Shown: in pieces, positions 1-64,000 of the stretch
How positions within the stretch are numbered: position 1 is the stretch's first letter
How the letters are laid out: each line of letters begins with the position of its first letter
Assembly (NCBI RefSeq): GCF_002177135.1
Contig: NZ_MWPH01000005.1
Location: 1 to 64,000, forward strand
Length of the DNA stretch: 64,000 bases
Source of the DNA: Natronolimnobius baerhuensis
GTDB taxonomy: Archaea; Halobacteriota; Halobacteria; Halobacteriales; Natrialbaceae
Direction of reading: 5' to 3'
Position numbers and translations under genes: made by a program
The notes under the pieces: model-generated
Database searches by the model: none
Seen by the model: the letters and a program-made list of their open reading frames with translations, nothing else
What the model was told of the DNA's origin: nothing

Positions 1-423
1 AGGCTTCTCGAGACTGAATATGCGGTCGATAGTTGGCGAGGAGCAGCGACTATGACGAGCGTATCGATGCCCCACCCACCTAATTACACCAGTACACGCG
101 TAAATCAGTGTCGTGGAATTCGTAACTGTGGTGACAGTTCACACATGCTGTTCGAGTGTGTCGAATCATCCCGAATGGTGCTCGAGAGAGCTGTTTGGGA
201 GTTATTCCAGAACACGCTATACGAGGACGGCCGCCGCGATAGTCGCATTCGCCACGCTCGAGACACGGCTAGAAGTGCCAGACACTGGAGGAAAACTCAC
301 ACCAGAGACGGAACAGTCTGTTCGGCCCTATCGAACCGCTACCGCGCGCTAGTGCGCACAAGAGGCGTCAACTCGGCAGTTTGTAGTCGGTATCCTTTTG
401 TGAGCTGGGACGAACCGACGTGT
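1..423. other. region upstream of uxaC, no clear gene
   Basis: A reading frame is open from 52 into uxaC, but its translation before 424 is rich in Arg, Ser and Cys and unlike the acidic proteins around it. I treat it as 5' flanking DNA. No RNA gene or repeat was recognised. A weak T-rich promoter-like stretch lies about 30 bases before the ATG at 424. Confidence 0.5.
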
Positions 424-1791
424 ATGGGCTTTCTGAGTGACACATACCTGCTCGAGTCGGCGGCCGCAGAAACCCTGTACGCCGAAATCAAGTCAGTTCC
501 GATTGTCGACCCACATACGCACGCAGACCTCGAGGAAATCGTCGCAAACGATGGCTGGGACGATATCTGGGAGGTCGAAGGCGCAACGGACCACTACGTC
601 TGGTCGATGATGCGAACACGCGGCATCCCCGAGCGAAAGATTACGGGTGACGCGTCGAACAAGGAGAAGTGGCTGGCACTTGCAGCGGAGTTTCCCAACT
701 TCGCCGGCAATCCGAGCTACGAGTGGATTCATCTCGATCTGAAACGCCGATTTGGCATCGAGAAGCCGATCTCCGAGGCGACGGCCGAATCAATCTGGAC
801 CGAGACGAAAGCGCAACTGGCGACGGACACAATGCGTCCACAGCAGTTGCTCGCGGACATGAACGTCGAACTGTTCTGTACGACCGACGACCCAACATCG
901 TCGCTCGAGGCCCACGAAGAAGCCGAACGTGCCATCGATGGCGTCGACGTTCGCCCGACGTGGCGACTCGACCGGGCGCTCCACATCGGCCGGGACTCCT
1001 GGGACGAGTTCGTCGACGACCTCGAGCAGGCAACCGGAACCGGCGTCCAGTCGTTTTCGGGATTTATCGAGGCACTCGAGCAGACCCACGAGTATTTCCA
1101 CGCCCATGGCTGTCGAGCAAGCGACCTGAGTCTCGAGCAGATCAGCACGCGGCCGGTGAGCCAGCGGCGAGCACGAACAGTGTACCGGAAAGCACTCGAG
1201 GGGACCAATCTCACACCGGATGACGTGGCAGACTTTCAGGCGTACCTGATCGAGACGGTCGGACGGCTCAACGCAGCAAGGGGCTGGGTCACCCAACTGC
1301 ACCTCGGCGCAGTTCGGGATTATCGCGACGAACTATTCCAGACTGTTGGCGCTGATGCCGGCGGCGATGTCTCGAAGCACTCAATCGATCTCGCTGACGA
1401 ACTCGTGTATTTCCTCAACGAGTTCGATGGCGAGACCGATATCGTCCTCTACACCGTCGATCCCACGCAGTACCCAACGATCACGACCATTGCTCGAGCG
1501 TTCCCAAACGTCAGCGTTGGACCCGCATGGTGGTTCAACGACAGCCCGTACGGGATCGAAGAGCAACTGCAGTACGTCGGGTCCGTCGATCTATTGGCTA
1601 ATCACGCCGGTATGGTGAGTGACTCGCGCAAACTGCTGTCCTATGGCTCCCGATTCGAGATGTTCCGTCGAACGCTGGCGAACGTCGTCGGCGAAATGGT
1701 CGACCGAGACCGCGTCGCCATGGCACACGCCGAACACCTCGTCAACTATCTGGCCTACGAGCGGCCGAAATCGCTCTACGGCTTCGAGTAG
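424..1791 (+). CDS. uxaC: glucuronate isomerase (uronate isomerase)
   Basis: This enzyme interconverts D-glucuronate and D-fructuronate in the cytoplasm, the first step of hexuronate breakdown. The 455-residue length fits the amidohydrolase-like UxaC family. A metal-site HxH is seen near residues 31-33 in the context VDPHTHADL, followed by conserved blocks such as QLHLGAVRDYR and GPAWWFNDSPYG. I chose the ATG at 424 because the family normally begins about 25 residues before the HxH, and the longer in-frame extension does not look like protein. The SDR gene follows after 86 bases on the same strand. ABC importer, GH2 and uxuA genes nearby support a glucuronide pathway. Confidence 0.9.
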   Translation: MGFLSDTYLLESAAAETLYAEIKSVPIVDPHTHADLEEIVANDGWDDIWEVEGATDHYVWSMMRTRGIPERKITGDASNKEKWLALAAEFPNFAGNPSYEWIHLDLKRRFGIEKPISEATAESIWTETKAQLATDTMRPQQLLADMNVELFCTTDDPTSSLEAHEEAERAIDGVDVRPTWRLDRALHIGRDSWDEFVDDLEQATGTGVQSFSGFIEALEQTHEYFHAHGCRASDLSLEQISTRPVSQRRARTVYRKALEGTNLTPDDVADFQAYLIETVGRLNAARGWVTQLHLGAVRDYRDELFQTVGADAGGDVSKHSIDLADELVYFLNEFDGETDIVLYTVDPTQYPTITTIARAFPNVSVGPAWWFNDSPYGIEEQLQYVGSVDLLANHAGMVSDSRKLLSYGSRFEMFRRTLANVVGEMVDRDRVAMAHAEHLVNYLAYERPKSLYGFE

Positions 1792-1877
1792 TCATAGTTG
1801 CCTGCGGCCAGAACTGGCTGCCGTCGAGAACACGGAACATACATACTCCTCGTTGCCAACAGCTATCGTAGGGACCG

Positions 1878-2702
1878 ATGACAGCGCAAACTGATTTCGA
1901 CCTCGACGGCGACGTATGCGTACTAACCGGCGGCTCAGGCGTCCTCGGCACAGAAATGGCAACAGCCATCGGCGAACAGGGTGCTACCGTTGTTCTTCTC
2001 GCTCGTGGTGAGGACAAACTCGAGGCAGCAAGCGACGACCTCAAGGCGCGGGATATCGAGCACATGACGATTCAAGCGTCAGTGCTCGACCGCGCAGCGT
2101 TGGATGCAGCGGCCGAGATGGTCGTCGACGAGTACGGTCGCATCGACGTCCTCATCAACGCAGCGGGTGGCAATCATCCAGATGCGACAACGGGCGAAGA
2201 GACGTCATTCTTTGACCTTCCGAAAGATGGCCTCGAGCAGGTGATGAACGTCAATTTCGTGGGGACAATCCTTGCGTCGCAGGCGTTTGGCGAGTACATG
2301 GTCGAACAGGGAGAGGGGCGTATTCTGAACGTCTCATCGATGAACGCCTTTACGCCGTTGACCAAGATCCCGGGCTATTCGGGTGCGAAGGCGGCAGTAT
2401 CGAATTTTACTGAATGGCTGGCAGTGCATATGGCCCAGGAGTACTCGCCCGATATCCGCGTCAATGCGATTGCACCGGGCTTCTTCTTGACGGAGCAAAA
2501 TCGCTATCTGCTGATCGACGAAGAAACTGGCGAGTACACCGACCGCGGGCAGACGATCATCGATCACACGCCACAGAACCGCTTTGGCGATCCGGAAGAT
2601 CTCTCGACGACGGTCTGTTGGCTGCTCGCTCCCGGCTCTGCGTTCGTCACCGGTACGGTGATTCCGGTCGACGGCGGCTTTTCGGCCTTCAGCGGCGTCT
2701 AG
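1878..2702 (+). CDS. SDR oxidoreductase, probable fructuronate reductase
   Basis: This is a classical short-chain dehydrogenase of 274 residues. The N-terminal dinucleotide-binding motif is TGGSGVLG. NAAGG is the structural Asn motif, a catalytic Ser lies in NVSSMNAF, and Tyr and Lys lie in YSGAK; the C-terminus ends in PVDGGFSAF. Its place between uxaC and the uptake genes suggests it reduces D-fructuronate to D-mannonate, the UxuB step, since some bacteria use an SDR here. The family is certain, but the substrate is inferred from context. The start follows the end of uxaC by 86 bases. Confidence 0.8.
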   Translation: MTAQTDFDLDGDVCVLTGGSGVLGTEMATAIGEQGATVVLLARGEDKLEAASDDLKARDIEHMTIQASVLDRAALDAAAEMVVDEYGRIDVLINAAGGNHPDATTGEETSFFDLPKDGLEQVMNVNFVGTILASQAFGEYMVEQGEGRILNVSSMNAFTPLTKIPGYSGAKAAVSNFTEWLAVHMAQEYSPDIRVNAIAPGFFLTEQNRYLLIDEETGEYTDRGQTIIDHTPQNRFGDPEDLSTTVCWLLAPGSAFVTGTVIPVDGGFSAFSGV

Positions 2703-2777
2703 CGGCCGTACTGAGAACGACTCGAGGATGGCGCGATCGTCTCGATCTGTGTCGTGTTGGACAGACCAGCCCTGCAG

Positions 2778-3662
2778 TCACTGGGGATCGTCCGTTCGCC
2801 AGATGCCAGCCGTAACAACGGAGACGACGAGTCCGACAGTACCGAAAACGAGCGTGACAGCAAGCACCCGCGTATCTGCAAAGGTCGTCGTTGCAACGAG
2901 AAGGGCGATTGCAATATTCCGTGCGGCAGTCGTCGTCGCGAGCGCCTCACGCGTGCCCACTGCTGGCCCGCCAAGAGCATAGCCAAGCGCAATTGAGCCG
3001 ACGACGACAGCGACCGACACGGACAACACCCCGGTGCCAAGTAGCGAGACAAACTCACTGGCAGTCGCCGGAACGAGCAACACAGTCAACAACAGCATCG
3101 AGTACGTCGACAGTCGTCGCATTGGCTCGAGGAGTCGCGTTGCAACGGATCTGAACCGGCGGCGAATCCCAAGACCAACGAGCAGCGGCGCGAGCTGGGC
3201 GATGATAACGACCTGTGCGACCGTCATCGGATCGACGGCGGCCCCATCGGGGATGAGAAGTGCCATACTGAGCGGAATCGTCACGACCGAGACGAGACAG
3301 AGCAACACCATAAGCCCGCTTGCGAACGCGATGTTGCTCCGAGAGATCTCAGCGAGTTTTGGGCCAAACGGCGCACCAGGAGCAATCGCAACCAACAGAA
3401 GGCCGATTGCATAACTCGAGTCCATCGGGACGACTGCGATCAACACCACGGCAAGCAACGGGACGAGAACGAGGTTCGACAGAAGCGAGCGAACCACCAG
3501 CCAGCGCTGCTCGAGCGAGGCAACGAGGCGACTAACTGGAACACCGAGGCCGGTCGACAGCATGGTTGCGAGGACGAAAACGGCAGTCAGGAGATCGATT
3601 GCGGTACCGACGGGACCCTCTAACATTCGTATTGTACTGGAGAGAAGGCCAGTAAAAAACAT
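2778..3662 (-). CDS. BASS-type (bile acid:sodium symporter-like) permease
   Basis: The 294-residue protein is almost entirely hydrophobic, with about nine or ten predicted membrane segments. It has the small-residue-rich stretches typical of bile acid:Na+ symporter and arsenical-pump-like families, for example IAPGAPFGPKLAEISRSN and TTTAARNIAIAL. I placed the start at 3662; the open frame runs up to 3917 but that stretch overlaps the divergent solute-binding protein gene and is Arg/Ser-rich. It converges on the SDR gene and diverges from the ABC operon. It may move an organic anion such as a sugar acid, but the substrate cannot be read from sequence. Confidence 0.75.
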   Translation of the reverse strand: MFFTGLLSSTIRMLEGPVGTAIDLLTAVFVLATMLSTGLGVPVSRLVASLEQRWLVVRSLLSNLVLVPLLAVVLIAVVPMDSSYAIGLLLVAIAPGAPFGPKLAEISRSNIAFASGLMVLLCLVSVVTIPLSMALLIPDGAAVDPMTVAQVVIIAQLAPLLVGLGIRRRFRSVATRLLEPMRRLSTYSMLLLTVLLVPATASEFVSLLGTGVLSVSVAVVVGSIALGYALGGPAVGTREALATTTAARNIAIALLVATTTFADTRVLAVTLVFGTVGLVVSVVTAGIWRTDDPQ

Positions 3663-3749
3663 ATTGGTTCCACCGTCTCGGTCGATTCGTGCCCGACTGG
3701 CCCGCTGAGGCTTGCTATTCGGAATGGCAATGTGAGACACACCCAAATC

Positions 3750-3757
3750 TATAAATA
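3750..3757 (+). promoter_or_regulatory. TATA box of the ABC importer operon
   Basis: TATAAATA lies 27-34 bases before the ATG at 3784, the spacing expected for an almost leaderless archaeal transcript. It sits in the divergent intergenic space between the BASS transporter and the binding protein. Confidence 0.6.
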
Positions 3758-3783
3758 ATAGTGTTGAATAGCTACGGGTGGTT

Positions 3784-5250
3784 ATGCCAGAACATACCAG
3801 TGCCAATCGTCTCTCTAGGCGACGGGTTATGCAAGCAGTCGGGGCAACAGGTGCAACAGTCTCGCTCGCGGGCTGTTCCGGGAGTAACGGCGATGGTGAC
3901 GACGCTGTACAGATCACCGTTCTCGAGGACGGCTACCCCACCGAGGAAGACCGCGAGGAGTTCAAACAGGCACTCCATGACGCGGGTGTTTCAGAGGATA
4001 TCTCCCTCGAGGTCATGACGATGGGGTTAGACACGATCGACGATCAGTACAGACAGTGGCTGAACGCGGGGCGATCGGAACCGGACGTCCTGACCATGGA
4101 CGTTGGCTGGTCGATCCCGTTCATCGAGCGGGGCCAGTTAGTCAATCTCAACAACCACCTTGATGATGACGAACTCGATGAACTCGAGAGTGAGTTCAAT
4201 GGTCCAAGCCTCGACTCGAGCCGTGATCCCGATGGGGACCTGTATGGCGTTCCGTCAAACATGGACATCCGAGGAATGCTCTACCGGAAGGATCTCGCGG
4301 AGGAGGCGGGGTACGACCCGGAGGGAGAAAACTGGTCGACGGAACCGATGTCGTGGGCCGAGTGGTCACAGGTCGTCGCGGATGCAATGGAGGAAAGCGA
4401 CGAGTTGGAGTACGGACTGACGCTTCCGCTGGAACTCTCACAGACGATTACCTGTTGTTCGTTTAACGCGATCATGTCCCAATGGGGTGGCGCATACTTC
4501 GGCGGGCGCGATCACCTGTTCGGCCCAATCGGAGATCGGCCGGTGACAGTCGATGAGGAGCCAGTTCATGATGCGTTGCGAATGCTCAGGACGTTCCTGT
4601 ACGGCCACGACGACGACCACTCCCTCGACAGTTCCGACTTTGCAGGCGAGATCGTTCCTGAAGGGTCCCTCGGCTGGCGGTTTACCGTCGACATGGAGTC
4701 GTTCATAAACGGGGAATCGTTCGCATACGACGGCGGGATACCGCTGCTCATACAGATGGCAGCCAGCGAGGATAACTTCGGTGATGATGTCCACGACAAG
4801 GTCGGCCTGATGCCGTACCCGTACGGCGTTGAGGAATCCGAATCGGAGTACGATGGACTCGGCGGCTCAGTCTCCGAACTGGCTGGATACAACTACTCGA
4901 TCAACGAAAACACCGAGATGCTCGAGGAGTCAGTCGAAGTCATCACGGCAATGATGACCGACGAGTTCCAGGCGTTCCAGTTTAACGCAACGGGGAACAT
5001 CCCCCCAAAGATTCCCGTGTTGGAGTCCGACGACGTACAGGAGCATCCGTTCTTCGGAGACTACATGGACACGTACGAAATCGCCGCCGAGAACCCGATG
5101 CCACGGCCAGTCACCTCGATTTACTTCCAGCAGTCAGACATCATCGCACAGGAGGTCCACAACGTCCTCTCACAGGATAAATCACCAGAAGAGGGGATGG
5201 GAGACCTCGAGGAGCAGCTACTAACGATCGAGAACGACAATGCCCAATAG
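3784..5250 (+). CDS. ABC importer sugar-binding lipoprotein (Tat-exported)
   Basis: This 488-residue extracellular solute-binding protein belongs to the family-1 (MalE/UgpB-like) type. The N-terminus has a twin-arginine signal (RRR at residues 12-14) and a lipobox ending in AGC at Cys31, so it is exported folded and lipid-anchored. The body has the alternating lobes and acidic surface of a halophilic binding protein, including the typical EPDVLTMDVGW segment. I chose ATG 3784 over the GTG six bases upstream because of the TATA spacing. Two permeases and an ATPase follow directly, and beta-glucuronidase genes come next, so a glucuronide or oligosaccharide ligand is likely. Confidence 0.88.
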   Translation: MPEHTSANRLSRRRVMQAVGATGATVSLAGCSGSNGDGDDAVQITVLEDGYPTEEDREEFKQALHDAGVSEDISLEVMTMGLDTIDDQYRQWLNAGRSEPDVLTMDVGWSIPFIERGQLVNLNNHLDDDELDELESEFNGPSLDSSRDPDGDLYGVPSNMDIRGMLYRKDLAEEAGYDPEGENWSTEPMSWAEWSQVVADAMEESDELEYGLTLPLELSQTITCCSFNAIMSQWGGAYFGGRDHLFGPIGDRPVTVDEEPVHDALRMLRTFLYGHDDDHSLDSSDFAGEIVPEGSLGWRFTVDMESFINGESFAYDGGIPLLIQMAASEDNFGDDVHDKVGLMPYPYGVEESESEYDGLGGSVSELAGYNYSINENTEMLEESVEVITAMMTDEFQAFQFNATGNIPPKIPVLESDDVQEHPFFGDYMDTYEIAAENPMPRPVTSIYFQQSDIIAQEVHNVLSQDKSPEEGMGDLEEQLLTIENDNAQ

Positions 5251-6232
5251 CACATCGATGCGGTCACAGACCAGTATGAACACGACAGGGACGATCCGAC
5301 AGACCATCGCGACGGTCAACAACTGGATCGAAAACCGGACCGAGTCCCAGTTCGCGTACTTCATGCTGTTTCCGGTACTGTTGGTGTTCAGTGTGCTGGC
5401 TCTCTGGCCCGTCCTGTACACGTTAGAAACCTCACTGTACGCAGATAGCTTCAGTCAGTTCCGTGGAGAGTTCATCGGGCTATCAAACTACACGGAACTG
5501 GTGACTGGCGGGCGAGACTCCGTCCTGATTCGCCCATTCATTGATCTGGGCAATCCGTTCCAGAGCATCCTGCCAGTAACGCTCATGTTCACGGCCGTCA
5601 CGGTCGTGTTTGCGACGATACTCGGGTTCGTACAGGCGCTCGTACTCAACGGAACGTACCGTGGCCGGTCAATCGTCCGAGTGGCAGTGTTGCTCCCATG
5701 GGCAGTCCCAATCGTCGTCCAAGGAATGATTTTCTACCTCCTCTTTATTCCGGCCGGCGCTGGGACTGACCTCGTCAACTCACTCGGGTTGATGGGGTCC
5801 CAGCCGCTCAACGAGAGTGTAACCGCCTTTGCGATCGTCTCACTCGCCGATATCTGGGTGAGCGCCCCGTTCATCGCACTGATAATCCTGGCCGGGTTGC
5901 AGGGGATCGATCAGAACCTCTACCAGGTCGGGAAAGTCGCGGGTGCCTCGAGATGGGAGCAGTTCCGACTGATCACGCTTCCGCAGGTGATGCCCGTTCT
6001 GATGATTGCGATGTTGCTGAAGTCGCTGATGTCGATGCGCGTATACGGGCTCATCGATGCGACGACGAACTGTAGCACCGTTCCATCACTGACGTGTGGC
6101 GTCGTCGGAACGTTCAACGGCAGCCTGTACGGAACGTCAGCAGCGCTGGCGTTCATTACGGCGATACTGATCGGTCTTGTGTCGGTGGGCTACCTCATCA
6201 AGTACGGCAATTCCAGTACCGGAGGGATCTAA
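5240..6232 (+). CDS. ABC sugar permease, MalF/UgpA-like
   Basis: The 330-residue inner-membrane protein has about six or seven membrane segments and the EAA-loop signature ahead of the last segments (VAGASRWEQFRLITLPQVMP), which contacts the ATPase. It overlaps the end of the binding-protein gene by 11 bases, indicating translational coupling. It pairs with the next permease to form the channel. A shorter start at 5258 is possible. Confidence 0.88.
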   Translation: MPNSTSMRSQTSMNTTGTIRQTIATVNNWIENRTESQFAYFMLFPVLLVFSVLALWPVLYTLETSLYADSFSQFRGEFIGLSNYTELVTGGRDSVLIRPFIDLGNPFQSILPVTLMFTAVTVVFATILGFVQALVLNGTYRGRSIVRVAVLLPWAVPIVVQGMIFYLLFIPAGAGTDLVNSLGLMGSQPLNESVTAFAIVSLADIWVSAPFIALIILAGLQGIDQNLYQVGKVAGASRWEQFRLITLPQVMPVLMIAMLLKSLMSMRVYGLIDATTNCSTVPSLTCGVVGTFNGSLYGTSAALAFITAILIGLVSVGYLIKYGNSSTGGI

Positions 6233-6233
6233 C

Positions 6234-7151
6234 ATGAGCACCGAACGATCAGGGAACGACTCGAAACTTGAGCAGCTCGTCTCATACAGTATCGTCAACA
6301 GTGACACGTTGTACCGCAACCTGTTTTACTTCACTGCGATCTGTATCGTGCTGATCTCGCTAGCCCCGTTCTATTATCTCTTCGTGATCGCACTGACGCC
6401 CAGTAGTCGGACGACCGATGCGGGTATTGTACCCGCTGGGTTCGACCCATCATCCTTCATCGAGATGTTTCAGGTCGTTCCACTCCATCGGTTCGTATTC
6501 AACAGCCTCGTTATCGCGGTGATGGTGACCATGATCGTGCTCGTGTTCGCGAGTCTCGCTGGCTACGTCTTCGGACGGATGGATTTCCGAGGGAAGCCGA
6601 TACTGTTTATCGGAATCCTCGTCCTCTCGTATTTCCCCGGCGCGACGTTCATCGTGGGGCTCTTCCGACTCCTCACCGGGAATATCAGCGTCCTTGGAAT
6701 CAGTTCGCCCGATCTGTTCGGTACCCCTGGCGTCGTTGCACTCCCGTTGACGACCCTGACACTGCCGATTGCGATCTTGCTGCTAACGACGTTTTACAGC
6801 CAGATCCCGGACGGTCTCGAGGACGCCGCACGAGTGACCGGCTCGACACGGATCGGGTCGCTATATCGCATTATCGCACCGCTTTCGGCACCGGGACTCG
6901 TCACCGCGGGTATCCTGACGTTCATCACCGCGTACAACGAGTTCTTCTTCTCACAGTTGCTCACAACTGGCGCCGCAGCAGACTGGTCGCCGATCGTCTG
7001 GGGATTGTCGAACTACCAGACGCAGGTGTCGGTCAGATACGACCTGATGGCAGCAGCCAGCCTGTTTGCGATCCTTCCGATCGCGCTACTCGTGTTAGTC
7101 GCACAAAAGAAAATCGTGAGCGGACTCTCCGGAGGGACACTGCGCGGATGA
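6234..7151 (+). CDS. ABC sugar permease, MalG/UgpE-like
   Basis: This 305-residue permease has about six membrane segments and an EAA loop (DAARVTGSTRIGSLYRIIAPLS). The ATG at 6234 lies one base after the stop of the MalF-like gene, so I chose it over an upstream in-frame start that overlaps that gene. It forms the heterodimeric membrane channel with the preceding permease. Confidence 0.88.
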   Translation: MSTERSGNDSKLEQLVSYSIVNSDTLYRNLFYFTAICIVLISLAPFYYLFVIALTPSSRTTDAGIVPAGFDPSSFIEMFQVVPLHRFVFNSLVIAVMVTMIVLVFASLAGYVFGRMDFRGKPILFIGILVLSYFPGATFIVGLFRLLTGNISVLGISSPDLFGTPGVVALPLTTLTLPIAILLLTTFYSQIPDGLEDAARVTGSTRIGSLYRIIAPLSAPGLVTAGILTFITAYNEFFFSQLLTTGAAADWSPIVWGLSNYQTQVSVRYDLMAAASLFAILPIALLVLVAQKKIVSGLSGGTLRG

Positions 7152-7206
7152 TCGAACTGAATCACGCACCAAGCAACACGCACGAAAATAACGGAGGTAG
7201 TACGCT

Positions 7207-8382
7207 ATGAGCCACCTAATGTTAGATGACGTAACGAAGCAGTACAGGGACGTCGTCGCCGTTGACGACATGAATCTCGATATTGAAGACGGGGAGTTCA
7301 TCTCCCTCATCGGCCCGTCGGGGTGTGGGAAATCAACAACGCTAGAGACGATTGCCGGCCTGACGAAGCCGACCGACGGGACGATCGAAATCGCGGGACG
7401 AGACGTCACGAACGAACCGCCGAAAGACCGAGATATCGCGATGGTGTTCCAAAACATCGCGCTGTTCCCGCATATGACCGTCCGCGAGAACATGAACTTC
7501 GGTCTCCGGCTGAAAAACTACGACGACGACAAAATTGAGGAGCGAGTCCAAGACGCCGCCGATATCCTCCAGATAGACGGCATGCTCGATCGGATGCCCG
7601 ACGAACTATCCGGCGGACAGCAACAACGCGTCGCCATCGGGCGTGCAATCGTGATGGATCCCGAGGTGTTCCTGATGGACGAACCCCTCGCAAGTCTCGA
7701 CGCGAAGTTGCGGGTCCACATGCGGACTGAACTACAACGACTCCAACAGGAACTCGACGTAACAACCGTCTATGTCACGCACGACCAGGCGGAGGCAATG
7801 ACGATGTCCGACCGGATCGCCATTATCAACGACGGTGACCTCCAGCAGTTTGCGCCCCCGCTCGAGTGTTACAACAAGCCGGCAAACCTGTTCGTTGCAG
7901 GGTTTGTTGGCTCTCCAAGCATGCGGTTCGCCCACGGGGAGGTAGACGGCGGAACGTTCACTGATTCCGAATTCGGCATCAGCCTAGACGTGCCGTCATC
8001 GGTGGATATCGACGATAGCAGCCAGATTACGCTCGGGGTTCGTCCTGAAAACGTCTACCCCAAAGACCACGGCACCGTCGCAAACGCCACTGAACCGATA
8101 GCGCTTGACGTAGATGTCGTGCAACCGATGGGTGACGAGCTGATGGTCTATCTACGCGCGCCAGATTCGGGTCAGACATTTGAATCTGACCTCGATGACA
8201 CGGACCAGACCAGTTCAAAAACAGAGCAACTGCTTATGTCGGTCGACCCCACCGTGGATATCAACGTTGGGCAGTCGATCGATATCGTTCTCGACCGTTC
8301 GCAGGTCCATCTGTTCAATTCGGCGAACGGAGACGCCCTCGTACATAGCTTAGAACAGAAGCCTGACCCCGTCTCGAGATAG
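7207..8382 (+). CDS. ABC importer ATPase, MalK/UgpC-like
   Basis: The 391-residue ATPase powers the importer. Walker A is GPSGCGKST, the Q-loop is MVFQN, the signature is LSGGQQQR, Walker B is VFLMDEP, and the switch His is in VTHD. Residues after about 235 form the TOBE-type regulatory domain (GVRPENVYP). A clear ribosome binding site GGAGGT lies eight bases before the ATG at 7207. It closes the four-gene importer operon and is followed by the first glucuronidase on the same strand. Confidence 0.92.
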
Positions 8383-8431
8383 CGAATCAGGCTGTTTTCC
8401 GTTCGGTATCGCCCCGTTTGACATCGATATC

Positions 8432-8445
8432 CGTACCAAGGTACG
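8432..8445. promoter_or_regulatory. CGTACC-AA-GGTACG inverted repeat upstream of the first GH2 gene
   Basis: Perfect six-base arms with a two-base spacer lie about 60 bases before the GH2 start, next to AT-rich TATA-like sequence (ATATAATAAATAT). The position fits an operator or activator site for the glucuronidase promoter. A GGTACC palindrome also occurs just upstream of the second GH2 gene near 10438. Confidence 0.4.
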
Positions 8446-8503
8446 ATATAATAAATATCTAATAACCATAGTTTTTTATAGTTACATACTGATGTAATAC
8501 TCG

Positions 8504-10264
8504 ATGCAGTTGTTAGTAGGTCCTCGAGAGACTGTCTCGATCGACGGTGTCTGGCAGGCAATTCCAGATCAATACGAACAGCACGATGGCTACGACGAGG
8601 ATTATTTCGACGACCTCGACCAGCCTGATATCGAGATGATGCATAGGTCAATCTACGAACCGGAGGCGTCAACCGACGCCGACCTGATCGATTACAACAT
8701 TTACGATGGCTACTCCGTGCAGGTACCCTCGAGTCTGGGAGAGAACATTCCTGAGTTCCGTGGCTACGAAGGATGGATGTGGTTCGCACAGACATTCGAT
8801 CGCTCGCTCATCGAGGACGGAGACCGGACGCATCTGCGCTTTGGTGCCGTCAACTACAAAACAAAAGTCTGGCTGAATGGACACGAGTTAGGCACCCATG
8901 AAGGCGGGTTCACGCCGTTTAGCTTCGAGGCCACTGACGCTCTCGAGGACGGTGAGAACGTGGTGGTCGTCCGGGTAGACAGCAAGCGATACGAAGACGG
9001 AATGCCGGAGAAGATGACCGACTTCTACAACTTCGGCGGCATCAACCGAGGGGTCGACCTCGTCACGACTCCGGCAGAGTTCATCAGGAACTTCAAAGTC
9101 GGGACGACGATTGCAGACGGGGCTGTCGACATAGACATATCGGCCTGGGTCGACGCGTCAGAGCCATCCGAGCCAGTCACCGTCGAAATACCAGACCTCG
9201 GAGTCGAAACCGAACTCGAGGCCGAGAATGGGCCAGCGTTCAGTGGGACGATCTCAATACCGGAGTCGGCTGTGGATCTGTGGAGTCCATCCGATCCACG
9301 TCTTTACACGGTCCGACTCTCATACAGAGGTGACACGATCGAAGACCGAGTTGGGCTCCGCGAGGTGTCAGTTGACGGCGGCGAGGTTCGCATCAACGGG
9401 GAGCCGATCTGGCTACGTGGTATTGCACTGCACGAAGAAGTCGCCGGGCAGGGCCGTGCACTGGACAGCGAGGACATCAGAACACGGTTCCAATGGCTAA
9501 ACGAGTTGGGCTGTAACTACGCGCGGTTGGCACACTATCCACATACCGAGGAGATGGCTCGAGTAGCGGACGAAGAGGGCATTCTCCTTTGGGAAGAGGT
9601 GCCTGCATATCACGACGTCAATTTCGGAGACGAGGACGTCCAAGAGCTGTACCGACAGCAACTCCGTGAGTTAATCCAGCGCGACTGGAATCGCGCGTCC
9701 GTGATTCTGTGGTCGATCGCCAACGAGACCAACCACAACGACGAGACCCGGAACGAAGTCCTGCCGCAGATGGCCGACTACGTCCGCGAACTGGACGATA
9801 CCCGGCTCGTGACCGCAGCCTGTTTCATCAAAGATACCGACGACGGACTCGTCATCGATGATCCGCTCAAAGGCCACCTCGACGTCGTCGGCATTAACGA
9901 GTACTACGGTTGGTACTACGGCGATGCCGACGATATGCGACGCTTTCAGGACGACCCTGAGGGCACACCTGTCGTTATCTCCGAAACTGGCGGCGGTGCA
10001 AAGTGGGGCTACCACGGCGAGAGTAACGAACGCTGGACCGAGGAATTCCAAGCCGATATCTATCGAGGGCAAACAAGCGCCCTCGAGGATCTCGAGCAAA
10101 TCGCTGGGATGTCCCCCTGGATTCTCTTCGATTTCCGGGCACCAATCCGACAGAACGAGTATCAACGCGGCTTCAACCGGAAGGGACTGATTGACCAGCA
10201 CGGCCGCAAGAAAGAGGCCTTTGACGTCCTTCAGGAATTCTACCAATCCGGTCGCCTCGAGTAA
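8504..10264 (+). CDS. uidA: GH2 family beta-glucuronidase-like enzyme (copy 1)
   Basis: This 586-residue glycoside hydrolase family 2 enzyme has an N-terminal jelly-roll sugar-binding domain (to about 190), an Ig-like domain (about 190-290) and a C-terminal TIM barrel. The acid/base Glu is about residue 408 in WSIANET and the nucleophile about residue 494 in ISETGGG. No signal peptide is present, so it acts in the cytoplasm on imported substrate. Uronate genes around it point to beta-glucuronidase or unsaturated-glucuronyl activity rather than beta-galactosidase; the exact glycoside is inferred. A close paralogue follows in tandem. Confidence 0.85.
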   Translation: MQLLVGPRETVSIDGVWQAIPDQYEQHDGYDEDYFDDLDQPDIEMMHRSIYEPEASTDADLIDYNIYDGYSVQVPSSLGENIPEFRGYEGWMWFAQTFDRSLIEDGDRTHLRFGAVNYKTKVWLNGHELGTHEGGFTPFSFEATDALEDGENVVVVRVDSKRYEDGMPEKMTDFYNFGGINRGVDLVTTPAEFIRNFKVGTTIADGAVDIDISAWVDASEPSEPVTVEIPDLGVETELEAENGPAFSGTISIPESAVDLWSPSDPRLYTVRLSYRGDTIEDRVGLREVSVDGGEVRINGEPIWLRGIALHEEVAGQGRALDSEDIRTRFQWLNELGCNYARLAHYPHTEEMARVADEEGILLWEEVPAYHDVNFGDEDVQELYRQQLRELIQRDWNRASVILWSIANETNHNDETRNEVLPQMADYVRELDDTRLVTAACFIKDTDDGLVIDDPLKGHLDVVGINEYYGWYYGDADDMRRFQDDPEGTPVVISETGGGAKWGYHGESNERWTEEFQADIYRGQTSALEDLEQIAGMSPWILFDFRAPIRQNEYQRGFNRKGLIDQHGRKKEAFDVLQEFYQSGRLE

Positions 10265-10267
10265 CAG

Positions 10268-10353
10268 CTATAGTAGCCACTGAAAGTCAGTGCACACCCA
10301 ATCGCACGAGGGCTATGCGATTGGTGTGTAAACAGTTTCAGTTGTTGCTCTAG
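10268..10353. repeat. hairpin repeat, copy A
   Basis: An 86-base element whose two halves are imperfect inverted repeats of about 40 bases (CTATAGTAGCCACTGAAAG at the left, CTAGAGCAACAACTGAAAC read inward from the right). It begins four bases after the stop of GH2 copy 1. Related elements lie at 15453-15530 and 16817-16997. It may be a miniature inverted-repeat element or a terminator-like RNA hairpin. Confidence 0.65.
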
Positions 10354-10479
10354 AATCAACGCAGCACTCACCCGGCTTGTCTCGCCCATTTTATGTAATC
10401 GCTAGCGTCGTCTGTCGCCGCGTTGAGGTGTGAATTGGTACCGGTATACTTTTATCGGATTAGCCGGAACGATAGTTTG

Positions 10480-12243
10480 ATGCACCTGTTATCGTACCCG
10501 CGGGACAGCGTCTCGCTCGACGGAACGTGGCAAGCGATCCCCGACCAGTACGAGATGTACGACGGCTACTTCGAGGATATGGTCGGTGACGATGACGAGG
10601 ATAATCCGGCTGGCTTTTCGCCAAAATCGATCTACGAAGTTGGTGCCTCCGAGCAGGAAGGCATGCCGGTCGATTTTAACGTCCACGATGGCTACTCCGT
10701 CGATATCCCGGCAAGTTTCGGTGAAGCGGTCACTGAGTTCCGCCACTACGAAGGGTGGGTCTGGTTCGCGCGGACGTTCGACTGGGACGCCGAGACAGCC
10801 GACGACCAAACGCACCTCCAATTCGGTGCGGTCAACTACAAAGCAGAAGTCTGGCTCAACGGTGAACGACTGGGCGAACACGAGGGTGGATTCACGCCGT
10901 TCAGCTTCGACGTTACCGACGAGTTGGTCGACGGCGAGAACCTCGTCGTCGTCAAAGTCGACAACAAGCGCTACGACGACGGGATTCCAAACGCCAGTAC
11001 GGACTGGTTCAACTTCGGCGGCATCAACCGCTCGGTCGAACTCGTCTCAGTGCCGGAAACCTACATCCGTAACTACAAACTCGAGACCGAGCTTTCCGAA
11101 GACAGCGTTCACGTCTCCGTGCAGGCGTGGGTCGAACACGCAGCAGGCGACGCCGAGGTGACAGCGTCGCTGCCCGAACTTGATACCTCGCTCAAGCTTA
11201 CTGCTGACGACGATGGCGTGTTTACCGGCGAGGTAACGCTCGCTCGCACAGACGTAACGTTGTGGAGTCCATCGGATCCGCGGCTGTACACCCTCGAAGT
11301 GACGGCTGACTCGGATACGCTCGAGGAAGCGGTTGGACTTCGCGAGGTCGAGGTCGTCGATGGCGATATTCAACTCAACGGCGAGGATCTCTGGCTCCGC
11401 GGTATTGCACTGCACGAAGAGTCCGCTGGGAAGGGGCGTGCACTCGATATCGAAGACGTCAACGAGCGCTTCGAGTGGCTCTCGGAACTCGGCTGTAACT
11501 ACGCCCGGCTCGCACACTACCCGCACACCGAAGAAATGGCGCGGAAAGCAGACGAAGAGGGAATCCTCCTCTGGGAGGAGGTCCCCGCCTACTGGGACAT
11601 CAACTTCGGCGACGAGGAGATCCAGGAGCTGTACCGCCAGCAGCTCCGTGAGGTGACCCAGCGCGACTGGAACCGGGCGTCGGTCGCCCTCTGGTCGATC
11701 GCCAACGAGACCGACCACAAGGACGACACCCGGAACGAAGTGCTCCCGCAGATGGCCGACTACGTCCGCGAACTGGACGAGACCCGACTCGTCACCGCGG
11801 CGTGTTTCGTCGACGACACTGACGACGGCATCGTGCTCAAGGATCCGCTGAAGGAGAACCTTGACGTGGTCGGGATCAACCAGTACTACGGTTGGTACTA
11901 CGGCGATGCAGACGACATGCAGCAGTTTCAGGAGGACCCCGACGGAACGCCCGTCGTTGTCTCGGAAACCGGCGGCGGCGCGAAATGGGGACACCACGGC
12001 GACGAGGACGAGCGCTGGACCGAGGAGTTCCAGGCAGAAATCTATCGCGGCCAGACGGAGGCCATCGATGGGAACGACCAGATCGCCGGGATGGCGCCGT
12101 GGATCCTCTTCGACTTCAGGGCGCCAATGCGACAGAACGAACACCAGCGCGGCTACAATCGCAAGGGTGTCGTCGACCAGCACGGCCGCAAAAAGCAGGC
12201 GTTCCACGTCCTGCGAGAGTTCTATCAGGAAAAGCGGCCCTGA
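10480..12243 (+). CDS. uidA: GH2 family beta-glucuronidase-like enzyme (copy 2)
   Basis: A 587-residue paralogue of the preceding gene with the same three-domain GH2 layout. The acid/base Glu is about residue 410 (WSIANET) and the nucleophile about 496 (SETGGG). I chose ATG 10480 because the N-terminus then aligns with copy 1 (LLSYPRDSVSLDGTW against LLVGPRETVSIDGVW). The two are clearly related but diverged, with this copy more GC-rich, so it is an older or separately acquired duplicate. A TATA-like stretch (TACTTTTATC) lies about 30 bases upstream, suggesting its own promoter. Confidence 0.85.
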   Translation: MHLLSYPRDSVSLDGTWQAIPDQYEMYDGYFEDMVGDDDEDNPAGFSPKSIYEVGASEQEGMPVDFNVHDGYSVDIPASFGEAVTEFRHYEGWVWFARTFDWDAETADDQTHLQFGAVNYKAEVWLNGERLGEHEGGFTPFSFDVTDELVDGENLVVVKVDNKRYDDGIPNASTDWFNFGGINRSVELVSVPETYIRNYKLETELSEDSVHVSVQAWVEHAAGDAEVTASLPELDTSLKLTADDDGVFTGEVTLARTDVTLWSPSDPRLYTLEVTADSDTLEEAVGLREVEVVDGDIQLNGEDLWLRGIALHEESAGKGRALDIEDVNERFEWLSELGCNYARLAHYPHTEEMARKADEEGILLWEEVPAYWDINFGDEEIQELYRQQLREVTQRDWNRASVALWSIANETDHKDDTRNEVLPQMADYVRELDETRLVTAACFVDDTDDGIVLKDPLKENLDVVGINQYYGWYYGDADDMQQFQEDPDGTPVVVSETGGGAKWGHHGDEDERWTEEFQAEIYRGQTEAIDGNDQIAGMAPWILFDFRAPMRQNEHQRGYNRKGVVDQHGRKKQAFHVLREFYQEKRP

Positions 12244-12356
12244 GAGGGAACGTAGACACGACACCGGCCGTCAGATGAACAAAACCGGATGACAGCCCTC
12301 AGTTCATCAGTCAGTTCGTACTCGGACCGCCACGAGGACGTACGATCTGGAGGCTG

Positions 12357-13601
12357 CTAGTCCTGATCGTAGCGGAATTCGGTCCACGGCCCATCCACGA
12401 ACGGATACTCCTCGAGGACGTCCACGTTTAGTTCGATGCCTAATCCGGGCTCGTCGGAGACTGACAGCACGCCGTCGGAAATCTCGGGTCGGCCCTGGAT
12501 CAGGTCGAACGCGAGATCGAACGGGTACATGCCCGGATCGACGTCCGTGTCGAACAACGGATCGTTCTCGAAGACGGGGTACTCCACCAGCTCCGCATCG
12601 GGAGCGGCGGCGACGAGGTGTGCGTTCGCAGCGAGTCCGATCCACGTCCCGAAGTTGTGCGGGACGAACTCGACGGCGTCCCGTCCCGCGCAGCATTCGA
12701 CGGCGTCACGACAGCCGGTAAAGCCCTCGTGGTGGCGAACGTCACCCTGCAGGAACGCGACGGCGCCGGTCTCGCCGAGTTCGACGAGCGTCTCGGGCGA
12801 CGCCTCGCTCTCGCCGCCCGCGAGGGGCGCTCCCGTCTCCGCGAGGTCGGCGTACCCTCGATGGTCGGCAGGTTCGACCGGCTCTTCGATCCAGTACGCG
12901 CCGTGCTCGGCCGCGTGAACGACGAGATCGCGGACCGTCTCGCGGTCGTACCCCTCGCGGAGCTTCCACCAGGTGTGGACGTCGAGCATGAGCTCGATGT
13001 CGTCGACGGCGTCGGCGAGCCGTTCGACGATCCGGCGGTCGCCATCGGGCCCGATCCCGGGTCGGTACTTGTATCCGAAGAAGCCCAATTCCTCGAGAAC
13101 GCGGGCCTGTTCGACGTAGCCCTCGGGCGCCATGTACATGCCGGCGCTGGCGTAGAGATCCAGTTCGGTGGTCGGGGTCGATTCGTACTCGTCGGCGAGC
13201 AGTTCATAGACCGGTGCGCCGTGGTACTTACCCGCGATATCGTACAGGGCGACGTCGATCGCGGAGATCGCCTCCGTTAGATCACCCTCGGGAACGTCGC
13301 TCTCGCGGAGCAATGCGTGGGCGTCTTCGATTTCCTCGATGGTCTCGCCCTCGAGGGCGTCGGCGACGGCGGTATCGACGACGTCGGCGAACGTTCCCTG
13401 TGACTCGCCGTCGAAGTACTCGCTCATCGCGGAACTGCTCGCGCCGGCAGTTGCGACCCCTCGTTGTCCGTCGGCTGTTTCGACGACGACCACCACCACG
13501 TCGCGCTTGCGTAGTCGTCGGACGCCACCGTGAAATGGTCGCTCCTGTACCGGTTCGATTGGCGACGAAAGGGCGTATCCGTTTACATTGGCAATATCCA
13601 T
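12357..13601 (-). CDS. enolase-superfamily sugar-acid dehydratase or racemase
   Basis: The 414-residue protein has a mandelate-racemase/muconate-lactonizing layout: capping domain, then TIM barrel. Readable active-site residues are KxR in GYKYRPG, the metal ligands Asp in MLDVHTW, Glu in WIEEP and Glu in AGGESE, and the Asp-His pair in QGDV and PHNFGTW. That set fits the mandelate-racemase subgroup. Its position between GH2 and uxuA suggests a sugar-acid substrate, but uxuA already supplies mannonate dehydratase, so the role is unresolved. GC content is visibly higher than in the genes to the left. A TATA-like ATTTATAATT lies about 30 bases upstream of the start. Confidence 0.8.
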   Translation of the reverse strand: MDIANVNGYALSSPIEPVQERPFHGGVRRLRKRDVVVVVVETADGQRGVATAGASSSAMSEYFDGESQGTFADVVDTAVADALEGETIEEIEDAHALLRESDVPEGDLTEAISAIDVALYDIAGKYHGAPVYELLADEYESTPTTELDLYASAGMYMAPEGYVEQARVLEELGFFGYKYRPGIGPDGDRRIVERLADAVDDIELMLDVHTWWKLREGYDRETVRDLVVHAAEHGAYWIEEPVEPADHRGYADLAETGAPLAGGESEASPETLVELGETGAVAFLQGDVRHHEGFTGCRDAVECCAGRDAVEFVPHNFGTWIGLAANAHLVAAAPDAELVEYPVFENDPLFDTDVDPGMYPFDLAFDLIQGRPEISDGVLSVSDEPGLGIELNVDVLEEYPFVDGPWTEFRYDQD

Positions 13602-14435
13602 GGTAATACTTCATCGGACCAGAATTATAAATCATACGTGATCAGCCACTGTGGAGACAGGTACGTGCGTATCAAAGGGTCGTTCAGAAGGTGTAACGGA
13701 GTCAGTAGAGTGGATCGTCACAGTGTGAAGAGTGACCAATCGTTCTCTCGTGTCGAATCCTCCGGGTTAGGGGCGATACTCGCTACGAATCGGCGCTAAC
13801 CTCGAGTAGTGCGGATTTTGATTTCCGAAATTATCTACGAAACAGTATACGGAACGTCGTCATCAGTGAGTCTGAATTCGACTCTCGAGGTGTCGATGCT
13901 CGAGTCGCAGTCAGCGCCGTGACGAGCCGTTGCGTTGAGAGATGGGGCCGGACGAGTGAATCGTTCGACTGGAGCGAATTCGGGGTTTCAGATCGTCTTC
14001 TATCGATATTTCGTAGCAAAACGGGATATCCGACTCACGCCGAATCAATTACACTCGTACTGGTGTAAATGGACAGCCGAGTACTGACAATGGAATGAAT
14101 CACGGACGAGAGTCCGGTATCCCCGTATCCCCAAGATGGGGCCCATGCGGAGCGGAGTCGGAACAGTGTACGCTGAAGCCAATTCGCCGCGAGTATCGGC
14201 TCGGTCGCGCGTTCGAGCGTGGCGAACAGTCTTGCCGATGAGTATCTATTTTCGCGATCTGGGGCGTCGACCAGAAACGCGGAGCTGATCCGCGTTTTAG
14301 CAGCATCCCACCCCAGGCGTTCTGATATGTACCGCATCGTATCAGTAGTGGTCCGGCACAAACGGCATCTCAACCGCTCAGATCGGCTATTCTACCGAAT
14401 CGAACGGGATTGTGACTGTAGAACAGAATGCATAT
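13602..14435. other. intergenic region between the enolase-family gene and uxuA
   Basis: About 830 bases separate two divergent genes. Apart from the TATA-like element of the minus-strand gene near 13620-13632 I see no gene; translations in all frames are Arg/Ser-rich and unconvincing. A small hairpin (CCCC-AAGAT-GGGG) occurs near 14130. The length suggests decayed DNA or an unrecognised regulatory region. Confidence 0.5.
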
Positions 14436-15416
14436 ATGTGGACCGGACTAGCGAGAACTATGGTACGGCCAGCACTAGTACTCCCTCCGGAGCCAGACGA
14501 ACGATGGGACCTCGCAAAACAGATGGGCGTCACGGACGCCGTGATTCACCCGCTGGAAATTGGGACTGACAAAACGACGTGGACGTACGACGAACTCCGA
14601 CAGCTACAGAACTGGCTCGAGAGTGCCGGACTCGAGTTCTCCGTGCTCGAGGGCAGCGTTCCGTTGACCGATCAGATTCGGCTCGGCCTCGACGGGCGCG
14701 ACGAGGATATCGAGGACTTCAAACAGTTTCTTCGAAACTGCGGTGAACTCGGCATCTCCACCGTCTGCTACGATTGGATGGCGGGCGTTCGCTGGGCGCG
14801 CACCGAAGCGCACGTCGAAACGCGCGGAAACGCCCTCACCACCGGCTACGATAACGCGAAGATGCAGGGCGGACCGACGGTTCCAGCGTCCGAGAAAAGC
14901 CACGACGAAATCTTCGAAGCGCTCGCATACTTCCTTGAGGAAGTCGTTCCAGTCGCCGAGGACGCGGGCGTCCGTCTCGGACTGCATCCCGACGACCCAC
15001 CTCGTGACTCGGTTCGGAACGTTCCTCGAGTAGCGAACAGCGTCGAGAACTACGAAAGGATACTGAACGTCGTCGAGAGCGAATACAACGGCGTCACGTT
15101 CTGCCAGGGGAACTTTGCAGCGATGGGGGTCGATATCCCGGCGACGATCCGCCGGTTCGGTGACCGGATCAACTTCGTCCACTTCCGAGACGTCAACGGG
15201 GATGCCGACCGGTTCGTCGAAACGTGGCACGATGCCGGGCCGACGGATATGCACGCGGCGATGGCGGCCTACGACGAGGCGGTCGATGAAGACGTCCCGA
15301 TGCGGCCGGATCACGTCCCGACGATGGCCGGAGAGGACAATTCGAACCCTGGCTACCATACGAAGGGGCGCCTCTTCGCGATCGGATACATGCGCGGGCT
15401 CTCGGATTCGCTATGA
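14436..15416 (+). CDS. uxuA: D-mannonate dehydratase
   Basis: It dehydrates D-mannonate to 2-keto-3-deoxygluconate, the last committed step before the Entner-Doudoroff-type route. The roughly 330-residue xylose-isomerase-like TIM barrel has UxuA landmarks: CYDWMAGVRWART, LHPDDPP, FCQGNFAAMG (metal Cys), HFRDVNG, and the C-terminal RPDHVPTMAGE. The start is uncertain: GTG 14412, ATG 14436 and ATG 14460 are all in frame, and similarity to the family begins at about VRPALVLPPEP. The gene completes the glucuronate-fructuronate-mannonate-KDG path encoded here. Confidence 0.9.
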   Translation: MWTGLARTMVRPALVLPPEPDERWDLAKQMGVTDAVIHPLEIGTDKTTWTYDELRQLQNWLESAGLEFSVLEGSVPLTDQIRLGLDGRDEDIEDFKQFLRNCGELGISTVCYDWMAGVRWARTEAHVETRGNALTTGYDNAKMQGGPTVPASEKSHDEIFEALAYFLEEVVPVAEDAGVRLGLHPDDPPRDSVRNVPRVANSVENYERILNVVESEYNGVTFCQGNFAAMGVDIPATIRRFGDRINFVHFRDVNGDADRFVETWHDAGPTDMHAAMAAYDEAVDEDVPMRPDHVPTMAGEDNSNPGYHTKGRLFAIGYMRGLSDSL

Positions 15417-15452
15417 CAGGTTTCGTCAGCCGACTGCTAGCACACGGATATC

Positions 15453-15530
15453 CTAGCGACTGATCAATGCACACCTAATTGCACGACGGCGTTGCAGCCG
15501 GTGTGGAAATCAGTTCAGTCGCAACTACAG
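15453..15530. repeat. hairpin repeat, copy C (degenerate)
   Basis: A 78-base sequence after uxuA that resembles copy A with small gaps (ATGCACACCTAATTGCACGA against GTGCACACCCAATCGCACGA) and ends in GTCGCAACTACAG. It is still an imperfect inverted repeat. Like copy A it lies just after a catabolic gene. Confidence 0.55.
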
Positions 15531-15591
15531 CTCTTCTACCACAAATTTTCCAGCACGAACTCATTACGAGTTGACGCGTCCCGATTATCGA

Positions 15592-15870
15592 TTATCGGTC
15601 GGTAACGGTTATCCCGCCGGTGCTCTCGACGGTTACCGTGTATCCATCGTGGACGAATTCGACCGTTCCGATCGGTTCCTCGCTGGCTGCAGTCTGGAAT
15701 AGCGCATCCAGGGCGTCCGGATCGATCGTTTCGTACAGGGGTGCGATCTCCGCAGTACCGTCCGCAGACATCGCCACCGGGCTCTGGTCTGCGTGAGCGG
15801 CTATCGCTTGGACCACTCTCACAGACAACCGCGTATTTTCCGCGTTGGTCAGTAGTGCCGTTGACATCAC
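15592..15870 (-). CDS. HalOD1 output-domain protein
   Basis: A 92-residue protein whose whole length matches the haloarchaeal HalOD1 domain: a helical start (LSVRVVQAIAAHADQSP), the APLYETIDPDALDALF segment and a C-terminal beta-hairpin (VEFVHDGYTVTVESTGGITV). The domain is a proposed output module in halophile signalling, and stand-alone copies are common. It has no partner here. Confidence 0.75.
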   Translation of the reverse strand: MMSTALLTNAENTRLSVRVVQAIAAHADQSPVAMSADGTAEIAPLYETIDPDALDALFQTAASEEPIGTVEFVHDGYTVTVESTGGITVTDR

Positions 15871-16002
15871 ATACTACTTCGATGACGAGGTATGAAGGTC
15901 CTCACGTTCACCCTCTTCATGGTATATATGCGGCCGGAATAGCGGGTACAGCAGGACGAAAACGGATCCGATGTGCTGCGTATATTCACAGGAGGCTACG
16001 GA

Positions 16003-16659
16003 TCATCGCTCGACGAGTCCTAATCCCTGTACTGTCGGGAGAGTCCAACCGTAGGTGACCGCAGCTAACCGCGTGAGCACAGTAACAACCGCGCATAGTC
16101 CGGCAGCGGTGCCCCCGGAGACGCCGACAACCGTCGCGAGAAAGTAGGCGCACCCGCCTAACACTGCACAACTCGCGTAGAAATCGTCGAAGAGAATGAA
16201 CGGGGAGCGATCGAGCAGGATATCGGCGACTGCACCACCACCGACTGCGTTTATCGTTGCAATAGTAACGACTCCAAACGCCGATACACCCGCTTCGGTA
16301 GCGACGATCGCCCCGGTCGTCGTAAACGCGGCGAGTCCGATCGCATCCGCGAGAAGCGTGATTGGATGCGTATCCGGTGACGTGAGAACGATGCTCAGTG
16401 TAATCGCAAGGCCAACGCCGAGCAGTCCCAGACTGATTTCGATCGGGGACTGAAGCGCTAACGGAACCCGCGTCACGAGAATATCGCGCGTCGCGCCACC
16501 GGCAAATGCCATCGCCAACCCGACGATGGTGATCCCAAGCAAGTCGAATTCCTCGCGGATCGCCTTGGATGAACCGACGAGAGCGAACGCGAGTAAGCCG
16601 ATCGTATTCATTACCGCAAATGGATCGCCAAACAATACTTTGAGGAGACTCTGACCCAT
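16003..16659 (-). CDS. TRIC family cation channel / UPF0126 membrane protein
   Basis: The 218-residue protein has about seven membrane segments and the duplicated glycine-rich pattern of the prokaryotic trimeric intracellular cation channel family (AFAGGATRDIL in the first half, AVGGGAVADILL in the second). It is probably a K+-permeable channel. There is no operon partner; hairpin repeat copy B lies about 160 bases upstream. Confidence 0.85.
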   Translation of the reverse strand: MGQSLLKVLFGDPFAVMNTIGLLAFALVGSSKAIREEFDLLGITIVGLAMAFAGGATRDILVTRVPLALQSPIEISLGLLGVGLAITLSIVLTSPDTHPITLLADAIGLAAFTTTGAIVATEAGVSAFGVVTIATINAVGGGAVADILLDRSPFILFDDFYASCAVLGGCAYFLATVVGVSGGTAAGLCAVVTVLTRLAAVTYGWTLPTVQGLGLVER

Positions 16660-16816
16660 TACCGACGCCTACGAGGACGAGCCTCTTAAGCCTCTTGAGT
16701 GCGCCGAGTATTCGTCTTTAGCGAGGATTCGCACCTCGGTTGTGTAGCGGTAGCGAGCGTCTCTTGTAACAGTGGACATTACTGGTGACTCTTCCGTGCG
16801 TCTTCGGCCAGTCGTT

Positions 16817-16997
16817 CTATAGTAACAACTGAAACTGTTTACACACCACTGGCACTTCCGCAGTTCTCGCTCATTTCACTCGTTCACGGGTCGTTCCTCC
16901 CCGTTCGCGTTTTCGCGGTTCTCGTTCACTTCGTTCACTCCGAACCGCGCTGCCTTCGTGCGATTGGGTGTGCACTGACTTTCAGTGGCGACGATAG
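16817..16997. repeat. hairpin repeat, copy B (long form)
   Basis: A 181-base element whose ends match the two halves of copy A: CTATAGTAACAACTGAAACT at the left and, at the right, GTGCGATTGGGTGTGCAC followed by TGACTTTCAGTGG. The interior is longer and carries repeated TTCAC/TCGTTC words with hairpin potential. Orientation is reversed relative to copy A. The TIR-like ends and variable interior favour a miniature transposable element. Confidence 0.6.
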
Positions 16998-17196
16998 CAT
17001 CAGTGTCGATGAATAGCCGAGGTATTCACAACGTTCGTAGAGGATGAGTTGGCGCACGACCGGAAGATCGCCGCCCAGCGTTCTGGCGAAATCGGAGACT
17101 GTCTAATCCACACATAACCGTAGAAGTACAGCGAAGAGCGAGGCCCTACTCTATATCGAGGTTGTACAAGCGCTTGCGGGCATCCGAGAACGAGAA

Positions 17197-17412
17197 TCAG
17201 GAGTCAACGACGTCCTTCTCGTCAAGTCTATTCAGGGCATAGCGAACTGTCCGGGCCGGTAGAAGTGTTTCGTCGGCGATCTGTTTCTGGGCCATCGTGC
17301 CACTGTACTCGAGGACCTTTGCGACGAGTTTAGCGCTCGGTGGCAAATCGTGGATGTCGTCCCACGATCCATTTTGCGTCGGCTTTCGATGCTGAGACTC
17401 TGCTGAACTCAT
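17197..17412 (-). CDS. small winged-helix (MarR-like) regulator
   Basis: A 71-residue protein consisting of a helix-turn-helix: DLPPSAKLVAKVLEYSGTMA, QKQIADETLLPARTVRYALN, RLDEKDVVDS. This is the MarR-type winged helix common in haloarchaea. It lacks the usual extended dimerisation helices, so it may be a minimal repressor or truncated. The start at 17412 gives MSSAESQ; three codons further upstream are also open. A TATA-rich stretch (ATTATATACA) overlaps the start, and the IS6 element lies immediately upstream. Confidence 0.65.
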   Translation of the reverse strand: MSSAESQHRKPTQNGSWDDIHDLPPSAKLVAKVLEYSGTMAQKQIADETLLPARTVRYALNRLDEKDVVDS

Positions 17413-17459
17413 TATATACACACCATTCCAAATATAGTGTCATAATATTTTCTATTCTT

Positions 17460-18199
17460 CACTGTCTAGTTTAGCACCTCCTCAGTCGGCGTTCGTCCAT
17501 CGAGCGATTGATGCGGTCTCTGTCGGTTGTAGTAATGCACAAATTGTTCAATCTATTTGCGAGCGCTCCGCCGACTGCCCACCATGAGTTATGGAAACGG
17601 TCGACGCGCATTTTGAATGTGTGAAACCACTTTTCGATGAGGTTTCGGTCGGTATAGTCAACCCGACCGTTCAGACCTAACCGCGCAATGGCAGTCCGAT
17701 TGCCAAATTGATAAACGAGAAACACCGCCTCGGAGAGATCGTGTTTCTCGCGGAGTCCATGCAGGAACGCAGCCGCCGGATCGGTGCCGTGGCGTCCGAA
17801 CAATTGAGCGTCGAGAATCAACTTTGTATCGAGGTCTATTGCAGCGTATAACCAAGACCATTCGCCGTTTATTTTGACAGCGGTCTCGTCAACCGCGACC
17901 CGCGAGGGCTTCGCCCTCCGCGGGCCAGGAACGATATCAGCCAGCCGATGTACCCAATTCCAAACTGCGCCATGAGAGCGTTCAACGCCTAATTCAGCGA
18001 GAATAGTTGTTGTCTCACAAAGTGAACAACCGGTGGCATGGAGGCGGACGGCAAACGCCCTGACGGGCGTTGCCGTCCGCTCGTTCTCCCAAGTTTCTTT
18101 GAAATCCGCGTCGTAAGACTCGCTGAGCAGGTCTGCAAGCATTGTTCCAAACTAACTCAACGACCTGCTCACTTCTCAAACTGGCTCAACTAGACAGTG
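17460..18199. mobile_element. IS6-family insertion sequence, decayed
   Basis: The element is bounded by a perfect 12-base terminal inverted repeat: CACTGTCTAGTT at 17460-17471 and its complement at 18188-18199. It contains one transposase on the minus strand that is frameshifted near its end. The flanks (CTATTCTT and CCTCCAAA) show no target duplication, so one side has been rearranged since insertion. The neighbouring gene at 18197 appears truncated at this junction. Confidence 0.8.
17471..18142 (-). pseudogene. IS6-family DDE transposase, frameshifted
   Basis: Most of a haloarchaeal IS6-type transposase is present: an N-terminal HTH (CSLCETTTILAELGVERSH), the DDE core with VDETAVKING and LDTKLILDAQLFGR, and RNLIEKWFHTFKMRVDRFHNSW. 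After that point the expected C-terminus (EQFVHYYNRQRPHQSLDG) is in another frame, consistent with one missing G near 17585; that frame also carries a TAG where a Trp is expected. The element is therefore probably inactive unless supplied in trans. Confidence 0.8.
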
Positions 18200-18565
18200 C
18201 CTCCAAATCAATATTCTGCGAAGTTCCCGATCTACGACCGACGAGTCTGGAACGCCTATGTTTATCTCTGGAGGATCCGCGGAGACGGAGAGCAGTTGTA
18301 TAGACAAGCGAGTCAGAGTCCATCCCAATACAGTGAATTCTGTCGAAAGTTCAACCAGACCTGTCCAGACGGAGAGGCACGTGATTACGAACGGGCACTA
18401 TTCATGTTCGGAGGTTTCATCATGAATCTACAACCGGGAGACTCTCCGACACCAATAGAAAAGATAGACGAGAAACTCAGAGAACAAGAGAAGTCACTCA
18501 CCAACATGCATGATACATCGGGATACGCGTTGATCAATATCACTGAGATACAGGACTCTAACTAA
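18197..18565 (+). pseudogene. 3' fragment of an unknown gene cut at the IS6 end
   Basis: The 122-residue frame starts at a GTG inside the IS6 terminal repeat, so its own start is lost. The phrase YSAKFPIYDRRVWNAYVYLW resembles the conserved 'SKF...P..DRRV' segment of helix-hairpin-helix DNA-glycosylase-like and related uncharacterised proteins, but I cannot assign it. The rest is acidic and helical. It is best read as the C-terminal remnant of a disrupted gene. Confidence 0.55.
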
Positions 18566-18951
18566 TAAAGAGAGACAGATATTTCTGAGTTCACTATCTG
18601 GGTCCTATACCGTACTTCTCACGGATTATATCGAATTGCAGGGCAAAACCGAGACAGCAGAATGTCAGCGGGGTGGTAGTGCCTCTGACGATTATGGTTT
18701 GTAGTAGGACCGAGAAAAGCATACCGAGTGTGGTCTTCCTTAAGTCCTTCTGGATACAAAGCAGAGCTATGACAGAAGCCGTTCTTCGATATATTTCATC
18801 TAAGAACTCCTCATAGACTTAGGGACGCTTCAAATTTTCAGCCGCAGTATCTACTATTGTCAACAACCCCCACCTCAAGGGTCGGGGTTCTCGTCCTGTA
18901 CCGCCTATAGAAACCGAACGGTCATATAGTGGCGACCGAACCTCACAAGCA
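18566..18951. other. intergenic region with an IS200/IS605-like end hairpin
   Basis: No gene is visible. At 18865-18889 a hairpin pairs AACCCC with GGGGTT around an ACCTCAAGGGT centre. Read on the minus strand it gives GACCCTTGAGGTGGGG, which resembles the 3' end of haloarchaeal IS200/IS605 (TnpB-carrying) elements. It could be such a remnant or simply a terminator. Confidence 0.4.
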
Positions 18952-20076
18952 ATGAAACGGCTTCTCCTAATCGCTCTCGTCGCAGCACTGCTCATCCTCG
19001 CGGGTTGTACTGAGACTGGAACAGAGACTGATGACCCGACAGTCGAAGCAGATGATGCCCTCGAGAATGCCGACGAAACTGGTTCTGAAGACGAGACAAC
19101 AACCGATGGAGACGAAGCCGATCCAGAGGAGACCGACGAAAGCGAAGCGGATGAACCCGGCTCAGACACTGACCCTGATGTCGACGGTGATCTCGAGATT
19201 CATCACATCGATGTCGGCCAGGCCGATGCCACGCTTCTGATCGGCCCCGCCGGTGAGACGATGCTCATCGATTCCGGCGATTGGCGTCAAGGAGGCTCCG
19301 GTGTGATCGAGTATCTCGAGGACCAAGATGTCGACCGAATCGATCATCTCGTTGCAACACATGGCCATGCCGACCACATCGGCGGGCACGACGAAATCAT
19401 CGCACACTACGAAACCGAACACGATGGAATTGGCGTAGCCTATGACTCCGGCGTCGCACACACGAGCCAGACGTACGAGCGATATCTCGACGCCGTCGAA
19501 GAGTACGATGTTGAACTCCTGGTTGTCGAAGACGGTGACCACTTTGAGTTTGGTGATGCAGACGTCGACGTCCTCAACCCACCAGAAGGTGACTCGGATT
19601 CAGATCTGCACTACAACAGTGTCGCATTCACCATTAAATTTGGTGAGTTCTCCTATCTCACTACGGGTGATGCAGAAGCCGACGCAGAGCAACGAATGAT
19701 CGACGCACACAGTGATGGCCTCGAGGCAGATGCATATCAGGCTGGCCACCACGGTTCGACGACGTCCTCAACAACGCCGTTCATGAACCACGTAACTCCA
19801 GACGTGGCGATCATCTCGAGTGCATACGACTCCCAGTACGGCCATCCACATGACGAGGTCCTCAAGGACTTTGCTGACCGCGGAATCGAGACCTACTGGA
19901 CCGCCGTCCACGGCGATATTGTGCTCACGACTAACGGGAACGACGTTGCCCTCGAGTCAAAACACGAGTTCTCGACTGATGCGACGGATCTCCTCGAGGA
20001 GAAACCAGCTGATGACGATACACAAGCGTCGCTCACCCACCCGATTGACGTGGTTACAGCACCACTAGTCGGCTAA
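18952..20076 (+). CDS. ComEC/Rec2-like metallo-beta-lactamase lipoprotein
   Basis: A 374-residue exported MBL-fold hydrolase. Its hydrophobic signal ends in ILAGC with the lipid Cys at residue 19, then a highly acidic linker to about residue 80. The MBL domain has HHIDVGQADATLL, the metal motif THGHADHIGG, and the later HHGS and TTGD blocks typical of the ComEC C-terminal hydrolase. It lacks ComEC membrane segments, so it is the stand-alone secreted form, possibly an extracellular nuclease or phosphodiesterase. The DUF3006 gene overlaps its stop by one base (TAATG), a pairing seen with this family. Confidence 0.85.
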   Translation: MKRLLLIALVAALLILAGCTETGTETDDPTVEADDALENADETGSEDETTTDGDEADPEETDESEADEPGSDTDPDVDGDLEIHHIDVGQADATLLIGPAGETMLIDSGDWRQGGSGVIEYLEDQDVDRIDHLVATHGHADHIGGHDEIIAHYETEHDGIGVAYDSGVAHTSQTYERYLDAVEEYDVELLVVEDGDHFEFGDADVDVLNPPEGDSDSDLHYNSVAFTIKFGEFSYLTTGDAEADAEQRMIDAHSDGLEADAYQAGHHGSTTSSTTPFMNHVTPDVAIISSAYDSQYGHPHDEVLKDFADRGIETYWTAVHGDIVLTTNGNDVALESKHEFSTDATDLLEEKPADDDTQASLTHPIDVVTAPLVG

Positions 20077-20354
20077 TGACCGAGACCTACATTGCGACGC
20101 TTGACCGGATCGTCGACGGACAAACAGCAGTGCTCTTACTCGAGGAGAACGGCAAGACCGTCGATCAACTAGACGTCGACGTAACGAAGCTGCCACCAGA
20201 GGCTCAGCACGAGGGGGCCGTTCTCGAGATTGCTGTTGAAGCAGGCGAGTTCTGTGACGCCGAATATCGTCCTGATGCTACACAGTCTCGCAAAGAGTCT
20301 GCACAGGAACGGCTTGATCGTCTGTCGACGAAGTTATCAGATCGGGACAGATAG
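20076..20354 (+). CDS. DUF3006 protein
   Basis: A 92-residue acidic protein whose N-terminal half (IATLDRIVDGQTAVLLLEENG) is the small beta-barrel of DUF3006. It begins inside the TAATG junction with the MBL lipoprotein gene, so the two are translationally coupled. DUF3006 genes recur beside ComEC-like MBL genes; the function is unknown. Confidence 0.8.
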   Translation: MTETYIATLDRIVDGQTAVLLLEENGKTVDQLDVDVTKLPPEAQHEGAVLEIAVEAGEFCDAEYRPDATQSRKESAQERLDRLSTKLSDRDR

Positions 20355-20362
20355 CCTCACCT

Positions 20363-20380
20363 GGATCTGTTGAAATCCTC
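20363..20380 (+). repeat. solo IS5-like terminal repeat
   Basis: GGATCTGTTGAAATCCTC matches 17 of 18 bases of the repeat at 57013-57030 and most of the terminal repeat beside the IS5 transposase at 59758-59776. No transposase or opposite end is evident nearby. The region to 20656 has no convincing gene and looks like decayed IS DNA. Confidence 0.55.
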
Positions 20381-20656
20381 AAGTCGTGATCAGTTTCGCG
20401 CGTCGTGCTGCATACAGAGGATGGATGTTGCGCCGAACGCTCTGTTCAGAGAGCTGTTCCCTTGCGGGACGGAACGGAGTCGACGACTTCCTTTTCTCCC
20501 CCGATGGAACCGATCTCCTTTCAGTCCGTGCTGTCACTCTACATCTTTGAGACCCGTAGGCGAACAGAACCCGCAGCAGCTTTGTGGACGATTTCGGCGC
20601 GTCAACAACCACCATTACGCGATGTCCCACTCGCTTCAAGAACAACGACAGACAGT

Positions 20657-23287
20657 TCACAAGGACTGGAGAGAGATCCGATTCTCGAACACTTCGTCAG
20701 TCAGCTCTCGGACCTTTTCGTGGGTCTCTTCCTCGCTTGTCTCCATCCCGAATTCGTCCTCGAGTGCGTCGAATCGTAGCGTCTCCAGAATGTCCAGTAG
20801 CAGTTCGACACGTCTGTCTTTCATGGTCGCGTGCGTCCATAGGGAGTTGAACTCCTCTTTTAGATCCTCGTCTATCTTCGTTCTCTGTGTCGCATCGTTG
20901 TGTTTCGCTTCGTATTGTGCACGCAGATTCTCAAGTTCGTCACGGTCGGTCGGCCCCTCGTCTGGCGTAAAATACCGATTCGGATGGATGCTCGTGAACT
21001 CGTCGACGTGATTGTAGTATTGAGGGAGTTTCTGCGAAAGTGGGCGATTACTCGCTCGGATGTTGTCACCTTCGCCGAGGAGCAAGAAGTTCCCAAGATC
21101 ATCGATGAATCGCTGTTTGATGTACTCCTCGATTTTTGCCCGGTCTTTCTCTTCGTTCTCCTTCAGGTCCGCCTCTGATTCCGTTCGCTTGCGGTGTTCA
21201 AGTTCCAAGTAGCGATCAACCGCCTCGACAAGGTCCTCTTCCGTACTCTCGGGAGGGAAGAACTTCGGAAGCCAGACGGGCTCGGTACTATCAGTCACGG
21301 GTGTCTGTGGCAACACGTGCTCGATATGTATACCACTCATATCGAGGGTCCGTTCGAGATTCCCGCCACTATTCCGGTAGTGTTCATGAGTTATCCGACC
21401 GAAGAGGAGTTTCGTAGATCTCGTGTTCCAGTCCTGAGCCTGTGTAGCAAGATTGATGAACCGATCACCGAATAGTGACGCAGCCTCAGAACGAGTATGG
21501 TCGATCAGATACTCGATGAGTGTCCTATCAAGTTCATTCTCCAGCCCGGTGTCGCCCAGTGGTGAGAGCTCGAATTCATCGACAGCCTCTATGAAGATAT
21601 TACTGAAGATATTGGGATTCTCGGAGACCAGGAGACGCCGGAAATTGAGTTTCTCGATAGCATCGAGGACGTTGTACAGGGTAGCAGCGTCAGCCTCCGA
21701 GTTCGCATCTGCATGGAAGTACAGCGCTAACACCAGCGGCCGCCACTGATCCATACCTTGTACGTTCAGCCGGATGAGTATCTCCTGGATCTCTTGTTTA
21801 TGCGCCGCGAGCTGCAGGTCGCCTCGGTCGAGATCGGGGTCTGTGATCTGTTTGTAATATCCAACCAACTCATCTGCCCTGCTAATGAACTCTTTTGCGT
21901 CCTCCGGATCCTCTAGGCGGGGTGTAGCTTTACCATCGAGTTTGCGGGTATCGAAGGCATTCGTGAGTTCGTCGCTGGCGTCGCCAATCGTATCGACATC
22001 AGCGTCCACCGTTGTCAGGTACACCGACAGGTAATCGTCGATCCGCCCGTCATCGCCGCCGAACTCCGAAACGATCGATTCCCACTTCCTGATGTAATTG
22101 TCTCCATCCTCAGGATCGTAGAACGCGTTGACGACTGCGGCCCGGATCCGGTCGATCTTCGTGAGTTCGACGCCCCTATCGTTCAAAATCTCGAAGATCT
22201 GCATCCGGAAATCAGCTTCCGCCTGTCGTATCACATACTCACCGACATGAAACGCATGCTGGAGGTATCGGCTTACGTTGAGCAGCGCTCGTACCATGTC
22301 ATCGGTCGTATCCGCTCGGTCAACTATCGTCTTGATCTTCTTATGATAGAACTCGTAGGCACTCAGGAGCTTCTCGTGGGAATCATACAATCGGAAGAAT
22401 CGGTTCGATGGAAGCGAATCCGCGACGTCTAGCTCGCCCAACTCATCGGTGGTGATGCCGAACCGCTCTCTGCATCTGGAGATACGAATTGCGTTGCTAT
22501 TGTTGCCGTGGATATCGAATTCAAGATCGGAGGTCAGGTAGTCGATCTGTGCTTCCGTCCCCTGGATAAGGGCGTCGAAGAACTCCGCGTCGTGTTTATT
22601 CAACGTCAGTCTCGGTTCGCGCTGTCCATAATCCCCGACAACGTACAATAGTTCCTCGATCGTGTTCCGCTCCCATTCCCAGAGGTCTGCCAGTTCATCC
22701 TCTTCGATGGCAGCTTTCTCTATCTCTTGGAGATGTTCTAGGATCACCCGCAGGAGGATGTGTGTCGTGGTGAGTCGTTGTTGACCGTCAATGACGTCGT
22801 AGACTTCGCTGTCGGCGTCAACTGCGAAGTACATCGTACTGAAGAACACGTCCGAGACGTTCTCCTCGTCGGTGATGAGATCGGCATTCACGAACTGCCG
22901 GATATCGTCCCAGAACTGCCGATGTTGGTGTTCCGTCCAAGAGTACGAGCGCTGGTATTCTGGGATGTTGAACTCCTGATCTTTGAGAATATGTTTGAGT
23001 GTCCGCTTCTGCATCTCGAAGTCGTTCTGCGCAGTCGTTTGCATCACCCGATCGTGGCTCACATCGTGTATCGAGAAATTACGCTTCTGTTCGTAATCGA
23101 TGAACACGGAGTAGAGGTCATCCCCATCGCTGGACATGTGCATGGCAAATCCGGCTACGCAGATATTCTTATTGGAGTGTACATCGCATACTATTCGGTC
23201 TTGTCCTTGGAACGTACGCGCTGCGTATTCAGCACGCAGATCATACAAAATATTAATTAAATCAATGGATCTTCTCATCCCCTTCAA
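20657..23287 (-). CDS. GmrSD-like DUF262/DUF1524 protein, candidate restriction or defence nuclease
   Basis: The frame encodes up to 876 residues. The N-terminal DUF262 (ParB/sulfiredoxin-like) domain shows IPEYQRSYSW and VIDGQQRLTT. The C-terminal DUF1524 HNH-like nuclease shows GIHIEHVLPQ (about residues 651-660) and DDLGNFLLL with a following Asn. This layout is that of GmrSD type IV restriction enzymes and phage-defence relatives that use NTP and cut modified DNA. The start is uncertain: 23287 gives an extra acidic N-terminal segment, whereas ATG 23044 places DUF262 at the usual distance. An AT-rich promoter-like block lies near 23245-23262. It is divergent from the MBL gene at 23401. Confidence 0.85.
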   Translation of the reverse strand: MKGMRRSIDLINILYDLRAEYAARTFQGQDRIVCDVHSNKNICVAGFAMHMSSDGDDLYSVFIDYEQKRNFSIHDVSHDRVMQTTAQNDFEMQKRTLKHILKDQEFNIPEYQRSYSWTEHQHRQFWDDIRQFVNADLITDEENVSDVFFSTMYFAVDADSEVYDVIDGQQRLTTTHILLRVILEHLQEIEKAAIEEDELADLWEWERNTIEELLYVVGDYGQREPRLTLNKHDAEFFDALIQGTEAQIDYLTSDLEFDIHGNNSNAIRISRCRERFGITTDELGELDVADSLPSNRFFRLYDSHEKLLSAYEFYHKKIKTIVDRADTTDDMVRALLNVSRYLQHAFHVGEYVIRQAEADFRMQIFEILNDRGVELTKIDRIRAAVVNAFYDPEDGDNYIRKWESIVSEFGGDDGRIDDYLSVYLTTVDADVDTIGDASDELTNAFDTRKLDGKATPRLEDPEDAKEFISRADELVGYYKQITDPDLDRGDLQLAAHKQEIQEILIRLNVQGMDQWRPLVLALYFHADANSEADAATLYNVLDAIEKLNFRRLLVSENPNIFSNIFIEAVDEFELSPLGDTGLENELDRTLIEYLIDHTRSEAASLFGDRFINLATQAQDWNTRSTKLLFGRITHEHYRNSGGNLERTLDMSGIHIEHVLPQTPVTDSTEPVWLPKFFPPESTEEDLVEAVDRYLELEHRKRTESEADLKENEEKDRAKIEEYIKQRFIDDLGNFLLLGEGDNIRASNRPLSQKLPQYYNHVDEFTSIHPNRYFTPDEGPTDRDELENLRAQYEAKHNDATQRTKIDEDLKEEFNSLWTHATMKDRRVELLLDILETLRFDALEDEFGMETSEEETHEKVRELTDEVFENRISLQSL

Positions 23288-23400
23288 AACGCACTACTGA
23301 AGCACTGGTTGCCAGAGAGCGATTGACAGCCCCATATATCTAATCCATCCAACGTAAAAGCTGAACTTCATGCAACTCTGAATAGAAGCTATCCCCACGT

Positions 23401-25050
23401 ATGCGTGTCTCCTATCAACATGCGAATGTTCACAGCGGCAACGAGTCGACGCTCCTGCGTTTTACTGCCGAGGATGGCACGCGTGCGTGTGTTCTCGTCG
23501 ATGCTGGCGACAATGTCGACGTCGAATCCATGCTCGCCGACGACGAGTATCTGAACGCCATTTTGCTTACCCACGCCCACATCGACCACTACCGAACGCT
23601 GGCAAGAAACGTTCACCACAGCGCCCCAATTTACACATCACCAGCAACAGCATCAATCCTCGAGCAGGCACTCCCCGAAGCCCAGAAGGACAACGACCTT
23701 GGCGAAATTTCGGTGGCACTCGAGGCGCTCAACCCAATCAACGAGTGGACGTCGATCCTCCCCACGCTCGAGGTTCGACCGATCCCGGCCGGACACACGC
23801 CTGGTGCAGCTGGGTTCGTACTCAGATTTCGCGACGAGAACTCGAGTGATGACCCCTTTACTGGTGACCAATACCTCCTTGTCACCGGCGATTTCACGAC
23901 GCGACCGTGTGCCGGGTATCCCGGACTCGAGACCACGTATCCGTTCGATATCGACTGTGTGTTGCTAAACGTCTCGAGCGACGACGAGTATACGACCGCT
24001 CTTAATGAGTCACTCGAGACAGTGCTCGAGCGTGCGTTTGCTGGATCACAGGTCGTGGTCGCGACGAGTTCGCTCACCGGCGTTCAGTATGCAACGATCC
24101 TCGCCCACGTTGCAACAGCACTCGAGCGCGAGTTGCCGATTACACTCGTCGGGCAGGCTGCCAAACTGTACAATGCACTCGAGTACGACGACCCAGGCGT
24201 TACGACCCACGAAGTGTTCGAACGACCTGATGAGGTGCTTGAAGACGGAGGCGTGACGATCACCGGTCCAGAGTCGCCGACGACTGGGAGTTCCCACCGA
24301 CTGCTCGAGGCAATTGGCGACGACCCAGGGGCACTGTTCATCCAACTCGCGACAGACAACAACGACGGCGTCCCGAACACCCAGTGTACAACACAGTCGG
24401 TTCGACTGTCCAACCATCCGTCACTCGAGACGATTGATGACGTCGTCCGTTCACTTGCTCCAATCGAAGTCGTGATCAAGCACGCGAGAGGTGGTACACT
24501 CAATCGGTTTCAACGTCGCTTCGATCGGTGTTTCACCTGGGGAACAAACGACCAGGATGTCCACCGACTCTACGAAGATGGACGCTGGAATGCCCCAGGG
24601 TGGATCGCGGAGGAAACTGCAACTCGGATTCGAAGACGCCAGTGGGAAGCGCTACAGGAACACGCTCTCGAGGCTGATACCACACTGGATGTCACCCGAC
24701 GCGAACCGATCACTCTCAAGGCCGAAGGCGTCGACCTCGACGCCCTCGAGGCGACGTTTGCCCGGACTGCGGTAGACCCATACGCGTCGACAGACTCCGC
24801 TGCTGTGGCATCTGACACTGAGACGCTTCCTACAGAAACGGACTCACTCGAAGAACAGTCGCTCGAGGCTGAACTCCTCGCTCGACTCGATGACATTGAT
24901 GCGAAACTCGAGCAGTCCGAGGAGACCGTCAGAGCTCGTGTGCTGAGTGGCGGAGAGGGTGACCAATTTCTCCAACTGCTGGATCAGACGGAACTCGAGG
25001 CTGGGGCAATTATTGAGCTATCGATCAAATCAGCTTCACACAAAGAATAG
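23401..25050 (+). CDS. RNase J/CPSF-like metallo-beta-lactamase protein
   Basis: The 549-residue protein starts with an MBL core: VLVDAGDN, the metal motif THAHIDHY, the AGHTPGAAGF strand and LLVTGDFTTRP. A following Rossmann-like insertion (about 195-300) matches a beta-CASP layout (VVVATSSLTGVQYATIL). The C-terminal half includes a degenerate KHARGG segment and ends in an acidic helical tail. These features suggest an RNA or DNA processing nuclease, but it is shorter and more divergent than housekeeping archaeal RNase J or CPSF1. It diverges from the GmrSD-like gene with about 110 bases between, possibly sharing a regulatory region. Confidence 0.7.
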   Translation: MRVSYQHANVHSGNESTLLRFTAEDGTRACVLVDAGDNVDVESMLADDEYLNAILLTHAHIDHYRTLARNVHHSAPIYTSPATASILEQALPEAQKDNDLGEISVALEALNPINEWTSILPTLEVRPIPAGHTPGAAGFVLRFRDENSSDDPFTGDQYLLVTGDFTTRPCAGYPGLETTYPFDIDCVLLNVSSDDEYTTALNESLETVLERAFAGSQVVVATSSLTGVQYATILAHVATALERELPITLVGQAAKLYNALEYDDPGVTTHEVFERPDEVLEDGGVTITGPESPTTGSSHRLLEAIGDDPGALFIQLATDNNDGVPNTQCTTQSVRLSNHPSLETIDDVVRSLAPIEVVIKHARGGTLNRFQRRFDRCFTWGTNDQDVHRLYEDGRWNAPGWIAEETATRIRRRQWEALQEHALEADTTLDVTRREPITLKAEGVDLDALEATFARTAVDPYASTDSAAVASDTETLPTETDSLEEQSLEAELLARLDDIDAKLEQSEETVRARVLSGGEGDQFLQLLDQTELEAGAIIELSIKSASHKE

Positions 25051-25092
25051 ATCGGAATTCTACTAGTTCTGTTAAACGATCCACTTGACTGC

Positions 25093-25317
25093 TTAGACAC
25101 CACCCTCACGAAATCGAACGACGTCGATCTCAATTGGAAGGGTCTCGAAGTCGTCATCAGCACCAGCGATGAGTGTCCCATCCGTCTCGTGGGCGAGTGC
25201 AACGCCATGAGCGTCCGCAAAGGAGATGTGGCCATCTGCCTTTACCTCGGCCGTAGGTCGCCAGTCAGCCCGCTCTATCTGGATGCCCCATCGCTCGAGC
25301 GCAGTATTGAGGGTCAC
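25093..25317 (-). pseudogene. 3' part of a PIN-domain (VapC-like) toxin gene
   Basis: Only the C-terminal half of a PIN nuclease remains: helices followed by ISFADAHGVALAHETDGTLI and GADDDFETLPI, which carry the third and fourth acidic positions of PIN domains. The N-terminal block with the first catalytic Asp is absent; the frame upstream (VPVCFAYEKVIVTLN) runs into a TGA after a few codons. No antitoxin gene is attached. Confidence 0.65.
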
Positions 25318-25414
25318 AATGACTTTCTCGTAAGCAAAGCAAACGGGAACCAGCGAGACGCAGGCTCACGTAGTCGTGGGATCCGAGCGGCCAAAGGATT
25401 TCACAAAACGCGTC

Positions 25415-25744
25415 TCAGTCGTCTTGCTGCGCGTTCAGCTCCCTCAGGAACCAGCCAGCCGTCGTTCCGATATGAACGCCGTCGACGTTGCGCATCTCGA
25501 GGCCACTTGTGGCGGTACGGAACGGATGGTGTTCAACGAGAATACGATGGATAACTGTGCGGGCGGGTTCCGTCCCGTATCTGTCGACGATGGCCGACAT
25601 CGCCTCGTCGAAATGAGCATCTTGGTGATTCTCTCGAGGATTCTGCGCCCGCTCGAACACGAGGTCAATCACGTCGCTAACCGATGCGTGTTCGGGATTC
25701 CCTGTTCGTTCACGAACGTTGTAGAGGGCGTCGCTATCGGTCAT
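25415..25744 (-). CDS. uncharacterised 109-residue protein
   Basis: An acidic soluble protein of unknown family with several amphipathic helices (SVSDVIDLVFERAQNP, FDEAMSAIVDRYGTEPARTVIHRILVEHHP). It starts two bases after the stop of the zinc-ribbon gene and clearly shares its operon. It may partner that protein or act as a small regulatory protein; nothing in the sequence assigns a reaction. Confidence 0.6.
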   Translation of the reverse strand: MTDSDALYNVRERTGNPEHASVSDVIDLVFERAQNPRENHQDAHFDEAMSAIVDRYGTEPARTVIHRILVEHHPFRTATSGLEMRNVDGVHIGTTAGWFLRELNAQQDD

Positions 25745-25746
25745 AC

Positions 25747-26103
25747 CTACTTATTGCGTGTCTTGTCCGTAGATTCCTTCGAAGATGGTTCGAGCCGGCG
25801 CTGTCGGCGGATTTCAGCACGAGCATCTTCAAGCGTCGCCAGACTATCGATGGCTGTGAGTTCATCGGTGATCTCGTCAATGAGGGCAGCTCGCTTGATG
25901 GCCACATCATCTCCCTCGGCCGTCTCGAGTGACTCAACTCGAATGTAGCGTTCTTCGCACCATCCACAGTTCCAACAATTCTGTGTGATCACGATTTGCT
26001 CATCTTCATCGGCCGCAAGAATAGCGCTGGCAACTGATGTCGAAAGCGGCCGGTCCGGTCCAGTCTCGAGCGTGACCGACCCACCACATGAAGGGCAGTC
26101 CAT
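25747..26103 (-). CDS. zinc-ribbon protein
   Basis: A 118-residue protein with an N-terminal Cys pair (MDCPSCGG) and a second pair in NCWNCGWCEERYI, together a zinc ribbon, followed by a C-terminal acidic helix. I chose the start at 26103 because the extension to 26166 does not look like protein. It could bind nucleic acid or a protein partner. It is coupled to the gene at 25415. Confidence 0.65.
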   Translation of the reverse strand: MDCPSCGGSVTLETGPDRPLSTSVASAILAADEDEQIVITQNCWNCGWCEERYIRVESLETAEGDDVAIKRAALIDEITDELTAIDSLATLEDARAEIRRQRRLEPSSKESTDKTRNK

Positions 26104-26181
26104 AACCGCATAAAAGGGCTCTCCTGTGTTGAAGACAAGGGTGCAATGAGACTTCCTCACAAACAAGGACCGAGATATGAA

Positions 26182-26688
26182 CTACGCAGAAAACAAATCT
26201 TGTGCTCGCCGGTAAATCGGCGATTCTAGCCAGTCACGATTTTCTGCCAGTGTTTCGACCCTCCCCTTTGCCTCTTTTTCTGTGAGTCGGTTCCGTTTGA
26301 CCAATGCTTTCAGCATAATCGGTGAAATCGCCACCTGTGCATCGGTCAGGTTCTGGAGTTCAGGTAACGCTCTGAGATCATCAGTAATCAAAAAATCCGC
26401 TGAAAGTTCTCGACAGAGGGTGACGCAACTGGCCTCGCCACTATCGACTCGAGACGTCTCGAGTGCTGGCTCCGAGGTGTCGTGAATAGTATACTCATGC
26501 TTCAATTCGAGAACAGACGTTGCTGCGCGACCGTGAACATCGTCATACTCTGCTGTCTCCACCAATTCCTCGAGTATTGTCTCGGTTGTCTGGACATCGT
26601 ATTCCTCGAGAACCATCTCTACTGAGTCTGCTGTGGCTAAAGAGATGAACGCGCTTGTATCGATGACGATCATTCCTGACCCTGTCAC
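26182..26688 (-). CDS. PIN-domain toxin (VapC-like)
   Basis: This is a PIN ribonuclease-like toxin of 168 residues. The first catalytic Asp is in MIVIDTSAFISL, an acidic pair lies in DSGEASCVTL, and another in FLITDDLRALPEL, as in VapC-type and archaeal PIN toxins. Translation probably begins at GTG 26688, which overlaps the antitoxin stop as GTGA; ATG 26673 is a shorter alternative. It would cleave RNA when free of the antitoxin encoded just upstream. Confidence 0.8.
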   Translation of the reverse strand: MTGSGMIVIDTSAFISLATADSVEMVLEEYDVQTTETILEELVETAEYDDVHGRAATSVLELKHEYTIHDTSEPALETSRVDSGEASCVTLCRELSADFLITDDLRALPELQNLTDAQVAISPIMLKALVKRNRLTEKEAKGRVETLAENRDWLESPIYRRAQDLFSA

Positions 26689-26990
26689 TCGAGATCTGCA
26701 AGTTCGTCTGCTAGGTCATCTCCCTGTTCAAGAACAGCTTTCGAAGCCTGAACGGCTTCAGCATCTTGCCGACCGACGAACTCTTTCAGGGTTTCGAATC
26801 CAATTTTCTCATCAAGATAGAGTTCAATGAGTGCTTCATTAAACCGCTCGTCATCTTCAACCTCTTCGAAATACTGCTGTAGTGCCTTTTTGATGACTTC
26901 TGTACGGTTTGTATGTGTTATTTCAGCCGCAACATCGGCCTTCTCGAGTAGTTCCTCTGGAAGCCGAAAGTTGACTCGCGTTGTTCCCAT
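26685..26990 (-). CDS. ribbon-helix-helix antitoxin
   Basis: A 101-residue protein beginning TTRVNFRLPEELLEKADVAA, the beta-strand and helix of a ribbon-helix-helix DNA-binding domain, with a second helix (RTEVIKKALQQYFEE). The acidic C-terminal half would wrap the PIN toxin. The four-base overlap with the toxin gene is typical for toxin-antitoxin pairs, which repress their own promoter. Confidence 0.8.
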   Translation of the reverse strand: MGTTRVNFRLPEELLEKADVAAEITHTNRTEVIKKALQQYFEEVEDDERFNEALIELYLDEKIGFETLKEFVGRQDAEAVQASKAVLEQGDDLADELADLE

Positions 26991-27120
26991 TGGTCACTCA
27001 CTCGTACATACGTTGTACCCACAGAATTATAATTCCTATCCCTACTTGCGACAGCGCCGCATACTACTGCGTCAAGAAAGACCTGGCAGGAAATCGACTC
27101 ACAGAAATACAAGGAGGAAG

Positions 27121-27140
27121 CCCACGACTTCAGTCGTAGG
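27121..27140. repeat. IS200/IS605-like right-end hairpin remnant
   Basis: CCCACGACTTCAGTCGTAGG forms a hairpin and is preceded by an AGGAGGAAG stretch. This resembles the conserved right end of haloarchaeal IS200/IS605-family elements. No TnpA or TnpB frame remains in the 130 bases to the left, so it is a remnant at most. Confidence 0.5.
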
Positions 27141-27148
27141 TTACTGAC

Positions 27149-27352
27149 TCATTCAATGTCACGTACTGTATTGACCTCGTTTTCCAGGTCTTCCATGTCT
27201 TGAAGCGAAGAAAGATCCATCTGATCGTGGACATCTGGAAACAGATGCTCGAAGAACGGATCATGCGTCCGACCAACAGTCAGCGCTGGTTCGAGCGCGT
27301 AGATAATCATCATGGCTTCGGTCTCACGAACGTCGATATCGGTTGCAACCAT
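27149..27352 (-). pseudogene. downstream half of an apparently split gene
   Basis: The 67-residue frame (VATDIDVRETEAMMIIYALEP and so on) is acidic and protein-like. Its frame stays open upstream for 22 more codons, with protein-like sequence (DFIAAFRGAGLYFAGKTTQR), to the TGA that ends the next gene at 27419, and both are in the same frame. I read it as the C-terminal part of a gene interrupted by one stop codon, although a separate small gene starting at 27352 is possible. The family is unknown. Confidence 0.45.
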
Positions 27353-27418
27353 TCGTTGGGTCGTCTTTCCTGCGAAGTACAGCCCTGCACCCCGAAACGC
27401 AGCGATAAAATCTGCAGA

Positions 27419-27685
27419 TCAATCAGTTGACTGACCCGCTGCGCGAATTGCGTCTGGATCGAAGTGATCAAATTGTGGAAAATCCTCTCCTCGAGCCTCT
27501 GAAAGTGCTTCTGCCCCGCTAACTTGTGAGTTGATTAAACTGTTCAGTTCTGCACCCCATTCTGGGGCAGGGGTCGAATTGATGTGCGCTACCCACTGGT
27601 CAATCGCGTCGAGCCGTCGCGCCAAACGATCAGGATCGATATGTCTGTCAGCCCGATCCGTTTTCTGATTGGCGTTTGAGCTCAT
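27419..27685 (-). CDS. uncharacterised protein, possibly the upstream half of a split gene
   Basis: An acidic, helical 88-residue protein (HIDPDRLARRLDAIDQWVAH, SQVSGAEALSEARGEDFP) with no family I recognise. Its stop (GQSTD then TGA) is followed in the same frame by open, protein-like sequence down to 27149. It lies directly downstream of a VapBC-like pair on the same strand and might be carried with it. Confidence 0.5.
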   Translation of the reverse strand: MSSNANQKTDRADRHIDPDRLARRLDAIDQWVAHINSTPAPEWGAELNSLINSQVSGAEALSEARGEDFPQFDHFDPDAIRAAGQSTD

Positions 27686-27708
27686 GGAATTCACCTTCTA
27701 CACCATAC

Positions 27709-28098
27709 TTAGATACAATCTTGGGGATTGAGTGCACCCGCTTCTTGCAATTCCGAATCAAACGAAAGGAGATCAGCGTCATGGCCCTGTGCACAGGCAA
27801 GAATCGAGCAATCAAGGGGATACAAGAGAGTTTCACGCTGCAATCGATTGGCGTCCATCATATCGGATGCATCAGGAATTACAACTCGGACATCAGCGGT
27901 GATTTCGTCTTGAATTGCCTCAGCCTGCGATAACTCGAGGCGTTCCTTTTTGGTGAGGACTGATCGTAATTCCATGAGATTAAGCGTTGATGTGAGGAAG
28001 TCGTGGCCTCCATCAAGGAGATCAGCAGCTACCGCTCCACTATCTGGTTCGTCAGTCACTGCGGCGATGAATACGTTAGTATCGAGAAAGAGCTTCAT
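27709..28098 (-). CDS. vapC: PIN-domain toxin (VapC)
   Basis: A 129-residue PIN toxin. The first catalytic Asp is in MKLFLDTNVFIAAV, a middle Glu in STLNLMELRSVL, and a later Asp in YPLDCSILACAQ with a final acidic group near LLSFDSEL. The ATG at 28098 overlaps the stop of the upstream antitoxin as ATGA. It is a standard small VapC RNase. Confidence 0.85.
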   Translation of the reverse strand: MKLFLDTNVFIAAVTDEPDSGAVAADLLDGGHDFLTSTLNLMELRSVLTKKERLELSQAEAIQDEITADVRVVIPDASDMMDANRLQRETLLYPLDCSILACAQGHDADLLSFDSELQEAGALNPQDCI

Positions 28099-28253
28099 GA
28101 CCGTTCGCGCAGTTCACGGACCTCAGCGACCGAATCGACATCAAGTTCGCTGGCAAGTCCTCGAAGTCGTTCGCCGAGCGGCGGCCGGTCACCTTCCTCG
28201 TCTTCGTTGTCAGTGCGAGCAAATTCGTTTACGTCATCAGCGTAGACTCCCAT
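28095..28253 (-). CDS. vapB: short antitoxin partner of the PIN toxin
   Basis: A 52-residue acidic protein starting MGVYADDVNEFARTDNEDE and ending in the charged helix SVAEVRELRERS. It is followed by an ATGA overlap with the PIN toxin gene. The size, position and toxin overlap support an antitoxin, although it looks like only a toxin-binding region without an obvious DNA-binding domain. It is short enough to be missed by automatic annotation. Confidence 0.65.
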   Translation of the reverse strand: MGVYADDVNEFARTDNEDEEGDRPPLGERLRGLASELDVDSVAEVRELRERS

Positions 28254-28427
28254 ACTCAACTAATTGCTTTCCGTCGGTAAAACAGTTCGGCACAAATGGA
28301 GCCAATACTCATGTTGTCTGCCGGCACTGTGAATCTTTAATTGATTAGTTACGCTTATTACTGAACTCTTCTCTCTTTTGGAAAGATACTGCCCAAGGGC
28401 ACCTCTAGACTAAGTAAATGTGCAAAG

Positions 28428-28979
28428 TTATCTTGAAATCACTTCGTACTCGTACTCAATTTCGTCGAGACCACGAATCGCTGTGAGGTCAAGGTCACTA
28501 TCTCGAACCTCTCGACAACGCCATTCATTGATTGGCCACCCAACATTGGCCAGCCGTTGGTTAGCTCTATCAAAAACCTCGACACCGCTGATTATGATCG
28601 AGCCCTCCTCCGGCTCGAAATCAGGATAATGATCAGTCACACGCACATCAATTGGTAAGGTAAAGTCGATGATTTCTATTGTTCCATCGAGTTCCGAGGG
28701 TTCGTCGTAGTAATCAGCTTCATAGCCTAAATGATGGGTGTGGACAGCAATCGATGCAACTTCGATATCATTTGTATCGATTATTGCTCTTGAACAATCC
28801 CATTGAATGAACTCAATACCGTTATCGATAACTGTTCGAGGTCTATCAAACTCGTCAGGATCTCGTTCTTGTGCTGTTCCCGTTGTAGACACAATTGTAC
28901 TCGATGTTACTGCACTGACAGCGGCTAATACTCTTCGTCGTGATAAGGAATTATCCTCCATCATGTGGGTTGTTCCCAT
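28428..28979 (-). CDS. Tat-exported protein of unknown function
   Basis: The protein of about 183 residues has a twin-arginine signal (LSRRRVLAAVSAVTSSTIVS) without a lipobox Cys, so it is secreted or released. The mature part is beta-rich and acidic (TIEIIDFTLPIDVRVTDHYP). Possible starts are 29006, 28979 and 28964; a TATA-like TTATTTGG lies just upstream of the middle one. It is the last gene before the conjugation-like cluster on the same strand and may be cargo. Confidence 0.6.
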   Translation of the reverse strand: MGTTHMMEDNSLSRRRVLAAVSAVTSSTIVSTTGTAQERDPDEFDRPRTVIDNGIEFIQWDCSRAIIDTNDIEVASIAVHTHHLGYEADYYDEPSELDGTIEIIDFTLPIDVRVTDHYPDFEPEEGSIIISGVEVFDRANQRLANVGWPINEWRCREVRDSDLDLTAIRGLDEIEYEYEVISR

Positions 28980-29034
28980 CTCTCTATCCAAATAACCATA
29001 GTCCACAGGTCATTGCAGGAGAATGTGAACAATC

Positions 29035-30303
29035 TCAGCGAGAAATGGTTTTCTTCATACGCTTCCAAATTGTGTCTCTATCATCAGTAGCTTCTTTGAA
29101 ATTCGAAGACTGATCACAGTCCTCGAATTGTTCTGCACAATTCTCAAGAGACTCTCGAAGTGCTGTGTTCTCGTCTTCGAGTTCCTCGAGACGGGCGTTT
29201 TTCTGCTCGAGCGTCGCCTCGAGAGCAGACACACGCTCGCTCAAGAGTTGATTCTTCTCGGCGAGATAGGCTGCCCGCGCACCGTCAGTGCCGCTCACAG
29301 TCCGCTCAGTCGTCGATGTGGGTCCATCCTGGCTGTTGCCCTGTGCAGCCGTCGTCTGCCCTCCTCCAGTGCTTGTCTCGTTTCCACTCGAGGGATCGTA
29401 GACGTCCTCCGTACTCGCGATTGCTCGCTCGACTGTCTTCTCACCGTACGTTGAACCGTCGCTGTAATGGACCTCGTCCCACTTGTCTCGAAGCAGTCCC
29501 GACTGTCGGAACAGTTGATCGACTCGAGCAGCGTCACCACCCGTCCAGAACGCCAGCAAACAACACAGCGCCATATCGGCTTCCGACTGGCTGTCGTATC
29601 CAGCAGTCGAACCACGCCACAGTCGATCAAACTTCTCACCGTTCGATGCGTACCTCGCTTTCTCGAGGAGTTCCTCGTCCTCGAGTGCCAGTGATTGCTG
29701 ACGGCTCTCAGTGACCGGTGGGTTAGCCTCGACAGTGTCAGCCCCATCACTGACCTCGGACACGATAAACTCCTCGTGAACCGCCTCGAGTGCCTCCTGT
29801 CGCTCGTTGATTGACATCGGCGTTCCTCTGACGTGGTCTGCGGTCACGGTAAAGAAGCGAGCGTGATCATACATCTCGAGCGTCCCATGTCGATTTCGCC
29901 CATCAGGAAGCTCACCCTCGAGGAGTACGTGATACCCCGTTCCCGACGGCGAGACCTCAGTGAACGAATCCAATTGGTCGATGATCGACGGCGCTGGCTC
30001 GAGTGGCTTGCCTGTCTCGGGATCGCGGCAGTCGTCTAGGTCCACACCGACCAACGGATCCGTCGCGGTGAAGACGAAGCCGATGCCATCAGCACCAGTC
30101 ACCACGTACTCGAGTGCCTGCTCCAGCGTCGTCCACGTTCGGTCGTCGGTCGTCGACGCAAAGCTTCCAGTTGTTGGATCCACTGGCACCTTCGTTGTCT
30201 TTCCATCCCTGTCTTCTGCCCGCCAACAGATCCACTGTGGGCGTTCGGCTAGTTCGTCTGGGATCGCTTCGATGTCGAATTTATCTTCATTCTGATTATT
30301 CAT
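29035..30303 (-). CDS. PrimPol-like replication primase of plasmid/phage type
   Basis: The 422-residue protein starts with the pattern of self-synthesising or plasmid primases (RPQWICWRAEDRDGKTTKVP, VDPTTG). It carries a PrimPol-like metal motif in VGVDLDDCRD and the SPSGTGYHVLL strand, then a helical segment with LCCLLAFWTGGDAARVDQLF near residues 240-270. The C-terminus is a coiled coil (about 340-395). Such proteins prime plasmid, viral or conjugative-element replication. It lies downstream of the giant ATPase, separated by 276 bases that contain palindromic repeats. Confidence 0.7.
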   Translation of the reverse strand: MNNQNEDKFDIEAIPDELAERPQWICWRAEDRDGKTTKVPVDPTTGSFASTTDDRTWTTLEQALEYVVTGADGIGFVFTATDPLVGVDLDDCRDPETGKPLEPAPSIIDQLDSFTEVSPSGTGYHVLLEGELPDGRNRHGTLEMYDHARFFTVTADHVRGTPMSINERQEALEAVHEEFIVSEVSDGADTVEANPPVTESRQQSLALEDEELLEKARYASNGEKFDRLWRGSTAGYDSQSEADMALCCLLAFWTGGDAARVDQLFRQSGLLRDKWDEVHYSDGSTYGEKTVERAIASTEDVYDPSSGNETSTGGGQTTAAQGNSQDGPTSTTERTVSGTDGARAAYLAEKNQLLSERVSALEATLEQKNARLEELEDENTALRESLENCAEQFEDCDQSSNFKEATDDRDTIWKRMKKTISR

Positions 30304-30444
30304 ATTTAGTCACCATCTGCATTGACTCTCCGGCTTTGACGGAGTCGAGAAAACCCTCGAGGCACCGAACTTTCTTACGTGATTTCGACTGCCCTGACCG
30401 ACGGGGAAACCCCCTTCTATACTAGTCGGTTTTGTCCACGAATT

Positions 30445-30528
30445 TGCCTGGACATTCGACGCAGTCTTGCGGTTTTTCCCTGGACATCCCTGTCCAGGCA
30501 TTTCCCCGGCCCCCAGAATGCCTGGACG
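30445..30528. repeat. CCTGGACA palindromic repeat cluster, candidate origin or operator
   Basis: Four copies of CCTGGAC lie in 84 bases: TGCCTGGACA at 30445, CCCTGGACA at 30478, inverted TGTCCAGGCA at 30491 and TGCCTGGACG at 30519. The middle two form a perfect palindrome with eight-base arms and a four-base loop (CCTGGACA-TCCC-TGTCCAGG, 30479-30498). The cluster occupies the only long gap (30304-30579) between genes of the conjugation-like module, just before the primase start. It could be a replication origin, transfer origin, or primase operator. Confidence 0.55.
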
Positions 30529-30579
30529 GCACTGATTGTGGATGGAGAGTTCCCTATCTCTGGTAGGTACTATCATGGG

Positions 30580-33500
30580 TCAGTCGAGGAAGTCTCGCCC
30601 ATAGGATGAGAGCATAATACCAGTATAGTGACGTACGCGCTCACCGTCCCGTGTCGGACGATATTCGTCATACGAAACATGCTCGCTCAGCTTCCGGCCA
30701 AACCAGGACTTCGCATACGTTTCATGGTCGTGCGTGCCTGCCCACGCTTCGTAGGCGGTGTAGAGATCATCCTTTGCAATTTCGGCACCTTCCTGTTGAA
30801 GAAGGCAGTCCTCGACGAAGGTCCCGAAATCGACATCTTGTGAGCCATCTAATGGACTCTGTTCGGGTTGCTCCGTCGAAGAAGCAGCAGTGGATTGCTC
30901 CCGGTCACTTTCTGAAAGAACAGGCAGGACAGATGTCTCAGACTGGTTTACTTCAGCAGGGCCGGGACAAGACTCAGCGGGTTGCGAGTTCATCACATCG
31001 ACGAGAGAATCGAGAGGACGTCGCTGCCCATCACGGTAGATCTGCATGGAGTTACTGTCCCTCTCGAGGACGGCAATTACAGACGATTCGAGAGGCGCAT
31101 CCGTTGTCGATGTGACTGTCTCAGGAACGAACGGCTCTCGGATCGACACCCACTCTTGTTCGAACGCAGATTTGCTGTCGTAGCGGTGGCGTTTGCTCGG
31201 TTCGTAGACAACGTACTCATCGGTGGCTCGATCATAGCTATACACGGCAGGCACATCGCTTCGTGAAAGCGACTCGAGTGACGAGACGGTCACAAATTCA
31301 GTACCTAGTCCATCGCTCAAACGATACTCACCCCTGTCCTGAGTCCACACAGAACGTCTCGAGTCACCAGTCGCCGGTCGAACTGCGGTCACACCATCTC
31401 GAACGTTTGCACCACCATCGAACGTGATGTGCGAATCAGTCGTGTATAACCGTACTTCCCCGGATTCGAGTTCGTTGACTGGCGATGTGAGGATATCCTC
31501 GAGACGGGCTGCAGTTTGCAGTTCATCGTCACCGCCCTCAGTAGTGGTAACGACGAACAATGGAACGTGATCAGCCTCTCGAGCCCGTTGGAAGTTTCGA
31601 AGGACTTTCACCGGTTTATCGACTGTCGTTGACTCAACCTCGATATCGAAGATCTGCTCACAGTCGGGATGAACCGCCCGGCCATCGGGTTTCTCGCTTC
31701 CATCCTGCGTGAATATCGTGACATCGAAATCCACCTGTGAGAGTTCTCGCTTGGTAGCGAACAACAACTCATCGTGCAGATCGCTTCCCGAGGACCGCAC
31801 ATCACCCGTATCCGGCTCAGTTACCGCTTCACCGTCGTCGGTCAATCGGACGACGATCTCCCCATCATCCTGATCAAGCGTGACCTCGAGCAATCGGGAT
31901 CGGTCTCGGATTGCTCCAAGCTCTTCGATTGATGGTGGTGATGCATCGGCAGCCTCGTATCGTGTTCGAAGCGTCTGATCCACCGACTGCACAGGAACCC
32001 ATCCGTTCGCCTCGCGAACGCCCTGTTGGTGTTGAATCGTTCGGACAGCGTTTGCGAGCGCAACGTCGAGATCGTCGGATCCTAACTCAAACGTTTCACG
32101 AACAGTAGACGGTGTTTGACTGGTTGGCGGTGAATCCGTCACCACACCGTACTCTGAATCTGCTCGCTCGTGAATTCGCTCGAGTGCGTTCTGAAACGCC
32201 TGCTCTTCAGCAGCGGTCAGCGGGGTATCGCTCTCGGGGTGGCCAAACGGAATCGGGAGTGGTGCCAGACTGAACGGCTCTGGACCAGTCTCGCCGAACG
32301 TTGGACTCGGTAGTCGAACAATCCATTCGCCACGTGGCAGTGACCGAATTCGATTGGCGAACTCGACGGGATCCATATCCTCATGGGCCATCACCTTCGC
32401 GATCTCGTTGTCGACGGCGATCTTGCCGATGATCGGACTGCCGACGTCGTTGAGAACATTTAGATAGACTTCGCGACCGCCCTTGACGTCGAGTTGCTCA
32501 GGGAACTGCAGTGAGAGGCCAACAGAGAGCCGGAAACTTCGTCCCTTCTCCAACAGCGTGTTCATTACGTCAGAGACAGCCAGACTCGAGGCCTCGTCGA
32601 TGATCAGGTTGACCACGTAGTCGTCCGGCTTCTGTTGGATATCGTCACTACGCTCTCGCAGCGCGTTGTATAGCTCCGTCAGTATGACGCCGGTCATCGC
32701 CTTTGCAGATTCATCTCGAAGCCCGCCGAGGTCGAACAGGATCACGTTGCGATCATCGAGAACATCGCGGAAGTCGAACTGCGACTCGGTGTTGTTGAAG
32801 ACTCGTCTCAGATGCTCGTCCTGTGAGATATAGTCGAGACGATTACTGACACCCCCCATTACAGTCGCGAACGTGTTTGGGTCGAGCTGTAGTTGGCGGT
32901 CGAGCCGTCGCTGGACCTGTGCATTGCTCGAGCGTGGTGCTGCATCATCCACGGGGTTCGGCGGGCCAGCATGCCAGAGTTGGTCGACAACGTACTCGAG
33001 TTGATCGTGAGCGAAGTAATCGACACTCTCGCGATAGCGGCCGTTCTCGCGGCCATACTCGTCGTCGTAGAGTGTCTTGATGAGGTATTTGATGAGCGTT
33101 GGCGCGACAACCGCTCGCTCGTAGCGCTCTTCACCCATCACCATCTTCAGAATCTCCTCGTAGTGATCCGCCTTGTTCTGGACTGCATCGACACGCCGAA
33201 CCCCGTTCTCGAGTTGGCGCCCGATATTGAAGAACGCAAACCCGGGAAGGACCTCCGGAATCGGAAAGTGTAGGACGTTTTCGTCGAGATCGTCAACGCC
33301 GAATCGGTGGGCGTGGGCTCGCATGTAGTCCTCACAGAGTCCGTCGCCTTTCGCATCAATCAGAATAATCGGGCCGTCAGCCTGGTCGTAGAGTGAGAGC
33401 TTGTCGTTGGTCAGTGACTTCGATTTACCACCACCTGTCGTAGCCGCTCGAACGTAGTGCGTTGGAAGCAACGATGGGGGAATCCGAACCGGCTGTCTTT

Positions 33501-34887
33501 CCGGTTCACCATTCTCATCAATGGCATAGCCGATTGCCATACCCTCCCGGAACTCGTCCATGAGGTCCGGGTGCGGCCGTGGCAATGGATTCCGGGAGCG
33601 TTGCTCGGAGCGTGTCCCACGGCTCCCTTCGACAGTGAGGTCCTGTGAAGAGGGGACGACAGTAAGATTCGCGAGTTCATCGGCGTTCAATACGAGATCG
33701 GGACGGTGTTTCCCCCGTCCAGTTGAGAGTTCCGAATGAAGTACCTTGTTGAGAACTGCTCGAGCGCGTTTTCGTTTCGTTCTGGTCAGCATCCCCTTCG
33801 AGCGAATCCGCTGTCCCTCGAGTTCGTAGAACGGGCCATCTAAGGCGTTCAGTGATTGTGCGAGTTGGTCGAGTTGAGTCTCGATCTGCTTATCTAAATC
33901 TCCATCAGCAGTGGGCGGAATTGCAACTGCTCGAGCGTTCACGGAAAAGGTTCGTTTTGGATGCTTGGCCTCGATTCGGTTGATTCGATTTTGGGCTTCA
34001 GTTCCAAGGGTCGGCTCACGTTCGTCTGCATCGAGATCACCCGTCTCGAACAGGGGACCGATATAGCGCTGGCCGAACGTATCTCGTCCATCTCGAAGAT
34101 CCTCAACGCGTAACTCTGCATCAGCTGTCCACTCGTCTTTGCGCTGCCAGACCACCTGGAACGCAACCGGGTACTCGAGTTCGGTGAGGTGATCAATCAG
34201 CGTCGCGAGTGGCGGTTGATCAGTATCGTACTCGGTTGGATCTGGATCTCGACCAGCAAATGATTTGATCGTCGTCATCCAGTCGCGCTTGCGCTGCGCC
34301 CGTCCGTGCCACTGAACGCCAATCGGCTCGACGTCCTCGAGTGGTGGCCGAGCGGAAACCGTCGCTGAGTCTGAAGACGACGCTTCTACCTCAAGAGACG
34401 AATCGGTGGTGACCGCGGAGTCATCGACTACGTCCTCGAGGATCGAACGACCACCGTCAGTTTGCTCATTCTCTCTATACTCATCTCGTTCATCAGCCAG
34501 TGGCGGATCCAGCAGTCTCCCGTCCTCGAGGCGTTCGTGATACTCGTCTTGTGTGTAGTCGACTGGCTGGACGAGCTTCTGCTCGAGACGTAACTCACTC
34601 CGTGTGATGTCGAATGTCTTCGGATAAATCGTTCTGAGTTGCTTCTCAAGTGTCTCGAGGTGTGCCGAGTGATCAATGCCGTAGTAGAACTCAACTGGGT
34701 CGTCTTCGCCTTCGCTGATGGCAAGAAATTCGAACGTCGGCGGGGCTGTATCAGTAAATGGATTGAGACGGTCAGACACGTTTCGAGCAGCAGGATTCGT
34801 GAGTTTATGCAAACTCTCGAGTGCGGCAGGAACCTCAGCAGTCCGCAGTTCCTCGGAGGTTGGCGTCACTCGGATGTACTCACTCAT
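30580..34887 (-). CDS. giant HerA/VirD4-like ATPase of the conjugation-like module
   Basis: A 1435-residue protein. After about 480 residues of N-terminal domain comes a P-loop ATPase with Walker A TTGGGKS (about residues 484-490 from this start), ILIDAKGDGL and the Walker B region VNLIIDEASS, with a GLSLQFPEQL segment typical of DUF87/HerA and TraG-like pumps. A long C-terminal half (about 900-1435) is unlike known coupling proteins. It may include a nuclease-like region around VDFDVTIFTQDGS and IFDIEVESTTVDKPVK, and it ends in a helical domain. A ribosome binding site GGAGGTGA eight bases upstream fixes the start at 34887, overlapping the preceding gene by eight bases. Confidence 0.75.
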   Translation of the reverse strand: MSEYIRVTPTSEELRTAEVPAALESLHKLTNPAARNVSDRLNPFTDTAPPTFEFLAISEGEDDPVEFYYGIDHSAHLETLEKQLRTIYPKTFDITRSELRLEQKLVQPVDYTQDEYHERLEDGRLLDPPLADERDEYRENEQTDGGRSILEDVVDDSAVTTDSSLEVEASSSDSATVSARPPLEDVEPIGVQWHGRAQRKRDWMTTIKSFAGRDPDPTEYDTDQPPLATLIDHLTELEYPVAFQVVWQRKDEWTADAELRVEDLRDGRDTFGQRYIGPLFETGDLDADEREPTLGTEAQNRINRIEAKHPKRTFSVNARAVAIPPTADGDLDKQIETQLDQLAQSLNALDGPFYELEGQRIRSKGMLTRTKRKRARAVLNKVLHSELSTGRGKHRPDLVLNADELANLTVVPSSQDLTVEGSRGTRSEQRSRNPLPRPHPDLMDEFREGMAIGYAIDENGEPERQPVRIPPSLLPTHYVRAATTGGGKSKSLTNDKLSLYDQADGPIILIDAKGDGLCEDYMRAHAHRFGVDDLDENVLHFPIPEVLPGFAFFNIGRQLENGVRRVDAVQNKADHYEEILKMVMGEERYERAVVAPTLIKYLIKTLYDDEYGRENGRYRESVDYFAHDQLEYVVDQLWHAGPPNPVDDAAPRSSNAQVQRRLDRQLQLDPNTFATVMGGVSNRLDYISQDEHLRRVFNNTESQFDFRDVLDDRNVILFDLGGLRDESAKAMTGVILTELYNALRERSDDIQQKPDDYVVNLIIDEASSLAVSDVMNTLLEKGRSFRLSVGLSLQFPEQLDVKGGREVYLNVLNDVGSPIIGKIAVDNEIAKVMAHEDMDPVEFANRIRSLPRGEWIVRLPSPTFGETGPEPFSLAPLPIPFGHPESDTPLTAAEEQAFQNALERIHERADSEYGVVTDSPPTSQTPSTVRETFELGSDDLDVALANAVRTIQHQQGVREANGWVPVQSVDQTLRTRYEAADASPPSIEELGAIRDRSRLLEVTLDQDDGEIVVRLTDDGEAVTEPDTGDVRSSGSDLHDELLFATKRELSQVDFDVTIFTQDGSEKPDGRAVHPDCEQIFDIEVESTTVDKPVKVLRNFQRAREADHVPLFVVTTTEGGDDELQTAARLEDILTSPVNELESGEVRLYTTDSHITFDGGANVRDGVTAVRPATGDSRRSVWTQDRGEYRLSDGLGTEFVTVSSLESLSRSDVPAVYSYDRATDEYVVYEPSKRHRYDSKSAFEQEWVSIREPFVPETVTSTTDAPLESSVIAVLERDSNSMQIYRDGQRRPLDSLVDVMNSQPAESCPGPAEVNQSETSVLPVLSESDREQSTAASSTEQPEQSPLDGSQDVDFGTFVEDCLLQQEGAEIAKDDLYTAYEAWAGTHDHETYAKSWFGRKLSEHVSYDEYRPTRDGERVRHYTGIMLSSYGRDFLD

Positions 34888-37051
34888 CCGTGTGGTCACC
34901 TCCGTCAATCCACGTTAGCACCTCATGATCCTCCACTTGTGCTTCTTTAGAATCGGTTTCCTCGTCTCGAGAGTCGTCTACAGAGCGTGTATCACTTCGA
35001 TCAGGAACGCCGGGAAGATCGCCTCGAGACTGTTCTTTGGCGTCGAAATCGATCACAGCCTTCTCTTTCTCGAGTGCATGAACCTCGATCCCGCGCCAGT
35101 CGCCGTCAACGCCGACAAGGGCTTCCGAGTATCCGATGTCCTCACTCCCTGGAACGGCGTCTTGGACAAACCGCATTTGCGCCGAGTTCAAGCCGAATTC
35201 GTTCGCCCAGTGCTGGTCCATCCCATCGAGGTGGTGGAACTGCTTGATCGCACATTGATCTAAGATGGCCTCCGACTCGGCATGCTGGAAGAACTCGTCG
35301 ACAGTCTGAGTGATCATCCGGATCGAAAGATCATGGTGGCGGTGGTGACGGAACACGATCTCGAGATACTCGAGACTGGCTGCATCCTGCATCAGATAGC
35401 GAGCCTCGTCAATGACGAACACGACCTCTTTGTCCGTCTCCTTTGCTCGCTCGTAGACTAACGTGATCAACAACTGCATGATGAGACTCGTGCTTCCACC
35501 GAGGCTGCCTTCCTGCTGAGCCAAATCCAGGTAAAAGACCTTCTCGTCGCGAAGATCGAACTCGGTCGGTCGCCCGAGGTTTTCGTAGCGACCATCCGCT
35601 GCAAAGGATCGCAACTGGTCAATCAGCCACGTCGCATCCGACTCGATCTTCTGTGTCTCCTCGTCAGTTCGGACGACGAAACCGTCCGGCTTGTCGACCA
35701 TGTCCTCGAGGATATCGAGGACATCCTGCATTGTCGGACTCTCGTTTTCGTGGGTCGCAATATCGTCCGTAATACCCTTCGTAGCATATGCCTCTTCGAT
35801 GGCCGTCTCGAGCGTTGTGCGTTTGTCGCCGAGTTGGATGCCACGAAGGGCAAAGTAGTTCGAGAGGAAGCTCATCACGCTGTCGAGCTTTTCGCGATAC
35901 GGACTCGCGTCTTCGCCCATTGCTCGCTGGATACGTTCGGGCGTTGGCTTGATCTCGAGCGGGTTCAATCCCATATCACCGCCGACCGTAATTCGTGTGC
36001 CACCGAGTGCTTCGGCGACGCCGGCCCAGTTATTCAACGGCTCGAGGATGATCCCGATTCGGTCCTCACTTTGCTCAATCGACCGGATGAAATTCTGTTT
36101 TGCACCGAACGATTTTCCGGATCCAGGATCCCCAATCGTGAACATCGCATAGCCATTTTCTCGAGCAAATGGATCGATCACGACGGGGCTCTCGTTTTTC
36201 CAGTGAGTCCCAAACTCGACGCCGTCATCCTCGAGAATCGTCGCGTTGTGTGGCGAAGCAAGGAGTGCACCGACAGCCCCTCCGAGCGAGATTGCTTCGC
36301 GACCGAACGGGTTCGAACCGATTGGTGCAGCAGCCTGAAGGGCAAGATCCTGTGTACAGATCGCTGTTTTCGGTGAGAGGCCAGCAGGCTGTTCGCGAAG
36401 CCGACTCCGAATCGTCCGGACTGCCTCCCGAAGTTCGTCTTTTCGCTCTGCACGGACAGTGATGAACATTCCCTGATCGAACACACGGCTGCCGTTCTCG
36501 ACCGCCTTGTACGTCGACACTGCCTCGTTCGCTCGCTCCTGGAGGTAGGCCCCACGAACGCTTTGCTCGAGATCAGCGTCGACCTGCAGGTCGTCAGCGA
36601 CTCGCTGGAGTTCGTCTCGAGCTTTCTGCTGATTCTTCGGCGTAATGTGGACGGTTAGATCGAACTCGATATCGGTCAGTTCGAACAGTTCGTTCAGATA
36701 GCCGTCCTTCGGGTAGTCCGGATAATCCGCAATGTAGAGCGTCGACGTCCACTGCTCGCCGACCTGTGCAGCGCGTGTTTCCCACGTGATTGCCGACGGT
36801 GCAACGGCGCTTTTGTGACGTTCCGGAATCTCCTCGAGGATCGTCTCTTCGACAGCGCCCTCCTCGAGCGTGTCTTCGTCGAGGAACTCCGAAAGGTCCA
36901 CTTCCGTTTCCTCGTGTGTCCGAGCCTGGTAGATCTTCACGCCAACACCGAGAAGGACAGCAAATACGACAACGCCGGCAACGATGTGCGGCGTCTCGAG
37001 TCCAGCCAGATACTGCTCGAGAGCGGAGACAGCAAAGATAGTGCTACTCAT
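34880..37051 (-). CDS. virB4: VirB4/TraC-like conjugation ATPase
   Basis: The 723-residue protein has one N-terminal membrane segment (VAGVVVFAVLLGVGVKIY), then a VirB4-type middle domain and ATPase. Walker A is TIGDPGSGKSFGAKQN and Walker B is VVFVIDEARYLMQDA, followed by the FRHHRHHDLSIRMITQTVDEF segment typical of VirB4 and TraC. Such ATPases energise assembly of type IV secretion or pilus machinery. The start at 37051 has a GGAGG site upstream and overlaps the preceding stop by eight bases (ATGAGTAG), so the genes are coupled. Confidence 0.8.
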   Translation of the reverse strand: MSSTIFAVSALEQYLAGLETPHIVAGVVVFAVLLGVGVKIYQARTHEETEVDLSEFLDEDTLEEGAVEETILEEIPERHKSAVAPSAITWETRAAQVGEQWTSTLYIADYPDYPKDGYLNELFELTDIEFDLTVHITPKNQQKARDELQRVADDLQVDADLEQSVRGAYLQERANEAVSTYKAVENGSRVFDQGMFITVRAERKDELREAVRTIRSRLREQPAGLSPKTAICTQDLALQAAAPIGSNPFGREAISLGGAVGALLASPHNATILEDDGVEFGTHWKNESPVVIDPFARENGYAMFTIGDPGSGKSFGAKQNFIRSIEQSEDRIGIILEPLNNWAGVAEALGGTRITVGGDMGLNPLEIKPTPERIQRAMGEDASPYREKLDSVMSFLSNYFALRGIQLGDKRTTLETAIEEAYATKGITDDIATHENESPTMQDVLDILEDMVDKPDGFVVRTDEETQKIESDATWLIDQLRSFAADGRYENLGRPTEFDLRDEKVFYLDLAQQEGSLGGSTSLIMQLLITLVYERAKETDKEVVFVIDEARYLMQDAASLEYLEIVFRHHRHHDLSIRMITQTVDEFFQHAESEAILDQCAIKQFHHLDGMDQHWANEFGLNSAQMRFVQDAVPGSEDIGYSEALVGVDGDWRGIEVHALEKEKAVIDFDAKEQSRGDLPGVPDRSDTRSVDDSRDEETDSKEAQVEDHEVLTWIDGGDHTDE

Positions 37052-38159
37052 CGCTTTCCCTCCGCTGGCGGCCAACGGCTGACTGTTCGCGAACCGCGTC
37101 AGCAGCGTCGTCGTAGGTGTGCTCTTCGCCGTTCCAGAAGTCCATCGCGAGCACGAACAACTCGACTGTACTCAATCGACGAGCTGACCATCCCGGCGCT
37201 TTTTGGACTAATTCCGTCTGAACGGCTCGACAGCGTCGATCAAGCTTATCGAACATCCGTGATCGGACTTCGATGTCCGCTAAGTCCTCACGGCGGGTGA
37301 CGAATGGGTTGAACAGAAAGCCGATCACCGGCAGCGACGTGAGTTTCTCAGCAGGCGATTGTTCGTCACGGTAGCGACTGTAGACCTCGAGCGGGTTGAC
37401 CTGGACGCCAATATAGTAGCGAATCTGTTGGGCCTCGTCGAGGTCTCGAGGGCGCTGTTCACGATACTCCGCGAGTAGCTCCTCGAACACCGGGTTATCA
37501 GAAACGTCGTCGTCCTCGAGTCGCTCGTCGATCTGTGTGATGAGTTCCTCTACTGGAAAGGTTCGAGTCGTCGTGTAAAACTTCAGGTTGTAATCGAGTT
37601 CCTTGTTCGCAAACTCGCTGGCGACGTCTTGGACGTGAGCCCAGTCACCGCTCATTGCGAAATCCATGTTCCCCGGATCGACCTGGAGAAACGCTTCCAT
37701 CGTGCCATCCGTTCGCTGGACGGTTCTAGCACCTGGCCACGCTCGCTCGATATTAGTCAGATCTTGCGTTCGCTCATCCGGTGCAAATGGCGTGTAGTTG
37801 ATCAACCCGCCTTCGTTCCGGGCGGTATTCGAGTGGGTGTGAGCATGTTCGTCTTTCGCTGAAACGCTGTAGGTCACTCGAGGGCGTTTGCAATAGTGAC
37901 GATAGACATCGGTGAGCCACGTTGCAGCGGACAGGTGTGACGGACTTGCATAGACGGCTGCAACGCCGAGCGCAAGGCCAACAAGAACCAGCGGAAAGAC
38001 AAGCGCATCCACACCGCTGAAGCCACCGATAAGTAAGCCGCCGATCGGGAACCCAAGGAGTACGTAAACGTCTCCCTCGTCAACGTTGACGATTGGGACA
38101 CGGTTCTCTTCGCCCAGTTCATCCATAATTCGTCGGGAAGCAGCGTCTTGATCAGCCAT
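37044..38159 (-). CDS. two-TM conjugation-module membrane protein (VirB3/PrgI-like plus cytosolic domain)
   Basis: A 371-residue protein with two adjacent membrane segments near the N-terminus (VYVLLGFPIGGLLIGGF, LVFPLVLVGLALGVAAVY), then a cytosolic domain of about 270 residues that resembles the N-terminal region of VirB4-type proteins (RTVQRTDGTMEAFLQVDPGN, LNPLEVYSRYRD-like). It precedes and overlaps the VirB4 gene, as VirB3/PrgI-like genes do in secretion clusters. The role as the VirB4 membrane partner is inferred from layout. Confidence 0.6.
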   Translation of the reverse strand: MADQDAASRRIMDELGEENRVPIVNVDEGDVYVLLGFPIGGLLIGGFSGVDALVFPLVLVGLALGVAAVYASPSHLSAATWLTDVYRHYCKRPRVTYSVSAKDEHAHTHSNTARNEGGLINYTPFAPDERTQDLTNIERAWPGARTVQRTDGTMEAFLQVDPGNMDFAMSGDWAHVQDVASEFANKELDYNLKFYTTTRTFPVEELITQIDERLEDDDVSDNPVFEELLAEYREQRPRDLDEAQQIRYYIGVQVNPLEVYSRYRDEQSPAEKLTSLPVIGFLFNPFVTRREDLADIEVRSRMFDKLDRRCRAVQTELVQKAPGWSARRLSTVELFVLAMDFWNGEEHTYDDAADAVREQSAVGRQRRESDE

Positions 38160-38161
38160 GG

Positions 38162-39313
38162 TCAGTAGTATCCTGGATCGTTTTCGGTGCGTCGGTACTG
38201 TGGAACCCCTCGTTGCCCGTGGGCGTCAGCGACGACGTTGTCGTGCGTTGTGCCACCAGCTGCAGCATTCGATGGAGCACCGCTCGAGTTGGCGCTAGAG
38301 CCCCGATGGCGGCCACTAATCTGCTGACCGGCGACTTGCCATGCCGCAGCTTTCGGCCCCCACCGAGCAGCCGTTGTGGCAGCGAGTGGGCCAGCGACTT
38401 TCGCAGCCCCGAGTGTTGCCCCAACTGTGACCGCTCCTTTCGTTGCACCACCGATGGCTTTCGCCGTCAACGGACTCGCATACGCGAAGAGCTTCCAGAT
38501 GAGAACGAGCGCGAAGATCGGGAGCGATGCACCAATAATATAGCTTAGAAACGCGCTCTCCGGGGCAATGGCAGAGTTTGTTCCTGTCCCGAAAAGAAGA
38601 TCATAGCCACGGAAGAGGATTGCAACCGGTAACGGCATAATCGCTAACGGAACGAACTTGATCGCGATTTGCTTCGCAATTCGAGAAACAACGGGGAGAT
38701 ACCCATACGCGACTGCAATCGCAATCGGTGTCGCGTACAAGTAGATGTACAAGAGAATCTCGCGAATGAAAAACAGCGCCTGTAAGATCCACATCGCAAT
38801 CCCACCGATACCAGCCATCAACAGTGCCAGCGCTGGGTTCGTTATTGAGACCTCGAGGAAGTCTAAAACGCCATCGATGAGAGCATCAATACCAGGGACA
38901 AGGGCAATTGTGAAACCGTTCACCAGGTAGAGGGCAAGGACTGCAACCCAGTACCATGTCACGATCAAAACAGCACCAGTCCAGGCAGATCGTCTGGCTT
39001 TTCGGGCCTGATAAACACTCCCAAAGTCGAAGATACGAATGGTGTGATGTCCCTGAACGAATATCACGAGCAACAATAGCGATAAGAGCATGATTTCGCC
39101 GGTGACGAGTGCATCATGCAGCCCTATCCACGGTTCATTTGTTGGCTGGCCGAAGACGAAGTTCCCGTCCGTTTCAGGAACTGGTGTTCCAAACAGCTCC
39201 TCTGAGAGGTAGTCGTATCCGTCGATGAGTCCGTCCTGAAACCACTCGATGATCGTCTCAACGATGTCTTCGAACCATCGGCGACCAAACTCAGTGAGCG
39301 ACATCGGATACAT
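38162..39313 (-). CDS. polytopic TrbL/VirB6-like membrane protein
   Basis: The 383-residue protein has an acidic N-terminus, then about six membrane segments between residues 70 and 290, and a soluble Ala/Gly-rich tail (TKGAVTVGATLGAAKVAGPL) ending in a charged disordered region. This is the layout of TrbL/VirB6 channel proteins. The gene ends two bases before the next ORF begins. Start options are 39313 and 39304. Confidence 0.65.
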   Translation of the reverse strand: MYPMSLTEFGRRWFEDIVETIIEWFQDGLIDGYDYLSEELFGTPVPETDGNFVFGQPTNEPWIGLHDALVTGEIMLLSLLLLVIFVQGHHTIRIFDFGSVYQARKARRSAWTGAVLIVTWYWVAVLALYLVNGFTIALVPGIDALIDGVLDFLEVSITNPALALLMAGIGGIAMWILQALFFIREILLYIYLYATPIAIAVAYGYLPVVSRIAKQIAIKFVPLAIMPLPVAILFRGYDLLFGTGTNSAIAPESAFLSYIIGASLPIFALVLIWKLFAYASPLTAKAIGGATKGAVTVGATLGAAKVAGPLAATTAARWGPKAAAWQVAGQQISGRHRGSSANSSGAPSNAAAGGTTHDNVVADAHGQRGVPQYRRTENDPGYY

Positions 39314-39316
39314 ACC

Positions 39317-40153
39317 CTACTCCACCTCAATTTCGATATCGCACTCAACAAGATCCTCTCCGGTATACGTGACCTCATAGTCTTCAGAGACTGCATCGTC
39401 CAACATAGCAGTCTCAACAGCGACTTCAAAGACTCCATGCTCAGTTTCCGGAGTACACGAAACACGCTCTGATGCCGCTGAAAACGGCCGCCGCTGACTG
39501 TAGATCGTGACTCGTTCACCGGGGGGAAGGTCAATCGTATCTGCATAGCTACCCAGATCGCTTTCCTCGTCATAGATACCACTCTCGTCATACTCATCTC
39601 TACTCGGCGTTTGGCGTGGAACGTCACCAGAAAAGGCGAGATGAGTTGCAGCATCAGGACCACTTCCTTGATTCTTGAGTGTGATGATAGTCTCTGTCCG
39701 GACCTCACGGTCACTCGCCCCCTCAAACATCTCATCCGGATGATTCCGACCGAGTCGCAGGTCGGTAATACGGATATCGGACTCAATCGTCACTGACTGC
39801 GTGGACTGTTCATCGCCGTCCTCGAGCGCAATAATCTCGTACACACCGGGATCGTAGTCAGTCCCAATCGCAATCGAATCACGACTAACACCGGATACAA
39901 TCGACAGTTCGTCGAACAACTCACCATTGGGGTCGATGACGTTTATCTGGTCAATCGACGACTCATTAGTGAACTCGAGGACGAGGTCCGTGTCCTCGAG
40001 AAAGATGTCCGTGAAGACATCGTCACCGTCGAAGTCATTCTCCCCGTTTTCGGAGCCACTATCGGAACTACTGAAGCAACCACTCACGGCGACAGCAGCG
40101 CCGGCTACGATTCCACTGAGGACGGTTCGTCGGGGTATTGGATTCTGTGTCAT
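39317..40153 (-). CDS. Tat-exported lipoprotein in the conjugation module
   Basis: A 278-residue protein with a twin-arginine signal (PRRTVLSGIVAGAAVAVSGC) and lipobox Cys29, then a very acidic linker and a beta-rich mature domain. It overlaps the upstream gene by four bases (ATGA) and lies three bases before the TrbL-like gene. It is probably a surface component of the machine. The family is not recognised. Confidence 0.65.
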   Translation of the reverse strand: MTQNPIPRRTVLSGIVAGAAVAVSGCFSSSDSGSENGENDFDGDDVFTDIFLEDTDLVLEFTNESSIDQINVIDPNGELFDELSIVSGVSRDSIAIGTDYDPGVYEIIALEDGDEQSTQSVTIESDIRITDLRLGRNHPDEMFEGASDREVRTETIITLKNQGSGPDAATHLAFSGDVPRQTPSRDEYDESGIYDEESDLGSYADTIDLPPGERVTIYSQRRPFSAASERVSCTPETEHGVFEVAVETAMLDDAVSEDYEVTYTGEDLVECDIEIEVE

Positions 40154-41889
40154 GGGTTGTGTTCGTCAGGGATTCGAAGAAACGAGCCGAGTTTCAGACC
40201 CGCATACAGAGCCACGAGAAACGGAATCGAGAGCCAGACAATATCGACAAACAGTGTAAACCAGCCACTAGCGGTCGTCAGCGGATGCCAAGACACACTC
40301 GCTGTATCTCCAACGTACGCAGGGTTGTTCATCCGCCACGAATCAGGATGGTACTCTGCAGTGTGAATACCGGGCTGTGTGAGTGTGACCGTCGCTTGAC
40401 CCGTTGCGTTTGTCTCGACACGCTCACCGGCAATCGAGATGTAGCCATCACGCGTCGAAGCGCCGATTGGCCTAAATCGAGGATCGTTCTCGAACGGGTC
40501 CTCGAGCATGATCGGGTTCCCAGTCTCGACGTCGTGAAGCGACACCTCGAGCGTCATCGTTGACTCATCCTGCTCGAGGATTTCGACAGATAACTCACTC
40601 TCACGGATTTCGCGTTCTGCGCCACCTTCTGGCTCGACTAACTCAGCAGTCGTCCCACGGACGATACCCTGTACCTCGAGGTGATCACGGTCGAACTCAT
40701 CGTACCGTACGGCAAGCCCATACGAGCGCGTATAGGGTTCCTCGAGAACGTCGATATCGACGTGTTCGTGGATCGTCTCATTCGGGGACGGACGGTCACT
40801 ACCCCACACTTCGACGATGTCTGGTCCGTCATAGATGGGATCTGCACGAGGACCAGCCTCGGATGGATACGCCCTCACAAACACTGGCAGCGCATCCGAG
40901 TGACGCTCAACACTATCTGTTGCTGAAGACTCTACGAGGTGATCCCAGTCCGTGTCTCGAGCAGTGTAATAGCGCCAGTTACCACGAACGGCAGCGTCCC
41001 CATCTTCTGAAAGGATGTATCCATGCCACGGCTGTGCCTGGTAGATCGCAACGCCTGTGTCTCCATCTGGGTACTCAGCGTAGTAGATCGATGCCGACAG
41101 ATCGTAGACTTCGACCTCGAGGTCACTCGAGACCGTGAGATTATCGACCTCCGTTTCAGTCTGGTTACCGCCTGGTAGCTCTCGTTCGTGCCAGACCTCG
41201 ATATCTGCTTCAAACGTCAGCGTTGATGGCCCGCTCCCATCGAGAGCATACTCGAGTACTGGGGTATGCGTTCCATCCTGCGTTGAAATCGTCTCTTCAT
41301 CCTGTTTCAGCCGAACCTCGTCAACGCCGTGCTCGAGCACAGACCAGTCGCTGGAGAACGTGCTATTGTTGCTGCCGGGAGTGCGGACACGATAATCTAC
41401 AAATCCACGAAAATCACCGTCAGGTGCGACATACTGCGGTGTCTCCGTCTCATCTTGATGGACGATCGTCGATGGTTGAAGCGCAAATGATGTTGCATGA
41501 GCCTCTGCTATCACACTCGAGTTCTGCGTCTCAGCACTCGCCGGGTACACCGATGTGTTTCGATCACCGGCCTCGAGTGTATCAAAGTCTGCTGCAGTCC
41601 AGGTTGCCGCTGTATCTGGAGGTTCAGCAAACGAGATGTCAGTGCACTCTCCAAGTTCTTGCATGTCGGTTCGGTTCTCGCCATGTTGCTCATAGTACTC
41701 CTCGTCGCTGCGACACTCGTTTGGCAACTTCGACCACAGCGTTGCTGTCTCGTTTTCGTCGAGCCCACTCCCTCCGGGGTCGGGTCGTGGCGGATGGTCA
41801 GTACTTGCGGTGCTGGGGACCGTAATAAGACTCCCAGCGAGGAGGACGATCCCGATGGAGAGTGCCAACTGACGTATTTGGAGAGCCAT
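40150..41889 (-). CDS. large exported, membrane-anchored surface protein
   Basis: A 579-residue protein with an N-terminal signal (LALSIGIVLLAGSLITVPSTAST), a large acidic beta-rich exterior with many Asn-x-Ser/Thr sites suited to N-glycosylation, and one C-terminal membrane segment (FTLFVDIVWLSIPFLVALYAG) with a short basic tail. It is a plausible pilus or contact protein of the conjugation machine. No enzymatic motif was recognised. Confidence 0.65.
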   Translation of the reverse strand: MALQIRQLALSIGIVLLAGSLITVPSTASTDHPPRPDPGGSGLDENETATLWSKLPNECRSDEEYYEQHGENRTDMQELGECTDISFAEPPDTAATWTAADFDTLEAGDRNTSVYPASAETQNSSVIAEAHATSFALQPSTIVHQDETETPQYVAPDGDFRGFVDYRVRTPGSNNSTFSSDWSVLEHGVDEVRLKQDEETISTQDGTHTPVLEYALDGSGPSTLTFEADIEVWHERELPGGNQTETEVDNLTVSSDLEVEVYDLSASIYYAEYPDGDTGVAIYQAQPWHGYILSEDGDAAVRGNWRYYTARDTDWDHLVESSATDSVERHSDALPVFVRAYPSEAGPRADPIYDGPDIVEVWGSDRPSPNETIHEHVDIDVLEEPYTRSYGLAVRYDEFDRDHLEVQGIVRGTTAELVEPEGGAEREIRESELSVEILEQDESTMTLEVSLHDVETGNPIMLEDPFENDPRFRPIGASTRDGYISIAGERVETNATGQATVTLTQPGIHTAEYHPDSWRMNNPAYVGDTASVSWHPLTTASGWFTLFVDIVWLSIPFLVALYAGLKLGSFLRIPDEHNP

Positions 41890-41918
41890 GGACTTGCGTA
41901 TTCAGTTGGGTGTCTGGA

Positions 41919-42341
41919 TCACCACGGCACCAAGTCAACACATTCGGCGAGCGGAAGCCCCATCGTCGATCCGGCCACAGTATACAGCGGCCCGAGGACG
42001 AGCAGGATGATCGCAGATTTGAGAGCAGTTCTCTTGTGTTGTTTCAGCCCCTTTTTCTGCTCAGGATTCACGGTGAACATCTCAGCGAGTGAATCCGCTT
42101 GCCAGACAACAACCAGACCGATGATACCGAGTGCTGTCGTGATCTGGAAGAAGCCCGAAATCATGTCCGGAAGTTGCTCTGCTTCGCAGACTACGCCGTC
42201 CTGCGCGACGACCGGTTTGATCAGAACGAGGCTGAACAGAACTATCGAGAGGGATAGCTGCCGAACAAGCCGCCACGGCACGCGCCCAGAGTTCGTCCGC
42301 GATTCTATCGACTCCGTATTTTCATCGAAAGGTGTCGTCAT
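41919..42341 (-). CDS. small two- or three-TM protein, VirB2/TrbC pilin-like candidate
   Basis: A 140-residue protein with a first hydrophobic segment ending in VVAQDG (LVRQLSLSIVLFSLVLIKP), a second (ISGFFQITTALGIIGLVVVW) and a third (SAIILLVLGPLYTVAGS). A signal-like first segment plus two further helices and small size resemble VirB2/TrbC pilins. It is the second gene of the cluster. Pilin identity is inferred. Confidence 0.55.
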   Translation of the reverse strand: MTTPFDENTESIESRTNSGRVPWRLVRQLSLSIVLFSLVLIKPVVAQDGVVCEAEQLPDMISGFFQITTALGIIGLVVVWQADSLAEMFTVNPEQKKGLKQHKRTALKSAIILLVLGPLYTVAGSTMGLPLAECVDLVPW

Positions 42342-42371
42342 CTTTGGTCACGTTGGGGAAAGTTGTCTGCG

Positions 42372-42692
42372 TCACTCTGTTGTGGACTGCTGCATTGACT
42401 CCGCCTGCTCTGCAACTAAGTGCTCTAAATCATCGATTCGGCTTGTCTGCTCGAGGATTTCATCAAATTCATAGCCCTGTTCAACTGCCTGTTCAAACAG
42501 GGTGCGAAATTCGTGTGGGTTGATGTCACGAATTTGCATTTCGTCTTTGAGCGCTCGGCGAAAGAGCGCAGACGCATTGATGTGGCCGTTCCACTGGAGG
42601 AACAGTTCATCTATCTCCTCGAGGGTTACTGATCGTGACTGCATAGAGTTTCTGGAGGGGATAATGGTGAGTGAATCACGCTGCCTCACCAT
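42372..42692 (-). CDS. small cytosolic protein, first gene of the conjugation-like operon
   Basis: A 106-residue acidic protein with helices around VTLEEIDELFLQWNG, INASALFRRALKDE and a C-terminal coiled coil (EILEQTSRIDDLEHLVAEQAES). It is preceded by a TATA box (TTTATATA at 42710-42717 on this strand), whose spacing suggests a leaderless message starting at ATG 42692; 42644 is the alternative. It could regulate the cluster. Confidence 0.6.
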   Translation of the reverse strand: MVRQRDSLTIIPSRNSMQSRSVTLEEIDELFLQWNGHINASALFRRALKDEMQIRDINPHEFRTLFEQAVEQGYEFDEILEQTSRIDDLEHLVAEQAESMQQSTTE

Positions 42693-42709
42693 TTAGTGGT
42701 GGTCTCCAG

Positions 42710-42717
42710 TATATAAA
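42710..42717 (-). promoter_or_regulatory. TATA box of the conjugation-like operon
   Basis: TTTATATA on the minus strand sits about 20 bases ahead of ATG 42692. It is the only strong promoter seen before the nine-gene run. The rest of 42693-43023 is AT-rich and shows no gene. Confidence 0.5.
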
Positions 42718-43023
42718 TTCTTCTAATGTAATTACTAAATTATTAGTCCTCTGGTGTGGATTTTGGTTGAATAGGATTCCACTGCAGCTCAAGAGAAAAG
42801 GGTAACTGGACATGGTCGAAACCGAGGTAAGCACCTTCAAACAACAGTGTTCTAATCGATAGATCAAGCTACACCAGTGTTACCTCATTGAAGGTGGGAA
42901 GTATCTACATTTTCAGAGTTGAAGCGACACGCAGTGGCCACTTGAGAGGATATGACTTGAGGACTGACGCTACTGAGTAAAGTGGGAGTATTATTTCAAG
43001 AGCCTCTGAGCACCTTTTGGCTA

Positions 43024-43401
43024 TTACACCGGCAAAGTCAGACAGTACGCCTCAATATTTGGGGCAAGTGAAATGACCTGCTCGCGTTTTCTCAGGTTTG
43101 CTTTCCGGGAGTGGATACGAGTCTCCAGTTGTCCAAGACGTTGTTTCTGGTTCCGAATTGCGATGCGCATATCCGATCCCGTTGTCGCTTTTTGTTCGTA
43201 CGAATCGATGAACGACTGGATCCGATCTCGTTCTGCTTGCTCATAGGCTTCCAAGTCAGAGAGTTCTTTCTGAACGTCCTGCTGACGGTTTTCGAGGAGA
43301 TCTTCGCGGATGTCGGCGACCATACTACTGATGTACCTCTCAGCGGCGTCCTCGAGGTCACCTCGTTGTTGGACCGTGATGGGGTCTGGCCCGAATTCTT
43401 T
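43024..43401 (-). pseudogene. C-terminal remnant of a larger protein, possibly a helicase
   Basis: The frame is open from 43401 without a start codon until ATG 43323, and the sequence before that ATG is already protein-like (DPITVQQRGDLEDAAERYISS). It continues as a long coiled coil (DIREDLLENRQQDVQKELSD) to a hydrophobic end (AYCLTLPV). Such tails occur in large helicase-type defence or plasmid proteins. The missing 5' part suggests truncation at the edge of the module. Confidence 0.45.
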
Positions 43402-43505
43402 TCACACTCGGTAGTTACAGTGAGGGAACGATCTTGGAAAATTCCTCGCCCAATGTTACGGCCACCAATTTATTCTATTATACTAGGGTATTGTTTTAGT
43501 ATCTC

Positions 43506-43527
43506 ACTACCATGGTAGTTATATATC
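43506..43527. promoter_or_regulatory. 14-base palindrome and TATA box before the histidine kinase
   Basis: ACTACCATGGTAGT (43506-43519) is a perfect palindrome, directly followed by TTATATATCG. The kinase ATG is at 43550. A repressor bound here would cover the TATA box. Confidence 0.5.
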
Positions 43528-43549
43528 GACGATACCGTACCGGGCGACG

Positions 43550-44809
43550 ATGAGGCACTGGAATCGACTTCTTACAGCACTAGGTCTCTTTATCCTCACT
43601 ATTGGCGGCGTGAGAACAGGTAATGCGTTGTTGAGCGAAGGAATACCACTGGATGACGTACTGGCAGGGATAGTGATTGAGGTAATTCTCATCGGCCTTC
43701 CCGGCCTTGCACTAATGTTCGTTGGATTAATGTTGCCCAAGTGGTCAATACTGCCTGTATTCTATTCACGAATTATCATGTTCGCCGTCGGCGGTGTCGT
43801 CGTCGCAAGTGTTGTTACCGTATTGAGACAATTGCATCCTGCCGTTGAGATAGTCGGTATAACCACCAGTACACAGCTCATCCTATTGTCGGTCGGTTCG
43901 GTTGCAGGACTCTTGTTGGGCGTTGAAAACGCGCACACCCTCACGAAAGCCAAAACCCTCGAAAAGAAAAACGCCGAACTTGAACAGAAGTATCGTCTAG
44001 AGAAACAGAACAAGGAACTGAAACAAACGGAGCGACGCCTCGAAGAAGCGGTATCGGAACTGGAATCATCAAACGAACGGTTAGAAGAGTTTGCATACGC
44101 CGTTTCCCACGATTTGCAGGAACCGCTCCGGATGATCACGAGCTACCTGCAACTGCTTGAGCAACGATACGAGGACGACCTTGACGACGAGGGCGAGGAG
44201 TTCATCGAGTTCGCAGTCGATGGGGCCGAACGAATGCGCTCGATGATCGACGGGTTGCTCGATTATTCGCGGGTACAGACGCAGGGGGATCCGTTCGATA
44301 CCGTCGATCTTGATGATGTTCTTGACGATGTTCTCACCGATCTACAGTTCAGGGTCGAAGAAAGCAATGCCGAAATCGAACGTGAGCCATTACCGACGGT
44401 CGAAGGCGACAGAAGTCAATTACGGCAGGTATTCCAGAATCTGCTCACAAACGCGATCGATTATAGTGGCGAGGACCCTCCACGAATATACATCTCGGCG
44501 GAACGCGATGGACCGGCGTGGACAATATCCGTCAGTGACAACGGTATTGGGATCGATCCGTCCGATGCCGAGCGCATCTTCGGTATCTTCGAGCGCCTTC
44601 ACTCGATCGATGAACACACTGGCTCAGGTATCGGGTTGGCAGTTTGTAAGCGGATCATCGAGCGTCACGATGGAACCATCTGGGTCGACTCTGAACCTGG
44701 TTCAGGATCGACGTTTTCCTTTACGCTCCCCGATGCCGAAGCTGTATCAAACGACCTCAATCATAACAACGAGACGAAGCCCACCCGCCACACCTATAGT
44801 AACCGTTAG
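43550..44809 (+). CDS. membrane sensor histidine kinase
   Basis: A 419-residue kinase. Four or so membrane segments fill residues 1-125, a coiled coil follows (about 130-175), then the HisKA domain with FAYAVSHDLQEPLRMI and the HATPase domain with QNLLTNAIDYS, DNGIGI and GSGIGLAVCKR. It has no PAS or receiver domain. The last residues (TYSNR) are encoded by the end of the inserted IS630 element; without it the frame would end at a TAG right at the insertion point. No response regulator is adjacent. Confidence 0.88.
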   Translation: MRHWNRLLTALGLFILTIGGVRTGNALLSEGIPLDDVLAGIVIEVILIGLPGLALMFVGLMLPKWSILPVFYSRIIMFAVGGVVVASVVTVLRQLHPAVEIVGITTSTQLILLSVGSVAGLLLGVENAHTLTKAKTLEKKNAELEQKYRLEKQNKELKQTERRLEEAVSELESSNERLEEFAYAVSHDLQEPLRMITSYLQLLEQRYEDDLDDEGEEFIEFAVDGAERMRSMIDGLLDYSRVQTQGDPFDTVDLDDVLDDVLTDLQFRVEESNAEIEREPLPTVEGDRSQLRQVFQNLLTNAIDYSGEDPPRIYISAERDGPAWTISVSDNGIGIDPSDAERIFGIFERLHSIDEHTGSGIGLAVCKRIIERHDGTIWVDSEPGSGSTFSFTLPDAEAVSNDLNHNNETKPTRHTYSNR

Positions 44810-44841
44810 AATTTTCCGCCCATAGATTGTTGCTACTTCTA

Positions 44842-45366
44842 ATGGATCATCTCGACGAGATCTCCGTCGAAGAACTTCACGACGCACTCAACAACGTCGA
44901 GGGAAGGAAGCCGACACAACGGCTGTTAGCGGCAATTGCGTACAAAAACGGCGTTACGCAGACCGAACTAGCCGAGTGGCATAACACCGGCCGGCGAACA
45001 ATCTATAGTTGGCTCAAACGACTCGACACTGACGAGTCGCTTGAGCAGGCCGTTACTGATGCTCACCAGTCTGGAAGAAAACGAAAAATCTCAGGAAAAG
45101 AGCAACAAGAGTTCGAAGAAACAGTCCACAGGTCTCCTGAAGAAGTTGGCTTTGACGCGCCGGCGTGGACGCCGGCGCTCGTCCAGCAGCATCTCGCCGA
45201 GACATACGATGTCGAATACTCAATCCCGAGTTGCCGGCGGTTGCTCAAAGAAGCGGGATTGAGCTTCCAAAAACCACGCCGTACTGCCGCCGAATCAGAT
45301 GCTGAGGATCAAGAAACGTTCCGCGAGGAACTCAAAAAAAGCGGCGGGAAATGGACGCCACAGTAG
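44842..45366 (+). CDS. IS630 transposase, N-terminal frame (HTH)
   Basis: A 174-residue frame with two helix-turn-helix units (QRLLAAIAYKNGVTQTELAE, SLEQAVTDAHQSGRKRK) and the winged-helix segment before the DDE core. It ends out of frame with the catalytic half. Seven A residues (45334-45340, CTCAAAAAAAGC) are a -1 slippage site; slippage gives LKKKRREMDATVV, the continuous sequence expected for this family. Fusion by frameshifting or a one-base loss are both possible. Confidence 0.8.
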   Translation: MDHLDEISVEELHDALNNVEGRKPTQRLLAAIAYKNGVTQTELAEWHNTGRRTIYSWLKRLDTDESLEQAVTDAHQSGRKRKISGKEQQEFEETVHRSPEEVGFDAPAWTPALVQQHLAETYDVEYSIPSCRRLLKEAGLSFQKPRRTAAESDAEDQETFREELKKSGGKWTPQ

Positions 45367-45842
45367 TCTGTATCGATCAAACCAAGAAATCCGTCCAAGT
45401 TGAGCCGCGTGCCGCGTGGTTTCCTCGCGGCACGCGACCGTCTGTTGAATTGTCCGGACAACGCGACTGGACGTGTCACTTAGGCGAGATCACCGAGGAC
45501 GGTGATCGCTTTTTCTCTCGATTTGAAGAGTACGTTACCGCCGATCACGCAAAACATTTCATTCTCGCGTTATGCCAAGAGTTCGAAGATGACTTGATTA
45601 TTGTGTTGGATGGAGCGCCGTATTTTCGGGCGTCGGCCGTCACGGACCTGGCGGCCCGTGACGACCTCGCCTTCGTAACATTGCCAGCGTATTCACCTGA
45701 GCTAAATCCGGTCGAAGAGTGCTGGAGACAACTCCAAGCGGCACTCAGCAATCGCTTCTTTGACTCACTCAACGAGCTCACAGCAGCGATTGATACAGCT
45801 ATTGATCAACTCTCGCTTCCAGAAGTGAGCAATTATTTCTAA
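45351..45842 (+). CDS. IS630 transposase, DDE catalytic frame
   Basis: A 163-residue frame carrying the catalytic triad: Asp in VCIDQTKKS, Asp in IVLDGAPYF and Glu in NPVEECWRQLQ. It is in the -1 frame relative to the first part and overlaps it by 16 bases. It is probably translated only as a fusion. Confidence 0.8.
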   Translation: MDATVVCIDQTKKSVQVEPRAAWFPRGTRPSVELSGQRDWTCHLGEITEDGDRFFSRFEEYVTADHAKHFILALCQEFEDDLIIVLDGAPYFRASAVTDLAARDDLAFVTLPAYSPELNPVEECWRQLQAALSNRFFDSLNELTAAIDTAIDQLSLPEVSNYF

Positions 45843-45938
45843 CGTCTACTATAGTATTCCTTTCCCGATTTTTAAACCACAGTACTATGCGGAAACAAAC
45901 AGAATCTACAGGAAGATGGGCGTCGAAGGGACGAATCT

Positions 45939-47906
45939 ATGACCGAAGAGAGACCGGCGTATCTATCCCTCAAAAACCGAACGGTTCGACGCCGGACTCC
46001 ACAAGCGTTCGATCGCAACGGAACTGCAACGGAGCCAGCCGATGGCGATTGCTCCGATCACGAGTGGCCGGCGTGCTGGGACGCCGCTGCATCGTTGCTC
46101 GAGTGGAGCGAGCCCTACGATCGCATCGTCGACGAGGAAAATGCGCCGTTCTACCGATGGTTCGTTGGTGGGCGCTTGAACGCCGCAGAAAACTGCATCG
46201 ATCGCCATCTCGAGGAGCGGAAGAATCAGGTCGCATTGCGGTGGGAAGGGAAACGTGGCGAGCGTCGAACCTATACGTACTACGATCTCTATCGCGAGGT
46301 GTCGGCTGTCGCAGCCGCGCTCCGCGACCTCGGCGTTGACGAAGACGATGTCGTCACGATCTACCTGCCGAAACTCCCTGAGTTACCGATCACGATGCTC
46401 GCCTGTGCCCGTATCGGCGCGCTTCATAACGTCGTTTTCTCGGGGTTCGCCCCCAACGCGCTCGCTGAACGGATGCAACGTGTCGACTCACGCGCGCTCG
46501 TCACATGTGACGGTAGCTTCCGTGAGGAGACCGTGATCGATCAGAAGCGGAAAGCCGATACGGCACTGGCATCGATCGAAGAATCGCGCCCGACGGTCGT
46601 CGTCGATCGACTCGGTTCGAGTCACGATATGCACCTCGGTGAGAACCAATACGACTATGACGATCTCGTCGAGGCGTTTGCCGGGGCGAACGTGTCCCCA
46701 GTTCCGCGGGAGGCAACCGACCCGCTCTTTCACATCCACACGTCAGGAACGACCGGCGAACCGCGACGGATGACTCACTCGACCGGGGGCTACCTTACAG
46801 GTGTCGCGTGGACGGCCCAGACCGTATTCGACCTCGTGCCGGGGACCACGATCTGGTGTACAGCCGATGCTGGATGGATTACCGGTCACTCCTACGTCGT
46901 CTACGGGCCACTGCTCTCGGGTGCGACGGTCGTTCTCGCAGAGGGAAGTCTCCGCTATCCGGACCGCCACCGTCCGTGGGAGGTGATCGAACGGAACGGT
47001 GTGGAGGTCTTCTATACGACGCCGGGAGTAATCCGGACGTTCATGAAGTGGGGTGAGTCGTTTCCCTCGTCACACGACCTTTCGTCGTTGCGCCTACTCG
47101 GTAGCGTCGGTGAGCCGATCGGTCCGGACACCTGGGAGTGGTACTACACCCACGTCGGCGAGGAACGGTGCCCAATCGTCGACACGTGGTGGCAGACCGA
47201 AACTGGATGCGTCCTCATCTCGGTCCGTCCTGGAATCGACGAGTTAAAGCCCGGTTCAGTCGGTTCTCCGTTACCCGGAATCGAAATCCAGATCGTCGAC
47301 GAAGACGGCCGCGAGCTCCCGCCGGGCGAACCCGGCTATCTGACGATTGACCGTCCCTGGCCGTCGATGCTTGTTCCGCTCGAGGGAGACCGGTACTGGG
47401 TTCTCGCAGAATACTGGCAGGCGTTTTCGGACCCACGGGCGGATTCCTGGCAGTACTTCACCGGCGACCGCGCCGTCGTCGACGACGACGGGTACGTGAC
47501 GATCATCGGCCGCAACGACGACGTCATTACGATCGGCAACCGTCGCATCGGAACGGCCGAACTCGAGGCTGCAATAACGACCGTTGACGGCGTTACCGAA
47601 GCCGCTGCCGTCGCTGAGCGTACTATTGGTGAGACCGCGCTCTGCGTCTTTGCGACACTTGAGCAAGGGCAGCAGGATCGGACCGCCATTCAGGACGCGG
47701 TTGCGGATGCAGTCGCTGAACACGTCGGTGAGTTCGCACGACCAGCGAACGTCGTATTTACACCCGAACTACCCGAAACCTACTCCGGAAAGACGATGTA
47801 CAAACTCCTCGAGCGCATTGTCAACGACCGACTGCCCACGGATAGTGACACCCTCAGAAACCCGGAAGTCGTCGGTGAGCTTACGACGATTTGGAATCAG
47901 GAGTGA
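45939..47906 (+). CDS. acs: acetyl-CoA synthetase-like acyl-CoA ligase
   Basis: A 655-residue AMP-forming acyl-CoA synthetase of Acs type: PFYRWFVGGRLNAAENCIDR, HTSGTTGEP (A3), DTWWQTETG (A5), YFTGDRAVVDDDGYV (A7), GRNDDVITIGNRRIGTAELEAA and the acetylatable Lys region YSGKTMYKLL (A10). The A3 loop carries Glu where most family members have Lys (GEPRRM in place of GKPKG), so activity or substrate may differ from housekeeping Acs. A TATA box (TTTTTAAAC near 45869-45877) lies about 65 bases upstream, just after the IS630 element. Confidence 0.82.
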   Translation: MTEERPAYLSLKNRTVRRRTPQAFDRNGTATEPADGDCSDHEWPACWDAAASLLEWSEPYDRIVDEENAPFYRWFVGGRLNAAENCIDRHLEERKNQVALRWEGKRGERRTYTYYDLYREVSAVAAALRDLGVDEDDVVTIYLPKLPELPITMLACARIGALHNVVFSGFAPNALAERMQRVDSRALVTCDGSFREETVIDQKRKADTALASIEESRPTVVVDRLGSSHDMHLGENQYDYDDLVEAFAGANVSPVPREATDPLFHIHTSGTTGEPRRMTHSTGGYLTGVAWTAQTVFDLVPGTTIWCTADAGWITGHSYVVYGPLLSGATVVLAEGSLRYPDRHRPWEVIERNGVEVFYTTPGVIRTFMKWGESFPSSHDLSSLRLLGSVGEPIGPDTWEWYYTHVGEERCPIVDTWWQTETGCVLISVRPGIDELKPGSVGSPLPGIEIQIVDEDGRELPPGEPGYLTIDRPWPSMLVPLEGDRYWVLAEYWQAFSDPRADSWQYFTGDRAVVDDDGYVTIIGRNDDVITIGNRRIGTAELEAAITTVDGVTEAAAVAERTIGETALCVFATLEQGQQDRTAIQDAVADAVAEHVGEFARPANVVFTPELPETYSGKTMYKLLERIVNDRLPTDSDTLRNPEVVGELTTIWNQE

Positions 47907-48061
47907 GCAAGACGAGAGTGTACCCGATTACGCCGTCTCGTCCGCTGGTGACGGGGTATCTTCGCGGTCTCGAGTCTCTGTTGGCTGGTTCGATTCTGGA
48001 GGCAACGGTGAGAGACGTTCGTGTCGCCTCCTTCGTCTATTCGGAGCCGACGCCTTGCGTC

Positions 48062-48250
48062 CTATCCAGTACGAGTGTCAGCATCGTCTGCGCGGGGTCG
48101 AGCCTCGAGCGGGCGCATCATATCATGATCTTCGTGCTCGATCATATGGCAATGCCACATATATGTGCCTGTCTGATCGTTGAATACCCCGTCGTACTCT
48201 CCGAAGTGGACGACAACGTGGACGACTTCGGCGGGGTTTACAGTGACCAC
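48062..48250 (-). pseudogene. C-terminal fragment of a multicopper oxidase
   Basis: About 62 residues (VTVNPAEVVHVVVHFGEY, TGTYMWHCHMIEHEDHDMMR) match the C-terminal copper-ligand end of the complete oxidase at 55022-56944. A stop precedes the match, so the rest of the gene is missing. It converges with the acs gene and is a remnant of a second copy. Confidence 0.8.
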
Positions 48251-48355
48251 GTCATGCTACCCGCGTTCGCTGTGGCCACAGCAACATCATTATGGTTCAT
48301 CCGGAATAAACTATCTATACGCACCTCGGTAGCCGCTAGAGGCACCTCGATAACC

Positions 48356-48631
48356 ATGACCAAAGTCCCTTCCCAGTTACAGACGTTCGATATCGCAGAA
48401 ACCGACGACGTAGTGCGAGCGTATCTACAAACGGAGTGTCTGGATCACCCGACGAGAGGACCCTACATAAAATCACGAGTACTGTACGAGGGTATCGAAG
48501 ACGAGATCGACGACCGGTTCTCTCTGGAGTTGTTCGGGTTATTCTGTGAAAGTCGACCGTACTTGGAGAAGTGGTCAAGAGGATACAACGGATCGTATCG
48601 CTATCGAATCCTACGAGAGCACCTCCGCTAA
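48356..48631 (+). CDS. uncharacterised 91-residue protein
   Basis: From ATG 48356 the frame gives an acidic, plausible protein (TFDIAETDDVVRAYLQTECL, DDRFSLELFGLFCESRPYLE), while the longer upstream extension crosses the oxidase fragment and is not convincing. No family is recognised. It sits about 100 bases before the IclR gene on the same strand. Confidence 0.5.
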   Translation: MTKVPSQLQTFDIAETDDVVRAYLQTECLDHPTRGPYIKSRVLYEGIEDEIDDRFSLELFGLFCESRPYLEKWSRGYNGSYRYRILREHLR

Positions 48632-48728
48632 CCGTGCGCCGCATACGAATTGCTGATAGGAGCGGCAATAGTACTTAATAATCCGACTGGAGCGAATCTT
48701 TATATCTATTTGACCGGTACGAAGAGGT

Positions 48729-49529
48729 ATGGCCAAACAGACGGCGAAAACGACGGAACGATCCCTGGTCGTAATCAATACGATCCAGAAATTGGGCGGT
48801 GCAACACTCGATGAATTGACCGGTGAATTAGAGATCGCGAGAAGTACGATTCACCTCCACCTCCAGACCCTTCTCGAAGAAGGGTATCTCACGAAGGAAG
48901 GCGCAGTTTATCACATCGGATTACGGTTCCTCAACCACGGCGAGTATGCACGCTCACGCAAAAAGGCGTACACACTGGCGAAACAGACAGTAACAGAACT
49001 TTCCGACCGAATCGACGAAGAGGTCGAATTCGTCGTGGAGAACGATAATCGCGGCATTCTCGTCCACGAATCCTTCCATCCGGACAGCCACTTTCCGTCC
49101 AAGGAACGACATATATCCACCGCGCCTAGCTCCGCTGGGATCTACTATTATCTCCACAGCGTTGCAACCGGCAAAGCGATTCTCGCCGAATTACCCGACG
49201 AGCGCGTCGAAGCAGTACTGGACGACAGGGGACTCCCTAGACAGACAGCACACACCATCACGGACCAAGACGATTTTATCCGCGAACTCGAGCAGATTCG
49301 CGATCGAGGCGTTGCATTCGCCGATGAAGAGTACGTCGACGGTCTCAGAGAAGTCGGGCGACGTGTGACAGGTCCTGATGGGAGCGTTCTCGGTGCAATC
49401 GCCATCATCGGCCCGAAGTATCGATTCACGGACGAACGGTACACCACCGAGTTGCCGGAGATCCTGATAGAATACGTCGACGACCTCGAGACCGAAATCA
49501 GCGATTCGTACTTGGACGATTATCGCTAA
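48729..49529 (+). CDS. IclR-family transcription regulator
   Basis: A 266-residue regulator with an N-terminal winged helix (TIQKLGGATLDELTGELEIA, RSTIHLHLQTLLEEGYLTK) and a C-terminal ligand-binding domain containing YYYLHSVATGKAILAELP and GLREVGRRVTGPDGSVLGAI. IclR proteins often control sugar-acid or aromatic catabolism, so the uronate island 33 kb away is a possible target, though nothing here proves it. The TATA box (TTTATATC at 48699-48706) is about 26 bases before the start, suggesting a leaderless message. Confidence 0.88.
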   Translation: MAKQTAKTTERSLVVINTIQKLGGATLDELTGELEIARSTIHLHLQTLLEEGYLTKEGAVYHIGLRFLNHGEYARSRKKAYTLAKQTVTELSDRIDEEVEFVVENDNRGILVHESFHPDSHFPSKERHISTAPSSAGIYYYLHSVATGKAILAELPDERVEAVLDDRGLPRQTAHTITDQDDFIRELEQIRDRGVAFADEEYVDGLREVGRRVTGPDGSVLGAIAIIGPKYRFTDERYTTELPEILIEYVDDLETEISDSYLDDYR

Positions 49530-49864
49530 ATAATCAGATCTCTCACGTGGTTCAGCAAATAATCCGAGTATGCTGTATCATTATATGCACCCCTGTTTTT
49601 GGAACGAGATGACCAATCACCATTACAGTAGTATGGATGTAATTCCGAAAGCCTAAATCCGTCACCGACATTGTTCGGAAAACTCGGACTATTATATAAT
49701 GTCGGACGAACACGTTGTATTCCAGGAGAACCGCCAACTGTCGTCAACCGTACTGACAGCAGTTAGGTCGGCGAAGAACCGACTAGAACGAGAATTCTCC
49801 CTCACAGTGCGATAAGCGATACGTAGCGAGCGGGAGCACGGTATGATTCGTAGCGAACAGGTAA
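49530..49864. other. intergenic region with a possible tiny ORF
   Basis: Mostly AT-rich DNA. A 38-codon frame at 49699-49815 on the plus strand (MSDEHVVFQENRQL, then SAKNRLEREFSLTVR) follows ATTATATA, but I cannot tell whether it is translated. Nothing else was recognised. Confidence 0.35.
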
Positions 49865-50146
49865 TTACGATCCGTCTCTGTTGACTTCAACTATCGTCCC
49901 GATCATCGTCCACGCCGATTCGTCTACACCCTTCCGTCCGACCAGAATCGATTCGTTATCCGTGCTCGTGATGAATCGATAGTCCGCGTCATCGTCCTCG
50001 CAAACACCTTCCGCCTGAAATTCCTGCTGAAAGAATTCGGCACCGGAAATATGAAATATGGCTGTCGTTCCGTCGTCAAGCGTCAACTCGACGGGGTCGG
50101 GACTGATCTGGTGTATTCGTTTCGCGGTCGGATTGAGGTCTGCCAT
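49865..50146 (-). CDS. small haloarchaeal protein of unknown function
   Basis: A 93-residue acidic protein starting MADLNPTAKRIHQISPDPVE. Its beta-strand pattern (VELTLDDGTTAIFHISGAEF, DADYRFITSTDNESILVGRK) suggests a small beta-barrel. The start at 50146 removes a basic non-protein-like extension. It is 46 bases upstream of the trkA stop on the opposite side of that gene and may be transcribed with it. Confidence 0.6.
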   Translation of the reverse strand: MADLNPTAKRIHQISPDPVELTLDDGTTAIFHISGAEFFQQEFQAEGVCEDDDADYRFITSTDNESILVGRKGVDESAWTMIGTIVEVNRDGS

Positions 50147-50192
50147 ACGTACGTACTGACGGTTGCGGCCTATAAGTCGTGTTGATTCTGCG

Positions 50193-51527
50193 CTAGATAA
50201 CCTCGATGACTTCCTCGAGTACATCTGTATCAACGAACAAAATGACGTGGTCTCCCGGTCTGATTACGGTCGTTCCGCGAGGCGTCACGAGTTCACCGGA
50301 GCGAGAGATCGCACCGATAATGACCTCGTCCGGAAGGCTCGCCGTAGAATCCCTGATTTCGCGATCTGCGAGAGTACTCCCTTCGGTAACGACGATCTCG
50401 ATCACTTCCGCGCGATCGTGGTTGAGCAGTACGATTTTTTCAGTCGGAATCAATCGGGTAAAGCGAATGATTTCCTCGGCGGTCTCCTCGCGTGGATTGA
50501 CAGTCACGTCGACGCCGGCAGCTTCGAACAGGTCGGCGTACTCTCTGTTCTCGACGATAGCGATGGTTTCACCGACGCCGAGCTGGCGGGAAACTAATGA
50601 TACGAGTAAGTTTCGTTCGTCACTCGGCAATGCAGCGATGACGATATCGACATCATCGATGTGTTCACGCTCCAGAAATCCGATGTCCGTGGGATTTCCC
50701 TCGAGTACTGTCGTGTTCGGGAGTGCTTCAGCCGCGTTTCGAGCGCGATCAGAATCCTGTTCGAGTAACCGGGGACGATAGCCGTGTTCTTCGAACAGCC
50801 GAGCTATTTGAAAGCCGATCTCACTCGCGCCGGCGATAACGACCTCGTCGGTCGGACTTCGCGACGATAGTGAAATACGATTTGCGACGTTCGTAACGCC
50901 GCTAGCGCTTCCGATGACTACGATCCGATCGGCGGCCCGTATGGCGGTTTTTCCGGCCGGAAGCACCAGTTCGTCGTCGCGGAAGATCGCTGCGACCGTG
51001 ACCGATCTGTCCAGATCTATCTGGTGCACAGTTTGATCGACGAACGGACTCTCGGGGTTGACTTCGAACGCAGCCATTCGAACGAGACCGTTGGCAAATG
51101 TATCAACCTCCTGTGCAGCAGGGAGTCCTGCGATCCGAAACGCCGCTTCGGACGTCAACGAGTCCGTGCAGATCATGAAATCGACACCGAACGCGTCCGG
51201 ACGGCCGGTCCACGTTTCGAAGAGCGTTCGACGTCTCACTCGAGCAATAGTGAACGCGTCGGAGACCATCGTTACGGTCGCACAAATAACGGTATTGACC
51301 TCGTCGTTGTCGGTACACGCGATCACGAGATCCGCCCGATCGATTTCAGCCTCGCGTAGTATTTCGATATCTCGGCCGTCTCCGTGAACGGCGAGGACAT
51401 CGTACGCGTATGCGAGTTCGTCGACGATCCGCTCGTCGCAGTCGACGACGACGACCTCATGAAGGTCTGCGAGCGTCGCGGCGATCGCTCGTCCGACTTC
51501 ACCAGCCCCAATGACCGTTATACGCAT
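50193..51527 (-). CDS. trkA: TrkA potassium-channel regulatory subunit
   Basis: A 444-residue cytosolic protein with two TrkA-N (RCK) Rossmann domains, the first beginning MRITVIGAGEVGRAIAATLA and the second at VVIAGASEIGFQIARLFEEH. Each is followed by a TrkA-C domain. It would bind NAD(H) or nucleotides and gate a TrkH-type K+ transporter, important for halophile osmotic balance. No trkH gene is adjacent. I chose the start at 51527 at the beginning of the Rossmann strand. Confidence 0.9.
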   Translation of the reverse strand: MRITVIGAGEVGRAIAATLADLHEVVVVDCDERIVDELAYAYDVLAVHGDGRDIEILREAEIDRADLVIACTDNDEVNTVICATVTMVSDAFTIARVRRRTLFETWTGRPDAFGVDFMICTDSLTSEAAFRIAGLPAAQEVDTFANGLVRMAAFEVNPESPFVDQTVHQIDLDRSVTVAAIFRDDELVLPAGKTAIRAADRIVVIGSASGVTNVANRISLSSRSPTDEVVIAGASEIGFQIARLFEEHGYRPRLLEQDSDRARNAAEALPNTTVLEGNPTDIGFLEREHIDDVDIVIAALPSDERNLLVSLVSRQLGVGETIAIVENREYADLFEAAGVDVTVNPREETAEEIIRFTRLIPTEKIVLLNHDRAEVIEIVVTEGSTLADREIRDSTASLPDEVIIGAISRSGELVTPRGTTVIRPGDHVILFVDTDVLEEVIEVI

Positions 51528-52297
51528 CGGACTCGTGTTCGACTGATACTTAAGTGGTGACCTGAGAGCGGCATCGGTGACCGTCATTGATTTCTATGGA
51601 GCATCCGACAGACCGATCGACCGACCATATGGTCGTCTCGTCCCGGATGTGTTCACGTATAGAGTTCGTGGACCATTATGAGTTCCGTTCGTGGACGATT
51701 CTGTTCCTGGACAGTCCCAAATTCCGGTGCAACGACGACCGAGTCGATTACTATCGGTATCGATCCACCGTTGCTTCCAGGCTAAGTGGTGAACGCTGAG
51801 TAGTAATAGATACGAACTCTCACAGGCGGTCGGGCCGCCGTCATCCAAACCGAAGACACGACAGCTTCTGATCTCGTCTCAGAGGCTCTCAAATGGGGTC
51901 TGATACCGTCTGATAGATTGCTGACCAGCCAATCGTGTAGCTCGAGTGAGTCAGCCACCGTGACTGGGTCACACGCTCGCTCGATAGCACGAGAGAATTG
52001 TTCGATATAGCTGGATTATTATATTCAAGTGCCAATTCAGGAATCATATCTCTGGATACGGCGCTCCCACAATTTTGTATAATACTCTGGATCTTGCATG
52101 GAAATATCGATACCAGTGCAGTCATTACAGACGTACGTCTGTAACGACAATTGAGCGGGAAGCAAACGGGGCAACAGGATCCAATCATGCTGCACTTTTA
52201 AGAGTAGAGTTATCAAAATCCTCCTGCAGTGTCTGTATCGCTGCTCTGTCGATGACCGATACCTTGATTACGACTCCTCACAAACGTTCGTATTCAC
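51528..52297. other. long intergenic region with a palindrome
   Basis: 770 bases between divergent genes. CGACCATATGGTCG at 51622-51635 is a perfect 14-base palindrome about 100 bases ahead of trkA, possibly an operator. ACTTAAGTGG near 51547 may be part of the trkA promoter. No gene is convincing elsewhere. Confidence 0.45.
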
Positions 52298-52477
52298 ATG
52301 GGAATGGGTAACTATGACCAGCGTGAGTACGAACGTCGCGAACGGACAATCTCCGAAATTGAGTCCGACTCGGACGACCAGCCGAATGAGTATCGAGGCA
52401 AAATAACGTTCGACGACGGCAGTTCAACCAGCGAACTCCTCGAGAACCTCCAGAAAATCAAATCAAACGAATCGTGA
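52298..52477 (+). CDS. DUF5786 small haloarchaeal protein
   Basis: A 59-residue protein starting MGMGNYDQREYERRERTISE and ending ELLENLQKIKSNES, with a central RGKITFDDGSSTSELL. This start, length and pattern match the small conserved haloarchaeal DUF5786 family of unknown function. It is too short for many gene finders. Confidence 0.75.
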   Translation: MGMGNYDQREYERRERTISEIESDSDDQPNEYRGKITFDDGSSTSELLENLQKIKSNES

Positions 52478-52537
52478 TAGAGGTAGAGAATAAACCAGAC
52501 CAAACGATTTATCTCGATCCGACAGCTACTATTGTAC

Positions 52538-52672
52538 ATGGCGCTCGACGAGGTCCTTAGCGGTGACCAGCTCACAGGCCGACAAGCCGCGACGATCTTC
52601 TTCGCATGGCTAACACTAGTGTTACTAGCTGGAATTACTCTCCTACTGATTACGAGTAATACCATTGGATAG
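52538..52672 (+). CDS. 44-residue single-TM protein
   Basis: MALDEVLSGDQLTGRQAATI is followed by one membrane helix (FFAWLTLVLLAGITLLLITS) and a short tail. A TATA-like ATTTATC lies about 30 bases upstream. It is 60 bases after the DUF5786 gene. The acidic start, TM helix and promoter make it a believable small membrane protein. Confidence 0.5.
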   Translation: MALDEVLSGDQLTGRQAATIFFAWLTLVLLAGITLLLITSNTIG

Positions 52673-53131
52673 ATGTTCGACTCCGATCACATGATTCAGG
52701 ACGTCTCGCCCCTCACTTTCACCGAACTGTGACGTTCGATGAGCATCTTCGAGGTGCTGGCCCCATCGGTAGGTGAATCGAGACTCCAGGTGGTAGTTCG
52801 CTCTCCAGACACCGACGAGATGCGAGCAGCTACATGAACACTCTCTCAACGAGCAGCTGAACCGGCCCGATCTGTGTATTCGCTGGGTTAGCCCCCTTGA
52901 GGTCGTTCGCGATGCTGATCATGGACAGTGAGTAGTGGACCGTTGCCGTGATGATCTCAAGCATCCGTCGAAAATTCCAAGAGAAAATCGTGTGGCGAGA
53001 CGCGCATTATCGAGGTCGAGGACGCTACGATGGCGGATACGGATTCGATCCGTTCACGATTGACATGGCCGTATCGGAAGCGAGCGATCCATCTCGAGAC
53101 ATTCAAATCACGCGTCGTGTTACGGAATCAT
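52673..53131. other. region upstream of deoxyhypusine synthase, possible decayed coding DNA
   Basis: On the minus strand, two protein-like but start-less stretches can be read (HLVGVWRANYHLESRFTYRW near 52800-52740 and LEIITATVHYSLSMISIAND near 52970-52900), in different frames. They may be fragments of a lost gene. A plus-strand extension of the dys frame from 53030 is basic and was not accepted as coding. Confidence 0.35.
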
Positions 53132-54109
53132 ATGGAGAAAGACGACTCTCGTGAGCATGTTGTTCCGGATAGTGACGATGAACTACCCACGGCGGACGTC
53201 CACGGATACGATTTCCGCGGAGAGTTCGATTTTCACGACCTTATCGCGTCCTATGAGACAACGGGATTCCAGGCGACACAACTCTCCAAGGCCATCGATA
53301 TTGCCGAGCGAATGCGAGAAGAGGAAGCAACGATCTACCTCACGTTCACCTCGAACATCATCTCCTCGGGATTGCGTGAAGTTGTCGCGTATCTGGTCCG
53401 CGAAGGGTACGTCGACGTACTTATCACTACGTCCGGATCGCTCACAGAGGACGTTATCAAGACGGAGAAACCGTTCAAAATGGGCGAGTGGGATGCTGAC
53501 GAGGCGACGCTTCGCGATCGAGGGATCAACCGTCTCGGAAATATTTTCGTTCCGTCCAATCGGTACGTGTGGCTTGAGGAGTACCTCTACGACTTCTTCG
53601 ACAACTTCTTCGCGGACGAAAAGGTGCGCACGCCGACAGCGTTCGCACGAGAACTCGGGGAGACGCTCGACGACGAGGACTCCGTCTTGAAGCAGGCCGC
53701 AGACAACGATGTCCCCGTCTACTGCCCGGCGCTGACGGACGCCGAAGTCGGTAATTTCCTCTATTATTACAGGCAAGGATACGACTCAGAGGTTGGGATC
53801 GAAATTCTGGACGACTACGACTCGCTCATCGAAGACGGCCTGCTCGCGGATACGACGGGATTGATCGCTGTCGGAGGTGGCGTGCCAAAACATCACGCAA
53901 TCATGACGAATCTGTTCCGTGGTGGTGCAGACTACGTCGTCTACATCTCGACAGGAATGGAAGGAGACGGGTCGCTCTCGGGCGCGCCACCGAACGAGGC
54001 AGTGTCGTGGGGGAAAATCAAGGACGAGCAGACAAACTACACGCAAGTCGACGCCGAAGCAACGCTCGTGTTTCCGCTGTTAGTTGCGAGTGCGTTCACA
54101 GAGCGATAG
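53132..54109 (+). CDS. dys: deoxyhypusine synthase
   Basis: This enzyme makes the deoxyhypusine (or a related) modification on aIF5A from a polyamine and NAD+. The 325-residue protein starts MEKDDSREHVVPDSDDELPT and has LTFTSNIISSGLREVV, TTSGSLTEDVIK and, near the end, NEAVSWGKIK with the catalytic Lys of the family. I moved the start from 53030 to 53132 to match the family N-terminus. Normally a single-copy core gene, it is unusual among IS scars. Confidence 0.9.
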   Translation: MEKDDSREHVVPDSDDELPTADVHGYDFRGEFDFHDLIASYETTGFQATQLSKAIDIAERMREEEATIYLTFTSNIISSGLREVVAYLVREGYVDVLITTSGSLTEDVIKTEKPFKMGEWDADEATLRDRGINRLGNIFVPSNRYVWLEEYLYDFFDNFFADEKVRTPTAFARELGETLDDEDSVLKQAADNDVPVYCPALTDAEVGNFLYYYRQGYDSEVGIEILDDYDSLIEDGLLADTTGLIAVGGGVPKHHAIMTNLFRGGADYVVYISTGMEGDGSLSGAPPNEAVSWGKIKDEQTNYTQVDAEATLVFPLLVASAFTER

Positions 54110-54337
54110 CCGCACAGTTAGCGCCTGATTCGAACCTCTCGCTTCGGTCGGCATCACCGTTCACTTCAGAATCTTTAACCGATCATATCGGTACACTGGT
54201 CCGATTACGTTCTCGAGCAGGACTTCGGGGAGATACTTCAGTGACTTATCTGGTTTTCATTATCCCCATATGAACTGTCGCTGTGAATCCCGTGTTATCT
54301 CGACGGGATCGATATGTAGATAGAGAAAGTTCACGTG

Positions 54338-54357
54338 GCTGGCAGCCTCGTGCCAGC
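54338..54357. terminator. hairpin after deoxyhypusine synthase
   Basis: GCTGGCA and TGCCAGC are perfect seven-base arms around a six-base loop, about 230 bases after the dys stop. It may act as a terminator or be an unrelated stem. Confidence 0.3.
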
Positions 54358-54389
54358 AACTATATTGCGACGTGACATAGTACGTTGAA

Positions 54390-54407
54390 CTATAGTAACT
54401 GTTAGAA
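54390..54407 (+). repeat. solo IS630-like end
   Basis: CTATAGTAACTGTTAGAA differs at one position from the left end of the IS630 element at 44794. The following 30 bases also resemble that element loosely. No transposase remains. It abuts the broken end of the sdhB fragment. Confidence 0.6.
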
Positions 54408-54425
54408 CTTTTTGCTCGGAGATTA

Positions 54426-54626
54426 TTATAAGAGATAGTGAAGGATATCCTCGAAGTAAGGGTCCTGTTTTGCTTCGACATCCGGGTCGAATCGGTAAAT
54501 CTTCAGATGAACTGTATCTTCGGTTGTCTCTGCTTCAGCATCTTCTCTCTTTTGACCAACTGCTCGTGCTTTCTTTTCGTCTACTCGTTGTTGGTGAGAT
54601 TGCTCTGTGGTTGTCTTTGAAGACAC
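54426..54626 (-). pseudogene. sdhB: N-terminal fragment of succinate dehydrogenase iron-sulfur subunit
   Basis: The frame begins MSSKTTTEQSHQQRVDEKKA and contains TVHLKIYRFDPDVEAKQDPY, the characteristic N-terminus of haloarchaeal SdhB. The rest, including all Fe-S cysteines, is absent: after about 63 residues the frame runs into an IS630-like end and stops. A TATA box (TTTAAA near 54681-54686) upstream suggests the native promoter was kept. Confidence 0.7.
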
Positions 54627-54957
54627 GTTATTCCTTGTGACGGTCCCCCGCGGCTTTACAATAGTAGTAGAAGGTCTTCTTTAAACACAAAACGAGAACT
54701 GTTTCGCCTGTCTGATCAGCGTAATCTTCCTGAATGAAAGGGTGTCATAGAACGATGTGCATGGGTTCCTTTCACTCGTGCAAGCGATTCGTCAGAGGAC
54801 GAGTCGGCCGTCATAGCCAAATATCCTATCGACCGAGCGGACCTGAACGCCCGATTCGTCTCCGCCTCCCGTTCACAAGGATCCTCAAGTACATAAGCCG
54901 TCATTGGGATCTCGGCACGGCGGGATACCATGGTGTCACCGGTAACATGTATGGCTC

Positions 54958-55003
54958 CGATTCCGACTCCGTAGGAATCGTCAGCCCCCGTATATCGGGG
55001 GCT
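54958..55003. promoter_or_regulatory. two inverted repeats before the multicopper oxidase
   Basis: CGATTCC and GGAATCG (54958-54980) and, three bases later, AGCCCCCG-TATAT-CGGGGGCT (54983-55003) are both perfect inverted repeats. A TATA-like CATATATTTAC follows and the ATG is at 55022. They could be metal-responsive operators or one may be an RNA hairpin. Confidence 0.5.
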
Positions 55004-55021
55004 CTCATATATTTACATACT

Positions 55022-56944
55022 ATGCGTGGCTGCACCAGGCGTCCCGGGCGGGAGCTATCGCGTCGTGAACTGGTCCTCGCAACCGGTGCTGTGGGTCTCT
55101 CGGCGTTCGCAGGGTGTACGATAGACGATTCGAGCCCACCGTCGGGAGACGAAACGGAGACGGGGGCCACGATCACGGGACACTCCTCGCCCGACCTCGA
55201 GAAGTGGGTTGACGAGGTCCCTCGGCCGGACGTGCTCGAGCCGTCGGGGACGAAGGAGGGACAGCCTTACTACGAAGTGGAGATGCAGGAGGTCGAGCAG
55301 CAGCTCCACGGCGACCTGCCGACGACGACCGTCTGGGGATACGACGGCCGGTACCCTGGGCCGACGATCGAAGCCGAGCAGGGCGAACCGATCTATGTCC
55401 GGTGGAAGAACGACCTGCCGGACGAACACCTCCTGCCCGTGGATACGACGCTGCACAGCGACGCGATTCCGTACGACATGCCGGGGATCCGGACTGTGAC
55501 GCACCTCCACGGGGGCAACGTCGAAGCCGAGAGCGACGGTAACGCACAGGCGTGGTTTACCCGCGACTTCGAGGAGACGGGACCCGCGTTCGAGCAGCGG
55601 GACTATTACTACGCCAACGAGCAGCCGACGTCGACGATGTGGTACCACGACCACGCGATGGGGATCACGCGACTCAACGTCTACGCCGGTCTGGCGGGGT
55701 TCTACCTCCTCCGCAACGACCACGAACGGGAGCTCGACCTGCCCAGCGGCGAGTACGAAATTCCGCTCGCGATTCAGGATCGGAGCTTCGAGGATGACGG
55801 TTCGCTGTTCTATCCGACGACCATCGCGGATGAACAGGGTGGCAGCGACGACTCCCATCCCGATCCGAGTGTAGTGCCGGAGTTCTACGGCGATACGCCG
55901 GTCGTCAACGGGAAGGCCTGGCCCCGGCTGTCCGTCGAACCACGACCATACCGGCTCCGGTTCCTGAACGGATCGAACAGCCGATTCTACCGACTCGAAC
56001 TCCTGCAGTACGACGAATCATCGGGCGAAACCGGAGGCAACGGCCCTGCGTTCGTCCTGATAGGGAACGACGGCGGCCTCCTCACGGAGCCGGTCGAACT
56101 CGAGGATCGCCTCGAGCTTGGCTCAAGCCAGCGGGCCGACGTCGTCGTCGACTTCTCCGACTACGCGGGCGAGACGCTGTTGCTCCACAACGATGCGCCC
56201 GCGCTGTACCGCGGCGACGGAAGCGACGAGAGCGACGACATCGTTCCGCTCCACGAAGTGATGCTCGTAGACGTCGCCGATTCCGGATCCGGTACGGCGG
56301 CCGATGACTCCGACGTTGACGCCGACTCAGTACCGAGCGAACTGACCAGGGTTCCGGAAATTCCCGTCGACTCGGTCGACACCGAACGCTATCTCACGCT
56401 CGCGATGGACACGGACGAGTACGGCCGATCTCGCCACCTGCTGGGGACAGCCGAAGAACGCTCCGGCATCCCAATGATGGATCCGGTCACCGAGATGCCG
56501 ACGCTCGGTGATACCGAAATCTGGAGCCTGGCCAACTTCACCGGGATGTCCCATCCGGTTCACCTCCACCTCGTCCACTTCCAGGTGCTCGGCCGCCAGC
56601 CGGTCGGCGACTACGATCCGGACGAGGACGCGATCGACCCAGACACACTCGAGGACCCCGAGCCGTACGAACTGGGCTGGAACGACGTCGTGACCGTCGA
56701 CCCAGCCGAGGTCGTCCACGTCATCGCCCGCTTCGGAGAGTTCGAGGGGCTGTTCACCGACCAGACGGGCAGATACATGTGGCATTGCCATATGCTCGAG
56801 CACGAGGATCACGACATGATGCGCCCGCTTGAGGTTGTCCCACCATCCGACGATGACGACTCCCGCAGAGATGACGACTCAATTGGTGATGGTGCCGAAT
56901 CGGATGCCGACGATAACGATACTCTGGACGGCGACGATGGATAA
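55022..56944 (+). CDS. Tat-exported multicopper oxidase (laccase/CotA-like)
   Basis: A 640-residue oxidase with a twin-arginine signal (RR at residues 14-15) and lipobox Cys32. Copper-ligand motifs are in order: THLHGGN, MWYHDHAMG, SHPVHLHLVHF and YMWHCHMLEHEDHD, giving three cupredoxin domains as in CotA and haloarchaeal LccA. It oxidises phenols or metal ions with O2 at the cell surface. The C-terminal tail is an acidic low-complexity stretch. I placed the start at 55022, since the frame upstream is not exported-protein-like. A fragment of a second copy lies at 48062-48250. Confidence 0.9.
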   Translation: MRGCTRRPGRELSRRELVLATGAVGLSAFAGCTIDDSSPPSGDETETGATITGHSSPDLEKWVDEVPRPDVLEPSGTKEGQPYYEVEMQEVEQQLHGDLPTTTVWGYDGRYPGPTIEAEQGEPIYVRWKNDLPDEHLLPVDTTLHSDAIPYDMPGIRTVTHLHGGNVEAESDGNAQAWFTRDFEETGPAFEQRDYYYANEQPTSTMWYHDHAMGITRLNVYAGLAGFYLLRNDHERELDLPSGEYEIPLAIQDRSFEDDGSLFYPTTIADEQGGSDDSHPDPSVVPEFYGDTPVVNGKAWPRLSVEPRPYRLRFLNGSNSRFYRLELLQYDESSGETGGNGPAFVLIGNDGGLLTEPVELEDRLELGSSQRADVVVDFSDYAGETLLLHNDAPALYRGDGSDESDDIVPLHEVMLVDVADSGSGTAADDSDVDADSVPSELTRVPEIPVDSVDTERYLTLAMDTDEYGRSRHLLGTAEERSGIPMMDPVTEMPTLGDTEIWSLANFTGMSHPVHLHLVHFQVLGRQPVGDYDPDEDAIDPDTLEDPEPYELGWNDVVTVDPAEVVHVIARFGEFEGLFTDQTGRYMWHCHMLEHEDHDMMRPLEVVPPSDDDDSRRDDDSIGDGAESDADDNDTLDGDDG

Positions 56945-57447
56945 CCGGCGGTGTTTCGAACAGTAGGGACAGCCCCTGAACAAGCAGCTGGTACACACTA
57001 TTGGGAAGATACGGCTCTGTTGAAATCCTCCCCATCATATATTAACTCTCATCGAACTACTCCTCACTTCAGTTGTGGACTTGTTGTGGCAGTGTGCGGG
57101 CATGATGAGGTGTTCGGATAGAGACGCCGCCCATAGCGAGATAGCCGATGCGCTGTTGGCTATAGGATGGCGGCCACCTACTCAGTAGTCCATGGGTTGT
57201 TTCAATAGAGTTTACACGCAGCTGTCTGTAGTAGTAACTATGGCAGTTGAAATCACCTCGAGGTATCACAACTTGAAAGATCACTACAAAACACTCAGCG
57301 CGCTGCAGTCACAGCACATCATCCCCACACTCCAGATCCTGAAGATTCTGTTAAGCTGCGTTAGACTTTTCAAGAGTGAGATGAACAGAAGGAGAAAGGG
57401 CTTTCACGCGACGCCCGACAGAAATAATACCGGTTTCATTAACTAAT
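56945..57447. other. intergenic region with IS5-like end and no clear gene
   Basis: Besides the repeat at 57013, there is a small inverted repeat (ATAGCC and GGCTAT near 57140-57175). A frame from 57240 (MAVEITSRYHNLKDHYKTLS) stays open to 57446 but has no family I know and may be chance or a fragment. AT-rich AAATAATACC near 57422 is a likely promoter for the next gene. Confidence 0.4.
57013..57030 (+). repeat. IS5-like terminal repeat left of idsA
   Basis: GGCTCTGTTGAAATCCTC is in inverted orientation relative to the repeat at 59758-59776 and matches it at all but a few positions. Together they bracket 2.76 kb with the prenyl synthase and the IS5 transposase. Confidence 0.65.
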
Positions 57448-58497
57448 ATGGCAGGACCTAAAGTGCACGATGAAGCGATACTTGGGGCCATCAGCAAGCG
57501 CCGTGATCTGATCAACGACGCGATTCCTGAAGAGCTGCCAATCCACCGACCTAAGCGTCTCTATGAGGCCTCGCGCTACCTGCTGGATGCGGGTGGCAAG
57601 CGGCTCCGGCCGACACTATTATTGACTACCGCGGAGGCACTCGCCGACGTTGAGCCGCTCTCAACTAATTATCGGGAATTTCCTACCTTCGATGGTGGTA
57701 CCGTTGATATGATAGCTGCTGCTGTCAGCGTCGAAATCATCCAGTCGTTCACGCTGATCCACGACGATATCATGGATGATGACGACCTCCGCCGAGGCGT
57801 TCCCGCCGTCCACAAGGAGTACGATCTCGGGACGGCTGTCCTCGCAGGAGATACGCTCTACTCAAAAGCATTCGAGATTATGCTTGATACCGGTGCTAGG
57901 TCGGACCGGACAGTTAAAGCCCTCGACGTGCTGGCGACGACCTGCAGAAAACTCTGCGAAGGCCAGGCGTTGGACATTGAGTTCGAGCAGCACAGCGACG
58001 TCACGCCCGAGGAATACCTCAAAATGGTTGAACAGAAGACCGCGGTCCTCTATGCCGCGTCGGCGTGTCTCCCGGCAATTCTGCAAGGAGCGGACGACAA
58101 GACGGTCGATGCACTGTACGGCTACGGTCTCGATATCGGACGTGCATTCCAGATCCACGATGACGTCCTTGATCTAACTGTACCTAGCGAGAAGCTCGGC
58201 AAACAACGAGGGAGTGATCTCGTGGAGAACAAACAGACTCTGATCACCGCCCACGCCCGTAAACAGGGACTGGAAATCGAGGAGCTGGTTGATACTACTG
58301 ACATTGATGCCGTCACCGAACGCGAGATTGACAATGCTGTAACCGAGATCGAGCGTGTTGGCTCAATCGAATATGCTACCGATCAGGCATATAAGTTCGT
58401 TGACCAAGGAAAAGCTCGGCTTGAAGTGCTGCCGGACAATGAAGCCCACGAACTACTCTGTACCATTGCAAACTACCTGATCGAGCGCGATTACTGA
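57448..58497 (+). CDS. idsA: geranylgeranyl / polyprenyl diphosphate synthase
   Basis: A 349-residue trans-prenyltransferase. The first Asp-rich motif is LIHDDIMDDDDLRRG and the second is FQIHDDVLDLT; GGKRLRP near residues 49-55 and FTLIHDD are family marks. It condenses IPP to C20 or longer chains for archaeal lipids or carotenoids. An ins-like loop (ADVEPLSTNYREFPTFDGG) is longer than usual. It lies between two inverted IS5-like ends and may be mobile or a paralogue of the core gene. Confidence 0.88.
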   Translation: MAGPKVHDEAILGAISKRRDLINDAIPEELPIHRPKRLYEASRYLLDAGGKRLRPTLLLTTAEALADVEPLSTNYREFPTFDGGTVDMIAAAVSVEIIQSFTLIHDDIMDDDDLRRGVPAVHKEYDLGTAVLAGDTLYSKAFEIMLDTGARSDRTVKALDVLATTCRKLCEGQALDIEFEQHSDVTPEEYLKMVEQKTAVLYAASACLPAILQGADDKTVDALYGYGLDIGRAFQIHDDVLDLTVPSEKLGKQRGSDLVENKQTLITAHARKQGLEIEELVDTTDIDAVTEREIDNAVTEIERVGSIEYATDQAYKFVDQGKARLEVLPDNEAHELLCTIANYLIERDY

Positions 58498-58899
58498 TCG
58501 GGTTCTGATCGTCAATCCCCTTCTCAAATAAAAGCTGTTCGCGCTGTCTGGAGACCTCTTAACGGACAAATGGTGGCAGCGGTTTTCAGCCAAAACACAT
58601 TACGCTGGTGAAACAACAAAATTTGACCGTCATCTGGACGTCTGCACGAACCCGGCTGCGGTGTTCTTCGCCTGTTTCGGGATGACTCCACCTCGCCTCT
58701 GATAACTTGCTGACCATCAAACTGAACAAGCTCGTGAAAGACAGGAGCGAGTTCCCCTCTGGGTTACATACAACTCGTAGCCGACTGTCTTCTCGACGCA
58801 GCAGTCGTGTCCGGGTTAGACCCGACGTTCATTCCGTCAGGCTCGGTTATTTGGGAGGGGTTATTCGACATTGACCGATTGATGAATTCTCTACACTGC
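58498..58899. other. intergenic region between idsA and the IS5 transposase
   Basis: No convincing gene, and no IS5-like right end was found here although one would be expected close to the transposase stop at 58900. This suggests the IS5 element is incomplete on this side. Confidence 0.4.
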
Positions 58900-59724
58900 T
58901 CATTGGAGCGTTCGATCAAGATTATGGACAACACATGCAAGAGTGAGTTCACGAAACTGCTTCCACCAGTGTCGTGAACGGACGAACGCACCGTATTTTC
59001 GCTTGAGACGGGAGTTCACTGTCTCGCTCTGGCTCCGTTGACCGTACAGTTCAGTATCCAACCGAGCGTTCCACGCTTTCTGCAGTAATGAGAACTCACG
59101 GTGTTTGATCAGTGGACGAATCGAATTTTCGCGGGCCAGCGCCCGAATCTGCTGATCATCGTATCCCTCGTCTCCAAGCATAACTTCGACTTCAGATGAG
59201 TTGCAGTTGATGAGCGATGGTGCGATCTGCGTATCGTGTTTTCGGGTCGTTGTAATGTGAATATCGAGGATAGCGTTCGCTTTGGTATCGACTAAGAGCG
59301 TGACTTTCAGCTGCTGAATCGTCAACTTCACCCGTTTCGTGTAGTGCTTCGAGGCGTGACTGCGGTCAAAGCCGGAGGCATCAATTCCGACGACACCGTT
59401 AGTCGGGAGGAGTGTGACTGAAAGATTGAGAAGAACACGCCAAACAGCCACATTGAGCCGGTTGAATGCCTTACACAACGTCGAGGATGAGGGGAGTTCC
59501 GCAAGATCGATGGCTCTCCGAATTCGAGGCATCTCGATGAGCTCGTCGAGAAGTATCGGGTACGTTGTGTTCTTTCGCACTTTGAGGCAGAGCAAGACGA
59601 TGTGCTGGTGGAGTGTGTAGCGCCGTTTTGAGAATTTCGGGGAGTAGCGGGCGACAGCTCGTCGAGCCAAATGGAACGTCTGCTCGACGAACCGAAGTAG
59701 CTGGGACGTTGGGAGGGTCTGCAT
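58900..59724 (-). CDS. IS5-family transposase
   Basis: A 274-residue DDE transposase of the haloarchaeal IS5 type: VVGIDASGFDRSHASKHY with the first Asp, MLGDEGYDDQQIRAL with the second, and a C-terminal QRSQSETVNSRLKRKYG containing the Glu. It appears intact. The terminal repeat at 59758-59776 lies just upstream of its start; the opposite end is missing or lies at 57013. Confidence 0.85.
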   Translation of the reverse strand: MQTLPTSQLLRFVEQTFHLARRAVARYSPKFSKRRYTLHQHIVLLCLKVRKNTTYPILLDELIEMPRIRRAIDLAELPSSSTLCKAFNRLNVAVWRVLLNLSVTLLPTNGVVGIDASGFDRSHASKHYTKRVKLTIQQLKVTLLVDTKANAILDIHITTTRKHDTQIAPSLINCNSSEVEVMLGDEGYDDQQIRALARENSIRPLIKHREFSLLQKAWNARLDTELYGQRSQSETVNSRLKRKYGAFVRSRHWWKQFRELTLACVVHNLDRTLQ

Positions 59725-59757
59725 CCACTCGCATTACTGGCTAAGTCTGTAACTCTC

Positions 59758-59776
59758 CAAGGATTTCAACAAAGCC
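59758..59776 (-). repeat. IS5-like terminal repeat at the oxidase junction
   Basis: Read on the minus strand, GGCTTTGTTGAAATCCTTG is the terminal repeat of the IS5 element. Its outer edge coincides with the point where the oxidase reading frame begins. Confidence 0.75.
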
Positions 59777-62464
59777 CTCGAATCACTCAATGAAGAAATC
59801 GGGGCTCACGACCTGAAGTTCGCTCCTGATCCGGCCTGGGGCGATAAGAGTGCACTCGGCGGCGCGATCGGCAACAACTCGACCGGATCCCACTCCCTGC
59901 AGTATGGCAAGACCGACGCCTACGTCGAAGAGGTCGAGGTCGTCCTCGCGGACGGAACCATCACTACCTTCGGCGAAGTAGAGATCGACGACCTGCCCGA
60001 GTTAGCCGAGGGGGACGACCTCGAGTCAGCGATCTACGGCGAGGTCGCACGGATTCTGGAAAATAAAGGCGACCTCATCGAGGAGGTATATCCTGATCTC
60101 AAACGTAACGTCTCCGGCTACAACCTCGACTGGCTCGTCGAGGACGCTCGCGGAGCCGAACGCGGCATCGGGGAACCCGACGCGGAGGGCGGAATAGTCA
60201 ACCTCGCAAAACTGCTCTGTGGCAGTGAGGGAACACTCGCAATTGTCACCGAGGCAACCGTCTCGCTCGAGACGGTTCCCGAAACGAAGAGCATGGCGCT
60301 GCTGGCCTATGACGCAGTCCTTGACGCGATGGATGACGTCGAGCCTATCGTCGAACATGATCCCGCTGCCGTCGAGGTGCTGGACGACGTCATGATTGAC
60401 CTTGCGCGGGAGACCCCCGAGTTCGCTTCCGTCGCGGAGATGCTCCCAGAGGGGACGGCCGCAGTCCTGATCGTCGAGTTCTACGCCGACGACATCGAGG
60501 ACGGTAAACGGAAGGTCGCGAACATGCTTGCCGACCGTTGTCCGGACGTCGACCCCGAAGGTGTGGCCGACAACGAGGACGACGACGCGCGGACGATCAC
60601 CGACGCCGACGTCCTAGCGTTCGACGCGCTCGAGGCCTACGACGCCGACAGCCGCACGAAGATCTGGAAGCTGCGCAAGTCCGGGCTCCCGATCTTGCTC
60701 TCGCGGACGACCGACGAGAAACACGTCGCGTTCATCGAGGACACGGGCATCCCGCCCGAGAACCTCCGGGAGTTCGTCGTTGACCTCCAAGAGGTCCTCG
60801 AGGACCACGAAACCTACGCCAGTTTCTACGCTCACGCCGGTCCCGGCGTGCTTCACATCCGCCCGCTGGTAAACACGAAGACACAAGAGGGCCTCGAGGC
60901 GATGGAGTCGATCACCGACGACGTGACCAGCCTCGTCGTCAAATACGACGGCTCCGTCTCGGGCGAGCACGGCGACGGCCGCGCCCGTACCCAGTGGAAC
61001 CGGAAGCTGTACGGCGACGAGATGTGGGAGATCTTCCAGGAACTGAAGTCGGTGTTCGACCCTGACTGGCTCTTGAATCCAGGCCAGGTCGTGTTCCGAG
61101 AAGACAACCCCACCGACATGACGGAGAACAACCGGTTCGGGCCCGACTACGAGTTCGACGCAGAGTTCGACCCAGCCCTCGAGTGGGACAACGACAACGG
61201 ATTCCAGGGAATGGCCGAGCTCTGTCACGGCTGTGGCGGCTGTCGCGGCGAGCAGTCGACTACTGGCGGCGTGATGTGTCCAACGTTCCGCGCCGAGGAC
61301 GAGGAACTCCTCTCGACCCGGGGCCGTGCGAACGCTCTTCGCCAGGCGATGAGCGGCGAGTTCGAGCCCGAGGAGCAGTTCAGCGACGAGTTCGTCGAGG
61401 AGGTGCTCGACCTCTGTATCGGCTGCGAGGGCTGCAAACACGACTGCCCGAGCGGAGTTGACATGGCCAAGATGAAGGCAGAACTCACCTACGAGCACCA
61501 CAAGCGACACGGGACCTCGCTGCGGGACCACATGTTCGTGAACTTCGAGACGCTGGCGAAGGTCGGTTCGGCGACCGCGCCGCTGTCGAACTGGGCGACG
61601 AAACTACCCGGTAGCGGGATCGTCGCGGAAAAGGTACTCGGCATCTCCCGGGAGCGCGATCTGCCGACGTTCCGCCGGAATACCTTCGCAAAGCGGGTCG
61701 CCAATCACCGGCCGACAGTCTCCTCGCGTGAGGCCGACCGAAAGGTGGTCCTCGTACCCGACGTCTACACCAACCACGAGTACCCCGAGGCCGGCGAAGC
61801 CGCGCTCGAGGTGCTCGAGGCCACCGGCGTCCACGTCGAGGTGGCCGAGCCCCGCGACGTCGGTCGTCCAGCGTACTCGAAAGGGATGCTCGACGAGGCA
61901 GCTGAGAACGCGAACGACACCGTCCACGCACTGCTACCGTACGTCGAAGACGGCTACGACGTGGTGCTGATCGAACCCTCTGACGCCGTCATGGTGCAGT
62001 CAGATTACCTTGACCTCTTCGATCACGAGGACGTCCGGACGGTCGTCGAGAACACCTACGGCGTCTGTGAGTACCTCGACCGGTTCGATCTCGACCGCGA
62101 AATCGACTTCGCTGCACCCAACGACTATCTTGCCTACCACGGCCACTGCCACCAGAAAGCCCACGCAAAGGATCACCATGCAGTCGGGATCCTCCGGCGG
62201 GCTGGCTACGCCGTCGATCCGCTGGACTCGACGTGCTGTGGCATGGCCGGCTCCTTCGGCTACGAGGTCGAACACTACTCAATGAGCAAGGCCATCGGCG
62301 AAGTCCTCTACGGCCAGGTCGACGAGAGCGAGGGTGACCGCGTCGTCGCGCCGGGCGCGTCCTGCCGGACCCAACTCGAGGACCGTCCGGGTGCGACCGA
62401 AGAGCCCCCGACACCGATTGAAGTCATCGCCGAGGCACTCGAAAACGGTAGCGATCGCCGGTAA
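59774..62464 (+). pseudogene. 5'-truncated FAD-linked oxidase / Fe-S (GlcD-GlpC-type) fusion, D-lactate dehydrogenase-like
   Basis: From the IS5 end the frame reads directly into an FAD-binding domain (FAPDPAWGDKSALGGAIGNN), so the first 130 or so residues and the start codon are missing. The rest is complete: FAD-oxidase C-terminal domain with PGVLHIRPLVNT and GSVSGEHGDGRART, two 4Fe-4S Cys clusters (CHGCGGCRGE with MCPTF; CIGCEGCKHDCPSG) and a C-terminal CCG domain (STCCGMAGSFGYEVEH). Such fusions oxidise D-lactate or glycolate. An internal ATG at 60293 could start only a part-protein lacking the FAD site. Confidence 0.85.
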
Positions 62465-62703
62465 GATTCGAAAACAGGGCCCACGACCGAGACGACGACC
62501 CCGCTTTTCGTTCCGAATGACGGCACAGCGACACCGGAACTCACAGTTGGTCGATTCGACCCACACGGACTGGTCTCTGACGGTGACGACGTCGTGGGAC
62601 TTCTCGGCTGCAACGGTCGAACTGACACTACTAACGTTGTTCACGATCCGGCCGACATTTTGCTGCCGATGAAGACCATTGAGGCGTGGGACCTCCCGAG
62701 TGA

Positions 62704-63825
62704 TCACTCACGCACTTCGTCTATCGACTCGGCGACGTCCTCCGCTTTGATATCCGAATACGCCTCATGAGTTGTTTCAATCGACGAGTGTCGCAGCGCT
62801 GATTGGGCCAACTCCGAGTGACCTTTTTTGTACAACTCAGCCCCCAATGCTCGCCGTGCACCATGTGGCTGGAGGTAGTCAGCATCACCCTCGAGTTCAA
62901 TCCCAGCCTCATGGGTCAACTGCTTCAGGATCTGTCGTCCGGCTTCTTTCGTGATCGACGGCGGAGCAACCTGTTTTTCACGGCAGACAGCATCGATATC
63001 GGTGCCGGTTGCAGGTCGATCGCCCGTGGCATCTTCGACGGCCTGGTACTTGCTTGCTGTATGGCCAGTCGGAAACAGTGGCCACTCGCTGATCGGTGGC
63101 TCTTGGATGCGCTCAAGGCGTGCAAGCGCGCCGTGGGCAGCTTCCGTCAGCCCGACAGTTTCGTACTTGCGAGACTTGCCGAAGACTTCGAGTCGGCCAT
63201 GCTCTAAGTCGACGTCGCCCCACGTCAGCCCGTCACGGTGGTTGTCATTCGGATCACGAAAGCACTCGGCTCCCCGAAGCCCAAGTTCGGCCAGCAAGAC
63301 AACAATGGTTCGGTCGCGGTAAGCACGCTCGAGCGAGACGCTGATCGTTTCCTCACGAGCCATGCTAATTCGTTCGTCCGCGTAGGCGATAAGTTGTTTT
63401 CGCTGTTCGGGTGTCCAGAACTGGGTGTCTCGAGTCGGTGTGTCTTCGGGCAGGAACTCTTCGGCCGCTTCGGTATCGGCTGGGTTGGTGTCAAGTTTGC
63501 CGTCGCGTACACAAAACGACAGGAACGCGCGAATGTATCGAAAATAAGTGTTCGCTGTCGAGCCGGCGATTTCATTGTCGATGTACTCGGTTCGCAACTC
63601 GAGGCCGTAATCACGCAGATCGTCGTCAGTCAGTTCGTCGACGGCGTCAATTCCCTGGGACACACAGTACTCCGCAAAGTCCTCGAGCGGTGGTCGCATC
63701 GCTGTGCGACTAGCGCCGGATTCGAGTTTCTTCGTGAGATAGCGTTCGACCGCGTCCTTGACGGTCGTATCCGTGGGGTTTCGGCCTCGAGATTCGGTCC
63801 TAACCCCAGAATTTCCTGAATCCAT
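62704..63825 (-). CDS. tyrosine-type integrase/recombinase
   Basis: A 373-residue recombinase with an N-terminal SAM-like core-binding domain (residues about 15-110) and a catalytic domain. The conserved residues are Arg in LGLRGAEC, Lys in FGKSRKYE, the His and Arg of PHGARRALG, a second His in LRHSSIETT and Tyr in HEAYSDI. The start at 63825 drops a short extension. It may integrate or excise an accessory element extending beyond the window, or the island itself. Palindromes upstream suggest autoregulation. Confidence 0.85.
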   Translation of the reverse strand: MDSGNSGVRTESRGRNPTDTTVKDAVERYLTKKLESGASRTAMRPPLEDFAEYCVSQGIDAVDELTDDDLRDYGLELRTEYIDNEIAGSTANTYFRYIRAFLSFCVRDGKLDTNPADTEAAEEFLPEDTPTRDTQFWTPEQRKQLIAYADERISMAREETISVSLERAYRDRTIVVLLAELGLRGAECFRDPNDNHRDGLTWGDVDLEHGRLEVFGKSRKYETVGLTEAAHGALARLERIQEPPISEWPLFPTGHTASKYQAVEDATGDRPATGTDIDAVCREKQVAPPSITKEAGRQILKQLTHEAGIELEGDADYLQPHGARRALGAELYKKGHSELAQSALRHSSIETTHEAYSDIKAEDVAESIDEVRE

Positions 63826-63835
63826 GATTGTCACT

Positions 63836-63894
63836 GTGGGGTACAGCGTCGCCCCACGTAAATCTACTTGGTTAAACTGGCCTTTGACCAAGTA
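63836..63894. promoter_or_regulatory. palindromes in the integrase promoter region
   Basis: GTGGGG and CCCCAC (63836-63857) form a stem with a ten-base loop. At 63865-63894 an inverted repeat with 12-base arms and one mismatch (TACTTGGTTAAA, CTGGCC centre, TTTGACCAAGTA) lies 40-70 bases ahead of the integrase start. It looks like a dimeric repressor site. Confidence 0.55.
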
Positions 63895-63950
63895 AGACCT
63901 ATATCGTTTCTACCGTCTGTTTGTGGTAGTTTCAAGCCCTCTACCCCAAA

Positions 63951-63981
63951 TATAGCATTTTATACACCATATAGTGCTATA
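63951..63981. repeat. TATAGCA inverted repeat at the window edge
   Basis: TATAGCA (63951-63957) and TGCTATA (63975-63981) are perfect seven-base arms with a 17-base spacer, set in very AT-rich DNA. They may belong to a promoter or attachment site of the next element; the window ends 19 bases later. Confidence 0.4.
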
Positions 63982-64000
63982 TAAAATACCCCACTCGATC

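Follow-up and report, generated by a model that had tools for sequence, protein, structure and literature searches.

The conjugative elements of archaea that most closely resemble the locus considered here, pNOB8, pT33-3 and the thaumarchaeal ICEs, encode, according to the portions of the reports available to us, VirB4 along with a second FtsK-HerA ATPase and membrane channel proteins and no recognisable relaxase (PMC12857230, PMC6563490); these portions do not describe an origin-like site adjacent to the second ATPase. In Streptomyces, plasmid DNA is moved in double-stranded form by the FtsK-like protein TraB, which recognises TRS repeats of 8 bp at clt (PMC4170104). We have analysed 64,000 nucleotides from the haloarchaeon Natronolimnobius baerhuensis (the window), in which a secretion-type gene module surrounds a conserved non-coding gap (Table 1). 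Most of the mechanistic information resides in the cis-acting region and in the DNA-recognition domains, both of which a first-pass annotation of this DNA had overlooked.

Gene content and replicon context

The first-pass annotation had described nine minus-strand genes as one compact run, with TrbL, VirB4, a Tat lipoprotein and a 1435-residue ATPase among the products. All four proteins are present (PF19590, NCBIfam, Pfam, sequence), and the coordinates, the uninterrupted reading frames and the overlaps of 4, 8 and 8 nt stand; the run is, however, broken by 276 nt between the giant ATPase and PrimPol. A simple scan places a TATA-like box, TTTATATA, ∼25 nt 5' of the ATG of the small cytosolic protein, and an Rfam search of the operon for known RNA elements gave no match. 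The gene at 28428-29006 and the ORF at 43024-43323 lie outside the module and have no relatives in the compared loci.

Table 1. Coordinates of the module in the window; residues of the giant ATPase are numbered from the TTG at 34908 (1442 aa).
Feature	Position	Strand	Basis
Small cytosolic protein, 106 aa, first gene of operon	42372..42692	-	ORF; relative at equivalent place in 31/74 loci
Pilin-like small two-TM protein, 140 aa	41919..42341	-	ORF; kept in 46/74 loci
Surface protein, 579 aa, signal peptide and C-terminal TM, beta-sandwich-rich	40150..41889	-	Kept in 59/74 loci
Tat lipoprotein, 278 aa	39317..40153	-	RRTVLSGIVAGAAVAVSGC signal and lipobox in sequence; 56/74 loci
TrbL/VirB6-like polytopic membrane protein (TrbL_3)	38162..39313	-	PF19590 E 4.5e-238; 63/74 loci
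Two-TM protein with soluble C-terminal domain	37044..38159	-	ORF; 64/74 loci
VirB4-like ATPase, from ATG (TTG start, 37075)	34880..37051	-	NCBIfam CD1110 VirB4, PF03135, PDB 4ag5
Giant coupling-type ATPase, 1435 aa from ATG, 1442 aa from TTG	30580..34887	-	Weak TraD/CD1115/CedB/TraG-D_C matches
HerA/VirD4-type ATPase domain, residues 480-890	32239..33471	-	Walker A GGGK495S, Walker B D771E772
First winged helix, residues 933-1035	31804..32112	-	AlphaFold model; Orc1/Cdc6-WH and MarR-like, Z about 8-9
PD-(D/E)xK-like nuclease domain, residues 1041-1160	31429..31788	-	D1075, E1090-x-E1092; model fold
RFX-type winged helix, residues 1357-1442, proposed repeat reader	30583..30840	-	1dp7; Pox_D5/RFX_DNA_binding; follows repeat class
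Candidate cis-acting transfer site (oriT/clt-like), repeats and core	30304..30579	-	Non-coding gap kept in 51 loci
Family-specific repeats CCTGGACA/TGTCCAGG	30440..30530	-	Exact at 30447-30454, 30479-30486, 30491-30498; CCTGGAC at 30521
Core AAAACCGACTAGTATAGAAGGGGGTTTCCCCGTCGG with inverted repeat CCGAC/GTCGG	30398..30433	-	Conserved across gap sequences
PrimPol, NrS-1 type, 422 aa, C-terminal coiled coil	29035..30303	-	PDB 7rr3/6k9a; PF22763

The VirB4-like ATPase matches the CD1110-type VirB4 of NCBIfam (2.2e-42) and the VirB4 structure 4ag5 (9.8e-9), with PF03135 (CagE_TrbE_VirB) and PF19044 both exceeding their cut-offs. Matches of the giant ATPase to TraD, CD1115, CedB and TraG-D_C are weak (for TraD, CD1115 and TraG-D_C below the curated cut-offs), and its FtsK-HerA motifs are invariant, with K495, D771 and E772 unchanged in 60 homologues. 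The earlier call of a PrimPol primase is borne out by the NrS-1 phage primase/polymerase (7rr3, E 3e-42; 6k9a, E 1e-41), to which residues 17-310 align over the AEP and helix-bundle domains, and by PF22763 (2.1e-31). The pilin-like protein is without a match in the family profile search and may be considered VirB2-like by position only; the second two-TM protein is likewise assigned by its position as the partner of VirB4.

Gene order from the pilin-like protein through surface protein, lipoprotein, TrbL_3, two-TM protein, VirB4 and giant ATPase to PrimPol recurs in dozens of haloarchaeal plasmids and genomes, and the counterparts in other haloarchaea are annotated in part as conjugal transfer genes. 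Synteny across haloarchaeal plasmids, which had been named as a check on the earlier reading, is indeed conserved: among 74 loci, counting the excerpt from the window itself, the giant ATPase is linked with VirB4 in 69, with TrbL in 63, with the surface protein in 59 and with PrimPol in 55. Such conservation of order far exceeds chance. The view that this is a conjugation-like secretion module thus gains from TrbL_3, VirB4, the weak coupling-protein matches and conserved linkage on plasmids. The module is not rare, having close relatives on many haloarchaeal plasmids; for its cis site, a conserved launch-point-like DNA site beside a transfer ATPase gene, no archaeal description was found in the accessible portions of the literature.

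Two Orc1/Cdc6 genes on the 151-kb contig make a plasmid-like replicon the probable location of the module, and chromosomal integration, considered on account of housekeeping-type neighbours, was dropped. A viral origin was likewise rejected: the giant ATPase has no match among 50,697 phage records, and viral contigs contain no core site. Comparison of flanks within the genus (one other genome) yielded nothing useful. On some plasmids, ExoVII- and ArdC-like genes neighbour the module.

Searches for the relaxase families PF03432, PF08751 and PF02486, with positive controls, returned none in the organism's own genome or in seven complete plasmids, so that the earlier statement that no relaxase is recognisable holds for these three families; PF01076 stands outside this negative, its controls having given no match. 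For one whole plasmid, 47 less-characterised proteins were compared with Pfam and NCBIfam, and the 25 families listed include no relaxase. The surface protein, modelled at low confidence (pLDDT 57), has Ig/FnIII-like matches only, and no fusexin appeared in PDB sequence searches or among the structural matches listed for this low-confidence model; a PF10699 search gave 3 sub-threshold matches in 391 genomes. In these searches and this low-confidence model, the idea that it might be the fusexin Fsx1, with a class II fusogen fold, finds no support. The gene set of the module resembles that of fsx1-bearing elements.

The intergenic gap and the C-terminal half of the giant ATPase

The 276 nt between the stop codon of the giant ATPase and PrimPol contain no credible gene, an 88-aa ORF (30310-30576) having been rejected as not of the acidic haloarchaeal type. 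Instead, the gaps of 51 loci hold short, plasmid-specific repeats of ∼8 bp. They also share a near-invariant core, AAAACC[A/G]ACTAGTATAGA..., and with it an inverted repeat that covaries; this cis region was found in every one of the 51 gap sequences examined. The repeats are 270-1770-fold denser inside the gap than in its surroundings; the class D word, for example, occurs at 8.8 per kb in gaps versus 0.012 per kb in the remainder of those loci. A search of 391 genomes for the exact core pattern gave 37 occurrences, in 33 genomes, against none for the reversed pattern used as control; the 30 core sites that were fetched all adjoin a giant-type ATPase gene, and at 29 of them PrimPol lies within the 3-kb stretch. 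This layout of repeats, inverted repeat and conserved core suggests that the gap may be an origin of transfer.

Three domains are predicted for the C-terminal half of the giant ATPase: a winged helix, a PD-(D/E)xK-like nuclease domain and an RFX-type winged helix. In the AlphaFold model the nuclease-like domain has an alpha-beta-beta-beta-alpha-beta-alpha core resembling Hjc, Can2 and PaqCI at modest Z-scores of 8.0-9.6. The motif PD1075 and E1090-x-E1092 is kept (D1075 and E1090 in 59/60 homologues, E1092 in 60/60), with E1092 occupying the position of the classical lysine; K1101 (55/60) is possibly that lysine, migrated. The predicted fold and the conserved D, E and E lend weight to the earlier surmise of a nuclease-like C-terminal half. 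The RFX-type domain superimposes on the RFX DNA-binding domain 1dp7 with Z 12.0 and r.m.s.d. 1.6 over 75 of 76 residues; PF03288 (Pox_D5) is matched by 24/24 members and PF02257 (RFX_DNA_binding), weakly, by 7/24.

The class of the repeats co-varies with this domain. Nearest-neighbour assignment of repeat class from the RFX domain reaches an accuracy of 0.97 (silhouette 0.55), versus 0.35-0.65 (silhouette about 0) from VirB4, TrbL, the ATPase and nuclease domains or PrimPol. In 138 pairs of loci with closely related backbones (ATPases at least 94% alike), RFX identity is 0.95 within a repeat class (minimum 0.80) and 0.34 between classes (maximum 0.41), whereas the other proteins, including PrimPol, VirB4 and the nuclease, are about equally identical in both kinds of pair. 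RFX identity and repeat class are correlated with a partial r of 0.80 (p 0.0005), swaps of repeats and RFX domain are observed in four backbone clusters, and repeat class was predicted correctly for 9/9 new non-duplicate loci. PrimPol, on the other side of the gap, does not follow repeat class. Because the RFX domain tracks the repeats, and PrimPol, VirB4 and the nuclease differ little between repeat classes, the coupling ATPase very probably reads the site of its own plasmid, and binding of these repeats by the RFX-type domain is strongly indicated by the co-variation. As domain and repeats are adjacent, a recombination block could also carry both without binding, although PrimPol, on the opposite flank, does not move with them.

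Among ten divergent type IV secretion systems, the ATPase half is 24-30% alike in nine, and all ten retain the winged helix-nuclease portion and the core site; five have lost the right arm of the inverted repeat. PrimPol lies downstream in both divergent loci that were read further. Type ii systems combine a related backbone with a different C-terminal half, apparently without a gap-type cis site. By eye, a D...GExE...K pattern is discernible in that half, and kinship with the nuclease-like domain was considered and rejected; since profile comparison gives no link between the two, we make no claim on this pattern.

Proposed mechanism and its alternatives

We give a slightly better than even chance to the proposal that the module mediates plasmid-borne, conjugation-like DNA export, with the giant ATPase as a coupling protein doing the work of a relaxosome at the adjacent site. 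VirB4, TrbL, the two-TM protein, the pilin-like protein, the surface protein and the lipoprotein would form the envelope channel. The RFX-type winged helix would bind the repeats of its own plasmid and thereby load the motor at the adjacent core, where the fused PD-(D/E)xK-like domain may cut or nick, perhaps strand-specifically near ACTAGTATAG; PrimPol would prime synthesis of the complementary strand once a single strand had been transferred. We infer, then, that the system transfers DNA, that this DNA would exit as a single strand and that the nuclease-like domain may be active and nick at the core. Against a nuclease role speak E1092 at the lysine position and the modest Z-scores of the model. 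The proposal as a whole has against it the lost right arm in five of the ten divergent loci, and the type ii systems, whose related backbone works with another C-terminal half.

The core could instead be a promoter or a replication site. It appears rather unlikely to us that the cis region is an operator/promoter at which the RFX domain controls transcription of PrimPol, perhaps of the operon, with no part in processing DNA for transfer. The region does lie directly 5' of PrimPol, the core holds TAGTATAG, which is loosely TATA-like, and the repeats often abut it; yet the scan that detects the box before the first gene finds no TATA-like match in the gap, the core is ∼110 nt from the PrimPol start, the covarying inverted repeat exceeds what an archaeal promoter needs, and a motor ATPase with a fused nuclease-like domain would make an unlikely repressor. 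Iteron-like repeats and a hairpin beside a primase-polymerase gene are, on the other hand, a common layout of replication origins, and Pox_D5-type winged helices are found in primase-helicases too. We nevertheless think it improbable that PrimPol serves such an origin with the RFX domain as initiator: plasmids with the module, and the contig analysed here, have separate Orc1/Cdc6 genes, the repeats follow the RFX domain of the coupling ATPase and not PrimPol, and the site is tied to a transfer-type ATPase gene.

Transfer of double-stranded DNA, with the RFX domain loading the motor at the repeats, the duplex being pumped and the nuclease-like domain inactive or otherwise used, would have a precedent in TraB, whose TRS repeats at clt are of about the length of those in the gap (PMC4170104); for archaea, such transfer has been proposed (PMC6563490). 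We consider it quite unlikely all the same, since the nuclease motif is kept in 59-60 of 60 homologues, and the VirB4/TrbL channel, the PrimPol of the operon and the ExoVII-/ArdC-like neighbours on some plasmids suit single-strand transfer better.

It is tempting to take the favoured reading further, albeit at somewhat less than an even chance, and to propose that haloarchaeal conjugation without a classical relaxase employs one protein as coupling motor, origin reader and nickase, and that plasmids exchange the adjacent oriT's repeats together with the reader domain as a specificity cassette. If so, the transfer specificity of haloarchaeal plasmids could be typed from sequence alone. The locus offers a candidate enzyme domain, a 276-bp candidate origin and natural domain swaps that predict the repeat read by each protein, all of them amenable to testing in genetically tractable haloarchaea.

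Comparison with known systems

With pNOB8, pT33-3 and the thaumarchaeal ICEs, as far as the accessible portions of their descriptions extend, the module shares VirB4, a second ATPase, channel proteins and the lack of a recognisable relaxase; it differs in the domains fused to the second ATPase, namely a winged helix, a nuclease-like domain and an RFX winged helix, and in the origin-like site adjoining it. The Ced/Ted DNA-import systems have VirB4-, VirB6- and VirB2-like parts in common with it (PMC9905601), and the giant ATPase weakly matches CedB, but these are domesticated importers, whereas the module is plasmid-borne and comes with DNA-recognition domains and a cis site of its own. The fsx1-bearing integrated elements of haloarchaea share VirB4 and TraG/VirD4-type genes (PMC9259645), while the surface protein here, judged from a low-confidence model, is without a fusexin match. 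Streptomyces TraB with clt/TRS is, as proposed here, an FtsK-type transfer motor that reads short plasmid repeats (PMC4170104). Unlike the module, however, TraB needs no type IV secretion channel, being sufficient as a single plasmid protein, and it transfers double-stranded DNA. We know of no nuclease fused to TraB. Finally, the bacterial relaxosome with oriT and VirD4 has its parallel in the repeats, the inverted repeat by a conserved core, the coupling ATPase and the operon-encoded primase; here, with no relaxase of the tested families, it is the coupling ATPase that carries the recognition domains and, in place of a tyrosine relaxase, a PD-(D/E)xK-like domain.

The operon and its putative coupling-type ATPase

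The nine minus-strand genes proposed in the first-pass annotation are all present between positions 29035 and 42692, with every frame open. The compact run ascribed to them holds in its overlaps, which, with starts at conserved ATGs, amount to 4 nt between the surface protein and lipoprotein genes and to 8 nt at both the 2-TM protein/VirB4 and the VirB4/giant ATPase junctions, but a gap of 276 nt splits the giant ATPase gene from that of PrimPol. Family searches return TrbL_3, VirB4 and an NrS-1-type PrimPol, in agreement with the proposed identities; coupling-protein matches of the giant ATPase are weak. By tblastn against plasmids, 352 records, some of them bacterial, match VirB4 and 172 match the giant ATPase; 133 of 194 haloarchaeal genomes hold some match to this ATPase, modular variants counted in. 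A single scan of genome contigs yielded 65 loci; in most of these and of others that were fetched, a conserved, conjugation-like operon runs surface protein, lipoprotein, TrbL, 2-TM protein, VirB4, ATPase, PrimPol. The module's existence is not new: for many relatives, existing annotation reads VirB4, conjugal transfer protein or conjugative DNA transfer family protein.

The Walker residues of the giant ATPase (1442 residues, counted from the TTG at 34908) are invariant in 60 homologues. A structure model of residues 930-1442 of this putative coupling-type ATPase (mean pLDDT 73, domain cores higher) shows three predicted DNA-related domains, that is, a winged helix, a PD-(D/E)xK-like domain and an RFX-type winged helix (residues 1357-1442) which fits X-box-bound RFX with an rmsd of 1.6 over 75 residues. 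The nuclease-like C-terminal half suspected earlier finds its counterpart in the second of these, predicted to resemble Hjc, Can2 and PaqCI, and conservation among the 60 homologues is high at D1075 (59/60), E1090 (59/60), E1092 (60/60) and K1101 (55/60). With this domain alone as query, the matches listed included haloarchaeal plasmid proteins, and annotations among them were of conjugal-transfer type, ATP-binding, primase-like DNA-binding and hypothetical.

A conserved cis region beside the ATPase gene

Across 51 loci, the gap following the ATPase gene measures 241-742 nt and contains 8-bp repeats which differ by plasmid group (TTCCACCC, TTACGGCA, GGTCAGGG, CCTGGACA, GTCTAGGG, TTACGACA). There are usually three to five per gap, whereas shuffled sequence gives no more than two or three, and their density is 270-1770 times that of the surrounding DNA. 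Frequently abutted by these repeats, a core is found in 51/51 gaps, a few variant forms included. The five pairs of its inverted repeat are 98% paired, compensatory changes occur (A-T/G-C in ten distinct sequences, C-G/A-T in one), and sliding the partner arm destroys the pairing. A 23-nt core pattern occurs 37 times in 391 genomes, the reversed control pattern 0 times, and all 30 fetched sites adjoin this ATPase gene. These comparisons establish a conserved, putatively cis-acting region adjacent to the ATPase gene; no description of the site was found in open-licence literature, which does not prove absence.

The absence of a recognised relaxase, asserted earlier, is upheld for PF03432, PF08751 and PF02486 by searches, with working controls, of the organism's genome and of seven complete plasmids that bear the module. 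Three papers describe recognisable relaxases as wanting in archaeal conjugative plasmids (PMC12857230, PMC9905601, PMC6563490). The cis region is plausibly an oriT, at which the predicted nuclease domain may nick.

A further recurrent motif, AA(C/T)CGC(A/C)(A/C)GACnGCG (e.g. AAAACCGCAAGACTGCG, minus strand), is seen in the window's gap (30304-30579) and in the same gap of many loci, sometimes repeated (loci L004, L007, L008).

Joint exchange of repeats and RFX domain

Repeat class was set from DNA alone and then compared with each protein domain, the repeat words having been picked by inspecting gaps, class sizes being uneven and permutation made without a tree model. No domain follows the class except the RFX domain and, less clearly, the segment immediately preceding it. 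For 138 pairs whose ATPase domains are 94% or more identical, RFX identity is 0.80 or higher between loci with matching repeats and no higher than 0.41 between loci with differing ones; mean likeness of PrimPol, VirB4, TrbL and nuclease is about equal in both sets. Loci L016 and L020, for example, share 99% in ATPase and nuclease and 93% in PrimPol, but 35% in the RFX domain, and their repeats differ. In different-class pairs, likeness of the repeat part is 0.50, no higher than for shuffled DNA, as against 0.93 for the core and 0.83 for the gap beyond it; the exchanged block therefore comprises linker, RFX domain and repeats, ending at the core. Mixed classes are present in four backbone groups. 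Class was predicted correctly for 9/9 new non-duplicate loci, and wrongly for one further locus with a disturbed ATPase frame.

Repeats and RFX domain have, by these comparisons, been exchanged together. They could travel together by physical linkage, yet PrimPol, on the other side, shows no class effect, which argues against plain hitchhiking. That the RFX domain reads the repeats is strongly suggested.

Neighbourhood and modularity

Features of the module's surroundings and of type ii loci (L numbers, compared haloarchaeal loci)
Feature	Position	Remark
Whole contig (C5)	151,266 bp	carries module; Orc1/Cdc6 genes at 78.1 and 90.2 kb
Deoxyhypusine synthase gene	window 53030-54109	same contig as module
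GmrSD-type restriction endonuclease gene	within window 20657-25050	near module
Metallo-beta-lactamase-fold gene	window 23401-25050	after GmrSD-type gene
Several small genes, some toxin-antitoxin-like	window 25000-28300	
Exodeoxyribonuclease VII two-gene set xseA/xseB	L004 4855-6092; L006 5956-7194	upstream of module
Type ii coupling ATPases	L116 7083-11800; L121-L128	same T4SS backbone, other C-terminal half

Deoxyhypusine synthase genes are usually chromosomal and single-copy, and the contig may be a chromid or cointegrate. In L002 and L036, too, the metallo-beta-lactamase-fold gene is found downstream of the module, as are relatives of the small genes on many plasmids, one of them in 23 compared loci. 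The xseA/xseB set is found on some plasmids, and NZ_AP017571.1 encodes an ArdC-like ssDNA-binding protein; both are possible helpers in single-strand handling.

Ten more distant loci, in which the ATPase half (and VirB4 where read) is strongly different, retain both the winged helix-nuclease half and the core ACCAACTAGTATA; 5/10 lack the right arm of the inverted repeat. Type ii systems keep T4SS and ATPase with a different C-terminal half, possibly a second nuclease fusion, and the one locus read has no such cis region. That half ends in a conserved KTPHK..DVAG..GE(A/V)E..SNN..DYxK segment; directly downstream, and overlapping the ATPase gene, is a gene which by eye reads like a PriS-type primase. 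This modularity would resemble the split between mating-pair and DNA-processing modules in bacteria.
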